Origin: Methylocystis rosea
GTDB lineage: Bacteria; Pseudomonadota; Alphaproteobacteria; Rhizobiales; Beijerinckiaceae
NCBI RefSeq assembly: GCF_003855495.1
Contig: NZ_CP034086.1
Coordinates: forward strand, 2,703,501-2,767,500
Length of the DNA stretch: 64,000 nucleotides
Direction of reading: 5' to 3'
Shown here in pieces: positions 1-64,000 of the stretch (the first letter of the stretch is position 1; every line of letters begins with the position of its first letter). Position numbers and translations under genes: made by a program. A model generated the notes under the pieces. That model saw only the letters and a list, made by a program, of their open reading frames with translations, ran no database searches and was not told where the DNA came from.

Positions 1-443
1 TCAAGCTCCGAGCCCGCCCGGGTCACGATGGCGTAGGTCGTCCGGTAATAGGGATTGGTGGTCTGCACGAGGTCATTGCCCTGCGGCATGCCGAGGATGA
101 CGTCGCAAAGATGCGCGTTGAGCGTGTTGCGCACAAAGCCCGTAGCGCCCGGATAATAAGTATAGGCGAGATCCTTGCCGAGCTTCTTGGCGAGGAATTC
201 GGCGATCTTGTTCTCGAAGCCTTCGCCCTTGTCGTTTGAAAAGGGAAGATTGTTCGGATCGGCGCACACGCGCAGCGTCTTGGGATCGACGAGTTCGATC
301 GAACCCTGATTGTCGTCGCCCTTGGCGCCGGCGTCGGGCCCCATATGCTGCGCCGAGGCGGGGGCCGCCACAAAGAGGATTGCGGCGGCCCAGCCCGTCG
401 AGAGCAGCGCGGAAAAACCGCGCCGATGCGTGAAGCGGATCAT
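1..443 (-). CDS. xoxJ: XoxJ, periplasmic binding-protein-like partner of lanthanide methanol dehydrogenase (partial)
   Basis: The gene runs off the left edge, so only about the first 147 residues are present. It starts at an ATG (443-441) with a signal peptide ending near ASAQ. The mature part contains TLRVCADPNNLPFS and a following GEGFENKIAEFL stretch, the typical opening of the MxaJ/XoxJ branch of solute-binding proteins. Family members sit beside xoxF and xoxG and are thought to help activate or assemble the PQQ-dependent methanol dehydrogenase in the periplasm. It lies 18 bp downstream of xoxG on the same strand, so it is probably cotranscribed. The C-terminal half cannot be judged here. 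Confidence 0.88.
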   Translation of the reverse strand, partial: MIRFTHRRGFSALLSTGWAAAILFVAAPASAQHMGPDAGAKGDDNQGSIELVDPKTLRVCADPNNLPFSNDKGEGFENKIAEFLAKKLGKDLAYTYYPGATGFVRNTLNAHLCDVILGMPQGNDLVQTTNPYYRTTYAIVTRAGSEL

Positions 444-461
444 GCGATCGTTTCGACGCTC

Positions 462-971
462 CTACTTCTGATTCATGCACTCGGTCTCGGCCTTGGCGAA
501 GGCCTCCGGGCGGTCTTCCTTTTTCCCCGGACGGCCGGGCTCGATGGCGCCGGTCGAGAGGGCGCGCAGATAGACATAGAGATCGTCGATGTAGCAGGAG
601 GCGTTCTTGTTGTCGGCGAAGGCCGGCATAACGCTGTTGCCGTTCTGGCGGCCGCCGATGACGATGCCGGCGAACTCGGCATAGTCGAACCGCTTCACCG
701 AATCCTTGAGCGCCGGCGCATAGGTCGAGCCGCCGCCATTGGGGCCGTGGCAGACGTGGCATTCCGCGTGATAACGGCGATAGCCGGAGAAGGTGTACCA
801 GTCCACCTTGCCGTCGGGGCCGACGTTGAAGGTGGGGTCGCCTTTGGCGTCGAAATATTTGCCGTCGGTCGATTTGACGGCCTTGGGGTCTCCCGGCGCC
901 TCGGCCATTGCGGAGGTCCCCACGCACATGATGACGCCCAGAGCCAACGCTCCGGCAAGCGACGATCTCAT
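462..971 (-). CDS. xoxG: XoxG, cytochrome c(L)-type electron acceptor of XoxF
   Basis: This 169-residue protein has a signal peptide (MRSSLAGALALG to MAEA) and one c-type heme site, CHVCH, in the stretch RYHAECHVCHGPNGGG. The length and the single heme fit the c(L)/XoxG family, which takes electrons from the PQQ of methanol dehydrogenase in the periplasm. The start at 971 was chosen because it begins the signal peptide and follows a purine-rich GAGAGAGGTA. It lies between xoxF and xoxJ on the same strand, in the usual order. A strong hairpin separates it from xoxF and may set the relative levels of the two messages. Confidence 0.92.
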   Translation of the reverse strand: MRSSLAGALALGVIMCVGTSAMAEAPGDPKAVKSTDGKYFDAKGDPTFNVGPDGKVDWYTFSGYRRYHAECHVCHGPNGGGSTYAPALKDSVKRFDYAEFAGIVIGGRQNGNSVMPAFADNKNASCYIDDLYVYLRALSTGAIEPGRPGKKEDRPEAFAKAETECMNQK

Positions 972-1018
972 TACCTCTCTCCTTGGTCTCTTCTCTTCCC
1001 ACACAGTGTAAACGCCGA

Positions 1019-1050
1019 CGCTCGGCGGCACCTTGACGGTGCGCCGAGCG
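1019..1050 (-). terminator. Stem-loop between xoxF and xoxG
   Basis: CGCTCGGC, one bulged G, then GCACC (1019-1032) pairs with GGTGC plus GCCGAGCG (1038-1050) around a TTGAC loop, giving a 13-bp stem. In the minus-strand transcript it lies just after the xoxF stop and before xoxG. The T-run (GGCTTTTT) is on the plus-strand side, so for xoxF it is not a standard intrinsic terminator. It may work as a leaky terminator or as a 3'-end stabiliser of the xoxF message. Confidence 0.55.
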
Positions 1051-1077
1051 CCGGCTTTTTATTGCTTCGCGTCTTGC

Positions 1078-2886
1078 TTAGTTTGGCAGAGCGAAGACAG
1101 TCAAGACGCCGCCAAGAGCCGTATAATTGGCCAGCGACGCGTAGTTGCCCACGGCGCCGAGTCCCTCGTTGCTCTTGGAGAGGCCAGCCGCCAAGCCGAT
1201 GCCGGCCCAGCCGCCAACGCCCGAGAGCACCGCGACATACTGCTTGCCGCCGGACTCATAGGTGGTGACGTTGCCGATGATTCCCGACGGAGTCTTGTAC
1301 TTATAGAGCTCCTTGCCGGTCTTGGTGTCGACGGCCTTCAGATAGCCCTCGAGCGTGCCGTAGAAGGTGACGCCGCCGTCCGTCGACGTGGCGCCGCCCC
1401 AGACCGAGAACTGCTCCTTATTGGACCAGACGATCTTGCCGACCTTGGCGTCCCAGGCGATGAAGTTGCCGGTGTGGGTCTCGCCCTTGTCCTTGCCCGC
1501 CGGGAACATTTCCAGCGTCGCGCCGACGTAGGGCTGGCCCGCCGTATAGCTCACGCGGAACGGCTCATAGTCCATGCAGACATGGTTGGTCGGCACCAGG
1601 AACAGTCCCGTCGTCGCGTCGTAGCTCGCCGGCTGCTGGTCCTTGGAGCCAAGCGCCGCCGGGCAGACATATTGCGTATTGACGTCTTCGCCGTTCTGCT
1701 CGGTCGAATATTTCGCCACGCCGAGCGGACGGCCATAGGTCTTGGAGTTCTTGTCCATATCGACCTTGCTCGCCCAGTTCACCGCCGGATCAAATTTCTC
1801 GGCGACGAGCAGCTCGCCGGTGACGCGGTCAAGCGTATAGGCGAAGCCGTTGCGGTCGAAGTGGACGAGAGTCTTGCGCTTCTGGCCGCCCATGTCCTGG
1901 TCAGCGAGAATCATCTCGTTGATGCCGTCATAGTCCCACTCGTCGTGGGGCGTCATCTGGTAAACCCACTTCGCCTTGCCGGTGTCGAGGTCGCGCGCCC
2001 AGATGGTCATCGACCAGCGATTGTCGCCCGGACGCTGCTTGGGGTTCCAGGTCGAGGGATTGCCCGAGCCGTAGTAGACGAGATTGAGGTCCGGATCGTA
2101 GCTGTACCAGCCCCAGGTGGTGCCGCCGCCGATCTTCCACTGATCGCCTTCCCAAGTCGTGATCCCTGAGTCCTTCTCGACCGGCTTGCCGAGATGGGTG
2201 GTCTTGCCCGGCTCGATGAGCGTGTCCGCGTCGGGGCCCATCGAATAGCCGCGCCACACCTGCTGGCCGGTCTTCACGTCATAGGCCGTGATGTGGCCGC
2301 GCACGCCGAATTCGCCGCCGGCGATGCCCACGAACACCTTGTCCTTGAAGACATGCGGCGCCGCGGTCGAGGTCTGGCCCTTGGAGGGGTCGCCGTTCTT
2401 GACCGACCAGAGGAGCTTGCCGGATTTGGCGTCGAGCGCGACGAGCGTGGTGTCGGCCTGCGCCAAGAAAATCTTGCCGTCGCCATAGGCGAGACCGCGG
2501 TTGACCGTGTCGCAGCACATCACCGGCACGACCGACGGATCTTGCTTGGGCTCGTATTTCCAGAGGATCTTGTGGTCCGGATCCTTCAGGTCGAGCGCAT
2601 AGACGTTGTTGGGGAACGGCGTATGCAGATACATGACGTCGCCGATGACGAGCGGCGCGCCTTCATGGCCGCGCAGAACGCCGGTCGAAAACTGCCACGC
2701 CGGCGCGAGCTTGCCGACGTTCTCGGTCGTGATCTGCTTAAGAGCGGAATGGCGCAGGTTGGCGTAATCACCCGTCGGCATCACCCACTGCTTGGGGTCT
2801 TTCTGCAGGGTCTGCAAATCGTCGGCCTTCGCCGCGCCGGCGAGCGCGAGTACGGCCACCGAAGTCGACAACAACAGTTTATGCAT
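1078..2886 (-). CDS. xoxF: XoxF, lanthanide-dependent PQQ methanol dehydrogenase
   Basis: This is a 602-residue periplasmic quinoprotein that oxidises methanol. The signal peptide is [21 protein letters not shown]. An eight-bladed propeller with repeated W-docking motifs follows, and an adjacent CysCys pair lies at 124-125 (VMCCDTVN). The decisive motif is HDEWDYDG: catalytic Asp318 is followed two residues later by Asp320, the extra acid that binds a lanthanide. Calcium enzymes (MxaF) have Ala there. The sequence looks like the XoxF5 clade. The start at 2886 has an ideal AGGAGG eight bases upstream. xoxG and xoxJ follow on the same strand. The 291-bp region upstream is divergent with the zinc hydrolase gene and should carry the promoter. 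Confidence 0.97.
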
Positions 2887-3177
2887 GAGCTTTTCCTCCT
2901 GACGACGCCCGGGGCGCATTTTTATGCGCCGCCGCCGACGTCGTGCCTCCTAGGCGCCTCGACATTGGGAAGGCGATTTCCGTTTATGTCTCATGCCGGC
3001 GGGACAAAACGTCCGCCAGCGGCGAGAAGCTCCCGGTTCCCGTCCGGAAGACATCTTTTAACTCGGAAACGGCGGGATAATATGTCGCTAGCTCTTGAAT
3101 CGCAATCGCAAAAAACAATGGCGCGGCCGTGCGATGCGGCGCATCGGCCTGCCCATGAAACAGTCAAGGCGAACAAC

Positions 3178-4101
3178 ATGTTGCGTCGCATGCTGGCGCT
3201 TGTCGCGGCGCTCGCGCCGCTTGTCGCCGGGAACCCCGCCCGCGCCTTTTCCTTAAGCGAAATCGCCCCCGGGGTTTACGCGCATCAGGGCGAAACTTCC
3301 CTCATGACCCGGGAAAATGCGGGCGACATCGCCAATCTCGGCGCCATCGTCGGGGACGAAGCAGTCGCGGTGATCGACACCGGCGGCAGCCTGATCGAAG
3401 GCCGCGCCTTCCTCGCGGCGCTGCGCGAAAAGACGCAAAAGCCCATTCGCTACGTCATCAACACCCACGCCCATCCCGACCATACGTTCGGCAATGGCGC
3501 CTTCGTCGAGACCGGCGCGACCTTCGTCGGACACAAAAATCTGCCGCGCGCGCTGGCGGCGCGTGGGCCGCATTATCTTTCTGCGTTCCGCGCGCAGATG
3601 GGCGACGCGCTCGACGGCGTCACGATCGTGGCGCCGACGGTGACCGTTGGCGAGACGCTGACGCTCGATCTCGGCCATCGCGAGATCGTGCTGCAGGCGT
3701 GGCGCACGGCGCACAGCGAATGCGATCTGACCCTTCTCGATCCAAAGAGCGGCGTGCTCTTTTCCGGCGATCTGCTCTTTCTCCAACATGTGCCGGTCGT
3801 CGACGGGAGCCTGCTGGGCTTTCTCGACGTCGCCGACAGGCTCGCGGCCATCGAGGCGACTCAGGTCGTCGCCGGCCACGGACCCGTCCCCGCGCCCTGG
3901 CCGAAGGCGCTGGAAGACCAGCGCGCCTATCTGATGCGGCTCACCGCCGATCTTCGCGCCGCGATCAAGAAGGGCGAGGGCGTCGCGGCGGCGGCCAAGG
4001 ACGCCGGCTCAGAGGAGCGCGAGAAATGGCGGCTCTTCGACGATTACAACGCCCGCAACGCCACGGCGGGATTCGCCGAGCTGGAATGGGAAGGGCCGTG
4101 A
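3178..4101 (+). CDS. Quinoprotein-associated periplasmic zinc metallohydrolase (SoxH-like, MBL fold)
   Basis: This is a 307-residue exported metallo-beta-lactamase-fold protein. The signal peptide starts at MLRRMLALVAALAPLV, and the start at 3178 was chosen to keep it N-terminal. The zinc motif NTHAHPDHTFGN is clear, followed by WRTAHSECDLTLLD, FSGDLLF and VVAGHGPV, which supply the remaining ligands. It matches the family often called quinoprotein relay system zinc metallohydrolase, found beside PQQ dehydrogenases and SoxYZ-like carriers. It is divergent from xoxF and about 200 bp ahead of the SoxYZ-like gene. An in-frame ATG at 3082 would add 32 residues and spoil the signal peptide. The substrate is unknown. 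Confidence 0.85.
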   Translation: MLRRMLALVAALAPLVAGNPARAFSLSEIAPGVYAHQGETSLMTRENAGDIANLGAIVGDEAVAVIDTGGSLIEGRAFLAALREKTQKPIRYVINTHAHPDHTFGNGAFVETGATFVGHKNLPRALAARGPHYLSAFRAQMGDALDGVTIVAPTVTVGETLTLDLGHREIVLQAWRTAHSECDLTLLDPKSGVLFSGDLLFLQHVPVVDGSLLGFLDVADRLAAIEATQVVAGHGPVPAPWPKALEDQRAYLMRLTADLRAAIKKGEGVAAAAKDAGSEEREKWRLFDDYNARNATAGFAELEWEGP

Positions 4102-4168
4102 GCATGACTTTGTCACGTGACGGCGAGCGGGGTTCACGCTTATCTTGCCAGTAGATCAGCGCTCTTGC

Positions 4169-4285
4169 CGTCATTGCGAGGAGCTTTATTCGAAGTCGGG
4201 TATACCCGACTTCGCAAGAAACCGACGCAGCAATCCAGAGCCGGGGCGCCTTTCGATGGATTGCTTCGCGACGCTCGCAATGACG
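4169..4285. repeat. REP-like palindromic element with a perfect inner palindrome
   Basis: Perfect 12-bp outer arms CGTCATTGCGAG (4169-4180) and CTCGCAATGACG (4274-4285) enclose inner arms GCAATCCA and TGGATTGC. Between 4191 and 4214 lies a perfect 24-bp palindrome, CGAAGTCGGGTA followed by its reverse complement. The outer sequence resembles dispersed repeats common in alphaproteobacterial genomes. It occupies nearly the whole gap between the zinc hydrolase and SoxYZ-like genes. Confidence 0.75.
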
Positions 4286-4308
4286 AAGTTGTTAGGAGAA
4301 TGCCGGAT

Positions 4309-5094
4309 ATGAACACAGCAGCCCGTTCCGCCGCCGGCGCCCTCTTCGCGCTTCTTTCGACCGCGGCCCTCGCCCAAACCGCCCCCGACCCCTGGCCGGA
4401 ACTCGTCGTCGACATTTTCCACAGCCGCCCGATCGCGGCCGCCGACGGCGTCGTAACGCTCGAGGCGCCAGCGCGGGCGGAAGACGCGGCGATCGTGCCG
4501 ATGACCATGCGCTTTTCCCACCCGACGCAGATCAAAGTCGCGACGCTGGTCATCGACCAGAACCCGATGCCGATGGCGGCGGCCTTCACGCTCGGCGACA
4601 CATCCGGCGTCGGCTTCATTGAAACCCGCGTGCGGGTCAATTCCTATTCCAACGTCCATGCGGTGGCGGAGACGAGCGACGGCAAACTGCGCGCCGACGC
4701 CAAATTCGTCAAAGCCTCGGGCGGCTGTTCGGCGCCCGCCGTCAAGGATCAGGACGAGGCGGTCGCCAATATCGGCAAGATGAAATATCGCGAGTTCAAG
4801 AGCGCCGATCCGGCGAAGCGCGAAGCGCAGATCATGATCCGCCACCCCAACGCCTCCGGCATGCAGATGGACCCGGTCTCGCGCGCCTATCTGCCGGCGC
4901 ATTTCATCGACTCTGTCGAAGTCTTTCAGGGCGAGACGCCGATCTTCAAGATGGAAGGCGGCATCTCGCTCTCGGAAGACCCGACCTTCCGCTTCACCTA
5001 TGCGCCGAACGGCGCGAAGACGATCCGCGTCGAAGCGCATGACAACAAGGGCGGCGTCTACAAGGGCGAATGGCCGATCGGCGAAGCGTCATAG
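4309..5094 (+). CDS. Quinoprotein dehydrogenase-associated SoxYZ-like carrier protein
   Basis: This 261-residue secreted protein has a signal peptide (MNTAARSAAGALFALLSTAALAQ). The N-terminal half resembles SoxY and carries KASGGCSAP; its cysteine corresponds to the swinging-arm cysteine that carries sulfur adducts in SoxY. The C-terminal half resembles SoxZ (IMIRHPNASGMQMDP, YLPAHFIDSVEVF). So it is a natural SoxY-SoxZ fusion of the kind found beside PQQ dehydrogenases. The start at 4309 is preferred over 4300 because AGGAG at 4294-4298 is correctly spaced only for the former. The actual cargo in methylotrophs is not established. Confidence 0.87.
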   Translation: MNTAARSAAGALFALLSTAALAQTAPDPWPELVVDIFHSRPIAAADGVVTLEAPARAEDAAIVPMTMRFSHPTQIKVATLVIDQNPMPMAAAFTLGDTSGVGFIETRVRVNSYSNVHAVAETSDGKLRADAKFVKASGGCSAPAVKDQDEAVANIGKMKYREFKSADPAKREAQIMIRHPNASGMQMDPVSRAYLPAHFIDSVEVFQGETPIFKMEGGISLSEDPTFRFTYAPNGAKTIRVEAHDNKGGVYKGEWPIGEAS

Positions 5095-5103
5095 AGCGCT
5101 TCC

Positions 5104-5177
5104 CGATCACATTGAACAATGTGATCGATAGGAATCGGTCAAAATCATTGGAGCAGGTTGTCATCGAAAACCTGCTC
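5104..5177. terminator. Two hairpins between convergent genes
   Basis: CGATCACATTG (5104-5114) pairs with CAATGTGATCG (5117-5127) across AA. GAGCAGGTT (5151-5159) pairs with AACCTGCTC (5169-5177). They fill the 93-bp gap between the SoxYZ-like gene (plus) and the cytochrome gene (minus), so they may end transcription from both sides. There is no long T-run, and the first may equally be a dispersed repeat. Confidence 0.5.
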
Positions 5178-5187
5178 AAGGCCGCGC

Positions 5188-5499
5188 TCAATAGGTCGTG
5201 GCGAGATAATCGACGATCGCGGCTGCGTCGGGCTCGTCGATCTGCGCATGGTAGGACGCGATCATCTTCTTGACGACGCCTTCCCAGAACGCCCGGCCCA
5301 TCTTCGGCGGCTGGCGCTCGATATAGTCGACCGAGTGGCAGGCGGCGCAATTGTTCTGCGCGGTTTCCTGTCCCGGTCCGGCGCGCAACGTCGCCGTCTC
5401 TTCCGGCAGCGCATAGGTCAGCGTCTCGGCGGCGCCGAGCGCTGGGGCGAGAGACGCCGCCGTCGCCATCAGGATGATCGTTTTGCGAAAGCGCGGCAT
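5188..5499 (-). CDS. sorB: Sulfite dehydrogenase cytochrome c subunit (SorB-like)
   Basis: This 103-residue exported mono-heme cytochrome has a signal peptide ending near LGAAE and the heme motif CAACH in NNCAACHSVDYIERQPP. A C-terminal methionine, in KKMIASYHAQID, may be the sixth ligand. The size and the HSVDYIE stretch fit the small cytochrome that takes electrons from the SorA molybdenum subunit. It lies 7 bp downstream of that gene on the same strand, so the two form an operon. A generic small class I cytochrome is the alternative. Confidence 0.8.
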   Translation of the reverse strand: MPRFRKTIILMATAASLAPALGAAETLTYALPEETATLRAGPGQETAQNNCAACHSVDYIERQPPKMGRAFWEGVVKKMIASYHAQIDEPDAAAIVDYLATTY

Positions 5500-5506
5500 G
5501 TTTTCG

Positions 5507-6727
5507 TTAGACCGCCTCTATCCGAACCGTCTCCACCACGTGCCGCATATAACCGGCGTGGTTCCATAAGGGCGCCAAGGGCTGCGACTGGCCGGCGCGA
5601 TTGACGGCGCGGGATTTCAAATGATGGACGCCGGGCCGCAGCGACAATTCGGTCCGCCATTCTCGGAAGGAATAGCGGCCAAGATCCTCCCCGAGCCGAG
5701 CCGCGGTCCAGTTCGCGCCGTCGTCGGCTGAGAGCAGCACGGCTTCGATCCCATGGCCGCCGTCGAAGGCGATGCCCCTGACTTCGAAGGCGACATGCGC
5801 CGCGACCTTCGCGTCTTCGGCCGGCCGCGTTATAAAACTACGGACATTGAGCCGCTTGATCGGCCGCGTCGCCCCCTTTGGCGCGCCGGGCGTGGCGCAG
5901 ACGCAGTCATTGTCGGGGATGCGATAGGCGCTCGACATCCAGAAGCCGCTAAAATCGCTGTCGAGCACCTCGATGTCGTTGAGGTGCTTCACCCAATAGG
6001 TCCCGTAGCAGCCGGGAACCACCAGCCGCAACGGGAAGCCGTTGAGCCAGGGCAGGTCTTCGCCATTCATGGCGTAAGCGAGCATCACTTCGCCGTCGCC
6101 GGCATGGCCGAGGTCGAGCGCCTTGACGAAATCCGGCGTCTCCGGCGCCACTGGCGCGTCGAGTCCGTTGAAGGCGACGGACTGAGCGCCCGGCTTCGGG
6201 CCGGCCTTTTCGAGCAGCGTTTTGAGCGCGACGCCGCGCCAGCGGGCGTTGCCCATTGCGCCATGGCCAAATTGTCCGCCGCCGACGCGCGGCTCGACGA
6301 AGCCGCGGCTGTTGCCCGAACATTGATTGACGGCGACGATCTCGACGGGCTCGAAGTCGCGCTTGAGCGCTGCGAGCGAGAGCGACAGCGGCGTCTCGAC
6401 ATGGCCCCGCACCTCGAGGCGAAAGGCTTCCGGATCAATGCTGAGCGGGACGCCGGCGAGGTGATAGCGGACGAAAAAGGCGTCGTTGGGCGTCAGCACG
6501 CCTTCGTCGTAAACGGAGAAAGGGGTTTCGAGTTGAGGCGGCCTGACGGTCTGCTCGATCAGCGCCCGCTTCCCGGGGTAGCGCACGAGGGGCCGGTCGC
6601 CATTGGCGAACCCCAGCCGCGCGCCTTCCGCCGAGAACGCTCCCCGTCCATTAAACGAGGAGAGCGCTGCGAGGCCGAGGCTTGCGCCTCGCAGAAACGA
6701 TCGCCTGCTCGTGGCTCGGGGCATCAT
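5507..6727 (-). CDS. sorA: Sulfite dehydrogenase molybdenum subunit (SorA-like, SUOX family)
   Basis: This is a 406-residue oxidoreductase of the sulfite oxidase fold. It starts with a Tat signal (RRSFLRGASLGLAAL), as expected for a protein exported with its molybdopterin cofactor already bound. The conserved VNQCSGNSRG motif provides the cysteine that ligates molybdenum. The C-terminal Ig-like dimerisation domain is also present (SADDGANWTAARLGEDLG, VHHLKSRAVNRAGQSQP). It should oxidise sulfite to sulfate in the periplasm and pass electrons to the cytochrome encoded just downstream. Its position beside the xox and SoxYZ-like genes suggests a local theme of periplasmic oxidation with sulfur chemistry. 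Confidence 0.87.
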   Translation of the reverse strand: MMPRATSRRSFLRGASLGLAALSSFNGRGAFSAEGARLGFANGDRPLVRYPGKRALIEQTVRPPQLETPFSVYDEGVLTPNDAFFVRYHLAGVPLSIDPEAFRLEVRGHVETPLSLSLAALKRDFEPVEIVAVNQCSGNSRGFVEPRVGGGQFGHGAMGNARWRGVALKTLLEKAGPKPGAQSVAFNGLDAPVAPETPDFVKALDLGHAGDGEVMLAYAMNGEDLPWLNGFPLRLVVPGCYGTYWVKHLNDIEVLDSDFSGFWMSSAYRIPDNDCVCATPGAPKGATRPIKRLNVRSFITRPAEDAKVAAHVAFEVRGIAFDGGHGIEAVLLSADDGANWTAARLGEDLGRYSFREWRTELSLRPGVHHLKSRAVNRAGQSQPLAPLWNHAGYMRHVVETVRIEAV

Positions 6728-6766
6728 ACGCGTCCGGCGCCTTGCAGCGATTGCGTGGCTAGACCG

Positions 6767-6907
6767 TCAGGAGCCCCAAATCGTCAGCGCCGCGCATAGC
6801 GCGAAGGGCAGCGTCGCAAGCGCGAGAACGCTCGTAACGCACAAAAACCGCGCCGTTTCGCTCGCCTCTCTCGGAGCCGCCTTGTCCTGCCAGTTGATGA
6901 ACGCCAT
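6767..6907 (-). CDS. Small single-span membrane protein, 46 residues
   Basis: A short reading frame begins MAFINWQDKAAPREASE and ends in a hydrophobic segment finishing LTIWGS. Residues about 21-43 could form one membrane helix. The start is preceded by AAGGGG six bases upstream, codon choice is GCG/CTG-rich like its neighbours, and the stop lies 39 bp before sorA on the same strand. I do not recognise the family. It could be an accessory of the sulfite dehydrogenase or of a membrane electron-transfer complex. Chance cannot be excluded at this length. Confidence 0.5.
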   Translation of the reverse strand: MAFINWQDKAAPREASETARFLCVTSVLALATLPFALCAALTIWGS

Positions 6908-7032
6908 CACGATCCCCTTACAATTCCACCCGGGGCCGCTGTCTTTGGCTCAGCAGAAGACGCGCCCGCATAGAAACGCGCGAGGCGGCGAATCGTTGCA
7001 GCATCGTTAAAAAAGCTGAAACGCCGGCTCTG

Positions 7033-8955
7033 TCACCGACGCGCGGCAGCGACCGGCGCCCGGCGGCGCTGGGTCGGCGGGGGCGCGGGCGCGGCGCTTT
7101 CGCTGAACAGTTCGGCGAGTTTTTCAGTCATGGCGCCGCCCAACTCCTCGGCGTCGACGATCGTCACCGCGCGCCGGTAATAGCGGGTGACGTCATGGCC
7201 GATGCCGATGGCGATGAGTTCGACCGGCGACTTGCTCTCGATCTCGTGGATGATTTGGCGCAGGTGCCGTTCGAGATAGTTTCCCGCGTTAACCGAAAGC
7301 GTTGAATCGTCGACCGGCGCGCCGTCCGAGATCATCATCAGGATGCGCCGCTGCTCGGTGCGCGCGAGCAGCCGACGATGTGCCCAATCGAGAGCTTCGC
7401 CGTCGATATTCTCTTTCAACAGCCCTTCCCGCATCATCAGGCCGAGGTTGCGTCTGGCGCGGCGCCAGGGCGCGTCGGCGGCCTTATAGATGATGTGGCG
7501 GATGTCGTTGAGGCGTCCGGGATTGGCAGACTTCCCTTCGGCGATCCAGGCCTCGCGAGACTGGCCGCCCTTCCAGGCGCGGGTGGTGAAGCCGAGGATC
7601 TCGACCTTGACGCCGCAGCGCTCCAGCGTGCGCGCCAGAATGTCGGCGCAGGTGGCCGCGACCGTGATCGGGCGCCCGCGCATCGAGCCGGAATTGTCCA
7701 GAAGCAGCGTCACCACCGTGTCGCGAAAGTCCATGTCCTTTTCGCGCTTGAACGAGAGCGGCTGCTGGGGATCGATGATGATCCGCGGCAGTCGCGCGGG
7801 ATCGAGCATGCCTTCCTCGAGGTCGAACTCCCAGGAACGGCTCTGCTGCGCCATCAGCCGGCGCTGCAGCCGATTGGCCAGCCGTCCCACCACCGAGGAG
7901 AGATGCAGCAGCTGCTTGTCGAGATAGGCCCGCAGCCGGTCCAGCTCCTCGACGTCGCAGAGCTCCTCGGCGCGAATGATCTCGTCGAAGCGGGTGGTGT
8001 AGGCATGATAATCGGCGCCGGCGCGCTCGGCGGCGTTCGTCGCCGGGTGACGCGCTTCGGCAGCCTCTTCGGCGTCTCCGGCGTCGGCTTCTCGCTCGGT
8101 CTCGCCATAGGGCGCTTCCGCGGAGTCGCTTTCGCCTTCCTGCTCGGCGTCTTCCGCCGCGAGCGCGGTATCCATTTCGGCGGCGCTTTTCGACTCTTCG
8201 TCGTCCCGATCGTCGCTCTCGCTCTGGTCGGGATTTTGCGGCGCGTCCTCGCTTTCCTCGTCGGCGTTCGTCTCGTCCGGCGCTTCGCCGCTCGCCATAT
8301 CGAGATGCGAAAGCAGCTCGCGCACGATCTGGGCGAAAAGCTTCTGGTCCTCCACCGCCCCGGACAGTCGGTCGAGATCTGCGCCGGCGCGCTCTTCGAG
8401 AGTGTCGCGCCACAGCTCGACGATTTTCTGCGCGTGCTGCGGGGGATTGAGTCCCGTCAGGCGTTGGCGCGCGAGCAGCGCCAGCGCGTCTTCGAGCGGC
8501 GCATCGTCGCGGCCTTCGATCTGATCGGCGTGGCTGCGCTGATAGCGGTCGTCGAGCATTGCGCCGATATTCGCGGCGACGCCGGGCATTCGCATTGCGC
8601 CGATCGACTCGCAGCGCGCCTGCTCCAACGCGTCAAAGGCGGCGCGCGCGGCCATCGGTTCCGGCGCATAGCGCCGATGCAGCGCGTCGTCGTGACAGGC
8701 GAGGCGCAGCGCCAGGGAATCAGCTTGGCCGCGCAGAATCGCGGCGTCCTTTACGTTCAGCTTACGCGGCGGCTCGGTCAGCCGCGCCTTCGCCCCGTCG
8801 GCGCCGGCGATGAGCGAAGGCCGCTCCGGGGCAAAATTCACTTCGAGCGCTGGCGAGCGCGCCATGGCGCGCATGGCGCCGGCGACGGCGCGCTTGAACG
8901 GCTCCTGCGGCGCCTCCTTGGGCGAGGCGGGCCGTCGGTTTGTCGGGGCTGACAT
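7033..8955 (-). CDS. cobT: CobT, aerobic cobaltochelatase subunit
   Basis: This 640-residue protein has the CobT architecture: an N-terminal helical domain, a strongly acidic Asp/Glu/Ser linker (roughly residues 235-305), and a C-terminal von Willebrand A domain. The MIDAS metal site is visible as DNSGSMRG, with later [10 protein letters not shown]. CobT and CobS form the AAA-plus ring complex that works with CobN to insert cobalt into hydrogenobyrinate diamide in the aerobic cobalamin pathway. cobS lies upstream on the same strand with a small zinc-ribbon gene between them. No cobN is in the window. Confidence 0.93.
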
Positions 8956-9018
8956 GACGGAACTATATGCGCGCGGGCGCGCAAGGCCGCAAGCCGAAAG
9001 GCCCGATTGGCCGAAAGC

Positions 9019-9246
9019 TTACAATTTGCGTTCGGCCTTGCTGAAGTTCGACAGATCGCCCTCCGCCGCGGCGCGCCGGCGCCAGGATTTCGCGATCGCG
9101 GGATATTTGATTTCCTTGGAGATGCGGGAAACCTGCTGTTGCAATTTCTCGCTTCCACAGGCGGGACAGGCTGGCACGTCAGATCCGCGCACCAGCAGTT
9201 CGAATTCCGCCGCGCAGGCGTCGCAGACATAGGCGTAAAGCGGCAT
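9019..9246 (-). CDS. FmdB-type zinc ribbon protein
   Basis: This 75-residue protein begins MPLYAYVCDACAAEFELL, the standard FmdB/CxxC_CXXC regulatory-protein opening. It has two CxxC pairs (CDAC, CPAC) that would bind one zinc, and a basic C-terminus. Proteins of this family are widespread and their role is not firmly known. It lies between cobS and cobT on the same strand. Confidence 0.85.
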   Translation of the reverse strand: MPLYAYVCDACAAEFELLVRGSDVPACPACGSEKLQQQVSRISKEIKYPAIAKSWRRRAAAEGDLSNFSKAERKL

Positions 9247-9399
9247 GAACCCCTCGCGTCACATAGATTCGTCCCTGACGCGAGCAATTTTCGTTCCGCA
9301 TGCGGGGCTCATGCTTGCCCGTCCGCGACGTGTCGGGGAGCCTTGCGAGCTTGGCGTCGGCATTTCCAATCAAGCGGCTACTCGGTTGAGCGCCGCATG

Positions 9400-9447
9400 C
9401 CCCCACCCCGGGCCCCTCTCCCGCTTCAGCGGGGGAGGCGGGGGGCC
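9400..9447. repeat. GC-rich palindromic repeat downstream of cobS
   Basis: CCTCTCCCGC pairs with GCGGGGGAGG around TTCA with one mismatch, inside a C-rich then G-rich tract. It resembles the short palindromic dispersed units seen again near 35.6 kb. It lies just after the cobS stop and could fold in that message. Confidence 0.45.
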
Positions 9448-9460
9448 AACCAACGCGTCT

Positions 9461-10459
9461 TTATGTCATCACCACATTCACGGCGCTTTCCGGCAGCTCC
9501 TTGCCGAAGCAGCGCTGATAGAATTCGGCGACGAGCGGACGCTCGAGTTCGTCGCATTTGTTCAAAAAGGTCATCCGGAAGGCGAAGCCGATGTCGCCGA
9601 AAATCTCGGCGTTCTCCGCCCAGGTGATCACCGTGCGCGGACTCATCACCGTCGAAAGGTCTCCGGCCATGAAGGCGTTGCGGGTGAGGTCGGCGACCCG
9701 CACCATTTTATTGGCGATGTCGCGGCCTTCCTTCGTGGCGCCATAGGATTTCGCCTTGGCGAGCACGATATTGGTCTCGGCGTCATGCGGCAGATAATTC
9801 AGCGTCGCGACGATCGACCAGCGGTCCATCTGCGCCTGGTTGATCTGCTGCGTGCCGTGGTAGAGGCCAGACGTGTCGCCGAGCCCGACGGTATTGGCGG
9901 TCGCGAAAAGACGGAACGCCGGATGCGGCCGGATGACGCGGTTCTGATCGAGCAGCGTCAGGCGGCCGGAGACTTCAAGCACGCGCTGGATCACGAACAT
10001 CACGTCGGGCCGCCCGGCGTCATATTCGTCGAAACACAAAGCCACGCAGTGCTGCACCGCCCAAGGCAGGATGCCGTCGCGAAACTCGGTGACCTGCTTG
10101 CCGTCCTTCAGGACGATGGCGTCCTTGCCGACAAGATCGATGCGCGAGATGTGGCTGTCGAGATTGACGCGCACGAAAGGCCAATTGAGCCGCGCCGCCA
10201 CCTGCTCGATATGCGTCGACTTTCCGGTGCCGTGATAACCGGTCACCATCACCCGCCGATTCCTTGCGAAGCCGGCGAGAATGGCGAGCGTCGTCTGCCG
10301 ATCGAAGAGGTAGTCCGGGTCAAGGTCCGGCACATGTTCGTTGCGCTCGGAAAAGGCGGGAACCTCCATATCGGAGTCGATTCCGAACACCTGGCGCACG
10401 GAGATCTTCATGTCCGGCGTGCCGTCAAGGCCCGTTGCGGCGTATTCTGCAGCGACCAA
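9461..10459 (-). CDS. cobS: CobS, AAA-plus ATPase subunit of cobaltochelatase
   Basis: This 332-residue AAA-plus ATPase has Walker [10 protein letters not shown] and a Walker B-like LCFDEYDAG. The characteristic CobS opening [13 protein letters not shown] lies a few residues in. It drives cobalt insertion together with CobT and CobN. The start codon is TTG at 10459: AAGGAGG lies seven bases upstream of it, while the first in-frame ATG (10411) has no ribosome binding site. fmdB and cobT follow on the same strand. Confidence 0.93.
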
Positions 10460-10553
10460 AATGCGTCCTCCTTGCGCGGACCGTTTCGTCCCCGCATGAT
10501 TGCGCCGAATATGTCTGCGCCGCCGCGGAAAGCTTTGCGCGCGCGACGAGCGC

Positions 10554-11153
10554 TCAGACCAGGCGAGCGGCCCTCAGCGTCTTATAGGCATGGATGATTT
10601 CCCGCAATTTTTCCTCGCGGGAGCGGTCGCCGCCATTCGCGTCGGGATGATGGCGCTTGACGAGCTCCTTGTAGCGCGCGCGGATCGTCACGGCGTCCGC
10701 CGTCTCCTCAAGCCCCATGGCGACGAACGCCCTGATCGTGACGGGCGAATGTTGCGGCGCGCGGCGGGCGGCGGCGGGGTGCGGACGGCGGAAGCGCTGG
10801 CGATAGACGCCAAGCGGATCGGCCGCCGTCATCGTGTCCTCGCGAAAGCCCGTCTGTCCGCGCTTCGTCCCCATGGACCAAGTCGGCCGATGACCGACCG
10901 TCGCATCCTTCATGTAGCGGGCGACTGAAGCGTCATCCATGCCGTTGAAATAATTGTATGTGGCGTTGTATTCCCGGACATGTTCGAGGCAGAAGCAGAG
11001 ATACTGCCCTTCACGCAGCCGGCCCATCGGCGCGCGGTGGACGCCCTCCGCCTCACAGCCGGGAGAATCGCACCGCGTCACGGTCTCGCGCCGAGTTTCG
11101 CGCGGCTCGCGCTTGGTTCGGATGCGGTCGAAGAGGGGCGAATTCAGGTCCAT
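10554..11153 (-). CDS. DnaJ-like J-domain protein
   Basis: This 199-residue protein has a J domain at its C-terminus. The HPD tripeptide is visible in [13 protein letters not shown], followed by [14 protein letters not shown]. The N-terminal part holds cysteines in CDSPGC and CFCLEHV, which may bind a metal. This arrangement is common in Rhizobiales, often upstream of cobS. It should stimulate a DnaK-type chaperone, but the client is unknown. It lies 94 bp upstream of cobS on the same strand and is divergent from bolA. Confidence 0.85.
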
Positions 11154-11239
11154 TTCATTCCATTATGATGGCGCCGCAGCGCGCCGCAAGCGCAACCAAG
11201 CGCCAATGTGCTAAATCGGCGATCGAACCGGAGATAAAC

Positions 11240-11536
11240 ATGACGGATCAGGGTAAAGGCGTCGTCAAGACGCGCATCGCACAGAAACTCACCCAAGCCC
11301 TTGCGCCAGCGGCGCTTAACGTGATCGACGAATCGCACAGCCACGCGGGGCATGGGCATCACCATCCTGACGGCGAAACCCACTTCAGAGTGGAGGTGGT
11401 GAGCGCGGCTTTCGAGGGCAAGAGCTTGATCGAGCGGCATCGTCTCGTCAATGCGCTTCTATCCGACGAGTTGGCCGACCGCGTTCACGCTCTGGCGATC
11501 AGCGCCAAAACGCCGCACGAAGCCGCGCCCGTTTAA
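11240..11536 (+). CDS. bolA: BolA family protein
   Basis: This 98-residue protein has the BolA fold signature: DESHSHAGH, a conserved glycine, HFRVEVVSAAFEGKSLIERHRLVNALL and a terminal HALAISAKTP. BolA proteins work with monothiol glutaredoxins in iron-sulfur cluster handling and iron sensing. An extra His/Gly run (HAGHGHHHPDG) extends the usual histidine motif. It is divergent from the J-domain gene and convergent with the next gene. Confidence 0.9.
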   Translation: MTDQGKGVVKTRIAQKLTQALAPAALNVIDESHSHAGHGHHHPDGETHFRVEVVSAAFEGKSLIERHRLVNALLSDELADRVHALAISAKTPHEAAPV

Positions 11537-11541
11537 GGCCG

Positions 11542-11856
11542 TCAACTGCGCAGCGGGACGCCGTCAGCGCCGCAGTCAATCTCGGAAACGTCCTCGCCCA
11601 TGGCGATGCGGGCGCGCGCCAGCGCGCCGCCGGCGTCATAGGCGTAATCGTGGCGCAGCTCCACTTCGCCATAAACGAGCTTCTCGCAACTGACGATCCT
11701 GCCCTCGGCGTCATAAGTCGCGCGAAAATACGTGTTGCGGTTCTTAAGCTCGCTCGCCTCGAGCGGTCCCAGGAGCTTCAATGGCAACCGAACCCCGGAA
11801 TAGGAAAGAAAATACCGGCATTCTTCTTCATTAGGCGCTTCATTAATCTCCGACAT
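11542..11856 (-). CDS. DUF6156-like small protein
   Basis: This 104-residue protein begins MSEINEAPNEEE. It contains RYFLSYSGVRLPLKLLGPL, then FRATYDAEGRIVSCEKLVYGE and a HDYAYDAGGALARA stretch. That pattern matches a conserved bacterial family I recall as DUF6156, of unknown role. GGGGAGAG lies upstream of the start. It converges with bolA, the stop codons being only a few bases apart. Confidence 0.7.
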   Translation of the reverse strand: MSEINEAPNEEECRYFLSYSGVRLPLKLLGPLEASELKNRNTYFRATYDAEGRIVSCEKLVYGEVELRHDYAYDAGGALARARIAMGEDVSEIDCGADGVPLRS

Positions 11857-12050
11857 CATCGCTCTCCCCGGTCCCCGGCGTTTCTTTAAGCGACGCCGCG
11901 CAAGCTGGTACGAGAAAATCGCGCCAACCTCATGGCTCCCCCTCATGGCTCCCGCCGCGCGCGACTGAAGCCAGCGGCTCTTGACGGTCGGCTGGGCAGC
12001 GCGTAGCGCGGACGGCGGCGGCGCCGCGCCGCAATGGAGAGGGCTGCATC

Positions 12051-13232
12051 ATGGCCGCCGCCGACAAAATGGCGAAACCCGCCGCCAAACCGGCCAATCC
12101 CTGCTTTTCTTCCGGCCCCTGCGCCAAGCGCCCGGGATGGGCGCTGGCAAATCTCGCGGGGGCGGCGCTCGGCCGTTCCCATCGCTCGAAGGCCGGCAAG
12201 GAGAAGCTGGCGCAGGCCATCGCGCTGACGCGGGAGATCCTGCGTGTTCCCGCCGATTACCGCATCGGCATCGTGCCAGCCTCCGACACCGGCGCCGTGG
12301 AGATCGCGCTCTGGTCGCTTCTCGGCCCCAGGGGCGTCGATGTCGTCGCTTGGGAGAGCTTCTCGAAAGACTGGGTCAATGATGTCCTGAACCAGTTGAA
12401 GATCGAAAAGGCGCGAAGCCTCGCCGCGCCCTATGGCGAATTGCCCGATCTCACGCAGATCGACTTCGACAATGACGTGGTTTTCGCCTGGAACGGGACG
12501 ACGTCGGGCGTGCGCGCGCCGAACGCCGATTTCATTCCGGCGGATCGCAAGGGCCTGACGATTTGCGACGCGACGTCGGCGGCCTTCGCGCAACCGCTCG
12601 ACTTCGCCAAGCTCGATGTGACGACCTACAGCTGGCAAAAGGTTCTCGGCGGCGAGGCCGCGCATGGCATGCTGATTCTCTCGCCGCGCGCGGTCGAGCG
12701 CCTCGAGAGCTATGCGCCGCCCTGGCCGATGCCCAAAATTTTCCGGCTGACCAAAAAAGGCAAGCTGAACGAGGGAATTTTCCAGGGCGAGACGATCAAC
12801 ACGCCCTCGCTTCTCGCGGTCGAAGATTATCTCGACGCATTGTCCTGGGCGCAATCGGTCGGCGGGCTTGAGGCGCTGTTCGCGCGCTCGAACGCCAATG
12901 CGCAGGCGGTTGGCGACTGGGTTGAAAGGACGCCCTGGATCGATTTCCTCGCCAAGGACCCCGCGACCCGCTCAAACACCAGCGTCTGCCTCATCTTCTC
13001 CGCCGCGAGCGCCGCGCCAGACGCAGACGTGCAGGCGGCGCTCGCCAAGAAGATGGCGGCGATGATTGAAAGCGAGGGCGCCGGCTATGATTTCGGCGCG
13101 TATCGCGACGCGCCGCCGGGCTTTCGCATCTGGTGCGGCGCGACGGTGGAAACCGCCGACGTGGCGCTGCTGACCAAATGGCTCGACTGGGCCTATGCGC
13201 AAGCTTGCGCCGACGCCGCGCAAGCGGGGTAA
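12051..13232 (+). CDS. serC: Phosphoserine aminotransferase
   Basis: This 393-residue PLP enzyme of the alphaproteobacterial SerC type has [15 protein letters not shown] near the N-terminus, [11 protein letters not shown], and [13 protein letters not shown] holding the lysine that binds PLP. It converts 3-phosphohydroxypyruvate to phosphoserine. In methanotrophs with the serine cycle this supplies serine alongside one-carbon assimilation. serA lies about 860 bp downstream on the same strand, but a toxin-antitoxin pair on the other strand separates them. Confidence 0.95.
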
Positions 13233-13254
13233 CGCACAGTCGCGAGCAGCCGCC

Positions 13255-13665
13255 TCATCGATCGTTCCAGTCCGTCACCATCAGGCCCGGCACGCGGTCG
13301 AACTCGCGGCGGTTAGCGGTGACGAGAACGGCGCCGCGCCGGCGCGCCTGTGCGGCGATCAAAACGTCATAAGGGCCGATCGGTTTTCCATGACCTTCAA
13401 GATAAGCGCGAATGTCGCCTGCGGCGCGCGCGTCATCAGCGTCGAAAGTCGCGATTTCGGATATGGCCGAGAGGAAGTCGTCGAGTCGCGCATGATTCCT
13501 CTCGGGCGCCACGCTTTTCGCTGCGCCGTAGCGAAGCTCGGAAAGGACCGGCGCGGGGACGAGCAAGCGCGATCCGTAAAGCAGCTCAGCTCTCAGCCGC
13601 TCGTCGAGGTGAGGCGCGCGCCGAGTCATTACGCCTATGATCACATTCGTATCGAGACAAAACAT
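13255..13665 (-). CDS. vapC: VapC-type PIN-domain toxin
   Basis: This 136-residue PIN-domain ribonuclease begins MFCLDTNVIIG, whose aspartate is the first metal ligand. Other acidic positions are in LSELRYG, IGPYDVLIAAQA and VTANRREFDRV. The protein should cleave RNA until bound by the antitoxin encoded directly upstream. A TTG at 13677 overlapping the antitoxin stop (TTGA) is a possible translationally coupled start four codons earlier. Confidence 0.88.
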   Translation of the reverse strand: MFCLDTNVIIGVMTRRAPHLDERLRAELLYGSRLLVPAPVLSELRYGAAKSVAPERNHARLDDFLSAISEIATFDADDARAAGDIRAYLEGHGKPIGPYDVLIAAQARRRGAVLVTANRREFDRVPGLMVTDWNDR

Positions 13666-13673
13666 GCGCCGCC

Positions 13674-13925
13674 TCAATCGAAAGTGACTTCGTCATCGGG
13701 TTCGAGCGGAGGTTCGGCCGGGACCTCCGGAAAGTCCACGTCGAGATAGGTGTCGAGCTTTGCACGCCACGCCTCGACGTCGAAGGGCGGCTTTTCCAAC
13801 GGCTCCAAAATGATCTTGTCGCCGACTTTGCTGACGCGCACCTCGGAGCCCGGCATCCGAAATTCCTTGGGAAGCCGAACGGCTTGGCTGCGGCCATGCT
13901 TGAATAATTTCGCGGTGGCGGTCAT
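13674..13925 (-). CDS. vapB: VapB-type antitoxin (AbrB/SpoVT fold)
   Basis: This 83-residue protein has an N-terminal swapped-hairpin DNA-binding domain (TATAKLFKHGRSQAVRLP, VRVSKVGDKIILEPL). The acidic C-terminal tail (EPPLEPDDEVTFD) should wrap the toxin. It immediately precedes vapC on the same strand, as usual for such modules, and the complex normally represses its own promoter. The AT-rich stretch at 13935-13970 upstream is a likely promoter and operator. Confidence 0.87.
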   Translation of the reverse strand: MTATAKLFKHGRSQAVRLPKEFRMPGSEVRVSKVGDKIILEPLEKPPFDVEAWRAKLDTYLDVDFPEVPAEPPLEPDDEVTFD

Positions 13926-14093
13926 GCGGCCTCTTGTGATATCTACATATGATAGATACCAAATTTATGGATCGTTTTCCAGCGCTTCTTCGGTCGTCGC
14001 CGAAAATCTGGATTGCGTTCAGCGCAAGCGCGCTTTCACATTGAGACGCCCAACGCCGCTCATTCCCTCCTTTTTTCTTTGCAGGATGATCCC

Positions 14094-15680
14094 ATGCCGC
14101 CGCGCGTTCTCATCTCAGATTCTCTTTCGCCGGCCGCCGCACAGATTTTCCGCCTGCGCGGCCTCGACGTCGATTTCGAACCGACGCTGGGAAAGGACAA
14201 GGACAAGCTTGCCGCCGCGATCGCCGACTATGACGGACTCGCGATCCGTTCGGCGACGAAGGTGACCGCCGACATCTTTGCGCGGGCGCCGCGGCTCAAG
14301 GTCGTCGGCCGCGCCGGCATCGGCGTCGACAATGTCGATGTCGCCGCCGCCACCGCGCGCGGCGTCATCGTCATGAACACGCCCTTCGGCAATTCCATCA
14401 CCACCGCCGAACACGCGATCGCGCTGATGTTCGCCTTGGCGCGCGAAATTCCCGCCGCCGACGCCTCGACCCAGGCCGGCAAATGGGAAAAGAACCGCTT
14501 CATGGGCGTCGAGATCACCGGCAAGACGCTTGGCGTCGTCGGATGCGGCAATGTCGGCGCGAATGTCGCCGAACGCGCGCTCGGCCTGAAGATGCGCGTG
14601 ATCGCCTTCGATCCTTACCTCACCCAAGAGCGCGCCAGCGAGCTTGGCGTGGAAAAAGTAGACCTCGACGAGCTCTTGGCGAGAGCCGACTTCATCACGT
14701 TGCATACGCCGCTCACGCCGCAGACGAAGAATATCCTCTCGGCGGAAAACCTCGCCAAGACATGCAAGGGCGTGCGCATCATCAATTGCGCGCGCGGCGG
14801 GCTGGTCGACGAAGAGGCGCTGCGCAAGGCTCTCGACGACGGCCATGTCGCCGGCGCCGCCTTCGACGTGTTCGCGCAGGAGCCCGCGACCGAAAACCCA
14901 TTGTTCGGGCATCCGCACGTCGTCTGCACGCCGCACCTCGGCGCCTCGACGAGCGAGGCGCAGGAGAAAGTCGCGCTGCAGATCGCCGAGCAGATGGCGG
15001 ATTATCTCACCAGAGGCGCAATCGCCAACGCGGTGAATTTTCCCTCGATCAGCGCCGAAGAGGCCCCGCGGCTGAAACCCTTCGTCGAGCTCGCCGAGAA
15101 GCTCGGTCTCTTCGTGGGTCAGGTCGCCGTCGCCGGCGTCGACACATTGTCGATCGTCTACGAAGGCGCCGTCGCGTTGCAGAAGACGCGGCCAATCTCG
15201 GCGGCTGCGATCTCCGGGTTGCTTCGACCCATTCTCGAAGACGTCAATCCGGTATCGGCGCCGATTCTCGCCAAGGAGCGCGGCCTGGCCATTGAGGAAA
15301 TCACCCGCGAGGCGCAAGGCGACTATGAATCCCTTGTCACGCTCAGCGCACATACCGCGCAGGGCGAAATTTGCGTTTCGGGCACGGTTTTCCACGACGG
15401 CAAGCCGCGCATTGTCGGCATCGGCGACATCGGCGTCGACGCCGAATTCGCGCCGTCGATGATCTATCTGACGAATGAAGACAGGCCTGGATTCATTGGC
15501 AGATTCGCCGGCGTGCTCGGCGAGGCCGAGGTTAATATCGCCACGTTCGCGCTAGGCCGCGACAGGCCTGGCGGCGGCGCGGTCGCGCTCGTCGCCATCG
15601 ACGGCGAACTGCCGCAGCAGGCGCTCACCGCCCTGAAAAGCCTGCCGGGCGTCAAGCAGGCAACGACGCTCAGATTCTGA
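14094..15680 (+). CDS. serA: D-3-phosphoglycerate dehydrogenase
   Basis: This 528-residue protein has full-length type I SerA architecture: a substrate and NAD domain (VVGCGNVGANVA, INCARGGLVDEEAL, CTPHLGASTSEAQ), an intervening domain, and a C-terminal ACT domain (MIYLTNEDRPGFIGRFAGVL). The ACT domain suggests serine feedback. It catalyses the first step of the phosphorylated serine pathway. The start at 14094 follows AGGATGATCCC. serC upstream encodes the next enzyme. Confidence 0.96.
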   Translation: MPPRVLISDSLSPAAAQIFRLRGLDVDFEPTLGKDKDKLAAAIADYDGLAIRSATKVTADIFARAPRLKVVGRAGIGVDNVDVAAATARGVIVMNTPFGNSITTAEHAIALMFALAREIPAADASTQAGKWEKNRFMGVEITGKTLGVVGCGNVGANVAERALGLKMRVIAFDPYLTQERASELGVEKVDLDELLARADFITLHTPLTPQTKNILSAENLAKTCKGVRIINCARGGLVDEEALRKALDDGHVAGAAFDVFAQEPATENPLFGHPHVVCTPHLGASTSEAQEKVALQIAEQMADYLTRGAIANAVNFPSISAEEAPRLKPFVELAEKLGLFVGQVAVAGVDTLSIVYEGAVALQKTRPISAAAISGLLRPILEDVNPVSAPILAKERGLAIEEITREAQGDYESLVTLSAHTAQGEICVSGTVFHDGKPRIVGIGDIGVDAEFAPSMIYLTNEDRPGFIGRFAGVLGEAEVNIATFALGRDRPGGGAVALVAIDGELPQQALTALKSLPGVKQATTLRF

Positions 15681-15858
15681 TGGCTGCGACGGCAGTGTTG
15701 CAAGTCTGCAACTATCCGGGAAGAAACGCGGCTTGTCCTGCGTTTCGCGCGTCGGCGCGCTTGCTTGCGCATGCGGCCTGCGGGACTAATCATCAGGGCG
15801 TCTGCGTCGCAATTTCGCGGCGGCGCGACGTCAGCCCACACTTGGACAAGGGAAAACC

Positions 15859-16482
15859 ATGCGGCGTCTTGCTTTTGCACTGATTTGCGCATTCGGCGCG
15901 CTCGGCGCCCTTTCGTCTCCGGCATCCGCGCGCGGCCCTGCGCCGCAACCAGCGCCGGCGCCCGTCGTCGACCCTTTCACCGCGCTATTCGGCGGCGGCT
16001 CCTTCGCACCGCAAACCAGCGACGGCCGTCCGCAGGCGGTCGCCGTTCCGCGCGAGGTCGTCGCCTTCGACGCCAGATATGCGCCCGGCACCGTGATCAT
16101 CGCCACCAATGAACGTCGACTCTATTATGTGCTCGGCAACGGCCAGGCGATCCGCTACGGCGTCGGCGTCGGCCGCCCCGGCTTCGAATGGGCCGGCACC
16201 CGCTTCGTCGCTCATAAGCGCGAGTGGCCCGATTGGACGCCGCCGGCGCAAATGCTGCGCCGCCGCCCCGACCTGCCGCGGCACATGGAGGGCGGCGTTA
16301 ACAATCCGCTCGGCGCGCGCGCCATGTATCTCTCCGGCACGCTGTACCGCATCCACGGCTCCAACGAGCCCTGGACCATCGGCCAGGCCGTGTCGTCGGG
16401 CTGCATCCGGATGACCAATGACGACGTGGTCGACCTCTACAACCGCGTCAAGGTCGGCACCCGCGTGGTCGTGACCCGATAA
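15859..16482 (+). CDS. L,D-transpeptidase (YkuD/ErfK family)
   Basis: This 207-residue exported protein has a signal peptide ending PASARG and a YkuD catalytic domain with HGSNEPWTIGQAVSSGCIRM, giving the catalytic His and Cys. It should form 3-3 peptidoglycan cross-links or attach proteins to the wall in the periplasm. An intrinsic terminator follows 25 bp after the stop. It stands alone between serA and a convergent gene. Confidence 0.92.
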   Translation: MRRLAFALICAFGALGALSSPASARGPAPQPAPAPVVDPFTALFGGGSFAPQTSDGRPQAVAVPREVVAFDARYAPGTVIIATNERRLYYVLGNGQAIRYGVGVGRPGFEWAGTRFVAHKREWPDWTPPAQMLRRRPDLPRHMEGGVNNPLGARAMYLSGTLYRIHGSNEPWTIGQAVSSGCIRMTNDDVVDLYNRVKVGTRVVVTR

Positions 16483-16506
16483 AAATCTTACGGCGACATT
16501 TTGAAT

Positions 16507-16537
16507 CGGCCGGCGCGCGCGTCGGCCGTTTTATTTT
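16507..16537 (+). terminator. Intrinsic terminator after the L,D-transpeptidase gene
   Basis: CGGCCGGCG pairs with CGTCGGCCG around CGCG (one G-T wobble) and is followed directly by TTTTATTTT. This is a textbook rho-independent terminator in plus orientation. Confidence 0.85.
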
Positions 16538-16558
16538 GCAGGGCTATTTTTTGAAGAC

Positions 16559-16933
16559 TTATTTTTCTCCAGGCCGGTCGCGATCCAGCCCCTTCGCTGC
16601 AAGCTCTTCGAGATAGGACGAGAACCGCGCCGGCGCCTTCTCGCCAAGCTCGCGCAGGTATCGCCACGTGTAGATCCCGGTGCGATGCATGTCGTCGAAG
16701 TCGAGCCGCACGGCATAATTGCCGACCGGCGCGACCGCGATGATCGCGACATTGCGCTTGCCGCCGACGGTCTTGCGCTCCTTCGCAGAATGGCCTTGCA
16801 CTTCCGCGCTCGGACTCTGCGTGCGCAACAGCTCGGCGCTGAGCGCGAATTGCGCGCCGTCGTCGAAGGAGACGTTCAGCATCCGTCCGCCTTCCGAGAG
16901 GCGCAGTTCGGTCGGCCAGGGCTCCTGCCCCAT
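16559..16933 (-). CDS. DUF971 domain protein
   Basis: This 124-residue protein begins WPTELRLSEGGRMLNVSFDDG and continues with VAIIAVAPVGNYAVRLDFDDMHRTGIYTW, broken here by family-typical spacing. This is the DUF971 pattern shared with the N-terminus of gamma-butyrobetaine hydroxylases. Members are linked to iron-sulfur proteins in many genomes, without firm proof. It is convergent with the L,D-transpeptidase gene and about 105 bp downstream of the solute-binding protein gene. Confidence 0.8.
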   Translation of the reverse strand: MGQEPWPTELRLSEGGRMLNVSFDDGAQFALSAELLRTQSPSAEVQGHSAKERKTVGGKRNVAIIAVAPVGNYAVRLDFDDMHRTGIYTWRYLRELGEKAPARFSSYLEELAAKGLDRDRPGEK

Positions 16934-17038
16934 GTGCGTCTCCAGGACTTTTTGTTGGTGCGAGGCGATTTGCCGGTGGAACTCCGGCCGTCGCCAAAGA
17001 TTTCTATCGCCTTCGCGCCAAGAGCGCCAACACGATCC

Positions 17039-18904
17039 TCACCGAGGGCGAGCTTTCTCGCTCCACCAGTTCTCCAGGGTGAAGCCATAAGGAAACATCG
17101 GAAAAAGCGGCGTGTGGGCGGGATGGCGGATCGCGGCGCTGTGTGCGCACCAGATGGCGTTCACGTGCTGCAGAGGCACGAAATAGAATCCGGAGAGCAA
17201 TACGCGATCGAGCGCACGCGCCGCCGAAATGCTGTCCGCCTTCATCCGGGACGCGAGCAGAGCGTCGATCGCGGCGTCGAGCGCGGGCGAGGCCGCCCCT
17301 GCGAGATTGAGCGAGTCTTCCTTGTCGAGACTCGCGGCGCTCCACCGGTGCATCTGCTCTTGGCCGGGAACGGCGTACGCCAGCCATTGCCCGATCATCA
17401 TGTCATATTCGAAGCGCTGACGCCGGCGCTGGTATTGGACTTCGTCGTAGACGCGCGGATTGGCTTCGATCCCGATGCGCTTCAGCGCCGCGGCGAAATT
17501 GAGCGCAAGCCGCTCTTCGTCGCGGTCGCGGATCATGATCTCGAAGACGAGAGGAACGCCATTCTTCTCTAGACGCCCATCGACGACGCCATAGCCCGCT
17601 TCGGCGAGAAGCGCTTGCGCGCGCTTCGCGACCGTGCGATCTCGGCCCGAACCGTCATGCTGAACAGGTCGCCAGCGGCCTTCAAGAACATCGTCGCGAA
17701 CGGCGCCGGGAAACTTCGAAAGCAAAGCGCGCTCGGCCGCGCTTGCGGGACGCCCAATCGAAGAATAATCCGATTCGCCGAAGTAGCTTTCCGTGCGGAC
17801 GTATAGTCCGCTGTAGAAATTGGCGTTGATCCAATCGAAGTCATACATCATGGCGATCGCTTCGCGCAGCCGCACGTCACGGAAGATGCCCTTGCGCAGA
17901 TTGAAGACGAAGCCTTCCATTCCCGTTGGGCGTCCGGGCCGCAGGGTTTCTTTCACAATGGCGCCGTTGCGAACGGCGGGAAAATCATAGCCCGTCGACC
18001 AACGTGCGGCGCTCGTCTCCTCGCGATAGTCGAGGAGGCCCGCCTTCAGCGCCTCAAACAGCGCCGCGCCGTCGCGATAATAATCAATGTCGATCTCGTC
18101 GAAATTATAGAGTCCCCGTTGGCTGGGTATGTCGCGGGCCCAATAGTCAGGGTCGCGGCGGAGAACCAGACGCGCGCCAGCTTTCGCTTCCGAGATCACA
18201 TAAGGGCCTGAGCCGAGAGGAATCGTCATATCGAGATCGTCGAAGCGCTCAACTTTCGTGGTTCTCTTCGAAAGAACCGGCATCGCCGCGAGAATGAGCG
18301 GCGCTTCGCGATCCTTCACGCCAGTCAGATCGAAGCGCACGGTATGGTCGTCGAGCGCGACGGCGGACTTCACCAACGCAAAAATCGCGCGATGGTTCGG
18401 CCGACCTTTTGACTTCAGCAATTCAAAGGAAAATAGAACATCCGACGCGAGGATGGGCGTCTTGTCGGAAAAGCGCGCCCGAGGGTCGATGTGAAATGTG
18501 ACGTGTTCGCGCGCCTCGTCGATTTCGACGGATTCGGCGATCAGCGGATAGAAGGAATAGGGTTCGTCCTGCGAACGCACCATTAGACTTTGCAGCACAT
18601 TGCCGATGATGAGTTGCGGCGCGTCCCCAAATCTCGCGTTGAATGGATTGAGACTCGCAAATCCGCCGCGCTGGCCGAGCCGCAGCCTCCCGCCTTTCGG
18701 CGCCTCGGGATTGGCATAGGGAAGATGATCGAAATCCTTGCGCAGCGCCGGGTCGCCATAAAGCGCGAGGCCATGCGTGACGGGACCTTGCAAAGGATTT
18801 TCGGCAAGCGCCGAAACCGGCGGCAGGACCGCGATGACATGGATCAACGCCGCGAGCCGCGCGGCGCCGATCATGCGTCCGACTGCGTGGCCAGCGCGAA
18901 GCAT
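17039..18904 (-). CDS. Periplasmic solute-binding protein, family 5 (YejA-like)
   Basis: This 621-residue exported binding protein starts at 18904 behind a strong AAGGAGG. The signal peptide runs to VSALAENP. The pattern HGLALYGDPALRKDF, LGQRGGFASLNPFN and SDVLFSFELLKS is that of YejA-type oligopeptide or microcin C binding proteins. An intact transporter would need permease and ATPase genes, but none is adjacent, so it may be an orphan or pair with a transporter elsewhere. It lies immediately downstream of the methanobactin receptor gene on the same strand, separated by a hairpin. Whether it is linked to peptide (methanobactin) uptake is an open thought only. Confidence 0.82.
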   Translation of the reverse strand: MLRAGHAVGRMIGAARLAALIHVIAVLPPVSALAENPLQGPVTHGLALYGDPALRKDFDHLPYANPEAPKGGRLRLGQRGGFASLNPFNARFGDAPQLIIGNVLQSLMVRSQDEPYSFYPLIAESVEIDEAREHVTFHIDPRARFSDKTPILASDVLFSFELLKSKGRPNHRAIFALVKSAVALDDHTVRFDLTGVKDREAPLILAAMPVLSKRTTKVERFDDLDMTIPLGSGPYVISEAKAGARLVLRRDPDYWARDIPSQRGLYNFDEIDIDYYRDGAALFEALKAGLLDYREETSAARWSTGYDFPAVRNGAIVKETLRPGRPTGMEGFVFNLRKGIFRDVRLREAIAMMYDFDWINANFYSGLYVRTESYFGESDYSSIGRPASAAERALLSKFPGAVRDDVLEGRWRPVQHDGSGRDRTVAKRAQALLAEAGYGVVDGRLEKNGVPLVFEIMIRDRDEERLALNFAAALKRIGIEANPRVYDEVQYQRRRQRFEYDMMIGQWLAYAVPGQEQMHRWSAASLDKEDSLNLAGAASPALDAAIDALLASRMKADSISAARALDRVLLSGFYFVPLQHVNAIWCAHSAAIRHPAHTPLFPMFPYGFTLENWWSEKARPR

Positions 18905-19015
18905 TGATCGCCTCCTTCGCCAGATCGGCGGACTGAAACTATTCGGCCCGGGCAATCTCCAATTCGAAAAAATTGCTGATCGCGCTTCGCCGATAGGCGC
19001 GCGCCGCGCCTGGCG

Positions 19016-19045
19016 GGCGTCGCCCCGAATGAACGGGGCGACGCC
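19016..19045 (-). terminator. Strong hairpin just after mbnT
   Basis: GGCGTCGCCCCG (19016-19027) pairs perfectly with CGGGGCGACGCC (19034-19045), a 12-bp stem with a six-base loop. In the minus-strand message it lies 8 bp after the mbnT stop. It lacks a T-run, so it may protect the 3' end or pause rather than terminate cleanly. Confidence 0.55.
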
Positions 19046-19053
19046 TGATCATC

Positions 19054-21468
19054 TTAGAACTTGAGTTTGATGCCTCCGGCGAAGGCGCGCGGCTGGCCGG
19101 CGAGGATGCCAGCGCCTTGCGCCGTCACCAGGCCGCCTGTCGGCCAGACCAGCGGCGTTTGTATCGGGCCGGCAAGGAGCGTGTTGGCCACGACGAATGC
19201 GCCGGCGACATAGGTTCGATTGAAGACGTTCGAGACCTCGAAAAAGAGCTCGATATTCTTGACATAGAAGTTGTCTATGTCGTGGTTATAGTGCGCGTTA
19301 AGATTGATCAGACTGTAGCTCGGCAGAGTGGTGAAATTGGCGTTGTCGATCGTATAATCGCTTTTGAAAATATATTCGGCGTAAGCGCCGAGACCCGAAA
19401 GGTCGCCGAAGGGCTGATCATATCCAAGACGCATCGTCACAGTATGCGGCGCCACGTTGGGAATTCGGTTGCCGGCGCGATTATATAAGACGGCTCGCCC
19501 CGCGACGGTCCCGAGATCGTCCCAGTAATTGGTGAAGAACTGATTGTTGAACGTATAGGCCGCGATCAGCCGCCATCCGTCGAAGGGCCGCCAATCGGCG
19601 TTGAGTTCGACGCCGCGGTGAAGAGAGGAAGGAATATTTTGCGAATAGCTGACGAGCGCGTTGTTCAATGTCAGAATTTCATTGCGATGCCATTCGTTGA
19701 AACCGGTCACGCTGAAATTGAGCTCAGGGCTCGGGGTCCAATCAATGCCGAGATCGACGCCCATATTGGTCTGAGCCTTCAAAGGATTTTGTCCGATTCC
19801 ATTTCGCGTGCTGGTGAGGAACACGAATGTCGGGCTGCTGTAGCCCGTCGCATAGCGCGCCCGCACCTGCCACTCAGGGTTATAGCGATAGGTGAGCGAC
19901 GCTTCCGGCGCCGTGTTCCAATAATCATTGTCGACGGCGACCTGAGTCGGAAATCTGGGCGCCAGATTGGCGGGGTAGTTATAGGCGGTGCTGACGCCCC
20001 AAACGCGATTCCAGTTGGAGCTGAACCCGATGACGCCCGTCAGGCCCGGCGCGAGCGCAATCTCTTCACGCGCGCGCAGACCGATGTTTGACGTATAGTA
20101 ATCCAACTTGCCGACCTGCGCGCCGATTGCGCCGCTGTACCAGGTATTGGCGATCTGATTGAAGAGCGGATTGGTGGTTTTGGCGTTGCTATAGAAGAAC
20201 TGGAGAAAATGCGTTGCCGGGAAGCCAAACAGATCGGTGTGGCTGGTCACGTCGGTCTGTGCGGTGATGCCCACCGTCGGGCCCCTTAAGGCGACCGGGC
20301 CGCCTTGGCCGCCCGGGCCGACGATCGGCGGCGGCCAGGTTCCACTGATGTTATCGAGATAGTCGTACGTAAATTGCGATCGCCAAGTGGTGGCGTTGTC
20401 GAAGTCATGCTCGAACTGAACGCCGGCGATCTGTCTGAGAGAGTTTTGATGAGTGCCAAGCTGCCAAACGCTTTGGCGCGTGAGCGCGCCGGAGATGCCA
20501 TTGGCCGGCACGTTCAGATTGTTGCACAGGTTGAGATTCAGGGGGACCGCGATGGAGCAGCCATAGTTTTGTTGAAAGGGATTGAGATTGAAGACATTGA
20601 TATTTTCTCGGTTGATGAACTCCGATCTCAAATTGTTGGCGATATATTTCACGATCACACGATCGGTAGGGGTCACGTCCCATCTGCCGAGGAGCTTGGC
20701 TTGTTTGCCTGAGAAAGAATTGCGGGCATAGCCGCTGCTGTTGGCGTCGGAGGCGAAAAACGACAGATCGAAGCCGCCGAGCGTGCTGTCGACCACCGCC
20801 TTTCCGACACGAACGTAATTGTTGACATAGCCGAAGCTGCCAAATTCCGAACCGGTGTGGACGCCGTCGATTTCGGCGCCGGAAAAGGTGCGGAAATTGA
20901 GCGCGCCGCCATAGGCGTAATTGCCGAAGAGCGCCGACGAAGGTCCGCGATAGACGTCGATGGCGGCATAAGAGTGCGGATCGAGCAGGTCGGTGCGGCC
21001 ATTGCCGTCGGCTGTCGTGATCGGGAACCCGTCTTCGTACAGCATGATGTTGCGGATGCCGGTCGGGAACCCGGGGCCGAGACGGTTTCCGGAGCCGCGA
21101 ATCGAAATCAACAGATCACGCGGATTGTTGCCTTGCTGCACAGAGACGCCGGGGCTGTATTCCAACACCCTACGGACATCCGCCAGGGGCGTCGGCTTGA
21201 GGAATTTCGTGTTGACGATCGTCACCGTCTGCCCCGGCGGGTCCCGGTAGATCGGCAGTTTCGCGCGAACGGGATTAAAGCCGGGCGCGATTCCCGCTTC
21301 GCCCGCCGTCGACTCTCTCACAGCCGGAGTCGCGACCGGCGGTGGCCGCCGTGCGGCGCCGATCGTGATCTGCGGAAGCGCCTGCTGCGCGTGCGCGACC
21401 GAGGCAGAGGACAAAAGCGCGAGGGCGCCGAGCGCGACTCCGTGCATCAATTTCGACCGGGAGCTCAT
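19054..21468 (-). CDS. mbnT: MbnT, TonB-dependent receptor for copper-methanobactin
   Basis: This is an 804-residue outer-membrane receptor. After the signal peptide (SSRSKLMHGVALGALALL to AHAQ) comes a candidate TonB box (LPQITIGA). A plug domain follows (TPLADVRRVLEYSPGVSV, DLLISIRGSGNRLG), then a 22-strand-type barrel ending with aromatic KLKF. There is no N-terminal STN signalling domain; the plug begins about 60 residues after the leader. The start at 21468 was preferred over a frame opening at 21513 because the latter lacks a ribosome site and would precede the leader. Its position behind mbnP and mbnH in a methanobactin locus gives the ligand. It should import the copper-loaded peptide using TonB energy. 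Confidence 0.9.
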   Translation of the reverse strand: MSSRSKLMHGVALGALALLSSASVAHAQQALPQITIGAARRPPPVATPAVRESTAGEAGIAPGFNPVRAKLPIYRDPPGQTVTIVNTKFLKPTPLADVRRVLEYSPGVSVQQGNNPRDLLISIRGSGNRLGPGFPTGIRNIMLYEDGFPITTADGNGRTDLLDPHSYAAIDVYRGPSSALFGNYAYGGALNFRTFSGAEIDGVHTGSEFGSFGYVNNYVRVGKAVVDSTLGGFDLSFFASDANSSGYARNSFSGKQAKLLGRWDVTPTDRVIVKYIANNLRSEFINRENINVFNLNPFQQNYGCSIAVPLNLNLCNNLNVPANGISGALTRQSVWQLGTHQNSLRQIAGVQFEHDFDNATTWRSQFTYDYLDNISGTWPPPIVGPGGQGGPVALRGPTVGITAQTDVTSHTDLFGFPATHFLQFFYSNAKTTNPLFNQIANTWYSGAIGAQVGKLDYYTSNIGLRAREEIALAPGLTGVIGFSSNWNRVWGVSTAYNYPANLAPRFPTQVAVDNDYWNTAPEASLTYRYNPEWQVRARYATGYSSPTFVFLTSTRNGIGQNPLKAQTNMGVDLGIDWTPSPELNFSVTGFNEWHRNEILTLNNALVSYSQNIPSSLHRGVELNADWRPFDGWRLIAAYTFNNQFFTNYWDDLGTVAGRAVLYNRAGNRIPNVAPHTVTMRLGYDQPFGDLSGLGAYAEYIFKSDYTIDNANFTTLPSYSLINLNAHYNHDIDNFYVKNIELFFEVSNVFNRTYVAGAFVVANTLLAGPIQTPLVWPTGGLVTAQGAGILAGQPRAFAGGIKLKF

Positions 21469-21496
21469 TTTCTTTGCTTTCCTGATGGGGTGAAAC

Positions 21497-22675
21497 TCAA
21501 TGGGAGGACGCACGCGATGGCCCGCTTGCCGTCGACGCCGGTTTCCAGGGGTCGGCGAAACGTGGAGATGTCAGCAACGACTCGTCGGTCAGCGTTTTCA
21601 GAAAGGCGATCAGATCGCTCTTTTCCTGAGGCGACAGATCGATGGGAACGATCAATGCGCTTTTGTTTGCGTTGTATCGGCCGTCGCCCTTGAGTGGACC
21701 GCTCGTGACATTGCGGCCGCCGGCCGCGTAAATGTCGATCACGTCATCCAGCGTCGCGACGCTGCCGTCATGCATGTAAGGCGCGGTGACAGCGATATTG
21801 CGCAGGCTCGGCGCGCGAAACGCGCCCATCTCGGCGGGATTATGCGTGTTCTCGAAAACGCCGCGATTGGGCTCGGGATAGGCGCCTTTGCCATCGAGAT
21901 CATAGAGGCCGGTGTTGTGAAACGGCGTCTCGATCTCGCGCGTTTTGGCGTGATAGAACTGATCGTCGAAATTCACGCTGCCGTGGCAGTGATGGCACTC
22001 GGCCTTCTCGCCAAAGAAGAGATCCTTGCCGCGCGTCTCTTCTGGAGAGAGCGTCGCCTTGCCTTCAAGATAGAGATCATATTTCGAGGACGCCGAGACG
22101 ACGCCGCGCTCGAAGGCCGAGATCGCCTTGATGACGTTGCCGAAGCTGATCGAGTCCGCCTCGCCGGGAAAGGCGGCCGCGAAGTCGCGGCGATACTCTG
22201 CGTCACTGTCGAAACGCGCGAGGATCTCTTTGCGGTTCTTGTCATTGACGCCCATCTCGATCGGCTCTTCGCCAAAGAGCGGACCTTCCATCTGCCTTTC
22301 CAGAGTGACCATCGCCGGATTCGCCCATGTGAGCGTGGCGCGCCAGGCGGCGTTGGCGATGCTGGGCGAATTGCGCGGCGTATGCTGGCCTGTCGCTCCG
22401 ACGGCGACCGCACGGCCATCGGTAAACGCCAGGCGCTGCTCATGGCAGGAGGCGCAGCTCTCCTTGCCGTTTCCGGACAGACGCGGGTCGTAGAAGAGTT
22501 TGCGCCCAAGCTGAAAACGCGCCTCCGACATTGCATTGTCAGCTGGAACCCGTGGCGGCGGCATGAAGTCGGGCAAAGTCCAGCGCCAGGACTCCGCGCT
22601 TGGGGCGGGGTCGCCTTGCGCCCCGCCCGCGATCAGAGTGGCGGCGAGGAGGAGGATGAGAGCTTCGCGCTTCAT
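21497..22675 (-). CDS. mbnH: MbnH, di-heme cytochrome c peroxidase/MauG-family enzyme
   Basis: This 392-residue periplasmic protein has two c-heme motifs, CASCH at residues 74-78 and CHHCH at 227-231, and the late MHDGS motif of the family. The signal peptide ends near GGAQGDP. In the characterised system MbnH uses a high-valent di-heme state to convert a tryptophan of MbnP to kynurenine, which creates a copper site. The start codon overlaps the mbnP stop (ATGA), so the two are translationally coupled, and mbnT follows 28 bp later. The gene order mbnP-mbnH-mbnT points to a periplasmic copper-handling unit. Confidence 0.93.
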   Translation of the reverse strand: MKREALILLLAATLIAGGAQGDPAPSAESWRWTLPDFMPPPRVPADNAMSEARFQLGRKLFYDPRLSGNGKESCASCHEQRLAFTDGRAVAVGATGQHTPRNSPSIANAAWRATLTWANPAMVTLERQMEGPLFGEEPIEMGVNDKNRKEILARFDSDAEYRRDFAAAFPGEADSISFGNVIKAISAFERGVVSASSKYDLYLEGKATLSPEETRGKDLFFGEKAECHHCHGSVNFDDQFYHAKTREIETPFHNTGLYDLDGKGAYPEPNRGVFENTHNPAEMGAFRAPSLRNIAVTAPYMHDGSVATLDDVIDIYAAGGRNVTSGPLKGDGRYNANKSALIVPIDLSPQEKSDLIAFLKTLTDESLLTSPRFADPWKPASTASGPSRASSH

Positions 22676-23742
22676 TTCGTGACCTCCGCGCGGAAAATCT
22701 TCGTCGACGCGCCGGAGGACTGGCCGGCGTCATTGGCGTCGGGCGCGGTCTCCTTGAGTCGAAGCCCAAGATTTTCGAACATCGGCGTGCATTCCGGATC
22801 GGCCGGCCCGCTCATGCAGCCGGTCGAGAACCCCTGGTCTTTGCCAAGATCGATGCCGGCGAAGAGCGGCTTCAGATCCAGCACGACGCGCTGCTTGGCA
22901 GAATCGAAGGAGGCCAGTTTCACGGGAACGCGATTTGGATTGGCGCAGGAGGTGATTTCGCCTTTCGTCGCGTCGCCGCGACAGCCCGTCGAACCCAGAT
23001 GCAGCATCCAGGTGGAGACGGTGATCGTCCCGTCCGAGTTGACGCGCAGCGGCGCCGTCTTCGGCGCGTCCGCCATCGGCGGCGGGCCGCCGTCGGACTT
23101 GTCGCCCGCGGGCGCGCCGGCGCCATTCGCTGCGTCCGCCGGGCTTTTCGGCTTGGGCGGCGGACGGGTCACGCCGCCCTCGGGATCAACTTCGATCTTT
23201 ATGAATTTGCGGCCGGCCTGCCAATTCCACGTCATCGACTGAAGATCGAGCGGCGCGGGCGCGGTGGCGAAATTCGAGTGGTTGAGAATGACGTCCTTGC
23301 CGTCCTTATCCTGGACGACGCTCGGGACGCCGATGACGAAGCTGAACCCTTTGTAGCGGCCGCGCGGCGCCGATCCCTTGATCGTGTCGTTGATGTCGGC
23401 GCTGCCGACGCATTTGCCCGTCTTGTTTTCAAAATCGAGCAGAGCGAGGTTGGCGTATTGCCAGTCGTTCTGTTCCAGTTCGATGGGGACTTCGTGGCCG
23501 GCGGCGTCGATCAGCGCCGGCGCGGCGATGTAGAACCTGGCGTCGTGGAGCTGCGCCGGCTGCCCCCCGGTTCCGAGCCCTGCGATGTCGCGGCCGCATT
23601 CGACCGGCTGATCGCCCGCCGCAAGCGCAAAGCGTATCGCGATCTGCTGCCTTTCGCCGCCATCGACCTTACCCGCCGCCTGCGCGCCGCCAACGGCTGC
23701 GAGACCGGCGATAACGGCCGTAAAACGAGTGAATGCGCGCAT
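22672..23742 (-). CDS. mbnP: MbnP, periplasmic copper protein modified by MbnH
   Basis: This 356-residue exported protein has a signal peptide ending GAQAAGK, and AGGAGAGGAA precedes the start. The four-Cys pattern of the MbnP family is visible (PVECGRDIAG, TGKCVGSADI, TGCRGDATK, ITSCANPN, then TGCMSGPADPEC). The conserved W-x-W lies at 172-174 (MTWNWQAG). From work on other MbnPs, a tryptophan in this region becomes kynurenine and helps bind copper. A Pro/Gly-rich insertion (about residues 190-225) is unusual. It is the first gene of the mbnPHT unit. Confidence 0.92.
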   Translation of the reverse strand: MRAFTRFTAVIAGLAAVGGAQAAGKVDGGERQQIAIRFALAAGDQPVECGRDIAGLGTGGQPAQLHDARFYIAAPALIDAAGHEVPIELEQNDWQYANLALLDFENKTGKCVGSADINDTIKGSAPRGRYKGFSFVIGVPSVVQDKDGKDVILNHSNFATAPAPLDLQSMTWNWQAGRKFIKIEVDPEGGVTRPPPKPKSPADAANGAGAPAGDKSDGGPPPMADAPKTAPLRVNSDGTITVSTWMLHLGSTGCRGDATKGEITSCANPNRVPVKLASFDSAKQRVVLDLKPLFAGIDLGKDQGFSTGCMSGPADPECTPMFENLGLRLKETAPDANDAGQSSGASTKIFRAEVTK

Positions 23743-23786
23743 GATTCCTCTCCTGTCAGCACGATTTTTGAGATGCTTCTTGGCTG

Positions 23787-23805
23787 CACGCGTTCGCGAC
23801 GCGTG
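23787..23805 (-). promoter_or_regulatory. Palindrome upstream of mbnP
   Basis: CACGCGT (23787-23793) and ACGCGTG (23799-23805) form a perfect inverted repeat around TCGCG, 45 bp upstream of the mbnP start. It could be an operator or a leader hairpin. No regulator can be named. Confidence 0.35.
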
Positions 23806-23902
23806 TCGGCGGCGGCGCGTCAGAGGCGCGCGCGAAAATCCAACGCGAGGGAAATGGCGATGAGGGGTCGAAGACCCGGCAGCCGACCGCTAACGCGCTC
23901 TC

Positions 23903-24316
23903 TTAGGAGAGAAGCGACGGGGGTGCGCGAGAAAGCCTGTTTCTGGGCCACTGGGTGGTCGGCGGCGCGAGATCGCGCTCTTCCGGCCAAAGAGGAGGAG
24001 CCTCAGACGAGGGCGCCAGCACGAGGACGACGGCGGACAGGAGAACCTTTGCTCCGAGGTCGTCGCTTCGGTCGCTTAGAAAGCAAGCCATGCAGTGCAT
24101 GTGCTGAACATGCGGGCCCTTGCCGTCGCCATTGGCTTGATCGGCGCAAAGCTCGTTCGCCATCGCGACGGGAGAGCTTAGGAACGCGCCGAAATCGCCG
24201 CCAAGGCGTCCGTGAGAAACAATAAGACCCAAAGCTTGCTGAAACAGCAGACAAGCGACAGCGGCCGCCACAATCGGACGCATGAACCGCCGCATTTTTT
24301 TCTTGTCTTGCCGCAT
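23903..24316 (-). CDS. DUF2946-like exported Cys/His protein, methanobactin locus
   Basis: This is a 137-residue protein starting MRQDKKKMRRFMRPIVA with a signal anchor. A metal-binding-looking cluster NELC...HVQHMHCMACF follows, then a second hydrophobic stretch (LLSAVVLVLAP) and a terminal SRAPPS. This layout resembles DUF2946 proteins, which I recall next to TonB-dependent copper receptors in other proteobacteria. It lies 160 bp upstream of mbnP on the same strand and could be cotranscribed with mbnPHT. A TTGACA sits at 24346-24351 (minus strand) but with a poor -10. Copper binding or sensing is inference. Confidence 0.68.
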   Translation of the reverse strand: MRQDKKKMRRFMRPIVAAAVACLLFQQALGLIVSHGRLGGDFGAFLSSPVAMANELCADQANGDGKGPHVQHMHCMACFLSDRSDDLGAKVLLSAVVLVLAPSSEAPPLWPEERDLAPPTTQWPRNRLSRAPPSLLS

Positions 24317-24715
24317 AGCGAATTCTGAGTGCACGAGGATTAACTTGTCAACGACGGTTAGCGCCCAAATTTTGCAATAATTTAAACTGTTGCGCTGCAG
24401 CCACACTTGGTCTTTGCAATTTCGCTCTGTCATTCAATTGACGGGCGCGAAGAAGCCGTTCGCCCCGACATCACTCCAAATGGCGCGCGCAACGGCCGGC
24501 GCTGAGCGCGCGGAGTCTTTAGTCCGTAATGAATATCCAGTGTCGGCTTGAAACAATGAAGCAGGCTCGCCGACCGTTGCCGTTTGTCAACGCGTCTTCG
24601 CCTATCGGTCCCTCGTCGTTCCGCCATGCGCACGTCGTATAAGGAGTTTCATATTGCCGCAAAATTGTTTCGCGCCTATGATCTACGCCCCGTAGGCAAT
24701 GGTTGGCGGCAATCC
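24317..24715. other. Divergent intergenic region of the methanobactin locus
   Basis: About 400 bp separate the two divergent DUF2946-like genes. The left part is unusually AT-rich for this genome (24350-24390, including AATAATTTAAAC) and probably holds promoters. No convincing gene or operator could be assigned. Confidence 0.5.
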
Positions 24716-25051
24716 ATGCTCGTTCGGCTCATTCTTTTCGTTGCGATCTTGCTGCAAGTCGCTGGCGTTTCGACTGTCGCCGCGCGCGCTCAATCTCATT
24801 CTTTGTCGTTCCGGCCCGTCGTCTGCAAAAGCGATGCTGTTCCCGCGGCGCCTCACGCGCCGGGCGACCACGACGGCTCTTGCTCGGACTGTATCGCGTG
24901 CTGCGACGCTCAGCCGCAGATCCTATGCGTCTATGATCAGGTTGCGCGCCTGTCCTTTCCAACGGCGCGACTCAGCGTTCTCGCTTTTCCAATCCTTCCC
25001 GTTTCCCGATCGCGGTCGGCGACTCCGCCAGCGCGCGCCTCCCCCGTCTAA
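24716..25051 (+). CDS. Second DUF2946-like exported cysteine-rich protein
   Basis: This 111-residue protein starts MLVRLILFVAILLQVAG, a signal peptide. It carries a dense cysteine motif, HDGSCSDCIACCDAQPQ, plus VVCKSD and ILCVYD. The C-terminus ends ATPPARASPV, like the ends of DUF2946 proteins. It lies about 140 bp upstream of the sigma factor gene on the same strand, and is divergent from the similar gene at 23903-24316. Five to six cysteines in a periplasmic protein of a copper-uptake locus suggest metal handling, which is unproven. Confidence 0.65.
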   Translation: MLVRLILFVAILLQVAGVSTVAARAQSHSLSFRPVVCKSDAVPAAPHAPGDHDGSCSDCIACCDAQPQILCVYDQVARLSFPTARLSVLAFPILPVSRSRSATPPARASPV

Positions 25052-25190
25052 AGACTCGGCCATACATCCGCGCGTTCGGAAGCAAATCCGTCCGCGGATC
25101 GAAACCACGCATCCCTGAAGGCCATGAGGGCGCTTGGGGTTGATGCGTTTTGGATAATCGGCGCGCTTGGAGACAAGCGGGGAGGCGCTG

Positions 25191-26024
25191 ATGCAGAAGT
25201 CCCATGAGACGATCGACCGACTGTTTAGAAGCCACCATCGCGATCTGATAACGCGGGCGCGCCGCGTGATCGGCTCGGGAGACGCCGAAGACCTGGTCCA
25301 GGAAGCCTATCTCAAAATGCTGGAAAGCGACCGTGGCGAACTGATTTCGAATGCGCGCGGCTATGTGTCGAAGATGACGTGCACGCTCGCGATCGACAAT
25401 CTTCGGAGGCAAAGAACGCATGCCAGAGCGCTGGCCGAAGACGGCGCATGGTTCCAGTCGCCCGCTCGAGACACGCAAATCACGTCGGCCCTCGACGCAT
25501 TCGGCCTGGCGCGGGACGTTCAAGCGGCTCTGAGGCAATTGCCGCGATGTTGTCGTCAGATATTCTTCATGAGCCGGATCCTGGGCTTCAGCCATGCTGA
25601 AATCGCGCAGGAAATCGGCGTTTCCTTGAGAACGGTCAATCGCAGCCTGGGTCGGGCGCTCGAACATTTCGATCGCGCCTTCGAGGTCGCGCCTTCGAGC
25701 GTGCCGATGGAGACGCAGAGCGTTAAGCCGAAGGCCGCGCCAAGCGATGCCTTGATCGAAGCTGGCGCGCCGCGCCTTCGAAATGCGCCAAACCTCAAAA
25801 TCTCGACGGCTCGAAAAAATTCTCGTCCCAAGCTGTCCGATTTTTGCGGCCTCGCTCGTCATACCATTCGGGTCCCGCGTTCTGCGGAGCCCGTCTGGTC
25901 TCTCCAGACGAAATCAAAACAGGAGGCCTTCATGACCATCCGTATCGCCAAGCGCATCACCCTCAATGTCATTGGCCGCGCCAGCGCCCGCTGCGCGTCG
26001 ACCTGCGCCGCCACCAACGGCTAA
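25191..26024 (+). CDS. mbnI: ECF sigma factor (MbnI-like), frame open into mbnA
   Basis: Residues 1-165 form an ECF (FecI-like) sigma factor. Region 2 has LFRSHHRDLITRARR, DAEDLVQEAYLKML and NARGYVSKM; region 4 has LRQLPRCCRQIFFMSRI and HAEIAQEIGVSLRTVNRSL. ATG 25191 follows GGGGAGG. Such proteins normally end near residue 170, but here no stop occurs. An 82-residue tail with no recognisable domain leads in frame into the mbnA start at codon 248, and the only stop is that of mbnA at 26024. Codon bias in the tail fades after about 25740, so part of it is probably not under coding selection. No anti-sigma gene (FecR/MbnR) is next to it. It should drive mbn transcription under copper starvation. 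Confidence 0.8.
   Translation: MQKSHETIDRLFRSHHRDLITRARRVIGSGDAEDLVQEAYLKMLESDRGELISNARGYVSKMTCTLAIDNLRRQRTHARALAEDGAWFQSPARDTQITSALDAFGLARDVQAALRQLPRCCRQIFFMSRILGFSHAEIAQEIGVSLRTVNRSLGRALEHFDRAFEVAPSSVPMETQSVKPKAAPSDALIEAGAPRLRNAPNLKISTARKNSRPKLSDFCGLARHTIRVPRSAEPVWSLQTKSKQEAFMTIRIAKRITLNVIGRASARCASTCAATNG
25892..25910 (+). promoter_or_regulatory. Hairpin in the mbnA leader
   Basis: CGTCTGG (25892-25898) and CCAGACG (25904-25910) form a 7-bp perfect stem around TCTCT, 10 bases before the AGGAGG of mbnA. No T-run follows, so it is more likely to stabilise the short mbnA message or mark its 5' end than to terminate. Confidence 0.5.
25932..26024 (+). CDS. mbnA: MbnA, methanobactin precursor peptide
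   Basis: This is a 30-residue ribosomal peptide with a perfect AGGAGG (25921-25926) five bases upstream. The leader MTIRIAKRITLNVIGRASA is basic and carries the IGRA motif seen in other MbnA leaders. The core is RCASTCAATNG, with Cys21 and Cys25 as the residues converted by MbnBC into a heterocycle plus thioamide. It matches the SB2-type methanobactin as I remember it. In that compound the two modified cysteines bind one copper ion, and a threonine is sulfated. mbnB follows 79 bp later. It shares frame and stop codon with the upstream sigma-factor frame. Confidence 0.96.
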   Translation: MTIRIAKRITLNVIGRASARCASTCAATNG

Positions 26025-26103
26025 GGACGGTTTGTTTGCGCCGTTGGCCCCCGGCCAGCGGCGCAAGCGACGTTCGGCGCATCAAGACGAAGGCGGCAAA
26101 GAG

Positions 26104-26931
26104 ATGCGACTTGGCTTCAATTTCACGCTCGGCGACACCTATGACATGGCTCAGAGGCTGATCGGCGAAGGGCACATCGATTATTGCGAATTTCTTATCG
26201 ACAATTTTTTCTGCGTCGATCCAGACGAATTGGCCAAGGCGTTCGATTGTCCAGTCGGGTTGCACATTATGTATTCGAAGTTTCTCGAAGCCGATCGGCC
26301 GACGCTCGTCGATTTCGCCGCTCGGCTTCGAGATTACATCGACGCGCTGAACCCGATTTACGTCTCCGACCATATTCTGCGCTTTTCTCACGAGGGGCGC
26401 GCTTTCTTTCACTTAGGCGAAATCGATTATTCCGCCGAATATGAATCCGTGCGCGACAAGGTCGTGCAATGGCAGGAGATCGTCGGACAGCGCATTCATT
26501 TTGAGAATTACCCGTCCATCATGGACGGCGGGGTGGAAGCGCCCGCTTTCTTCGAACGCCTTATGAAGGAAACAGGGGCGGGCGTGCTGTTCGACGCCTC
26601 CAACGCCGTTTGCGCCAATCGCAACTGCGGGACGCCGTTCGAAGCCTGGCGCAACGTCATCGCCGCGGCCCAGCACTTCCACGTCGCCGGCTACCGGCAG
26701 TCATTGATCGAGCCCTTCATTTCGCTCGACACCCATGCCGAAGCGCTGGCGCCGGACACGCTGGCCTTCCTTCAGAATTATCGATCGGTCTTCGACAAGC
26801 CGGGCGCAACGATGACCTATGAGCGCGACGACGAGATCGAATTTGACGCTATCGTCGCCGATCTAAAGGTGTTGCGGGACCTGTTCGGCCAACCGGAAGA
26901 AAGGCGTCATGACCTTGCTCTCACTGCCTAG
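26104..26931 (+). CDS. mbnB: MbnB, iron-dependent methanobactin-modifying enzyme (DUF692)
   Basis: This 275-residue TIM-barrel protein of the DUF692 family begins MRLGFNFTLGDTYDMAQRL. Likely iron ligands are in YVSDHILRFS, IHFENYPS, LFDASNAVC and HFHVAGYRQ. With MbnC it performs the oxygen-dependent four-electron oxidation of MbnA cysteines to oxazolone (or related ring) and thioamide groups. The start at 26104 was chosen over an upstream frame opening at 25966 because family proteins begin at this conserved segment. Its 3' end overlaps mbnC by 23 bp, so expression is coupled. Confidence 0.96.
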   Translation: MRLGFNFTLGDTYDMAQRLIGEGHIDYCEFLIDNFFCVDPDELAKAFDCPVGLHIMYSKFLEADRPTLVDFAARLRDYIDALNPIYVSDHILRFSHEGRAFFHLGEIDYSAEYESVRDKVVQWQEIVGQRIHFENYPSIMDGGVEAPAFFERLMKETGAGVLFDASNAVCANRNCGTPFEAWRNVIAAAQHFHVAGYRQSLIEPFISLDTHAEALAPDTLAFLQNYRSVFDKPGATMTYERDDEIEFDAIVADLKVLRDLFGQPEERRHDLALTA

Positions 26932-27493
26932 TCGGACTGATCGCGACCTTTACCCCGCGCTGATGTCGCCGGAGCTGAACGCAAAATATCCTCCCGATCA
27001 TAAGGCGTTCGTTCGGATCGACGTGAGCCTGCGCATCTTTTGGCACACGCTCTTCGACATTTGCCCGGAGCTCTTGGAACTTTCCGGTCCGGACGGCATG
27101 TCGATTTTCCGGCCGTTCATGGCCTGGGCTGGAGAGAAGAAACTCGCTTTCGACTGGTCCTATTATCTTTGGGTCTATGTTTGGCTGCGCGAGGAATCTC
27201 CATTTAAAGACCGGCTGTTGGCGGACGACAAATATCTCCGCTCGATCATGGCGGCGTCCGCCGCGCGGTGGGCGATCCTCGATCGCGGTCGAAGCCGCGG
27301 GATTGTTATCGGATGCGCCGACACGACGGATCTCGTCATCGGCTGGAAATGCCGTAGCGTTCGCCTCGGACGAGAGATCGAGCTTGTCGAACCCGAGGAG
27401 CCGTTGCCGGCGCCTCCTGAGCTGTTCGGCTACTTTACTTTGCCGGGCTTTGAGCTCGACATATTTCCGGGGTGGCAGAGCCTCGCGCGATGA
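26909..27493 (+). CDS. mbnC: MbnC, methanobactin-modifying partner protein
   Basis: This 194-residue protein matches the MbnC family. It has RIDVSLRIFWHTLFDICPE, then LSGPDGMSIFRPFMAWAG, WVYVWLREESPF and a C-terminal PPELFGYFTLPGFELD. MbnC forms a complex with MbnB and holds the MbnA leader. It begins inside the end of mbnB and ends in an ATGA overlap with mbnM. No second function is apparent. Confidence 0.93.
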   Translation: MTLLSLPSRTDRDLYPALMSPELNAKYPPDHKAFVRIDVSLRIFWHTLFDICPELLELSGPDGMSIFRPFMAWAGEKKLAFDWSYYLWVYVWLREESPFKDRLLADDKYLRSIMAASAARWAILDRGRSRGIVIGCADTTDLVIGWKCRSVRLGREIELVEPEEPLPAPPELFGYFTLPGFELDIFPGWQSLAR

Positions 27494-28791
27494 CGAGCGC
27501 GCCGTTGTGGCGCGGATACTGGTTCCTGTTGGCCAGCACGTCCGCAGCCGCCTTCATCATGCAGATCGACCTCGCCATGGTTGCGCGATTGGGCGGCCGC
27601 GCGTCGGGCGCCTACGCGATTCTGATGCGCATCACGCTGCTCGATGTCGCGGTCACCATCGCTTCCGCGGCCGTCGCCGCCATTGCGCTCGGCCATGCGC
27701 AAAAGAATGGCGAGACGGCTGATGCGATCGAAAAGACCTGCGCGCTCTCCCTCGCGCTTGGCGTCGCGACAGCGATTTTCGGCTTCTTCGCCTATCCGAT
27801 TTTCCTTGACGCCCTGATGGGCGACGCCGCCGCCGCTCCCTATATCGGCGCCCCGATTCTTTGGCTCGTCGCCGGCGCGCCGTTCCGCGTTCTTTCAAAC
27901 ACGCAAGGATTCCTGTTGCACGCGCTTGGACGCGGCGGCTCGGTTCTCACGTGGAAGCTCGCCGAAATTCCAGCGAAAGCCGGGGCCAACGTCCTGTTCA
28001 TGCAGACGTTCGGATTGGGTTTCGCCGGCTGCTTTCTCGCGGGCTGCGTCGTCGCCGTCGCCTCGTCTTTTTGGTTATGGAGTCGGCTGCAAACGCATGG
28101 CGCGCGCAAATTGCGTCTTCCCGAACTCGCCTTTGCGCGCTCCTTTATGAGCGGAACCTTCTGGGAAGCGCTGCGGGTGCTGTCGCCGCAGGCGGCGATG
28201 CTCTTCTCGCTGACGCTCTTCTCACTGCCCTGGCATTACGCCGCGAACGGTCAACGCCTCGACTCCTACGCGGCCGCGCAGACCTTCATGCTGTTCATTC
28301 TTGGTCCGCTCATTACGCTGATGCGCTATCTCGCCATTTACCTTCCCAAGCAATCTACCGGGGATTGGACGTCAGCCCTTGCGCCGGTGATGCGCGTCGG
28401 CGCGCCAATCGCGCTGACGGCCGCCGTCTTGCTGCTATTGGGGCGCGATTGGATCGGGGACGCTCTGTACCGCCAACACGGAGCCTGGTGGTCCGTTTTC
28501 ATCGCCTGCTTGGCGCTTTCCATACCCATCCGATTCATCGGAAGCATCGTCCGAGGACTAACGCTCGCTCGGAGCGCCTTCGCAGAGCTGACCTCCGTCG
28601 ATGTGCTTGCGCAGTGGCTCATCGCGCCGCTGTTCATTCTGTTCGGCCTCTCCGTTAACCGTCCGGAGATCGCCTATCAATCGCTGATCTGGCCTGAAAT
28701 CGTCGCTGTTTTCTTGCTCTGGCGCGGGCTTCGATCCGCGCCAGAGGAGCCGATGGCCGTTTCGTTGCCCTCTGAAGGACATGTGCAATGA
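27490..28791 (+). CDS. mbnM: MbnM, MATE-family methanobactin exporter
   Basis: This is a 433-residue inner-membrane transporter with about 12 hydrophobic segments and the MATE fold. It begins MTSAPLWRGYWFLLASTSAAAF, with the conserved QIDLAMVARLGG in the first helix pair. ATG 27490 overlaps the mbnC stop, and the 3' end overlaps mbnF, so the genes are tightly coupled. Its place in the operon points to export of finished methanobactin to the periplasm. A start at 27472 would add six residues. Confidence 0.92.
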   Translation: MTSAPLWRGYWFLLASTSAAAFIMQIDLAMVARLGGRASGAYAILMRITLLDVAVTIASAAVAAIALGHAQKNGETADAIEKTCALSLALGVATAIFGFFAYPIFLDALMGDAAAAPYIGAPILWLVAGAPFRVLSNTQGFLLHALGRGGSVLTWKLAEIPAKAGANVLFMQTFGLGFAGCFLAGCVVAVASSFWLWSRLQTHGARKLRLPELAFARSFMSGTFWEALRVLSPQAAMLFSLTLFSLPWHYAANGQRLDSYAAAQTFMLFILGPLITLMRYLAIYLPKQSTGDWTSALAPVMRVGAPIALTAAVLLLLGRDWIGDALYRQHGAWWSVFIACLALSIPIRFIGSIVRGLTLARSAFAELTSVDVLAQWLIAPLFILFGLSVNRPEIAYQSLIWPEIVAVFLLWRGLRSAPEEPMAVSLPSEGHVQ

Positions 28792-30434
28792 GCGTGGAGC
28801 GAGTCCCGGTTCTGATCGTCGGCGCCGGCTATGCCGGTCTGTCTGCGGCGACGCTGCTCGCATGGCGCGGCGTCCCCTGCCGTCTCGTCGAGCGACGCGC
28901 GTCAACGTCGCGACTGCCGAAAGCGCATGGGATCAACCGCCGCAGCATGGAGGTTCTGCGCGTCGTCCCTGGCTTGGAGGATGCGCTGTTTGCGGCAAGC
29001 CGCACTGGCGCCAACGAATCCACGCTCATCATCGCGGAGTCGGTCACGAGCCCGCCGATCGAAACGCTCGTCACCAAGACCTCGCTCGACGCAACGCCCG
29101 TGTCTCCCAGCAGAATATGCACCGCCGGCCAGGATCGCGTCGAACCCGTGCTGCTGCGCTTCGCCCGCGAGAACGGCGCCGACGTTCGATTCTCGACGAC
29201 GCTAGAGCGCTTCTCGCAGCGGGATGACGGCGTCGAAGCGATCCTGCGCGATGAAGCGTCGGGACAAGAGACGACGGTTTTTGCCGACTACATAATCGCG
29301 GCGGACGGCGCCGGCGGCACGATCCGCGATGTCGGCGGCGTCAAGATGGAAGGCCCCGGCGTTCTCGCCGATACGATTTCGGTGCTGTTCGAGGCCGATC
29401 TCGACGCCATCCTGCCAGGCGGGGGATTTGCGCTCTATTATCTGCGCAATCCGGCGTTCAGCGGCGCCTTCGTCACCTGCGACGAGCCCAATCACGGCCA
29501 GATCAACATCGAATATGATTCCTCCCGCGATCAGGCGGCCGATTTCGATGAAGAGCGATGCGAAGAGCTCGTTCGCCAATCTCTTGGCGTCCCCGATCTT
29601 GCAGTAAAGATTCTCGACATTCGACCCTGGCAGATGGCCGCTCTCCTCGCCGATCGCATGTCTTTTGGCCGCGTATTCCTTGCGGGCGACTGCGCCCATA
29701 TCACGCCGCCCGTCGGCGGGCTCGGCGGACAGACGGCGATTCAGGACGCCGCCGACCTGGCGTGGAAACTTGCGCTCGTCGTCAAGGGCGAAGCTGCGCC
29801 CACGCTGCTCGACAGCTATGCGATCGAGCGTAGGCCCGTCGCGCGGATCGCGATCGCGCGGTCCATCGCCAATTATGTCGAGCGCCTCCTGCCCGATCGT
29901 CAGGACATCCGCATTCGGGAAGACGAATACGGCCTTCTCGAAACATCTATGGGCTATCGCTATCGCTCTGACGCAATCATCGCTGATGAATTCGACGACG
30001 GCGCATGCGTCGAAGATCCTCTTCGCCCGAGCGGCGCGCCGGGAACGCGTCTGGCGCATGTCTGGTTGCGGCGCGGCGATGAGACGATCTCCTCTCACGA
30101 TCTGATCGGCCGCGATTTCATGCTCTTTACCGGCCCCGATGGCGGCGACTGGATTGAAGCGGCGCGGCGCATCGCCCTGCGCTCGAAAGCGCCGCTCGGC
30201 GTCTGCCGCCTCGGCTTCGACGTTGACGATCCCGAAGGGCTGTTTCTGCCGCGCCTGCGCGTTTCGCCTGAAGGCGCGCTCCTCGTGCGTCCCGACGGCT
30301 GCATCGCCTGGCGTTCGCGCGGCGGAAACCCCGATCCGCTCGCGACGCTCGAAGCGAGTTTTGCGCGCGTGCGCGGTTTCGACACGCGCCAATCCAGGGG
30401 CCGTCACGCGGCGACGCTCGCCGACGCAAGCTAG
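28788..30434 (+). CDS. mbnF: MbnF, FAD-dependent monooxygenase of methanobactin tailoring
   Basis: This 548-residue flavoprotein belongs to the aromatic-hydroxylase class. The dinucleotide fold GAGYAG is at residues 12-17, the middle motif is YIIAADGAGGTIR, and the FAD-ribityl motif is FLAGDCAHITPPVGGLGG. Its C-terminal thioredoxin-like part is reduced. In SB2-type operons MbnF is thought to convert the first oxazolone to a six-membered or imidazolone ring, which gives a different copper ligand from the OB3b compound. It overlaps mbnM by four bases and precedes mbnS by 51 bp. Confidence 0.9.
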   Translation: MSVERVPVLIVGAGYAGLSAATLLAWRGVPCRLVERRASTSRLPKAHGINRRSMEVLRVVPGLEDALFAASRTGANESTLIIAESVTSPPIETLVTKTSLDATPVSPSRICTAGQDRVEPVLLRFARENGADVRFSTTLERFSQRDDGVEAILRDEASGQETTVFADYIIAADGAGGTIRDVGGVKMEGPGVLADTISVLFEADLDAILPGGGFALYYLRNPAFSGAFVTCDEPNHGQINIEYDSSRDQAADFDEERCEELVRQSLGVPDLAVKILDIRPWQMAALLADRMSFGRVFLAGDCAHITPPVGGLGGQTAIQDAADLAWKLALVVKGEAAPTLLDSYAIERRPVARIAIARSIANYVERLLPDRQDIRIREDEYGLLETSMGYRYRSDAIIADEFDDGACVEDPLRPSGAPGTRLAHVWLRRGDETISSHDLIGRDFMLFTGPDGGDWIEAARRIALRSKAPLGVCRLGFDVDDPEGLFLPRLRVSPEGALLVRPDGCIAWRSRGGNPDPLATLEASFARVRGFDTRQSRGRHAATLADAS

Positions 30435-30485
30435 GCGCAACCGCCTCATCCTGCTCCAAAAGTCTTCGCAAAGGAGAGTGGTCGA

Positions 30486-31496
30486 ATGTCCATGCTTTCG
30501 CCGGAACTCCACGCGCCCTTCCGGTCAGAACCGATCCTGGCGGTTGATCCGAAGCGGCTCGAAACGATCCAGGCCCCCTACCAGGACTTCAACCGGCTGT
30601 CGCGGGCTAGCGGCGCCTTGGAGACCTTGCCCCTTCGGGCCAAGCGTCAATTCCGCTCCTATTATTTTTTCAATCCGCCAAAATGGCGGGTCTGGGCGCG
30701 TTCGCTCGGCTCCAGCGAACGCATGGCGCCGTCCTTCGCATCGATTGGCGCGGTGCGCTCCGGCACGTCATTCCTCTCCTCTTACATTTTTCAGCATCCG
30801 CATGTCGTGCTGCCGCTGTCGAAGGAAATCTCCTTCACGGAGACGATGCGCGAACTCATGGCGCATTTCCCGACGCTCGCGACGCAAAGGGCGGCGGAGC
30901 GGCGCAACGGCGGCGCGATCACCGGCTACTGCACGCCGGTGATGCCCAATCCCCTTTGGATATTTCTGGCGCAGTCGATGTTTCCAGACATGCGGATCAT
31001 CTGCGTTCTGCGCGATCCGGTGGCGCGCACCTTTTCGCACTGGCGATGGGATCAGAAGCGGTTCATCAGCCGCAAGTCGCAGGACCCGCATTGGAAGGGC
31101 TTTCCGGACCTTCAAACCTTGATCGAAGCCGAAAAGGCGATGATACGCGGCGGCGGGATGGAGCCGCACGCATTTTCCGGCGCGCGCGCCGGCTATTTGC
31201 GCCACAGCATCTACGCGCCCTTTCTGCGCCTGCTGTTCGAGAAATTCGGCAGAGACCGCGTTTTCATCGTCGATGCGGCGGAGTTTTTTCGCGACCCGCG
31301 ATCGACGGCGAAGGAGATTTACGGGTTTCTCGGCCTGCCCCAAGTCGAGCCGCTGGTGATCGAGGAGCAAAATCCGGGTCCCCCCGGAACGCTCGAGGAC
31401 GACCTTCGGGAGAATTTGGCCGAGTTCTTCCGGCCCTACAATGAAGAACTCTACGCTCTGCTGGGGAGGGATTTCGGCTGGGGCGCCAGCCGATAA
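30486..31496 (+). CDS. mbnS: MbnS, methanobactin sulfotransferase
   Basis: This 336-residue PAPS-dependent sulfotransferase has the 5'-phosphosulfate loop IGAVRSGTSFLSS (residues 91-97 central). The 3'-phosphate motif region is ICVLRDPVARTFSHW, with GRDRVFIVDAAEFFRDP further on. It should transfer sulfate to the threonine of the core peptide. AAGGAGAG precedes the start. It is the last gene of the operon that has a clear methanobactin role; no aminotransferase gene (mbnN) is present. Confidence 0.92.
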   Translation: MSMLSPELHAPFRSEPILAVDPKRLETIQAPYQDFNRLSRASGALETLPLRAKRQFRSYYFFNPPKWRVWARSLGSSERMAPSFASIGAVRSGTSFLSSYIFQHPHVVLPLSKEISFTETMRELMAHFPTLATQRAAERRNGGAITGYCTPVMPNPLWIFLAQSMFPDMRIICVLRDPVARTFSHWRWDQKRFISRKSQDPHWKGFPDLQTLIEAEKAMIRGGGMEPHAFSGARAGYLRHSIYAPFLRLLFEKFGRDRVFIVDAAEFFRDPRSTAKEIYGFLGLPQVEPLVIEEQNPGPPGTLEDDLRENLAEFFRPYNEELYALLGRDFGWGASR

Positions 31497-31640
31497 GAGG
31501 CGGCATCCCGCAGCGAACGTCGCCTTGCTCCTGGCCCGGCCTCGGCGTCCCGGCCCTCGGCGACCCGACGGGTGGGCTTCACGCGACCGCGTTCCGGCAA
31601 TATATGGAGGACGCCGAATTTCCGCCGGTTCGAGGTACGG

Positions 31641-32693
31641 ATGAACGCCCACGCCAGAGGGCCTGCAATTGCGACGCCCGCGGTCGCCGCGCAGGCGCCG
31701 CTTGTCGACCCATACGGCCGGACGATCTCCTATCTGCGCGTCTCCGTCACCGATCGTTGCGATTTCCGCTGCGTCTACTGCATGTCGGAACATATGCAAT
31801 TCCTGCCGCGACGCGATCTGCTGACGCTCGAAGAGCTCGACAGGCTGTGCTCCGCCTTTGTCGCGCGCGGAACCAAGAGACTACGCATCACCGGCGGCGA
31901 GCCGCTGGTGCGTCACGACGTGATGAAGCTGTTTCGCGCGCTGTCGCGCCACCTTGTCTCGGGCGCGCTGGAGGAGCTGACGCTGACCACCAACGGCTCG
32001 CAGCTTGCGCGCTTCGCCGCCGAACTCGCCGATTGCGGCGTGCGGCGGGTCAATGTCTCGCTCGATACGCTCGACCCCGATCGTTTCAGGGCGCTGACCC
32101 GCACCGGCGCGCATGCGCAGGTTCTGGCGGGCATCGCCGCCGCCCGCGCCGCCGGCCTGAAGGTGAAGCTCAACGCCGTCGCGCTGAAAGGCGTCAATGA
32201 AGACGAGTTCACGACGCTCGTGCGCTTCGCCCACGACAGCGGGATGGACATGACCTTCATCGAAGTGATGCCGCTCGGCGAACTCGATGGGCCGGAACGC
32301 GCCGATCAATATCTGCCGATGCAGGAGGTGCGCGATCGATTGAGCGAATCCTTCACGCTCGATGAAATCGACTATCGCACCGGCGGCCCCGCGCGTTACA
32401 TGCGTGCGCGCGAAACCGGCGGACGCATCGGCTTCATCACGCCGCTCACCCATAATTTCTGCGAAAGCTGCAATCGCGTGCGCGTCACCTGCACCGGGAC
32501 GCTGTATATGTGCCTCGGCCAGGAGGACGCGGCCGACCTTCGCGCGCCGCTGCGCGAAAGCGCCGACGACGCGCTGCTGCATCAGGCGATCGAGGCCGCG
32601 ATTTTGCGCAAGCCCAAGGGCCACGATTTTGTGATCGATCGAACCGCGCCGGCGCCCGCCGTCTCGCGCCACATGAGCATGACGGGCGGCTGA
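31641..32693 (+). CDS. moaA: MoaA, GTP 3',8-cyclase
   Basis: This 350-residue radical SAM enzyme has the N-terminal cluster CDFRCVYC, the GTP-site cluster [14 protein letters not shown], and the terminal double glycine SMTGG needed for catalysis. It makes the first intermediate of molybdopterin, the cofactor needed by the sulfite dehydrogenase at 5.5-6.7 kb. It lies 144 bp after mbnS with no clear terminator between, so some read-through is possible. The next gene starts 3 bp after its stop. Confidence 0.95.
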
Positions 32694-32696
32694 GTG

Positions 32697-33572
32697 ATGG
32701 AGCCCACATCCGTCGCTTTCATCGGCCTTGGGGTCATGGGCTATCCCATGGCCGGCCATCTTCATCGCGCCGGCCACAAGGTGCGCGTCTATAATCGCAC
32801 ACCCGCCAAGGCGGAGAAATTCGTGGCCGAATTCCCCGGCGCCGAAGGATTCTCGACTCCCGCCGAAACGGCGAACGGCGCAGAATTCATCTTTTCCTGC
32901 GTCGGCAATGACGACGATCTGCGCGCCGTGACGATCGGCGACGGCGGCGCCTTCGCGGGCATGTCGGCGGGCGCAATCTTCGTCGACCATACGACGGCCT
33001 CGGCGGAGGTCGCACGGGAGCTTCACGCCGCGGCGGCCGAGCGCGGGTTCGGCTTCATCGATGCGCCCATTTCCGGCGGCCAGGCCGGGGCGCAAAAAGG
33101 CGCGCTGACCGTCATGTGCGGCGGCGATCCGTCCGCTTTCGCCAAGGCGGAGGCGGTGATCGCCTGCTACGCGCGCGCCTGCCGGCTGATGGGGCCGCCC
33201 GGCGCCGGGCAGCTCACCAAGATGGTCAACCAGATCGCCATCGCCGGCCTGATCCAGAGTCTGGCGGAGGCGCTGCATTTCGCCAAGGCGGCGGGCCTCG
33301 AGCCGGAGAGCGTCGTCGATCTGCTCAAGAACGGCGCGGCGCAATCGTGGCAGATGGAAAATCGCACGAAAACAATGGCGGCGAATGAATTCGACTTCGG
33401 CTTCGCCGTCGAATGGATGCGCAAGGACCTCGCGATCTGCCTTGGCGAGGCGCGGCGCAACGGCGCGCGGCTGCCGATCGCGGCGCTCGTCGACCAGTTC
33501 TACGCCGAGGTGGAGAAGATGGGCGGGCGGCGCTGGGACACCTCGAGCCTCATCGCCCGGCTCGAGCGATAG
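32697..33572 (+). CDS. 3-hydroxyisobutyrate dehydrogenase family reductase
   Basis: This 291-residue NAD(P)-binding protein has VAFIGLGVMGYPMAG at the N-terminus, the substrate motif FIDAPISGGQAGAQKG, and the catalytic lysine in GQLTKMVNQIA. This is the beta-hydroxyacid dehydrogenase family, which includes tartronate semialdehyde reductase and glyoxylate reductases. A role in two- or three-carbon acid metabolism fits a serine-cycle methanotroph, but the substrate cannot be fixed. GTG at 32694 is an alternative start. It is coupled to moaA by position only. Confidence 0.85.
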   Translation: MEPTSVAFIGLGVMGYPMAGHLHRAGHKVRVYNRTPAKAEKFVAEFPGAEGFSTPAETANGAEFIFSCVGNDDDLRAVTIGDGGAFAGMSAGAIFVDHTTASAEVARELHAAAAERGFGFIDAPISGGQAGAQKGALTVMCGGDPSAFAKAEAVIACYARACRLMGPPGAGQLTKMVNQIAIAGLIQSLAEALHFAKAAGLEPESVVDLLKNGAAQSWQMENRTKTMAANEFDFGFAVEWMRKDLAICLGEARRNGARLPIAALVDQFYAEVEKMGGRRWDTSSLIARLER

Positions 33573-33612
33573 GGCGGATTTAAGGCAAGTCTTAAAATTT
33601 TATGACTGCGGC

Positions 33613-33638
33613 GGAACCATTAGCGGGGCCGCTGCGTT
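33613..33638 (+). promoter_or_regulatory. Candidate EcfG (general stress) promoter
   Basis: GGAAC at 33613-33617 and CGTT at 33635-33638, spaced by 17 bases, match the alphaproteobacterial EcfG consensus. It would give a leader of roughly 85 bases for the gene at 33730. One match in a GC-rich genome is not proof. Confidence 0.45.
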
Positions 33639-33729
33639 TCTCCCCCGCAAAAGAGGAAGCGTCCAGGTTCGCATCGTTCGAGTAGCGAGCCGGGGAAAAA
33701 TTCCCGATCACCCTGTGGGAGCCCTATTA

Positions 33730-34047
33730 ATGGCCGTTTCGCGCGAAAGCCCTTTCGCAAGCCGCACGTCCCGGATCGTCCTCGGATTCACAGTCGCCAT
33801 CTGCGCGGTTGCTGCTGTCGCAGCCGCGCCCTCCGCGTCTGATCCGAAGACTCAGTCCGCCGCCACTGGCGTCCAAGCCGCCGTGAGCCTTAGTGACGTC
33901 GGCATGCGTCCGCTTGCGCACGGACCGGCAATCCGAGTGGGGCGCGCTTACGGCGCCGAGGATGAAGATTGCACGCTCGTCATCACGCCGAAGGCTGACG
34001 AGCGGGGTCGCGTCCGTTACATGCGTAGCGTCTCCTGCGCCAATTGA
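33730..34047 (+). CDS. Small exported hypothetical protein
   Basis: This 105-residue protein has an N-terminal hydrophobic segment (RIVLGFTVAICAVAAVAAAPSA). The short mature part has two cysteines, in DEDCTLVITPKADERG and RSVSCAN, which could form a disulfide. I do not recognise the family. A possible EcfG promoter lies upstream and an intrinsic terminator downstream, so it looks like a single-gene unit perhaps induced by stress. Confidence 0.65.
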   Translation: MAVSRESPFASRTSRIVLGFTVAICAVAAVAAAPSASDPKTQSAATGVQAAVSLSDVGMRPLAHGPAIRVGRAYGAEDEDCTLVITPKADERGRVRYMRSVSCAN

Positions 34048-34091
34048 CGCCGAGAGTCGCGCACCCGGATTAGGCCAAGGGGCTGGCCTGA

Positions 34092-34135
34092 GGCGAGGAC
34101 CGTTCGGAAACGGACGTCTTCGCCTTTTTCTTTTT
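34092..34135 (+). terminator. Intrinsic terminator after the small exported gene
   Basis: GGCGAGGAC-CGT pairs imperfectly with ACG-GACGTCTTCGCC, and the stem is followed by TTTTTCTTTTT. The orientation fits the gene ending at 34047. Confidence 0.7.
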
Positions 34136-34150
34136 GAGCCGCCGTTTTCC

Positions 34151-35503
34151 TTAAAATATCGTCTGGAGACGCAGGCCGAGATAGCTCGCCCGCGCCCGCA
34201 GCGGATTCCACGGATCGATGATCTGCACGTCCCCCGAAAGCCGCAGCCATCGGGTCACTGCGAAATTGTAGAAGGCCTCGACGCCGCCTTCGCTGCGACG
34301 ATTGATCCGCCGCGCCGCCAGGCCGGAGAGGAGCGGCTGGGTCAGCCCGTAATGGTAATAGCCGACGCCCCAGCGATCGTCCTCACGACCCGTCATGAGA
34401 TTGTAGCCGGCGAGACCGACGAGCATGCTCCATCTGACCGGATTGGGATTGCCGTCCGACAGAGTCGCGAGCGTGAACAGACCCCAGCCGAGTTTGGGGT
34501 CCGTGGCGCTCTGCACGAAATATTGCTGGACGGCGTAGGAGACGAACCAAAAGCCCTTTTTGGTCAAGCCGCGAAGGCGCGCGATCGACTGTCGGGTTTC
34601 GCCGATGTCGTCGAGGTCGAAACCGCGCGCATTGCTGTAGGCGAAGCGCAGCGTATGGAATCCGTTGAGGCCGCCGATCTCGACGGGGACGGTCGCCATC
34701 AGACCGGCGCCGACGCCGCGCTCGAACGGCCGCGTGATGACCCGCGCCTGCTGCGCGTTGCGCGGATCGGCGACCATGACCCTGAGGTCGAAATATTTGG
34801 TCTTAAGCGCGGCGACGCCGCCCAAGAGATAAGGCGGCGCGATAATCAGACGGTCGGCGACGCTTTCCGGCGAGCTGACGCCGATGCCGGTCGAGGGCAG
34901 CGCGAAGGCGCGGTTCATGAAGGTGTCGATGCCGCCGCCGCCGACGAGCGGCGTCTGCGCGGCAAGCGTCAGCATGTTGAACTTGCCGATCGTCACCGAA
35001 AGTTCTTCGCTGAGCTCCTGCGTCAGCGTCATCGACAGCGCCGAGTGATAACCGTCGCGCTCAATAAAAGCCTGGGCGACGTTGACCGGCAGCAGCGCGA
35101 GATCCTGGCGGTTCACGTTACGGCCGAAGTAATGCTCATATTGCGCGTTGAACTTGAGTCCCTTCCAGAAGCCAAGCTTTTCGCCGTCGACCCGCAGAAA
35201 CATGTCCATCTTGCCGCCGTAGCGCGCCGTCCGGTCGATCGCGCCCGCGGGAATGCCCTGAAAGAACTGAGTGACCCAAACGTTGACGTCGATGCCCAAG
35301 CGGCGCAGCTCGTCCTTGGGCCCGCCCGGCGTATCGGTCAGCGATTTCTGCTTGGCGAGCGAGACGAGACTGTCTTCGGCCGAAGCCGGCGCGCCCATCG
35401 TCGCGACAAGGGCTGCGACGCTGGCGCCGGCCGCGGCGATTAAGATCCCCGCGCGTCGCCTTTTCGGGGAGGCCGGCCCGCTCCATTCCCTCCGCCGCCA
35501 CAT
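34151..35503 (-). CDS. OprB-like carbohydrate porin
   Basis: This 450-residue outer-membrane protein has an N-terminal RRRAGILIAAAGASVAALVA leader ending ASAED and a beta-rich body. GIDVNVWVTQFFQG, SEELSVTIGKFN and the terminal YLGLRLQTIF with a final Phe are typical of OprB/AlgE-type porins in methanotrophs. It should form a diffusion channel; the solute is unknown. ATG 35503 with AAGAGAG upstream is preferred over a GTG at 35542. Confidence 0.78.
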   Translation of the reverse strand: MWRRREWSGPASPKRRRAGILIAAAGASVAALVATMGAPASAEDSLVSLAKQKSLTDTPGGPKDELRRLGIDVNVWVTQFFQGIPAGAIDRTARYGGKMDMFLRVDGEKLGFWKGLKFNAQYEHYFGRNVNRQDLALLPVNVAQAFIERDGYHSALSMTLTQELSEELSVTIGKFNMLTLAAQTPLVGGGGIDTFMNRAFALPSTGIGVSSPESVADRLIIAPPYLLGGVAALKTKYFDLRVMVADPRNAQQARVITRPFERGVGAGLMATVPVEIGGLNGFHTLRFAYSNARGFDLDDIGETRQSIARLRGLTKKGFWFVSYAVQQYFVQSATDPKLGWGLFTLATLSDGNPNPVRWSMLVGLAGYNLMTGREDDRWGVGYYHYGLTQPLLSGLAARRINRRSEGGVEAFYNFAVTRWLRLSGDVQIIDPWNPLRARASYLGLRLQTIF

Positions 35504-35615
35504 CTCTCTTCGGCCTTCCCGCCAGCCAGATCGGTGAATCACGCTCTGTCGAGCTTAACGCCATGACCGCGCTTGTCCATCCAAGCCAAAGACCCTTCGG
35601 AAGAAGGGCGCAAAT

Positions 35616-35736
35616 ACCTCCCCCCTTGCGGGGAGGTCGCTCGCCGAAGGCGAGCGGGTGGGGGAGCTGCTGCGCGCTTCGAGAAATCACCCCACCCGGT
35701 TCGCTTCGCGAACCACCCTCCTCGTCAAGGGGAGGG
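35616..35736. repeat. Nested palindromic repeat between porin and lysK
   Basis: Several stems sit in 121 bp: ACCTCCCC/GGGGAGGT (35616-35637), GCTCGCC/GGCGAGC (35639-35655) and GGTTCGC/GCGAACC (35698-35714). An outer GGGTGGGG/CCCCACCC pair also forms, ending in a CCCTCC...GGAGGG stem. This is the style of alphaproteobacterial dispersed palindromes and could fold as a cruciform or RNA. Confidence 0.65.
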
Positions 35737-35856
35737 AGTCGCGCCTCTTCTTGCTTTTAATCGGATTGTTTTGACACTGCTCCTTCTTCGTTGACGCCCC
35801 GAGCCCCTCTCCCTACTGTGCCGCGCTTCCCGCTCAGATTGGCCAGTTCGCATCCC

Positions 35857-37542
35857 ATGTCCGCATCGCTCCTATTGTCGCCCGAACTCGTCGAAGCCGC
35901 GCGCGTCTCGCCCGCCTGGCCGTTCGAAGAGGCGCGAAAGCTGGTCAAACGCGTGGAAGCGAGCGGTCAGAAGAGCGTGCTGTTCGAGACCGGCTACGGT
36001 CCTTCCGGCCTGCCGCATATCGGCACCTTCGGCGAGGTCGCCCGCACCAGCATGGTGCGCCGCGCCTTCGAAGTCATGACCGAGGGCAAGATCGCGACGC
36101 GCCTCCTCGCCTTCTCCGACGACCTCGACGGGCTGCGCAAGGTCCCCGACAACATCCCAAATAAAGAACTCGTCGCCGCCAATCTCGGCAAGCCCCTGAC
36201 GCAGGTGCCCGACCCTTTCGGCACGCATTCGAGTTTCGGCGCGCATAACAATGCGCGGCTGCGCGCCTTCCTCGACGCCTTCGGCTTCGAATATGAATTC
36301 GCGTCGTCGACGGAATATTATCAGAGCGGCCGCTTCGACGCCGCACTGAAGCATATGCTCGCGCGCTACGATTCGGTGATGAAGATCATGCTCCCGAGCT
36401 TTCGCGAGGAGCGCGCGGCGACCTATTCGCCCTTCCTGCCGATCCATCCCACGACCGGCATCGTCATGCAGGTCGCGCTGACAGGCTATGACGCAGAAGC
36501 GGGCACGATCTCCTGGACCGATCCCGATACGGGCGAGGCCTTCACGACGCCCGTCACCGGCGGCCATTGCAAGCTGCAATGGAAGCCCGACTGGGCGATG
36601 CGCTGGTATGCGCTCGACGTCGATTACGAGATGGCCGGCAAGGACCTCATCGATTCGGTGAAGCTCTCGGGCGCCATCGTGCGCGCGCTCGGCGGGCGCC
36701 CGCCGGAAGGCTTCAACTACGAACTGTTTCTGGACGAAAAGGGCCAGAAAATCTCCAAGTCGAAGGGCAATGGCCTGACGATCGAGGAATGGCTGACCTA
36801 CGCCAGCCCCGAGAGCCTGGCGCAATTCATGTTTCAAAAGCCCACGGCGGCGAAGCGGCTCTATTTTGACGTGATCCCGCGCGCGGTCGACGACTATCTG
36901 AATTTCCTCGACGCCTATCCGCGCCAGGACTGGAAGAACCGCCTCGGCAATCCCGTCTGGCACATCCACGCCGGCGACCCGCCGCAGGCCGAGACGCTGG
37001 CGCATGAGGGCGACGCCAAGGGCGTGAGCGTCTCCTTCTCGATGCTGCTCAATCTCGCCGCCGTCGCCAACGCCGAAGATCCGGCCGTGCTTTGGGGTTT
37101 TCTGCGCCGCTATGCGCGATCCGCGACGCCCGAAAATCATCCCCGGCTCGACAAGCTCGTCGGCTACGCCGTCGCTTATTTCCGCGATTTCGTGAAGCCG
37201 GCGAAAACCTATCGCGCCGCTGACGAGGTCGAACGCGACGTGCTGCAAAAGATCGATGCAGCGTTGCAGTCCATGGACAAGGCCAGCGCCGAAGAGATTC
37301 AGTCGGCGCTTTACGATGTCGGCCGCGCTGCGCCGCGCTACCAGGATTTTGCCGCCAAGGGCGCGACGCCCGAGCGTCCCGGCGTCTCCAACGATTTCTT
37401 CAACATGCTCTATGAAGTGCTGCTCGGCGAGAAGAAGGGCCCGCGCTTTGGCTCCTTCATCGCGCTCTACGGCGTCGCCGAGACGCGCAAGCTGATTGAA
37501 GATGCGCTCAACGGCGCCTTTGTGGCGCGCGAAACCGCCTGA
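35857..37542 (+). CDS. lysK: Lysyl-tRNA synthetase, class I
   Basis: This 561-residue enzyme has the class I HIGH-type motif in [12 protein letters not shown] and the KMSKS-type motif in [11 protein letters not shown]. It charges tRNA-Lys using a fold unrelated to the class II LysS found in most bacteria; class I is the usual form in alphaproteobacteria. The start at 35857 was chosen at the conserved opening [19 protein letters not shown]. The stop shares one base with the next start (TGATG), so the two genes are coupled. Confidence 0.95.
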
Positions 37543-38090
37543 TGCGCGCCGCCGACGCCGACATTCTCATCGTGCCGGGGTGGAGCGATTCCGGCCCCGA
37601 ACATTGGCAGACGCGCTGGCAGGCGAAACTGTCGACAGCGCGACGCGTCACTCAGCGCGACTTCGAGAAGCCGATCCGCGCCGAATGGGAAGAGACGATC
37701 GCGCAAGAGGTTCTCGCCAGCGCGCGGCCTGTCGTGATCGTCGCGCATTCGCTCGGCGTCATCGCCGCTCTGCATGCCGCGCAACGCGTCGGCGATAAGA
37801 TCGCCGGCGCCTTTCTTGTCGCGCCGCCTTCGGAAGCGGTGATCCGCGAGCTGCCGTCGGTCGATTCCGCCTTTCTGCCGATACCCCGCGCGAAGCTCCC
37901 TTTCCCGGCGGCGCTGGTCGGCAGTAGCGACGATCCTTACGCTGATCTGCTCTTTGCGCGCCAACTCGCGCAGGATATCGGCGCGCGCTTCATCGACGCC
38001 GGCGCCGCCGGACATATCAATGTCGACAGCGGCCACGGGCCGTGGCCGGAGGGGTCGCTCGCCTTCGCCAATTTCATGGCGAAACTCTAA
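37542..38090 (+). CDS. RBBP9/YdeN-type alpha/beta hydrolase
   Basis: This 182-residue protein is of the RBBP9 family. DILIVPGWSDSGPEHWQ is the family opening, VIVAHSLGVIAAL holds the nucleophile serine, and GHINVDSGHGPWPEG holds the catalytic histidine. These are small serine hydrolases of uncertain substrate. Its start overlaps the lysK stop. Confidence 0.87.
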   Translation: MRAADADILIVPGWSDSGPEHWQTRWQAKLSTARRVTQRDFEKPIRAEWEETIAQEVLASARPVVIVAHSLGVIAALHAAQRVGDKIAGAFLVAPPSEAVIRELPSVDSAFLPIPRAKLPFPAALVGSSDDPYADLLFARQLAQDIGARFIDAGAAGHINVDSGHGPWPEGSLAFANFMAKL

Positions 38091-38223
38091 CGCGCGCGTC
38101 ATCAATTCGGAGTATTGACACGCTACTGGCGATCGTCGACCCTAATGCAATGCGCTGTTCCCATGCGTTTTTGCATCGGCGTTGACGCGATTTTGTAACG
38201 GCCGTCATTGAGAAGTTTGCAAG

Positions 38224-39981
38224 ATGAGCATCACCAAGGCATTCCGCTCCGCTGCGCTTACTGTCGCCATTCTGTTCGCAAGCGCGCCCGCTTCCATGGC
38301 GTTGGAACGCGTCGAACAGCCCTCTTCCATTCCGGGCGCCGGCCCTTGGGATGAAAAGGCCTGGAACGACTTTTACCGTACGAGCCAAGGCTCCCGCCTC
38401 ATCCCCTGGGACTGGATCAGAGCGCTCAAGCAGGCTGACGGCCAACTCTTTCTTGCGGATGGACTGGCCCGCTACGGCTATCTGGCCAACCCCGCGAGTC
38501 CGACCCCGGGGCTGCCGGTCGGCTTCGTCGTCGCCGATGGCGTTTTGGGGCCTTCGTGCGCCGCCTGCCATACGCGGCAGATCGACGTCGAGGGCAAGGC
38601 CTATCGCATCGACGGCGGCCCGGCGCTCGCCGACATGGGCGCGCTTTGGGCCGATCTCGATACCGCCGTCGGGAAGGTTCTCGCGGATGCGGCGTCCTTC
38701 TCTGAATTCGCCAAGGCCGTTCTCGGAAGCGGCTACGATCCGCAAAAAGAGACCAAGCTGCGCGCCGAAGTCGATCTCTGGTATGCGCGCCACCACGCCA
38801 TCACCGAGGCGGGCTTGCCCAAAGACAGGCCCTGGGGCGCCGGACGCATCGACGCCGTCGGCATGATCCTCAACCGCGTCACCGGCCTCGATATCGGACC
38901 CGGCCCGACGCATGTCATTTTAGGAAATATGCGGAAGGCGGACGCGCCGGTGCGCCCGCCGTTCCTGTGGAACGCGCCGCGGCAGGACCATACGCAGTGG
39001 CCGGGCTTCGCGGACAATGGCGACCGCATTCTGGCCATGGCCAGAAATGTCGGACAGGTCTATGGCGTCTTCGGCGAATTTTTCCCGGAGAAAGACGCCA
39101 GCCATCTTCTGGGCTTCAATTACGTCAAAGCCAATTCGGTCGACTTCAAAGGGCTGATCGAACTGGAGCGGCTCGTCGAGCGGATCGGTCCGCCGAAATG
39201 GCCGTGGCCGACCGACACGACGCTCGCCGCGCAGGGCAAGCTCATCTACCAGCGTCCCTATGAAGAGGGCGGATGCGCCGATTGCCACGGGATCGACAAA
39301 GGACAGCCGCGTCTGCTCAATCCCGACACCTGGTGCACGCCCGTTCAGGACGTCGGCACCGACGCGCGCGAATATCAATATTTCGCGCCGGAGTGGAAGG
39401 TCGACACCGGCGCGCTGACGGGCGCCTTCATTCCTTTCGTGTCGGAGCCGCTTGGCAGAACCGACGCGCCCGTCTCGGTGCTGGCGACCGCGGCGCGCGG
39501 CGCAATCCTGCAGCACTTCATTCCTGTCACGGTGAATTCGGTCGAGCGACAAAGGGCCGACGTGGCGCTCGCGCTTCTGCGGCCCTTGGTCGAAGAACTA
39601 AAGGGCGTCTACAAGATTCCGGGCACGCCGGGCGCAGGACGATGGGCTTGCCGCCGCGCGCCCGAGACGCCGGGCAAACTCAAATTTGAAGCGCGCGTCC
39701 TCGAAGGCATATGGGCGGCGGCGCCCTATCTGCACAACGCTTCGGTTCCGTCGCTCGCCGAGCTGTTGAAGCCGCCACAGGATCGCGCCACGGACTTCAA
39801 GGTCGGGCCGGCCTATGACATTTCCGCTGTCGGCTTGGCCACGGAGCAGCCGAAGTCGACCTTCCTGATGAAAACGGATTGCAACAGAGGCTCAGGCGTC
39901 AGCCATTGCGGCCACGACTTCGGAACGGCGTTAAGCGAGACGGACAAGCGCGCGCTGCTCGAATATCTGAAGACGCTGTGA
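38224..39981 (+). CDS. RoxA-like di-heme c-type cytochrome
   Basis: This 585-residue exported protein has a signal peptide ending PASMALE and two heme motifs, CAACH (residue 112 on) and CADCH (residue 351 on). WDEKAWNDFYRTSQGSRLI and AAPYLHNASVPSLAELL match the RoxA-like di-heme branch, named for rubber oxygenases and also found in methanotrophs. It is probably periplasmic and oxidative; the substrate here is unknown. It stands alone after a 133-bp gap. Confidence 0.82.
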   Translation: MSITKAFRSAALTVAILFASAPASMALERVEQPSSIPGAGPWDEKAWNDFYRTSQGSRLIPWDWIRALKQADGQLFLADGLARYGYLANPASPTPGLPVGFVVADGVLGPSCAACHTRQIDVEGKAYRIDGGPALADMGALWADLDTAVGKVLADAASFSEFAKAVLGSGYDPQKETKLRAEVDLWYARHHAITEAGLPKDRPWGAGRIDAVGMILNRVTGLDIGPGPTHVILGNMRKADAPVRPPFLWNAPRQDHTQWPGFADNGDRILAMARNVGQVYGVFGEFFPEKDASHLLGFNYVKANSVDFKGLIELERLVERIGPPKWPWPTDTTLAAQGKLIYQRPYEEGGCADCHGIDKGQPRLLNPDTWCTPVQDVGTDAREYQYFAPEWKVDTGALTGAFIPFVSEPLGRTDAPVSVLATAARGAILQHFIPVTVNSVERQRADVALALLRPLVEELKGVYKIPGTPGAGRWACRRAPETPGKLKFEARVLEGIWAAAPYLHNASVPSLAELLKPPQDRATDFKVGPAYDISAVGLATEQPKSTFLMKTDCNRGSGVSHCGHDFGTALSETDKRALLEYLKTL

Positions 39982-40084
39982 TCGGGGCGTCTCGGGACGC
40001 AATGTCCCGAGACGCTTCCTAGCGAAGTGACGCCTTTTTCCTAGTCTGCTTTTCCGCGAGGCAGGGTCGCCTATATCGACCTTC

Positions 40085-40315
40085 TTGGCGTCGCTCGCCG
40101 CGATCCGCGGCGCGCTCGGCCGCTCGGAGACGGTGTCACGTCGGCGCGGCGAGATCATCGACCTTGGGAACGGCGTGCAATTCCTGGCCACCTTTCACCC
40201 CTCCTCTCTGCTACGCTTGAAGGATGAATCGGATAAGCGCCAAGCGTGGCGGGGCTTCCTCGCCGACCTACGCAAGATCGCTCGCTGGATCGAAAAGGAC
40301 GCGCGCGCGAATTAG
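40085..40315 (+). pseudogene. Remnant of a UdgX-type uracil-DNA glycosylase (C-terminal piece)
   Basis: About 75 residues align in style with the end of UdgX-like glycosylases: LAAIRGALGRSETVSRRRG, then VQFLATFHPSSLLR with the conserved HPS motif, and WRGFLADLRKIARWI. Everything upstream, including the catalytic N-terminal region, is missing, and no sensible start codon is present. It is therefore a decayed 3' fragment. The next gene begins inside it in another frame. Confidence 0.7.
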
Positions 40316-41426
40316 AGGCGCTGCATTCGTAGGCTCGCTGGCGTTTGCCTACGGCGCCCACGCCGAACTGCTGAAATTCGAAACGCATCCCGAAGGCGCG
40401 AACGAGGCGGTTCACGCGACGGTGAAGCTCGACGGAACTTCTTACGAAATCGCGGGAACGCTCGCGAAGCCGGCGAAGCCGCCAAGCGGCGCAAAGGCGC
40501 TTCTGCTCGAGACGCAACCGAGCGAGGACGTGAAACCGCTGGCGCTCGAACGCGGGCTCGCCGTGTTGACGCTCGATTTTGCGAAACTCCCAGACAAAGC
40601 TCGAGCGCCGGCCTTGCGCGATGTCCTCGGCCATCTTCGCGGCGCGCTCAAGATAAAGCGCGTGCTCGGCCGCGCGCAGGGCTCGGACGCCGATGCGATG
40701 TCGGACGAAGCCCCGGCATTCGATGGGCTTTTGCTGCGCGACGCGAGTCGAGAGCCCGCCGCGCCAACGCGCTTTATCGCGAGTTGGGGCGCCGACGCCT
40801 ATTGGCGCGAGAAGCCGCGCGTAGACTTCACCAACGCCGCGCCGGCGAACGGCCGTCGCTTCTATCTTGCCGGAATCGCCGCTTCGACGACGGCGACGAA
40901 TTGCGCCGCGCCCGTGAACGCGCGCCCCTCGGCCCCCGCGCTGCGCGCGCTGTTCGCCGCGCTCGATGAGTGGACGGCCAAGGGCGTCGCGCCGCCTGCT
41001 TCACGCGCGCCGCTCGACGCCGATTTAGCGTCCGCGCAGGATCTAAAATGGCCGAAAATTCCCGCCCTGCCGGCGCCGCCCGAGGGGGCGCGCCGCGTCC
41101 CGAAAATCGACGCGGATGGCAATGAGGTTCCGGGCCTGCGGCTGCCCGATCTGGCGCTGCCGATCGCCACCTACACAGGCTTCAACGCGCAAAAGGACAA
41201 GAAAGGACCGCTCTGCGTCGCGGGCGCGGCGATTCCCTTCGCGGCGACGAAGGTTGATCGCGAGAAGAACGCCGACTCTCGTTCCGCGCTCGTCGAGCGC
41301 TACGGATCGCGCGCCTATTTCGTCGCGACCATGCGCGTGATCGCCGACAAGCTCGTCAAGGAGCGGCTGCTGCTGCAGCAGGACGCCGACGCCTATGTCG
41401 CCGCCGCGCGATCGGCGCCATTCTAG
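40224..41426 (+). CDS. Alpha/beta-hydrolase-domain-like exported protein, N-terminus uncertain
   Basis: This is an open frame of 400 residues. From about residue 30 there is a leader-like RGAAFVGSLAFAYGAHAE, then a body with LLKFETHPEGANEAVHATV, FIASWGADAYWR and GLRLPDLALPIATYTGFNA. The last two resemble the large secreted alpha/beta-hydrolase-domain (abhydrolase_10) family, which is usually longer. The ATG at 40224 lies within the glycosylase remnant in a different frame, so the first 30 residues may be a by-product of a rearrangement. The stop overlaps the convergent tspO stop by 4 bp. Confidence 0.65.
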   Translation: MNRISAKRGGASSPTYARSLAGSKRTRARIRGAAFVGSLAFAYGAHAELLKFETHPEGANEAVHATVKLDGTSYEIAGTLAKPAKPPSGAKALLLETQPSEDVKPLALERGLAVLTLDFAKLPDKARAPALRDVLGHLRGALKIKRVLGRAQGSDADAMSDEAPAFDGLLLRDASREPAAPTRFIASWGADAYWREKPRVDFTNAAPANGRRFYLAGIAASTTATNCAAPVNARPSAPALRALFAALDEWTAKGVAPPASRAPLDADLASAQDLKWPKIPALPAPPEGARRVPKIDADGNEVPGLRLPDLALPIATYTGFNAQKDKKGPLCVAGAAIPFAATKVDREKNADSRSALVERYGSRAYFVATMRVIADKLVKERLLLQQDADAYVAAARSAPF

Positions 41427-41926
41427 CGATTGAGGATAAAAATCCCGGCGTTGAGATAGGTCGCGAAGGCCACCCAGAAGGCGGTTGGCGCCAGAAAATA
41501 TCCCGCGACGCGATCAAGCCGCCAGAACAGGACGATCGTGGCGACGAGGAGCGCCGCCATCGGCAAAATGACGACGAGTCCGAGCTGTGGGCTTCGCGCA
41601 TAGAAAAAAGCGAAGGACCAGGCCGCGTTCAGAACGAGCTGCGCAAAAAACACGATGATCGCGGCGCGCCTGCCCGGCGTCGCCGGCTCGAGCCGTAGAA
41701 TGCGGTAAAAGGCGTAGGCCATCAAAACATAGAGGGTGGTCCACGCGGGGCCAAACACCCAATTTGGCGGATTCAGCGGCGGCTTGGCGAGCGTATCGTA
41801 CCAAGGGATGTTCGGCGACGTCGCGAAACTGCCGAGCACCGCGGCGGCGAGCACAGGCGCCGCGGCGGCGACTCCTAAGACGAGCCGCGACGGCCGCCGA
41901 TCCGAAAAAGACGTCGAGCTGCTCAT
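41423..41926 (-). CDS. tspO: TspO/MBR family membrane protein
   Basis: This 167-residue protein has five hydrophobic helices and family motifs WYDTLAKPPLNPPNWVFGPAWT, YRILRLEP, LVLNAAWSFAFF and FWVAFATYLNAGIFILNR. TspO proteins bind tetrapyrroles or sterols in the outer or cytoplasmic membrane and often act as oxygen- or stress-linked regulators. It is convergent with the hydrolase-like gene; the two stops share a CTAG. Confidence 0.93.
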   Translation of the reverse strand: MSSSTSFSDRRPSRLVLGVAAAAPVLAAAVLGSFATSPNIPWYDTLAKPPLNPPNWVFGPAWTTLYVLMAYAFYRILRLEPATPGRRAAIIVFFAQLVLNAAWSFAFFYARSPQLGLVVILPMAALLVATIVLFWRLDRVAGYFLAPTAFWVAFATYLNAGIFILNR

Positions 41927-41984
41927 AGCGCCTCCTCGCGCCTGCTCACGCTGCGTCCCGCATATCGGGCGCAGCGCGGCGGCT

Positions 41985-42881
41985 TCAAGGCTGCTGCAGG
42001 GTCGGGAAAAAGACGGGCGTCGCGCCGACGCGAACGCTGTTCTGCGACGCGAACATGTCGTCCTTCAGCCAATTGGGCAGGTCGTCTTCGCGGTGGCGGC
42101 TGATGAGAGTCTTGTCGCTTTCGCCGAGATAAATGCGAATGCCGCCCCAGACAGCTTTGTAATCATTCTCGCCCACGCGGCTTTCGATGAAGCCGGTGAT
42201 CGCGGAATGGCCGAGATTCCAGATGAGCGCCTCGCCGCTAAGCGCGGCCGCATGCCGCCCGCCGACGTAACGATGGCCGACCGAGATTTTGACGTTGTAG
42301 GTCGGATAGACGCTGATATCGAACATGTCGAAGAAGCGCCCGCGCCGCGGCTGCCACTGATAGGCGAGATATCCCGGTCCATAGCCCAGCGGCGTGAAGA
42401 AATGGCCCGAACTCTCCTCATAGCCGGCGATGCTGGTGAGCGAGAACGGTCCATAGTAATAGGCGCTTTCAGCGCCGACGCGGAAACGCGTGTCGTCGAG
42501 ACGCTTGTCGTGAGCGATCGCGCCATAGCCGCCGATGAGACCCACGCTCGGATCGCGCCAGAAGGCGTGTCCGGCGCCGCCGCTCACGAAGAAGCCGCGA
42601 TGCGCCGCCGCGATCGCGTCGACCTGAAGGCCGAAACGGTCGCCGACGGGGGCTATGATCGACCCCATCCCGCCGGCCGAGGCGTTGTTCAGACGCGCGA
42701 AGCCCACCCAGTCAGAGCCGCCGCCGAAACCTTCGAGCTTGCCGTTGACGCCGTCGACGGCGCGCTTGGGTCCGGGGTTTTCCGAGAGCGGAGCCTTCCA
42801 CCAGGTCGGACCCTCGGCGCGCGCTGAAGACGCAGCGAGGGCGACCGCCAGAACGGCGAGAAGCTGACGCTTGTATGACAT
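41985..42881 (-). CDS. Exported beta-rich envelope protein (BcsN-like or barrel)
   Basis: This 298-residue protein has a signal peptide ending SSARAEG and a body of alternating strands rich in Gly and Tyr (FFVSGGAGHAFWRDPSVGLIGGYGAI, split over two strands). That pattern suggests an outer-membrane barrel or autotransporter-like domain. The family is not recognised with certainty. It is followed on the same strand by tspO, 58 bp downstream. Confidence 0.7.
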   Translation of the reverse strand: MSYKRQLLAVLAVALAASSARAEGPTWWKAPLSENPGPKRAVDGVNGKLEGFGGGSDWVGFARLNNASAGGMGSIIAPVGDRFGLQVDAIAAAHRGFFVSGGAGHAFWRDPSVGLIGGYGAIAHDKRLDDTRFRVGAESAYYYGPFSLTSIAGYEESSGHFFTPLGYGPGYLAYQWQPRRGRFFDMFDISVYPTYNVKISVGHRYVGGRHAAALSGEALIWNLGHSAITGFIESRVGENDYKAVWGGIRIYLGESDKTLISRHREDDLPNWLKDDMFASQNSVRVGATPVFFPTLQQP

Positions 42882-43015
42882 TGCTATTGAAGTCCCGTGG
42901 GTGATCGTCGCGAGCTGTCGACCCTAAAGGGCTTCAGCCTCGCTGGCTGTGACATTGCGGCAACAGCCCCCCAAAATAGGACCACCAGACGCATCGAATT
43001 CACAGCTGTGTTAAA

Positions 43016-44236
43016 TTAATATTGCGTATCAATCTTTTGACCAGCGGCGCTTAGATGTTCGCTCAAATTCTCGCGCGTCGCCGGATCGACAATGGCGAAG
43101 GGCGCAGCGACCGCCGCCCCGGCCACGCCGCCGACCGCCGAAACCGCCCCCGCGGTCGCGATTCCAAGGTGATCGCCGATGCCCGGCTGGCCGTCCCTCA
43201 GCGGCTGACCCTGCGCCAGCCTGGCGCCGATGGAGCGCACGACCTGGGGAGAGGACGCGAACTTGCTATGCTCCAAAGGATCGCTGGTGGCGATGCCCGT
43301 CAGATCGACGACCTTCACCCGATCCCGGTCGAGGACCTCCTGATAGGGGGACGCCTTCGGATCGACGGCGCCCAGACGCGTATTGCCCCAGAAGCGGCGG
43401 GATGCCGCGAGCGCGTCGTCGTCGCGCGAGGCGAACAGCGTAAAGATCGAAGGTCGAACGCCGCCGATCTCGGCGATCTGACGCCGGAAGACGTCGAAAT
43501 CGACGTCCGGCGAGGCGAGCATGACGTTCTGGATTTTCGATCCGATCTGGCCGTTGCGGATCGCCATCTGGCGTAGCGCTTCCAGCGTCACCCAATTGCC
43601 CATCGAGTGCGCCAGAATCGAGATCTCGCCGACGTCCCGGTCACGCTGCAGCGCCTGCAACACCAGTTCCAGGGCGTCGCGCGAATAGCTGGCGCTCTCA
43701 TGATCATAGCCATATTGCAGCAGCCGGCCGCGCGACGGCCAGGTGAACAGCACCGGCGTGACTTCCGCGCGCGAGTCGTGGACGATCTGCGCGAAGCGGT
43801 AGACGGCCTCCTCGAAACGCGTGTTGAAGCCGTGGACGAAGAGCAGCACCTGCCGCTTGGGCGTCTTGCGGATGCGGGCGTTGAAGTCCGCGAGCGCCGC
43901 CTCCCTGCTCAGCACCTCGGCGCGCACGGTCGCGAATTGGATGGCCGGGTTGGGAGTCGGCCCATCCGGCCACTGCACTTCCCCGACCGCGCGCGAGGCG
44001 TCTGGCGGGATCGAGACGGCGATATCGGCGAAATGAACGCCGTGTCCGCGTTCGCCCGAAAACATGACGCCGGGCTCGGAGTCATTCGGCTGCCGCGTGG
44101 TGACGACCAGAAGATCGACGACGCTGGCGCCGGGCGCAACCTGATGCGTCGCGACAAGCGTGCCGTGCGGCCGGCTTGAACAAGCGCTGAACGCGAGCGC
44201 CAGAAGCGCCGCCAAGATAATCCGCCCGCGCCCCAT
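43016..44236 (-). CDS. Lipoprotein alpha/beta hydrolase (DUF900)
   Basis: This 406-residue protein has a lipobox (LALAFSACSS). Its hydrolase domain carries LLFVHGFNTRFEEAVYRFAQI, VLFTWPSRG and the nucleophile SILAHSMGNWVTLEAL, as in DUF900 proteins. A late Ala/Gly-rich hydrophobic stretch (GAVSAVGGVAGAAVAAPFAI) may insert in a membrane. It is likely a periplasmic lipid-anchored hydrolase of unknown substrate. Confidence 0.85.
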   Translation of the reverse strand: MGRGRIILAALLALAFSACSSRPHGTLVATHQVAPGASVVDLLVVTTRQPNDSEPGVMFSGERGHGVHFADIAVSIPPDASRAVGEVQWPDGPTPNPAIQFATVRAEVLSREAALADFNARIRKTPKRQVLLFVHGFNTRFEEAVYRFAQIVHDSRAEVTPVLFTWPSRGRLLQYGYDHESASYSRDALELVLQALQRDRDVGEISILAHSMGNWVTLEALRQMAIRNGQIGSKIQNVMLASPDVDFDVFRRQIAEIGGVRPSIFTLFASRDDDALAASRRFWGNTRLGAVDPKASPYQEVLDRDRVKVVDLTGIATSDPLEHSKFASSPQVVRSIGARLAQGQPLRDGQPGIGDHLGIATAGAVSAVGGVAGAAVAAPFAIVDPATRENLSEHLSAAGQKIDTQY

Positions 44237-44445
44237 ACGCCGCCTGTACTCAAGTGTTCATCCGCGGCGTCGCCGCTCAGGCGAAGCCAAACACGCTCCG
44301 TCCCTCATCATTGCGGCTCAAATGCGACGGTTTCGCGCGCTGTGCGCAGCCGCACTGATTTCTTGAGAGGAATGCGCCATTATGGCCACGCTCGCTGAAG
44401 AGGCGAGCGTCGGAGGCGGGGCTGGGACGAATCGCCTCCGACTGC

Positions 44446-44475
44446 GCAGGGGAAAGCCTCAAAACTTTCCCCTGC
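44446..44475 (-). terminator. Hairpin after the host-attachment-like gene
   Basis: GCAGGGGAAAG (44446-44456) pairs with CTTTCCCCTGC (44465-44475) around CCTCAAAA, an 11-bp perfect stem starting 3 bp after the stop at 44479. There is no strong T-run on the minus strand, so the efficiency of termination is uncertain. Confidence 0.55.
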
Positions 44476-44478
44476 CTT

Positions 44479-44928
44479 TCAGCCGCGGGTCAGCGCCTTT
44501 TCGATATCCTTGAGCGGATGGCGGGTCAGGTCCTTGGCGAGTTCGCCAACAACCTTGCTTTGCGCTTTGGCGGACAGCTCCTTGCGGATTTCGCCGAGCG
44601 CCTTTGGCGGCGCGATGATGGCGATGGCGTCCAACTCGCCCGACTCCGCCGCCTGATTGATGCGGTCCGCCATGGCGCGGGCGAAGCGCTCCTCCTCCAG
44701 CTCATGCCAGTCGGTATTTTGCATGGCGCTTCGACCGGGCGAGAAGGACGTGAAGCTGCGGCCGGGACGATCCGTTCCCTGCTCATGCGTCGGCGGATTG
44801 TCGTCGACGCGCGTCTCGACGACGCGAAGGTCGAGGAGCTCGGCGTCGCCGTGATTTTGAAAAAAAAGCGCCCGGCGGCCGTCACCGACCAGGACCCAGG
44901 CGCCATTGCCGACGGAAAATTCGCTCAT
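44479..44928 (-). CDS. Host attachment protein family
   Basis: This 149-residue protein begins WVLVGDGRRALFFQNHGD and continues with MQNTDWHELEEERFARAMADRIN, AIIAPPKALGEIRKEL and DLTRHPLKDIEKAL. It matches the family annotated as host attachment protein (release-factor-like baeRF fold), first named from Agrobacterium. The true function is unclear; it may bind ribosomes or act in stress. Confidence 0.82.
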   Translation of the reverse strand: MSEFSVGNGAWVLVGDGRRALFFQNHGDAELLDLRVVETRVDDNPPTHEQGTDRPGRSFTSFSPGRSAMQNTDWHELEEERFARAMADRINQAAESGELDAIAIIAPPKALGEIRKELSAKAQSKVVGELAKDLTRHPLKDIEKALTRG

Positions 44929-45139
44929 GATGCTCCCTCGCCTCCCAACGTCGTTCTCATCAATCTGGACGTCAGGCGAGGCCGCTCGGCTGCGGCGCGC
45001 GCAGCCGCGTCATGCGGGCGTCGTATCCTCGCGGGAGTTCGGTCACAAGCCCGACAGCCGTTGCGCCCCCTTTTGCGAAGGAGCGCTCTAACGCAAGGAT
45101 AGCGCGCGGCTGGGCGCGTTCAATCCGCGCTTGGCGGGC

Positions 45140-45442
45140 TCACGCCGCGAGTTTTTCTTTCTTGCCGTCCTCGACGGGCGCCGGCATATCCCGCGGCGCG
45201 GCGTCGCGCGACTCCGCGCGGCTTTCCGCCTTTACGGCCTTCGCCCGCAGGCGTGCGGCTTTGCGCTTGATCGCGCGCTCATTGAGCGCCCAGACCAGCC
45301 AGCAGACGCCGGCGATGCTGATGAGCGCCGTATAGGGTTCGCCAATGGCGAAAGACTTGAGGAAGGAAAAGTCGGGGGCGCATTCCTTTGCGTATTCGCA
45401 GGCGTCCGACCAGTCCTGAAACCATTGTTTGACCGCTTCCAT
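45140..45442 (-). CDS. Small hypothetical membrane protein
   Basis: This 100-residue protein has an N-terminal amphipathic part (KQWFQDWSDACEYAKECAPDF), one membrane helix (TALISIAGVCWLVWAL), and a basic then charged tail. I do not recognise the family. The reading frame keeps the local codon bias, which supports a real gene. Confidence 0.55.
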   Translation of the reverse strand: MEAVKQWFQDWSDACEYAKECAPDFSFLKSFAIGEPYTALISIAGVCWLVWALNERAIKRKAARLRAKAVKAESRAESRDAAPRDMPAPVEDGKKEKLAA

Positions 45443-45776
45443 GGTGACCTCCTCGCCGCGCGGACAATTCGACGGGCGCGCGCCCCGCCGGTCGAATCGT
45501 ATAGCGCAGGCATGTGGCGAACATTGTGCGCTGCAGCATATCGCGCGTCAATTGGGCGCGGCCCGGTCAAATTGGCGCACCGCCTTGAAATGAGGCAGAA
45601 AACTCCGGCAGCGGGACCAGCTGGCGTCCTGCGTTTCTCTCCCTGTCATACGCGCGTGTCGCTCGCCGCGAGAAGCAAAACACGCGCCATTGTTACAAGC
45701 CGAAAGCACAGCGATTGAAGGGCGCTCGTGGGGTTTTTCTGACAAAAGGGAACTTAAACGCCGCAGGAGAGGAAAG
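45443..45776. other. Intergenic stretch with no gene seen
   Basis: This 334-bp gap lies between divergent small genes. It should contain the promoters of both. I see no RNA gene or clear repeat in it. Confidence 0.4.
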
Positions 45777-45908
45777 ATGCGAACAACGCTTGTCAAATTG
45801 ATATTGCTTACCGTGATCGCCGTGGCGCTCGCAGGCTGCGGCGTGAACTATCATGTCAATCCGGGCCCCCGCACATGGCCAGCCGCCGCCAACCCTCCCA
45901 ACAAATGA
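45777..45908 (+). CDS. Entericidin-like small lipoprotein
   Basis: This 43-residue protein begins MRTTLVKLILLTVIAVALAGCG, a leader with lipobox LAGC. The short mature tail (NYHVNPGPRTWPAAANPPNK) is typical in size for entericidin-like lipoproteins but not close in sequence. GGAGAGGAAAG precedes the ATG. The next gene begins 31 bp later. Confidence 0.65.
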   Translation: MRTTLVKLILLTVIAVALAGCGVNYHVNPGPRTWPAAANPPNK

Positions 45909-45939
45909 CGCGCGCTGTCTGCATCAAACGGAAAAAATC

Positions 45940-46338
45940 ATGGCCACGGTTCGACTGCTCAGTGACGAAGACCTCTCGCCCGAAGCGCGCGCCGTCTTCG
46001 CCGACATTCGCGCGACGCGCAAAAGCGACTTTGTCAATAATTTCTGGCGCGCGCTGGCGCATGATCCGGCGACGCTGAAGCGCACCTGGGAGAGCGTCAA
46101 GCAGGTGATGGGTCCGGGCGTCTTGGAGCCGAAGGTCAAGGAGATGATCTATATCGCCGTCTCCATCGCCCATGCCTGTCCCTATTGCATCCATTCGCAC
46201 ACGGCGAACGCCCGCGCGAAGGGCATGAGCGAAGAGGAATATCGCGAAGTGCTGGCGATCGTCGGCATGGCGTCGGAGACGAACCGGCTTGTGACGGCGC
46301 TCGGCGTGCCGATTGATGAGGATTATGAGGTGGGGTGA
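45940..46338 (+). CDS. AhpD/carboxymuconolactone decarboxylase-like protein
   Basis: This 132-residue protein has the redox motif CPYCIHSHTANARAKGM in KEMIYIAVSIAHACPYC. This CxxC plus His arrangement is that of AhpD-like alkylhydroperoxidases. It could reduce peroxides or act on small ring compounds. The start at 45940 was chosen at MATVRLLSDEDL. Confidence 0.87.
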   Translation: MATVRLLSDEDLSPEARAVFADIRATRKSDFVNNFWRALAHDPATLKRTWESVKQVMGPGVLEPKVKEMIYIAVSIAHACPYCIHSHTANARAKGMSEEEYREVLAIVGMASETNRLVTALGVPIDEDYEVG

Positions 46339-46390
46339 GTTGGGGTAAGGTGAGCGCTGTTGGAAAGGCCCTCTTTGGTGCTCGCCTAGT

Positions 46391-46511
46391 CGCATCCTCT
46401 CCGCGTCATGCCCGCGCTTGTCGCGGGCATCCACGCGGCGCCGCGCGCGAGCCTCGCAGCATTTGCGCATCTTCCTGGCGTGGATGGCCGGGACAAGCCC
46501 GGCCATGACGG
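46391..46511. repeat. Palindromic repeat, left copy flanking the GIY-YIG gene
   Basis: The element has two stems, ATGCCCGCG-CTTGT-CGCGGGCAT and ATGGCCGGG-ACAAG-CCCGGCCAT. Their loops are complementary to each other, and the stems are bordered by CGTC and GACG. A nearly identical copy in the same orientation lies at 46859-46980. Confidence 0.85.
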
Positions 46512-46550
46512 TGGGTTGTCTCTCTAACGCGATGCCATCACCATGCGCCG

Positions 46551-46841
46551 ATGCGCGGCGGCTGGGTTTACATCATGACCAATCGGCCAAACGGGACGCT
46601 CTATCTCGGCGTCACCAACGATCTCGCGCGCCGCGCCTTCGAGCACCGCGAGGGCCGCAGTCGCGGCTTCACACAAATCTATGGCCTGAGGCGCCTCGTC
46701 TGGTACGAAACGCACGACGACATCCGCACAGCGATTCAGCGCGAGAAGACAATGAAGCATTGGCCGCGCACGTGGAAGGTCCGGCTCATTCTCGAGATGA
46801 ACCCGGATTGGCGCGACTTGTACGAGGACTTAGCGAACTGA
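46551..46841 (+). CDS. GIY-YIG nuclease-domain protein
   Basis: This 96-residue single-domain protein has WVYIMTNRPNGTLYLGVTND, the GIY-YIG-type core (VYI...LYLG), then the basic helix DLARRAFEHREGRSRGF and the conserved Glu in IQREKTMKHW. Small GIY-YIG proteins of this YhbQ-like type are frequent in alphaproteobacteria. It sits exactly between two copies of a palindromic repeat, which may be meaningful. Confidence 0.9.
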   Translation: MRGGWVYIMTNRPNGTLYLGVTNDLARRAFEHREGRSRGFTQIYGLRRLVWYETHDDIRTAIQREKTMKHWPRTWKVRLILEMNPDWRDLYEDLAN

Positions 46842-46858
46842 TCAGGAAAACGTTGAGG

Positions 46859-46980
46859 CGCATCCTCTCCGCGTCATGCCCGCGCTTGTCGCGGGCATCC
46901 ACGTGGCGCCGCTGCGCGAACCTCGCAGCATCTGCGAATCGTCCCGACGTGGATGGCCGGGACAAGCCCGGCCATGACGG
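46859..46980. repeat. Palindromic repeat, right copy flanking the GIY-YIG gene
   Basis: Same element and orientation as 46391-46511, with the first 44 bases almost identical and a few changes in the middle. It begins 17 bp after the GIY-YIG stop codon. Confidence 0.85.
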
Positions 46981-47031
46981 CTGAAAGATAGCGCAAACCT
47001 CGACGTAGCGCGCCGCAGCGCGGCGCACACT

Positions 47032-48672
<1,641 letters not shown>

Positions 48673-48765
48673 CTAACGCCTTTCCAGCGATTCTAATAGC
48701 GGATTCTATCGGGCCGGGGGCGGTTGCCCCCAGCCAAGATCATCGGATGGCGGATTTGACGCCGG

Positions 48766-49779
48766 TTACTGGGTCGGGGCTTTCCAGATCGTCGAAGGCG
48801 CGGGCTTGGTTTCCGGCGCGGCGGGCTTCGGGGCTTCCGCGGCCGGGGCCTGCGGAGCCGGCGCGGCTGGAGCCTCCGTCTTCGGCGCTTCCCACTTCAA
48901 GCCGTCACTCTTCGACGCGTCGGGCTTCGGCGCTTCGGCGGCGGGCGGAGCTGCGGGAGCAACCGCTGCAGGCTTCGGAGCTTCCGCCTTGGGGGCTTCC
49001 GTCTTCGGGGCTTCGACAGGCGGCGCGACGGGCTTGGGGGCTTCCGCGGCCGGGGCCTGCGGAGCCGTCGTCGCCGGGGCCTCCGTCTTCGGCGCTTCCC
49101 ACTTCAAGCCGTCAGTCTTCAAGCCGTCAGTCTTCGGGGCGTCAGGCTTCGCGGCTTCAGGCTTGGGCGCTTCGGCGGCCGGCGGCGCTGCGGGCGCAAT
49201 CGCTTCAGGCTTGGGAGCTTCGGCAGGCGGCGCGACAGGCTTCGGCGCTTCAGCGGCAGGAGCCTGCGGAGCGGGCTCCTGCGACGGGCGCAGCGCCGGC
49301 GCTTCGGCGGCGGGCGGAGTCGCCGCTGGCGGGGTTGCGGCCGGCGGCGGCGCCGCGGCCGGCGGCGCCTCTACGGGCGCGCTCTGCTGGCGCTTCTGCT
49401 GGGCGCGCTGGAGCTGCTCGAAGATGCTGTCCTTGCCGGGTTCGGGCGCCGTTTCAGGCGCGGCCTGCCCGCCCTTGCCTTCGGTCTTGGGAAGCTCCTT
49501 GATCTGGATCGATGCTGGATCAAGCGCCTTGGTCCAGTCGTCGCCGCCTTCGCTGCGCCGTTCCCAGGCCGGCAGCACGGTCAGCGCGATGCTGGTGATA
49601 AAGAAGATCGTCGCGAGGATGCCCGTTGCGCGGGTGAGCGCATTGGCCTGGCCGCGGCCGGTGAAAACGCCGCTGCCGCCGCCCATGCCGAGCGCGCCGC
49701 CCTCCGACTTTTGATAAAGCACCAGAATGACGAGCGCCGTCACCACCATCAGGTGGATCGCGATAATGACCTGCTGCAT
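48766..49779 (-). CDS. secG: SecG with a very long Pro/Ala/Lys-rich C-terminal tail
   Basis: This is a 337-residue protein. The first about 80 residues are normal SecG: two membrane helices (IIAIHLMVVTALVILVLYQ and an ILATIFFITSIALTVLP segment) with GGALGMGGGSGVFTGRGQ between. The remaining about 250 residues form a low-complexity tail with degenerate repeats of APKTEAPA, APQAPAAEAPKPV and DGLKWEAPKTE. SecG is normally 75-150 residues, although some alphaproteobacteria carry extended tails. The protein supports SecYE translocation. The tail should project into the cytoplasm or periplasm and is of unknown use. Confidence 0.9.
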   Translation of the reverse strand: MQQVIIAIHLMVVTALVILVLYQKSEGGALGMGGGSGVFTGRGQANALTRATGILATIFFITSIALTVLPAWERRSEGGDDWTKALDPASIQIKELPKTEGKGGQAAPETAPEPGKDSIFEQLQRAQQKRQQSAPVEAPPAAAPPPAATPPAATPPAAEAPALRPSQEPAPQAPAAEAPKPVAPPAEAPKPEAIAPAAPPAAEAPKPEAAKPDAPKTDGLKTDGLKWEAPKTEAPATTAPQAPAAEAPKPVAPPVEAPKTEAPKAEAPKPAAVAPAAPPAAEAPKPDASKSDGLKWEAPKTEAPAAPAPQAPAAEAPKPAAPETKPAPSTIWKAPTQ

Positions 49780-49943
49780 GTGCACCCTTCCAGCCGCGCC
49801 TGAGCCGAGCTCGACGCGCAATCGTTGGGCGCCTTTTACACCAAGCGCCGCGCGCGCGGAAGGGGATAAGACCGTGCGATCAGCCGCCTAAACGAAGAAT
49901 CGCGAGCCGGGCGGCTCGCGATCGTCCGCGTCGTGGACGCTGC

Positions 49944-50420
49944 TCAATAAAAATTGCCGTCCTGGCCCTTCCACTTCGAGCCTTCTTCGTCGAATCGCGT
50001 CTCGTCACTGAAGTCGATGACCCTGCCCGGCTCGATATATTGCTTGTCCTTGATCATCTGGTTCTGGATCGTCGTCGAATAATAGCTCGTGTTATCGGAG
50101 CAGCCCGGCTTCGCGCCGCCATCCGGCTTGCACTCGAGATTGGCGCCCTTCGGGAAGCGCACTTTCGCCGTGTAGTAGAACTCATAGCCGGCGTGACCGG
50201 CCCCTTCGACATCGAGCGGCCAGAAGCGCGTGACCTTGAAGTCCTCGATCACGACGTCCTTGTCGAATTTCTTCTTGATGAGATTTTCGAAGACCTGCTT
50301 CGCGTGCTCGGGCTTGGGCTCGCAATTGACGAGGCAGAAAGCCTTGGCGGGCGCCGCGCCGGCGAGGGCGCCGAACAGGCTAAGCGCCATGATATGCACG
50401 ATGGTTTTGTAGCTCTTCAT
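49944..50420 (-). CDS. Exported hypothetical protein with four cysteines
   Basis: This 158-residue protein has a signal peptide (SYKTIVHIMALSLFGALAGA) and a mature part starting AFCLVNCEPKPEHAK, later LECKPDGGAKPGCSDN. It has four cysteines and many charged residues, and ends GQDGNFY. No family is recognised. It lies alone between secG and divergent leuB. Confidence 0.7.
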   Translation of the reverse strand: MKSYKTIVHIMALSLFGALAGAAPAKAFCLVNCEPKPEHAKQVFENLIKKKFDKDVVIEDFKVTRFWPLDVEGAGHAGYEFYYTAKVRFPKGANLECKPDGGAKPGCSDNTSYYSTTIQNQMIKDKQYIEPGRVIDFSDETRFDEEGSKWKGQDGNFY

Positions 50421-50666
50421 CTCAAGCGTCTCCCAACTGCGCAGAGCCTGCGCATCGCTTCCCGCCGACGTCGCTCATTGATTGACGCGTCTCGCGCGAA
50501 GCCCCCTTGCGTTTGACATTTTTCAAGCTGCACGGCTTAACGCGCTGCGGCAAGGGCGGCGCGGCAGGCGAATTGTCGCACGACAAAATGAAATTTCGTG
50601 CGGTTGCGTCGCCTTGTCGCGCGCTCTATTGACAGCGCGAGTTTCAAAGCCGACGACGAGGCATTC

Positions 50667-51776
50667 ATGGCCATATACAAGCTTCTGCTCCTGCCGGGCG
50701 ACGGCATCGGACCGGAAATTTCCGCCGAGGCCGAAAAGGTTCTCGCCGTTCTGAACGAAGCAGGCGTCGCCAGCTTCGAGGTCGAGCGGGGGCTCGTCGG
50801 CGGCGCCGCCTATGACGCGCATAAGCAAGCGATCAGCGAAGCCGACATGAAGCGCGCGCATGAGGCCGACGCCGTGCTGCTCGCCGCCGTCGGCGGGCCG
50901 AAATGGGACGGCGTGCCTTATGACGTGCGGCCCGAAGCCGGCCTTCTGCGCCTGCGCAAGGACTTGGGGCTATTCGCCAATCTGCGTCCGGCGATCTGCT
51001 ATCCGGCGCTGGCCGACGCCTCTTCCCTGAAACGCGAGATCGTCGACGGTCTCGACATCATGATCGTGCGCGAACTGACCGGCGGCGTCTATTTTGGCGA
51101 GCCCAAGGAGATCACCGATCTCGGCAACGGCCAGAAGCGCGCGGTCGACACTCAGGTCTACGAGACCTATGAGATCGAGCGCATCGGCCGGGTCGCTTTC
51201 GAGCTGGCGCGCAAGCGCGGCAACAAGGTGACCTCCTCCGAAAAATCGAATGTGATGAAGTCGGGCTATCTGTGGCGCGAAGTCATCACCGCGCTGCATA
51301 AGCGCGAATATGCCGACGTGACGCTCGAACATATGCTCGCCGACGCGCTTGGCATGCAGCTCGTGCGCTGGCCCAAACAGTTCGACGTGATCGTCACCGA
51401 CAATCTCTTCGGGGACATGCTGTCCGATGAAGCCGCGATGCTCACCGGCTCGCTCGGCATGTTGCCGTCGGCTTCGCTCGGAGCCGCGGATGAAAAGGGC
51501 AAGCGCCATGCGATGTATGAGCCCTGCCATGGCTCGGCGCCCGACATCGCCGGCAAGGGCATCGCCAATCCGATCGCCATGATCGGTTCGCTCGGCATGG
51601 CCCTGCGTTACAGCTTCGATCTGCCGAAGGCGGCAGACGCGATCGACGCGGCGATCGCGGGCGTGTTGGCCAAAGGCCTGCGCACGGCCGACATCAAGGG
51701 CGACGCGCCGTCGACCGTCTCAACAAAAGAGATGGGCGACGCGATCGTGGCGGAGCTGAAGACGGCGCTGTCCTAG
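50667..51776 (+). CDS. leuB: 3-isopropylmalate dehydrogenase
   Basis: This 369-residue enzyme has [13 protein letters not shown] at the N-terminus, the substrate arginines in [28 protein letters not shown], and the metal site in [20 protein letters not shown]. It oxidatively decarboxylates 3-isopropylmalate in leucine synthesis. The start at 50667 was chosen at [13 protein letters not shown]. It is convergent with folE, 17 bp apart. Confidence 0.97.
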
Positions 51777-51793
51777 AACAGGCTCCGCGCGAT

Positions 51794-52366
51794 TTACTTC
51801 CCGTGCACCATGCCGAGGAATTCCTCGCGGGTGCGCGGATCGTCGCGGATGACGCCGAGCAGGCGGCTCGTCGTTAGCAGCGAGCCTGTCGTGTTGACGC
51901 CGCGCAGCGTCATGCAGCTGTGCTCCGCCTCGATGACGACGCCGACCCCCTGCGGCTCCAAAATATCCTGGATCGCTTCGGCGATCTCGGCGGTGAGCTT
52001 TTCCTGAATTTGCAGCCGGCGCGCGAAGCCATGCACGACGCGCGCGAGCTTTGAAATCCCGACCACGCGGTTGCTCGGCAGATAGCCGACATGCGCGCGC
52101 CCGGTCACCGGCAACATGTGGTGCTCGCAGAAGCTGACGACGCGAATGTCCTTGAGGACCACGAGCTCGTCATAGCCGCCGACCTCGTCGAAGGTGCGCT
52201 TGAGGTAGTCGCGCGGATCGACTTCATAGCCCGCGAAAAGCTCGCGGTAGGAGCGCGCCACACGCTCCGGCGTGTCGATCAGACCCTCGCGACTAGGATC
52301 GTCTCCCGCCCATTCGATGAGAACCCGCACGGCCGCCTCTGCGTCAGCTTGAGTGGGTTTGGCCAT
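51794..52366 (-). CDS. folE: GTP cyclohydrolase I
   Basis: This 190-residue enzyme has the zinc ligands in [21 protein letters not shown] (cysteine and histidines, split here by family numbering) and the later cysteine in [12 protein letters not shown]. It makes dihydroneopterin triphosphate for folate and, in methylotrophs, for tetrahydromethanopterin-type pterins. The start at 52366 removes 20 unrelated upstream residues. Confidence 0.96.
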
Positions 52367-52470
52367 GCCTTCAGCCCTCCAGGATCGTCGAGACGGACGC
52401 GCCCGCCCAGCCCTGGATAAAGTCACAGGCTATGGCGTTTGGCAAAGGCCAGTGCTGATCCATTCGTCAA

Positions 52471-52503
52471 AAGAAAAACGCCGGCGCGCGCGCGCCGGCG
52501 TTT
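52471..52503 (-). terminator. Intrinsic terminator, minus strand
   Basis: A perfect palindrome spans 52476-52503 (AAACGCCGGCGCGC and its mirror). On the minus strand it is followed by TTTTTCTTTT. It lies 20 bp after the stop of the Pro/Ala-rich gene and is a strong rho-independent terminator for it. Confidence 0.88.
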
Positions 52504-52523
52504 CGAATGGAGCCGTTCTCAGG

Positions 52524-53627
52524 TCAGCGTACGAGGCCGCCGATGGCCGATCCGACCGAGTTCACCGAGCGCTTGACGAAGCCGAAAGGTCCGTCGCTCG
52601 CGGGCGGTGGAGGCGGAGGCGGCGCGACCGGCGCCGGCTCAGGCGCCGCGACGGCCACCGGCGCCTCGGCGGCCGACTTGGGTCGGCTGGCCACCGGCTT
52701 CGCCGGCTTCTTCTGCTTCACCACCTTTGCGCGCGGCGCGGGCTTTGGCGTCTCGATCGTTTGCTCAGCGGCGGCCGGCGGCGCTGAAACTGGCGCGGCC
52801 GGCGCAGCCGCTTGCGGCGGCGTCAGCGCCGCGGCTTTCGGCGGAACGGCTTTCGGCGGCGACGTCGGCGCCGGGGCCGACGGCGTCGTCGCCGTCACTG
52901 GCGCCGTCGCCGTCATGGGCGTTGGCGTCGTCGCCGTCATCGGCAGCGGCGCCGTGGGCAATGGCGCGAGTTGCGGCGCAGCGGCGGCGCCGGTGGGAAC
53001 AGGAATGGTTGCGCCAAGCGGCGCAGCCGCCGGATTGGTCGGCGTCATCGCCGCGCCTGCCACCGGCGCTGGCTCCGACTGGAGGTCCGCGCCAGACGCA
53101 GGTTCGGCTGCCGGCGCAGGCTCAGCCGGCGCCCTGGCGCTTTCCTCAAGCGCGGGCGCTTTGGCGGTCTCATCATCCGTAGGCGCGGCGTCCTGCGGTT
53201 GCGGCGCGGCGCTGCCGAGAACGGGTTCAGCGGCTTCCGGAGCGGCCAAAGGCGGCGCCGTGGCCAGCGCCGGATCCTCGCTTGGCTGGACCGCGCCCCA
53301 CGGACCCAAGACAAAGGTCAAGGCCGCCAGTCCGGCGATAACCACCGCGGCCGCCGCGAAGAACAAGGCCCGACGGCCGCCTTCGCGCTCTTCCTCCGGC
53401 TCGTCGTAGAATTCTTCCTCCGTCGCATGGACGGCGCTCCAAGCTTCCTCTGCGCGCGGCGCTTGAGGAGAAGGACCCGGATTGATCGCTGCATTCGTTG
53501 GCGGGCGTTCGAAGCCCTGAGCCGGCGCAGCAGTTGGCTCGGGGGCGTGGCCGAGGTCGCGACGCAGCAACTCTTTAAACTCGGCAAATTCAGCCATCAG
53601 CTCCTTATCGTCGCCGATATCCATCAT
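52524..53627 (-). CDS. Pro/Ala-rich single-span membrane protein
   Basis: This 367-residue protein has an acidic N-terminal part (MMDIGDDKELMAEFAEFKEL), one membrane helix near residue 90-110 (ALFFAAAAVVIAGLAALTFVLG), and about 230 residues rich in Pro, Ala and Thr. A basic patch (KVVKQKKPAKP) follows, and a short end (DGPFGFVKRSVNSVGSAIGG). The shape resembles TonB or cell-wall-spanning proteins, but no TonB C-terminal domain is visible. The function is unknown. Confidence 0.75.
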   Translation of the reverse strand: MMDIGDDKELMAEFAEFKELLRRDLGHAPEPTAAPAQGFERPPTNAAINPGPSPQAPRAEEAWSAVHATEEEFYDEPEEEREGGRRALFFAAAAVVIAGLAALTFVLGPWGAVQPSEDPALATAPPLAAPEAAEPVLGSAAPQPQDAAPTDDETAKAPALEESARAPAEPAPAAEPASGADLQSEPAPVAGAAMTPTNPAAAPLGATIPVPTGAAAAPQLAPLPTAPLPMTATTPTPMTATAPVTATTPSAPAPTSPPKAVPPKAAALTPPQAAAPAAPVSAPPAAAEQTIETPKPAPRAKVVKQKKPAKPVASRPKSAAEAPVAVAAPEPAPVAPPPPPPPASDGPFGFVKRSVNSVGSAIGGLVR

Positions 53628-53942
53628 GCCTGAACCCTTTCATTGGCGCGCGCCAAGGACTCCGCGATGAGTCGCGCGCGGTCGCACCATCCGCGTCCAG
53701 ACAAACGTTAAAATGTGGCTGTACTGCGCCAGGTTGCTTTCAGGAGATTAAATCTGGTTAATTTCAGTGTGTTGGATGTAAGTTGACGGCGCAGCTTGCT
53801 GCTGCGCGCGCGGCATGCAGTGTAAATTCGCGGCCTTGCTGGAAGATATCCAAATTAACGAAATTGACCTTTGCGCCGCGCGATTCCTAAAGTTTCCGAA
53901 GGCGCGGAGAAACGCGCTTTCTTCTCCAACGGGCTGCTCAAA
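53628..53942. other. Intergenic stretch, promoters only
   Basis: This is a 315-bp gap between divergent genes. It contains a relatively AT-rich segment (53740-53790) likely to hold promoters and a CGCAGC-TTGCT-GCTGCG hairpin. No gene is seen. Confidence 0.4.
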
Positions 53943-55199
53943 GTGACCCTTTCCTGTCTACGCAAGGCGCGCCAAGCCGCGCTTTGCGCCGTCTTCGCAG
54001 TGCTCGGCTCGCCGCTCGACGCGCAGCCTGCGCCACCTCGCGCCGGCGCGGCGGACGAACGCGGCCTGACGGCGCTCGAACTCCTCGGCAAGCGCGTGTT
54101 CGAAGACGCGAGCCTGTCCCGCCCGGCGGGCGTCTCCTGCGCCTCCTGCCATGACGCTGCGACGGCCTTTCAAGGCAATAATGGTTCGAGCGTCCCTGCC
54201 GTGGCGCGGGGCTCGCTGCCGACGTCTCTGGGCAAGCGCAACACGCCGTCGATCATGTATGCGTCCTTCGCGCCGCCTTTCGAATTCATCGACGATAAGG
54301 ATGAAGAGACCGGCAAGATCGAAAAAATTCCGGCTGGCGGACAGTTCTTCGATGGCCGCGCGCACGATCTCCTCGCCCAGGTCGAAGGTCCGATGCTCGA
54401 TCCGCTCGAGATGAACGCGCCGTCGAAACGCTTTATCGTCGAGACGGTGCAGGGCGGCGCCTACGCCGACCTTGTCCGCCAGGTCTATGGCGACAAAGTT
54501 TTCGCCGATCCGGACGCCGCCTTCGTGAAGCTCGCGCAAGCGGTCGTCGCTTTCGAGGCGAGCGCGCGCTTTCATCCCTTCGCCTCCAAATTCGACGATT
54601 ATCTGCGCGGGCAAACGCAGTTGACGGCGCTGGAGAAGAAAGGCTTCGAACTCTTCAAGGACCCGAAGAAGGGCAATTGCCTCGCCTGCCACGCCGGCAA
54701 GGAAGATTCGCGCAATCCGCAGGACTGGCTCTTCACCGACTTCACCTATGACGCGCTCGGCGGTCCAAGAAACAAAGCGATTCCGACCGCGGCGAAGGCT
54801 GATTCAGCTCCCGATCTCGGCCTGTGCGCGCGACCGGGACTCGCTGAAGTCGCTCCCGCGGACTTCAAGGTCGAGAGCGTCTGCGGCGCTTTCAAAGTGC
54901 CGACCTTGCGCAACATCGCCGTCACCGGCCCCTATCTGCACAATGGCGTCTTCGACAAGCTTCGCGACGTCGTCGCCTTTTACGCGACGCGCGACACCGA
55001 TCCTGGTCACTGGTACCCGAAAGACCGAAGCGGCAAGCCGGAAAAATTTGACGACCTGCCGGCCACCGCGCATGAAAACGTCAACCTCGACGAGGTTCCC
55101 TACGATCGCAAGCCCGGGCAAAAGCCGCGGCTGTCCGATAAGGACATCGACGCCATCGTCGCGTTTCTCGAAACTTTGACCGATCGGAACAAGCCATAA
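53943..55199 (+). CDS. Di-heme cytochrome c peroxidase family protein
   Basis: This roughly 418-residue exported enzyme has two heme motifs, CASCH (in VSCASCHDAATAFQGN) and CLACH (in GNCLACHAGKEDSR). It also has VPTLRNIAVTGPYLHNGVF, the conserved late segment of bacterial di-heme peroxidases/MauG relatives. The start is uncertain. GTG 53943 puts the leader (LSCLRKARQAALCAVFAV) at the N-terminus, while a TTG at 53871 would add 24 residues. The role may be peroxide removal in the periplasm or oxidation of a partner. Confidence 0.85.
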   Translation: MTLSCLRKARQAALCAVFAVLGSPLDAQPAPPRAGAADERGLTALELLGKRVFEDASLSRPAGVSCASCHDAATAFQGNNGSSVPAVARGSLPTSLGKRNTPSIMYASFAPPFEFIDDKDEETGKIEKIPAGGQFFDGRAHDLLAQVEGPMLDPLEMNAPSKRFIVETVQGGAYADLVRQVYGDKVFADPDAAFVKLAQAVVAFEASARFHPFASKFDDYLRGQTQLTALEKKGFELFKDPKKGNCLACHAGKEDSRNPQDWLFTDFTYDALGGPRNKAIPTAAKADSAPDLGLCARPGLAEVAPADFKVESVCGAFKVPTLRNIAVTGPYLHNGVFDKLRDVVAFYATRDTDPGHWYPKDRSGKPEKFDDLPATAHENVNLDEVPYDRKPGQKPRLSDKDIDAIVAFLETLTDRNKP

Positions 55200-55247
55200 C
55201 GCCTTCTGGAACATTGGCGCTTTGGCGAAACGCGACCACGCCCCGCA

Positions 55248-56069
55248 CTAGGCGGTAGGGACAACAGCGGTCCACGCAAGGCCGTAGCGCGCGAGCGCTG
55301 CGCCGAGCGGCGCCGGGGGACGAGCGCCGCTCGTGAAGATGATGCGACGGGAGACCGGCTGGCGTCCCGGCGCATCCGCGCCGAAGCGCTCGCCAAGCAA
55401 TTGATCCGCGCGCCGCGCGATCGCCGGCGCGGGGTCGATCCACTCGACCGGCCAGGGCGCAAGACGTTTGAACTCGTCGATCAGCAGCGGATAATGCGTG
55501 CAGGCGAGAACGATGGCGTCCGTGCGCCTGCCGCCTTCTTCCCGGAAACAGGGAGCGATCTCGGCGCCGATGTCGGCGTCTCTCACGCCTTCCCCATGCA
55601 TGTAGCTCTCAGCGAGACCCGCCAAACGTTTCGAGCCGACGAGCGTCACCGAGCAATGCGCGGCGAATTGCGCGATCAGGTTTTGCGTATAGTCGCGCGC
55701 CACCGTGCCCTGCGTGCCGAGCACCGAGATCATCCTTGACCGTGTGCGCTCCGCCGCCGGTTTGATCGCCGGCACCGTGCCGACGAAAGGCAAGGCGGGC
55801 CAATGCACGCGCAAGTAAGGCAGAACGATCGTCGACGCGGTGTTGCAGGCGATGACCACGATGTCCGGCGCGTGATCGGCGATCAGCCGCTCCATCAGTT
55901 CCATCACGCGTTCGACGAGCTCCGGCTCCTTCCAGGACCCATAAGGAAAGCCGGCGTCATCCGCGCAATAGAGATAGTCCGCCGATGGCCGCAGCTTGAT
56001 GATTTCGGCAAAGACCGTGAGGCCGCCGAGACCGGAATCGAAGACGAGGAGTTTGGGCGGACGGGTCAT
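55248..56069 (-). CDS. murI: Glutamate racemase
   Basis: This 273-residue enzyme has both catalytic cysteines visible, VVIACNTAST and VLACTHYPLL, and the opening LLVFDSGLGGLTVF. It supplies D-glutamate for peptidoglycan. The start at 56069 (MTRPPK) was chosen over a frame opening 10 codons earlier. It is convergent with the peroxidase gene. Confidence 0.95.
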   Translation of the reverse strand: MTRPPKLLVFDSGLGGLTVFAEIIKLRPSADYLYCADDAGFPYGSWKEPELVERVMELMERLIADHAPDIVVIACNTASTIVLPYLRVHWPALPFVGTVPAIKPAAERTRSRMISVLGTQGTVARDYTQNLIAQFAAHCSVTLVGSKRLAGLAESYMHGEGVRDADIGAEIAPCFREEGGRRTDAIVLACTHYPLLIDEFKRLAPWPVEWIDPAPAIARRADQLLGERFGADAPGRQPVSRRIIFTSGARPPAPLGAALARYGLAWTAVVPTA

Positions 56070-56179
56070 GTGCGGCGAATCTCGAAGCCAATTGGACAAG
56101 CTTCCCGTGACAAGATCAACTGCCGGTCGGTCGAGGACAATATTTGACGGGTTGTTCTTACCCGTCGAGGTTAGGCATC

Positions 56180-56392
56180 ATGCGAGATGTAAAACACCCT
56201 CAGGCCCGCGCTGGCGGAACTTCTGAAGAAATCACGAGGCAGGCGCGTCGCATCACAGGCCGAGCGGCGGAACCTGGCGTCAAACAGGCGGAGATCAATC
56301 GCGCGATCGATGATCTCATGCGCTTTCGCGAAACCACGCGAAAGGCGCCGCTGGCCGAGGTCTTGGGCGCGCGCCATCAAAACCCTAAATAG
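56180..56392 (+). CDS. Small hypothetical protein, 70 residues
   Basis: This charged protein begins MRDVKHPQARAGGTSEEITRQ and has a helical part (VKQAEINRAIDDLMRFRE). It is divergent from murI and has no partner toxin visible. The length and charge pattern recall small antitoxin-like or regulatory proteins, but the family is not recognised. Confidence 0.45.
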   Translation: MRDVKHPQARAGGTSEEITRQARRITGRAAEPGVKQAEINRAIDDLMRFRETTRKAPLAEVLGARHQNPK

Positions 56393-56490
56393 CGGCTGGC
56401 TTCGCCGTCGAATGCGCCGGTCCTCGCTGGATCGGCTTGCCGACGAATGCCCGCCGCATCGTCCGGCTGCGTCGCGCTTGTCGAATAGGC

Positions 56491-57393
56491 TCAGAACGGG
56501 AGATTAAACACCCGCGCCGGCGCGAGCGCGCCCTGGACGATTTCGCCGAAGGCGACCGGCACGCCGCCGCAAGCGGCGTACACAATGCCCTCATGCGGCG
56601 CGTCGCGGCCCCGCAAAATCACCGAGCCGCCACGCCGCAGCCGCGCCGCCATGTCGCGATCGACAACGACGCAAGGCAGTTCGGCCAATCCGGCTTCGAC
56701 CGACAGCAGCGCCTCTGCGGCCATGTTCTGATTTTCGATCTCGTCGAGCGTATAAGCGTCGTCCTCGACGAAAGGCCCGACGCGGGTGCGTCTCAGCGCC
56801 GTGACATGGCCGAAACAGCCCAAAACCCGACCGAGATCGCGCGCAATCGCGCGCACATAGGCGCCCTTGCCGCATTCCATGACGAAGGTCGCCTCGTCGC
56901 GAGACGCGTCGATTAGCGTCAGCGAGCGGATCTTGACCACGCGCGGCTTCAAATCGACCAGCTCGCCCTCGCGGGCGATGTCATAGGCGCGCTCGCCGGC
57001 GATTTTAATCGCCGAGAATTGCGGCGGCGTCTGCGAAATCTCGCCGACGAACTGCGGCAGCAGAACTTCGATCGCGGCGCGCTCCGGCCGCACAGCGCTC
57101 TCCCGCACGCCCCGACCGTCGGCGTCGTCAGTGTCGGTCTCGACGCCCCAATGCACGGTGAAACGATAGGCCTTCTCGCCGTCCTGAACGAAGGGCACGG
57201 TCTTGGTCGCTTCCCCGAAGGCGACGGGAAGAATGCCGGACGCGAGCGGATCGAGCGTGCCCGCATGGCCGGCCTTCTGGGCGTTGTAGATGCGCTTGAG
57301 GCGCGACACCGCCTGCGTGGACGTCAGGCCGACAGGCTTATCCAGCGCCAGCCAGCCGTCCACGACGACTCGGTCCGATTTTTTTTTGCTCAT
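56491..57393 (-). CDS. truB: tRNA pseudouridine-55 synthase
   Basis: This 300-residue enzyme has [19 protein letters not shown], which holds the catalytic Asp, and [16 protein letters not shown] near the start. It modifies U55 in the T loop of tRNA. Its start overlaps the rbfA stop by 4 bp, and it is the last gene of the nusA-infB operon. Confidence 0.97.
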
Positions 57394-57818
57394 TCCTCAA
57401 CGCCATCCTCTTTGGCGTCGTCGCCATCGGCGAGATCGCGCTTCACACGGTCGGAACTGAGCAGCGCGTCGATGCGGGACACATTGTCGAATGTGTCGTC
57501 GATGCGAAAGCGGATTTCGGGCGCGAACTTCAAATTCACCTCTTGCACGATCTCCCCGCGCAAAAATCGCTTGTGGCGATCCAGCGCGGCGAGCACCTCA
57601 GGCTCATCCTTGCCGCCAAGCGGAACGACGTAAATCGTCGCGAGCTTGAGATCTGGACTCATCTTCACCCGCGAAACGGTCACGACATGCTGTTCGAGCA
57701 CCGGATCAGTGATTTCGCCGCGTGTGAGCAGCCGGGCGGCGGCGTGACGAACGAGTTCGCCGACGCGCAACATACGCTGCGACGGCGCCCCGGCCTGTGA
57801 GTGATGAGCTCTGGACAT
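57390..57818 (-). CDS. rbfA: Ribosome-binding factor A
   Basis: This 142-residue protein has [39 protein letters not shown] and [17 protein letters not shown], typical RbfA. It helps mature the 5' end of 16S rRNA in 30S subunits. It follows infB after a 150-bp gap that contains a palindromic repeat, and overlaps truB. Confidence 0.95.
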
Positions 57819-57843
57819 TTTGGACCCGGTAATTGCAGTCGTC

Positions 57844-57946
57844 TCACGCCCGTGCTTGTGGCGGACATACCGCGCATGACGCGTAATGAATGAAGGTAGC
57901 GCGGCTCAGCGCGACGAGGATGGCCGGGACAGGCCCGGCCATGACG
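57844..57946. repeat. Third copy of the palindromic repeat, degenerate
   Basis: The right stem ATGGCCGGG-ACAGG-CCCGGCCAT (57920-57942) and following GACG match the two copies around 46.4-47 kb. The left half (CCCGTGCTTGTGGCGGACAT) is decayed. It lies in the infB-rbfA gap, inside an operon. Confidence 0.7.
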
Positions 57947-57968
57947 TTTCGCGGCGGCGCAGCGCCGC

Positions 57969-60587
<2,619 letters not shown>

Positions 60588-60624
60588 CCAGTTCCCAATC
60601 CTGGGTCGCTACGACCCGTTAACT

Positions 60625-61278
60625 TCAGTCTGCGCAGCCGCTCGGCTTCGCCTCGTTTTCGTCGCCCGTCGCCGTCGCGCCGTCGATGCATACGCCCCGA
60701 TAGGCTGCGAGTCGACGGCATCGCCCGATGAAAGCCGTCGTCGGACCGCTCCCGGCGAGGGCAGCATGTATCACATTTGTGCGGCCCAACGCCAAATCCA
60801 ATTGCACCGACGAAAATAAGCCGATGACGGGGGTCGTCGACCCGGCGCGCCGGGCCGCTTGGGCAAGCTTGCGCTTGCCGTCTTCGCCGCCGTCGCGCGC
60901 TTCGATCAGGGCGCGGACAGAACCTTGCGCGAGGGCGTCGGCGACCTTGCCGAAGCCTGCCGCAACGGCGCCCGCCTTATTGGCCAGCGACAGCATCTGC
61001 AGACAATCAGCTTCGAGCAATCGGTCGACGTCCTCGGCCAGTTGCGGCGCGGCGTCGATCTGCGTCTTCAGCGCGCGCGCGAACAGACGTTTTTGCGCCG
61101 CCTGCGCAACGACGTCGGCGCGCGCCGTCACCCAGACGCCGCGGCCCGGAAGCCGCGCCTTGATGTCGGGCGCAAGCGCGCCGTCCGGCCCGCGCACAAA
61201 GCGGATCATCGCCTCGGGCGCGCCGCTCTGGCGCGTCACGATGCAGGTCCTCTCCGAAACATGCGGCTCGCGCGTCAT
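60625..61278 (-). CDS. ylxR: YlxR-type RNA-binding protein with L7Ae-like C-terminal part
   Basis: This roughly 217-residue protein has an N-terminal YlxR domain (RTCIVTRQSGAPEAMIRFV, then GRGVWVTARADVV). A second domain resembles L7Ae/KEOPS-type folds (LSLANKAGAVAAGFGKVADAL, TPVIGLFSSVQLDLALGR). This fusion is usual in alphaproteobacteria between nusA and infB. ATG 61278 is preferred; a TTG at 61290 is possible. Confidence 0.9.
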   Translation of the reverse strand: MTREPHVSERTCIVTRQSGAPEAMIRFVRGPDGALAPDIKARLPGRGVWVTARADVVAQAAQKRLFARALKTQIDAAPQLAEDVDRLLEADCLQMLSLANKAGAVAAGFGKVADALAQGSVRALIEARDGGEDGKRKLAQAARRAGSTTPVIGLFSSVQLDLALGRTNVIHAALAGSGPTTAFIGRCRRLAAYRGVCIDGATATGDENEAKPSGCAD

Positions 61279-61294
61279 GCCCTCGATCAATCCG

Positions 61295-62890
61295 CTATTC
61301 GCCTTCCGCCTGAGCTTCAGCCTCGACCTCGGCCGGCGCCACCGGCTCCTCGATCCAGCCCACGCGCACCCGCGCGAACATGATCATCGCTTCAGCCTCT
61401 TCGCGCGACAGGTCAATGCCCTCGAAATAGCCCTCGTGCTTGACCGTCTCGCCATCCTTCTTCTCGCTCCAGCCGACGAGGTCGTCCGGCACGCAGCCGG
61501 CGAAATCCTCCATCGTCTTCACGTCGTTTTCGCCGAGCTTGACCATCATCGCGGTCGTCAGGCCCTCGATCTCGCGCAGGTCGTCGGCGACGCCCAGCGC
61601 CTTGCGGCGCTCTTCGTTCTCCGCCTCGATGCGCTCCAGATAGTTCTTGGCGCGGTTCTGGATTTCGGCGGCGGTATCCTCGTCGAAGCCCTCGATCGTC
61701 GCGAGTTCGGGAAGTTCGACATAGGCGAGCTCCTCGACCGAGCGGAAGCCCTCGGACGCCAGCAGCCGCCCAACGACCTCGTCAACGTCGATGGCGTTCA
61801 TGAACGACTTCGTGCGCTCGACGAATTCCTTCTGCCGGCGCTCCGACTCTTCGGCCTCAGTGAGAATATCGATGTCCCAGCCGGTCAGCTGTGAGGCGAG
61901 ACGCACATTCTGGCCGCGCCGCCCGATCGCGAGCGAAAGCTGATCATCCGGCACCACGACCTCGATGCGTGAACTGTCCTCGTCGAGGACGACCTTGACC
62001 ACTTCCGCGGGCTGCAGCGCATTGACGATGAAGGTCGCGGCGTCCGCGGACCAGGGAATGATGTCGATGCGCTCGCCCTGCAGCTCGCCGACGACCGCCT
62101 GAACGCGGGAGCCGCGCATGCCGACGCAGGCGCCGACCGGATCGATCGAGGAATCGCGCGACACCACAGCGATCTTGGCGCGCGAACCCGGATCACGCGC
62201 CACCGACTTCACCTCGATCACGCCGTCATAGATCTCCGGCACTTCCTGCTTGAACAGCTTCGCCATGAATTGCGGATGGGTGCGCGAGAGGAAGATCTGC
62301 GGGCCCCGCTGCTCGCGGCGCACATCGTAGACGTAGGCGCGGGCTCGATCGCCCGGGCGAAACATTTCGCGCGGGATCATCTCGTCGCGGCGGATAATGG
62401 CTTCGCCGCGGCCAAGGTCGATGACGACATTGCCGTATTCGACGCGCTTGACCACCCCGTTGACGATTTCGCCGATGCGATCCTTGTATTCTTCATACTG
62501 GCGGTCGCGCTCGGCCTCGCGCACTTTCTGCACGATGATCTGCTTTGCGGACTGCGCGGCGATGCGGCCGAAGTCGAAAGGCGGCAGCGTCTCCGAGATC
62601 CAGTCGCCGGACTGCGCCGCCGGATTGCGCTTGCGCGCTTCGGCGAGCGAAATCTGCGTCGAGTCGTTTTCGACCTCGTCGACGACGAGCAGCAGCCGTG
62701 AGAAGCGAACTTCGCCTGTCTTGGCGTTGATCTCGGCGCGCACCTCGGTTTCCTGGCCGTAGCGCGAGCGCGCCGCCTTCTGCAGCGCGTCCTCCATCGA
62801 CGCGATGACGATCGAACGGTCGATCGACTTTTCGCGCGCGACGGCTTCGGCGATCTGCAAAATCTCAAGTCGGTTGGCGCTGACGGCCAT
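61295..62890 (-). CDS. nusA: Transcription termination/antitermination factor NusA
   Basis: This 531-residue protein has an N-terminal polymerase-binding domain ([20 protein letters not shown]), S1 and two KH domains ([35 protein letters not shown]), and C-terminal acidic and helix-hairpin-helix parts. It modulates pausing, termination and antitermination. It lies 2 bp after rimP and precedes ylxR. Confidence 0.98.
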
Positions 62891-62892
62891 TG

Positions 62893-63648
62893 TTAGTCTC
62901 CCCTCGAACGGCCGGAGGGCTTTGGTTTGCCGCCGGCCTTCTTGAACTGGGTTTGCACGCCGGCCGGAGCCAGCGGTTTTTGCTTCTGCTGCGCGGGACC
63001 GCGAAAGCGTCCCGGTCCACGGCGCGGACGCTCCTCCGCGTCCGCCTCCTCCTGCGTCTCTTCAGTCTGTTGGAGCTTTCCGGCCCGCAGCGACTCGCGA
63101 ATGAGCGACTCGGTCAGCACCAGCCGGCCTTCGTCGAGATCGGCGAGCGGCAGCGACACGGCTTTTTCTTCATCCGAGCGCGCGTCGGTGCGCTCCAGCG
63201 CGAGCGTCGCGCCTTGCCCCTCGCCTTCGACGCCGCGAATGATTCCGCGAAAACGCTTGCGTCCGCTCGCCACGGGATGGGTTAGTTCGATCTTCACCTC
63301 ATGACCGATGGCGCGATGAAAATCCGACAGACGCACCAGCGGACGATCGACGCCGGGAGAAGAAATCTCCAGGCGATATTCGCTGGCGATGAGATCGGCG
63401 ACGTCGAGTTCGGGCGACAGCGCCTGGCTCGCCGCCTCGCAATCATTAACGGTCATCGTTCCGTCCGGACGCTCCGCCATGATCTGCAGAATGGGTCCGT
63501 TCTGCTGCAAGAGCCGCACGCGCACGAGTCGGTAGCCCAACTGCCCCAGCACCGGCTCTACAAGATGCGCGACGCGCGCGGCGACGCCGGTCTCGCTGAT
63601 GAGACGCGGCTCGTCAAAGGTCGTGCTGGCGGCGGCGTTTTGCGTCAA
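62893..63648 (-). CDS. rimP: Ribosome maturation factor RimP
   Basis: This roughly 251-residue protein has the RimP core: [35 protein letters not shown] and [15 protein letters not shown] basic C-terminal extension ([19 protein letters not shown]) is longer than in E. coli but common in Rhizobiales. The start is uncertain. TTG 63648 has AAGGA six bases upstream, and an earlier TTG at 63678 is possible. It opens the nusA-infB operon. Confidence 0.93.
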
Positions 63649-64000
63649 GCGCTGTCCTTGAAGCTCTCGAACGATCAAAGCAAAAAGAGCGGGTCCCCGG
63701 AGGGCCCCACTCTCAATCGGCGATCATCCGAGAATGATCGTTATGAGATGAAGATCGTCCCTATATGGCAGGGGAAGGGCAAAAAATCAAGAAATCTTGA
63801 AACCAGCCGCTCAGCCGATCATCGCCCCGAGGGAGGTTAGAGTCCGAGCCGATGTCAATATTCCCGTTCCGGCCGATGAATTCGTTCTTTACTGCTATTT
63901 TGACTGGGAGCCCGCATATAAATGCAGTAAACGCGAGAGCCTGCCCTGCCGCATCCAGTGGTTGGCGTCGCGCCGCGTTCCGTCTCGGCTCGACCAATCG
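63649..64000. other. Leader and upstream region of the rimP-nusA operon
   Basis: About 350 bp lie upstream of rimP up to the window edge. They contain a short AT-richer part (63860-63930) that could be the promoter and a few GC stems. I see no convincing gene, and nothing here folds as a tRNA by eye. Confidence 0.4.

Follow-up and report, generated by a model that had tools for sequence, protein, structure and literature searches.

A window of 64,000 nucleotides (the whole stretch of DNA analysed here) holds what is very likely a group II methanobactin locus on the chromosome of a Methylocystis species (Table 1), with one joint explanation that would cover both a free MbnA precursor and a fusion of MbnA to a sigma factor. 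An earlier sequence-only reading had named most of its genes, and by profile MbnA, MbnB, MbnC, MbnM, MbnF, MbnH and MbnP indeed score above their family cut-offs, so that the outcome named as refuting this reading, a failure of MbnB/MbnC homology in a profile search, did not occur. The proposed coupling of mbnB, mbnC, mbnM and mbnF is borne out by overlaps at mbnB/mbnC, mbnC/mbnM and mbnM/mbnF. The gene that follows them, assigned to the sulfotransferase level only (Pfam matches, no NCBIfam match), fits MbnS. The divergent mbnP-mbnH-mbnT group lies on the opposite strand as described, with profiles behind mbnP and mbnH; the receptor matches general TonB-receptor models only, passes no MbnT model in the libraries used and is called mbnT by position, at which its M. 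rosea counterpart (L025) is 98% identical.

The range 19,054 to 31,496, which had been called complete, proved too short, because mbnE lies outside it. The top solved-structure match of mbnE is 5icq (797 bits), the Methylocystis parvus MbnE, and the gene recurs at the equivalent position in L025, L026, L030 and L033 over 97-100% of its length. Also missing from the earlier gene list were two DUF2946-like genes between mbnP and the sigma gene, which, like mbnE, are members of the conserved gene block. By eye, a short Cys-rich ORF comparable to gene b is seen 5' of a stand-alone sigma gene in Methylosinus Sm6.

Table 1. Features of the methanobactin locus, in window coordinates.
Feature	Position	Strand	Evidence and remarks
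mbnE, periplasmic binding protein (SBP_bac_5)	17039..18955	-	PF00496; 5icq; start codon uncertain
TonB-dependent receptor, putative mbnT (named by position only)	19054..21513	-	PF00593, PF07715
mbnH, di-haem MauG-like enzyme	21497..22675	-	TIGR04039, 480.6 bits (cut-off 362.85)
mbnP, copper-binding partner of MbnH	22672..23742	-	TIGR04052, 264.9 bits (cut-off 140)
DUF2946 gene a	23903..24433	-	PF11162, 25.0 bits (cut-off 23.7); start uncertain
DUF2946-like gene b, Cys-rich, immediately 5' of sigma gene	about 24716..25051	+	PF11162, 18.8 bits, below cut-off 23.7
ECF sigma factor, ~85-codon linker and MbnA in one frame, 277 aa	25191..26024	+	NF040705, 491.1 bits
Putative ECF-type promoter of mbnA, GTCYGATT-N14-CGTC	25835..25860	+	within sigma frame
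Possible 7-bp hairpin, CGTCTGG-N5-CCAGACG	25892..25910	+	presumed mbnA 5' leader
mbnA ribosome-binding site, AGGAGG	25921..25926	+	sequence
mbnA, 30-aa methanobactin precursor	25932..26024	+	TIGR04071, PF25751
mbnB	26104..26931	+	TIGR04159, 453.9 bits (cut-off 325)
mbnC	26909..27493	+	TIGR04160, 285.9 bits (cut-off 185)
mbnM, MATE exporter	27472..28791	+	NF045578, 520.8 bits (cut-off 285); start GTG 27472 or later ATG
mbnF, FAD monooxygenase	28788..30434	+	NF045577, 902.9 bits (cut-off 800)
mbnS, sulfotransferase	30486..31496	+	PF00685, 36.0 bits; PF13469, 44.4 bits; both above cut-off

With it, the known family of group II (Methylocystis) methanobactin operons gains one more copy, from another strain. 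In the operons of M. rosea SV97 and Methylocystis sp. SC2, as given in excerpts of the published account (PMC3621798), MbnA is likewise merged with an ECF sigma ORF, and a sulfotransferase, MbnF and, beside the receptor, a periplasmic binding protein are likewise present. The gene order equals that of M. rosea (L025), from which the present strain differs, with 13 compared proteins 90-98% identical. The label 'SB2-type' is fair, since residues 3-30 of MbnA equal the 28-residue peptide of Methylocystis sp. SB2 and MbnF matches the solved SB2 MbnF, 8fhj, over its full length (PMC10167746, excerpt); a few differences in MbnF, however, set the present sequence apart from that of SB2. As here, the SB2 receptor is without a signalling domain, and mbnT of that strain is described as having no associated sigma or anti-sigma genes (PMC9601215, excerpt). 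The group II trait of a receptor without a FecA-like signalling domain and with no adjoining MbnR holds at the present locus. Pfam found no N-terminal signalling (STN) domain in the receptor or genome-wide, and the single FecR match in the genome is far off (G000:C1:1646063), with none beside the sigma gene; FecI-FecR-FecA control as in Methylosinus is thus unsupported here.

The precursor and the DNA upstream of mbnA

The precursor peptide, MTIRIAKRITLNVIGRASARCASTCAATNG, scores 55.1 bits against TIGR04071 (cut-off 24) and 57.3 bits against the Pfam Methanobactin family (cut-off 27), and the match is therefore not due to chance. A search against known MbnA sequences, as the sequence-only reading had advised, found it identical letter for letter to the M. 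rosea SV97 precursor in the published excerpt (PMC3621798), and it is of the CASTCA type of group II operons. Together with the AGGAGG, which ends 5 bases upstream of the ATG, this confirms the 30-residue gene as it was first read; the GGAGG of the site is retained in 14 of 17 loci, with L015, L019 and L020 as exceptions. The gene had also been called easily missed, which is true in part: the sources give the peptide as the tail of a sigma ORF of about 277 aa, and a model exists for exactly this case. The model, NF040705 ('methanobactin precursor domain-containing sigma factor', sigma_mbnA), is matched over positions 1-272 of 272 (threshold 350); it is a naming model and silent on function.

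The last 100 bases 5' of mbnA contain an ECF-promoter-like block, a possible hairpin and the ribosome site, and are conserved largely as DNA. In 18 of 23 loci, among them L021 with no sigma gene directly upstream, the block keeps the same position relative to mbnA, and GATT and CGTC.TA.C are its invariant parts. Over the 40 codons that contain the block, dS is as low as 0.20, compared with 0.42-0.56 in the sigma domains and adjoining linker segments. Differences at third positions exceed those at first and second positions by a factor of only 1.6 there, compared with about 2.5 to 4 for the sigma domains. The low dS and the weak third-position excess thus argue for conservation largely at the DNA level. 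Could the stretch instead be conserved because it belongs to a protein domain of the sigma factor? Across the main clade its translation, LSDFCGLARHTIRVPRSAEPVW, hardly varies, and tail residues show some purifying selection (N/S 0.61 of expectation). However, synonymous divergence falls below half of the sigma-domain value, and the block precedes mbnA also in L021, in which the adjoining upstream gene is not a sigma gene. Moreover, the distance from block to ATG is 97 bases in the main clade and 98 in L019 and L020, so that nearly the same DNA is read there in another phase and yields a different peptide, sigma and MbnA being in one frame in both groups. We consider a protein-domain origin of the conservation very improbable.

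From its sequence and placement, we infer that the block is the promoter of mbnA and would be read by this sigma factor. The genome holds one exact match; allowing one mismatch adds 51 further matches against 7 in all for a reversed-pattern control, which makes the pattern by itself unspecific, and this excess could reflect base composition or some real sites of a wider regulon. With two mismatches, 17 matches occur in the window against 14.1 expected. In the genome of L021 (G007), the best relative of the sigma factor is 33% identical and lies about 18 kb from the mbn genes, next to a gene that by eye resembles mbnH.

For the possible hairpin, all alignment cells of the stem are paired across 12 distinct rows, with three variants, each G-U compatible; L019, L020 and L021 have different 7-bp stems at about the equivalent site. 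Such stems arose in 555, 149 and 164 of 2000 shuffles for L001, L019 and L021, respectively, which lends the hairpin weak support, and the fold z-scores of six sequences range from -1.3 to -3.7. For the window's own sequence, the ribosome site is paired at minimum energy in place of the hairpin, which appears in the centroid only. The hairpin was also absent from the RNAalifold result on alignment A1, in which both partners had changed in 1 of 12 pairs; alignment A3 showed no change on both sides of the stem, and there was no Rfam match. We do not claim a proven RNA element. As a genome-wide operator the palindrome CGTCTGG-N5-CCAGACG is unsupported (1 exact site and 4 with one mismatch, the reversed pattern giving 2), and within the window it has 10 matches with up to three mismatches against 4.2 expected, a number that 1 of 100 shuffles reaches.

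Retention of the merged sigma-MbnA frame

The peptide gene had been described as hidden in the frame of the sigma factor, and indeed no stop interrupts this frame from 25191 (or 25167) until that of MbnA at 26024. Of 19 readable DNA loci, 18 have it open; the set leaves aside L010, which begins 32 bases before mbnB, and L021-L024 and L039, which have no merged sigma gene. At the protein level, MbnA forms the end of 48 of 52 close homologues, three of the 48 being fragments of less than 240 aa. These 52 are the first of 65, the other 13 being remote sigma factors, which match roughly half of the query at 31-36% or less. P0045, counted as without MbnA, may be cut by the end of its 1035-base contig; of P0067-P0070, which enter no count, P0068 and P0069 have MbnA at their end, unlike P0067 and P0070.

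Is the frame kept open? All 7 gaps in main-clade linkers are multiples of three, whereas in the adjacent spacer between mbnA and mbnB this holds for 1 of 10 (Fisher P=4e-4); a one-base gap in L015 falls in sigma region 4, outside the linker, and does not count towards the 7, and this locus has no fused CDS and is absent from the 16-row codon alignment. Among the proteins, at least 12 in-frame length changes stand against 2 net frameshifts (P=8e-5, or about 8e-4 by hand arithmetic if two shifts are counted for P0023, which by eye looks locally frameshifted and then restored). No nonsense codon was seen against 7.7 expected in a tree-based count (P=0.0005), which recombination around mbnA could distort, and against 4.6 in a lower-bound count (P=0.009). 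In the variable linker alone this depletion is weak (P=0.28 with the lower-bound count, 0.04 tree-based); the remainder stems from the tail, a stretch that is conserved at the DNA level too. The divergent clade of L019 and L020, excluded from the dN/dS, indel and nonsense counts, is also fused; its linker differs from the main clade by gaps of 38, 30, 2 and 1 bases, which keep the frame only when taken together, and its other forward frames hold 1 to 5 stops.

On these patterns, the odd arrangement of sigma factor and mbnA looks maintained by selection. We infer two products: frame retention through the stretch argues for a real sigma-MbnA fusion, which is probably also made, and the promoter-like block and ribosome site embedded there point to free MbnA. 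Alternatively, the merged frame may be a by-product, in which the sigma stop was lost, the tail is tolerated and free MbnA alone matters. We regard this as quite possible, if short of probable. The tail is conserved largely as DNA, the residues encoded by the variable linker change almost without constraint (dN/dS 0.71), and the 15 main-clade linkers hold just 0-2 stops in the other forward frames as well. Naturally broken frames also occur, in P0042, P0043 and H62 (P0044/L015), together with a split sigma gene in an apparent single contig (P0070/P0047), so that the fusion would be dispensable at least there, unless these are sequencing errors. Mere tolerance would, however, account poorly for the phase of the gaps, the depletion of nonsense codons and the fusion in the divergent clade.

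The frame could also be kept for translational coupling, with ribosomes that end the sigma ORF passing to mbnA. Indeed, in the linker-frameshift variants P0042 and P0043 the sigma ORF seems, from protein letters only, to end at the mbnA start, and in 17 of 17 DNA loci a TGA begins at the second base of the mbnA start codon, at which the +1 frame would end. If frames 0 and +1 served equally well, however, at most 2 shifted of 14 lineages would have P=0.006 (about 0.04 by hand with P0023), and mbnA has a promoter-like block and ribosome site of its own. Coupling as the reason for the open frame thus seems unlikely to us.

A possible role for the putative fusion

The roles in the methanobactin pathway come from the literature, and our own results here concern the gene families. 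MbnBC would convert the two core cysteines of MbnA into copper-binding heterocycles, MbnF and MbnS would modify the core further (Thr sulfation), and MbnM would export the product, with re-entry of copper-methanobactin via MbnT and MbnE, together with MbnP/MbnH. Free MbnA would be made from its own promoter-like block and AGGAGG, both within the 3' end of the sigma gene, and the sigma frame, additionally open, would probably also give the fusion. We speculate, while rating it as rather unlikely, that the chalkophore precursor serves the sigma factor as a C-terminal tail which MbnBC binds or modifies, and that copper on this tail, or MbnBC itself, switches the sigma factor that reads the embedded mbnA promoter. 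If so, a single reading frame would combine the roles of sensor, regulator and product precursor, an internal start giving free MbnA, and a fusion acting as a copper sensor would be a new way of tying a natural product to its own regulator.

The meaning of the sigma-MbnA merger was raised as unclear in 2013 (PMC3621798, excerpt); the available part of that account contains no test of frame retention and describes no block or hairpin. With the retained frame on one side and the embedded block and ribosome site on the other, the merger becomes a sharp, testable case. In an AlphaFold2 model of the fused protein, the sigma part is of modest confidence (blocks of pLDDT 52-85) and residues 166-277 fall below 50, which gives no decision on docking; the extension past sigma region 4, about 110 residues including MbnA, is predicted to be disordered. 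According to excerpts of their descriptions, the ECF sigma factors CorE, which is copper-dependent (PMC3107203), and OrbS, which is reported without an anti-sigma factor and governs a metallophore (PMC9023288), each have a Cys-bearing C-terminal part. Their sensors are cysteines of the sigma factor's own C-terminal region, whereas the present tail ends in a RiPP precursor. The present sigma factor resembles them in having a C-terminal extension and no adjoining anti-sigma gene of the FecR type, the one kind sought.

The methanobactin locus

The sequence-only reading had described a methanobactin locus with a short, easily missed MbnA gene, and this finding is real: MbnA, MbnB, MbnC, MbnM, MbnF, MbnH and MbnP all score above curated cut-offs in a profile search, an AGGAGG is placed 5 bases upstream of the mbnA ATG, and the top solved-structure matches are MbnB chains for MbnB (e.g. 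7fc0) and 8fhj for MbnF, the SB2 MbnF entry according to passages of PMC10167746. The precursor, MTIRIAKRITLNVIGRASARCASTCAATNG, is identical to the sequence that a passage of PMC3621798 gives for Methylocystis rosea SV97, and the SB2 peptide in a passage of PMC10167746 equals residues 3-30 of this precursor. The locus is of a known kind and was correctly read. Its last gene encodes a sulfotransferase. Outside the range first noted, an ORF matches the solved M. parvus MbnE with 797 bits; in Methylocystis, a passage of the 2013 survey (PMC3621798) places genes for periplasmic binding proteins downstream of the receptors. DUF2946a lies above the Pfam cut-off and DUF2946b below it.

Coordinates of the features discussed (window positions unless a locus is named)
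Feature	Position	Strand
mbnE	17039-18955	
TonB-dependent receptor	19054-21513	
Merged sigma-MbnA ORF	25191-26024	+
Block (putative ECF-type promoter)	25835-25860	+
mbnA	25932-26024	+
APS kinase gene, L030	14328-15005	
Short Cys-rich ORF, L087 (Methylosinus sp. Sm6)	5169-5507	reverse complement
Stand-alone sigma relative, L087	5726-6205	reverse complement

Conservation of the merged sigma-MbnA frame

The sigma ORF continues in-frame into MbnA. For SC2 and M. rosea, passages of PMC3621798 (2013) noted this and called peptide cleavage and sigma activity of the merged ORF unclear; NCBIfam already has a model for it. We found no other paper treating the topic in a search of largely open-access literature that covered passages of PMC3621798, PMC9601215, PMC12452194, PMC12403871, PMC7716213 and PMC10167746. 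We consider the merged frame the part of the locus that deserves bench work.

Is this frame kept? It is open in 18 of the 19 readable DNA loci with a sigma gene preceding mbnA (17, the broken L015 among them, plus L074 and L075), and among the 52 closest homologous proteins, 48 have MbnA at their C-terminal end (exceptions: P0042, P0043, P0044 and P0045). In the 15 main-clade loci, all seven distinct gaps in the linker are multiples of three, whereas nine of the ten gaps in the 80-base mbnA-mbnB spacer are not (Fisher P=4e-4). At the protein level, 13 linker lengths in 42 readable cases imply no fewer than 12 length changes that keep the frame, compared with two net frameshifts (P=8e-5, assuming that two thirds of indels shift the frame); with the two shifts of protein P0023 added, hand arithmetic gives about 8e-4. 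By eye, the P0023 linker looks locally shifted and then restored, and the residues just upstream of MbnA in P0006 seem to be so too, which would fit selection for frame or sequencing errors.

No nonsense change was observed, against 7.7 expected from the tree (P=0.0005) or 4.6 by a minimum count ignoring the tree (P=0.009); the sigma domains, as positive control, show none against 6.6 (minimum count). Taken separately, the variable linker yields expectations of 3.1 (P=0.04, tree-based) and 1.2 (P=0.28, minimum count), and the 40-codon tail 3.3 (P=0.03) and 2.2 (P=0.10). Each part alone thus shows weak depletion, and in the tail the DNA sequence itself is conserved too. In Methylocystis sp. H62 (L015/L034), the frame is lost through a single-base difference within sigma region 4, with mbnA, B, C, M, F and S still present; either a natural loss or a sequencing error may explain this.

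The tail and a putative promoter of mbnA

The sigma domains have dN/dS ratios of 0.15 and 0.17, compared with 0.71 for the variable linker and 0.63 for the tail. Synonymous divergence drops to 0.20 in the tail from 0.42-0.56 in the sigma domains and neighbouring linker segments (the MbnA leader has 0.31, the core 0.15), so conservation of the tail is largely at the DNA level. It carries the block GTCYGATT-N14-CGTC, then TA.C and GGG, and GATT, CGTC, TA.C and GGG show no variation in 18 loci. We take CGTC to be an ECF-type -10 element. The block lies upstream of mbnA in 18 of 23 loci; the others are L010, at a contig end, and L022, L023, L024 and L039, with other MbnA types. It precedes mbnA in L021, although the directly upstream gene there is not a sigma gene. 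In the divergent L019/L020 it is one base farther from the ATG and hence in another phase, with sigma and MbnA still in one frame. A possible 7-bp stem between block and ribosome site recurs in all three lineages with differing sequences; its statistics are weak. Codon 244 encodes Q, G or R across loci while its bases retain the purine-rich ribosome site, which speaks for internal initiation at mbnA.

Most likely, copper starvation would switch on transcription at the block, and free MbnA would be translated from its own ribosome site; after modification and export, the product would return to the cell as its copper complex. No FecR-type anti-sigma gene neighbours the sigma gene, and the roughly 110 residues that extend the sigma, counting MbnA, are predicted to be disordered. 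In CorE (PMC3107203) and OrbS (PMC9023288), the metal response acts via the C-terminal part of the sigma itself. By analogy, we hypothesize that a sigma with a methanobactin-precursor tail may be a further form of such metal-responsive factors.

Origin and distribution

Methylosinus sp. Sm6 encodes a stand-alone sigma (P0072, 192 aa, 41% identical) on a different contig from its mbn locus. It trails a short Cys-rich ORF that by eye resembles DUF2946b; this suggests an older DUF2946-sigma pair, beside which mbnABC came to lie. Aside from this sigma relative, the 13 kb of L087 gave no match to mbn proteins of the window.

The genome that holds the window comprises 4.21 Mb in three contigs. MbnB relatives (E <= 1e-40) occur in 21 of the 101 genomes searched, its own counted, all of a single genus; where a match at 83-96% identity carries a name, it is a Methylocystis strain or a MAG from that family or class. 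One strand carries mbnE, receptor, mbnH, mbnP and DUF2946a, the other DUF2946b, sigma, mbnB-C-M-F-S and moaA, an order shared by L025 (M. rosea), L026, L030, L032 and L033, and by L029 up to its contig limit (mbnE partial); L027, L028, L031, L036 and L037 begin too late for it to be visible in full. The receptor is farther away in L034, and in L035 mbnM lies downstream of mbnS, not between mbnC and mbnF. Unlike the window, the Sn-Cys-like clade (L038, L077, L078) has mbnP and mbnH on the mbn strand; receptor, mbnE and DUF2946 were not found there (E <= 1e-4, within 18-21 kb).

In four loci (L030, L028, L031 and L032) an adenylylsulfate (APS) kinase gene separates mbnF from mbnS, and in two further genomes (L038/L078; L077) such a gene follows mbnS (tblastn), as expected if MbnS needs PAPS. 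The L030 copy, the one tested, matches PF01583 with 208.8 bits; the window holds no match, and our literature search found no paper joining 'methanobactin' and 'adenylylsulfate kinase'. Genome G009 carries two mbnB copies with differing precursors (contigs C1 and C3; L022 and L024), the second on a 205-kb contig.
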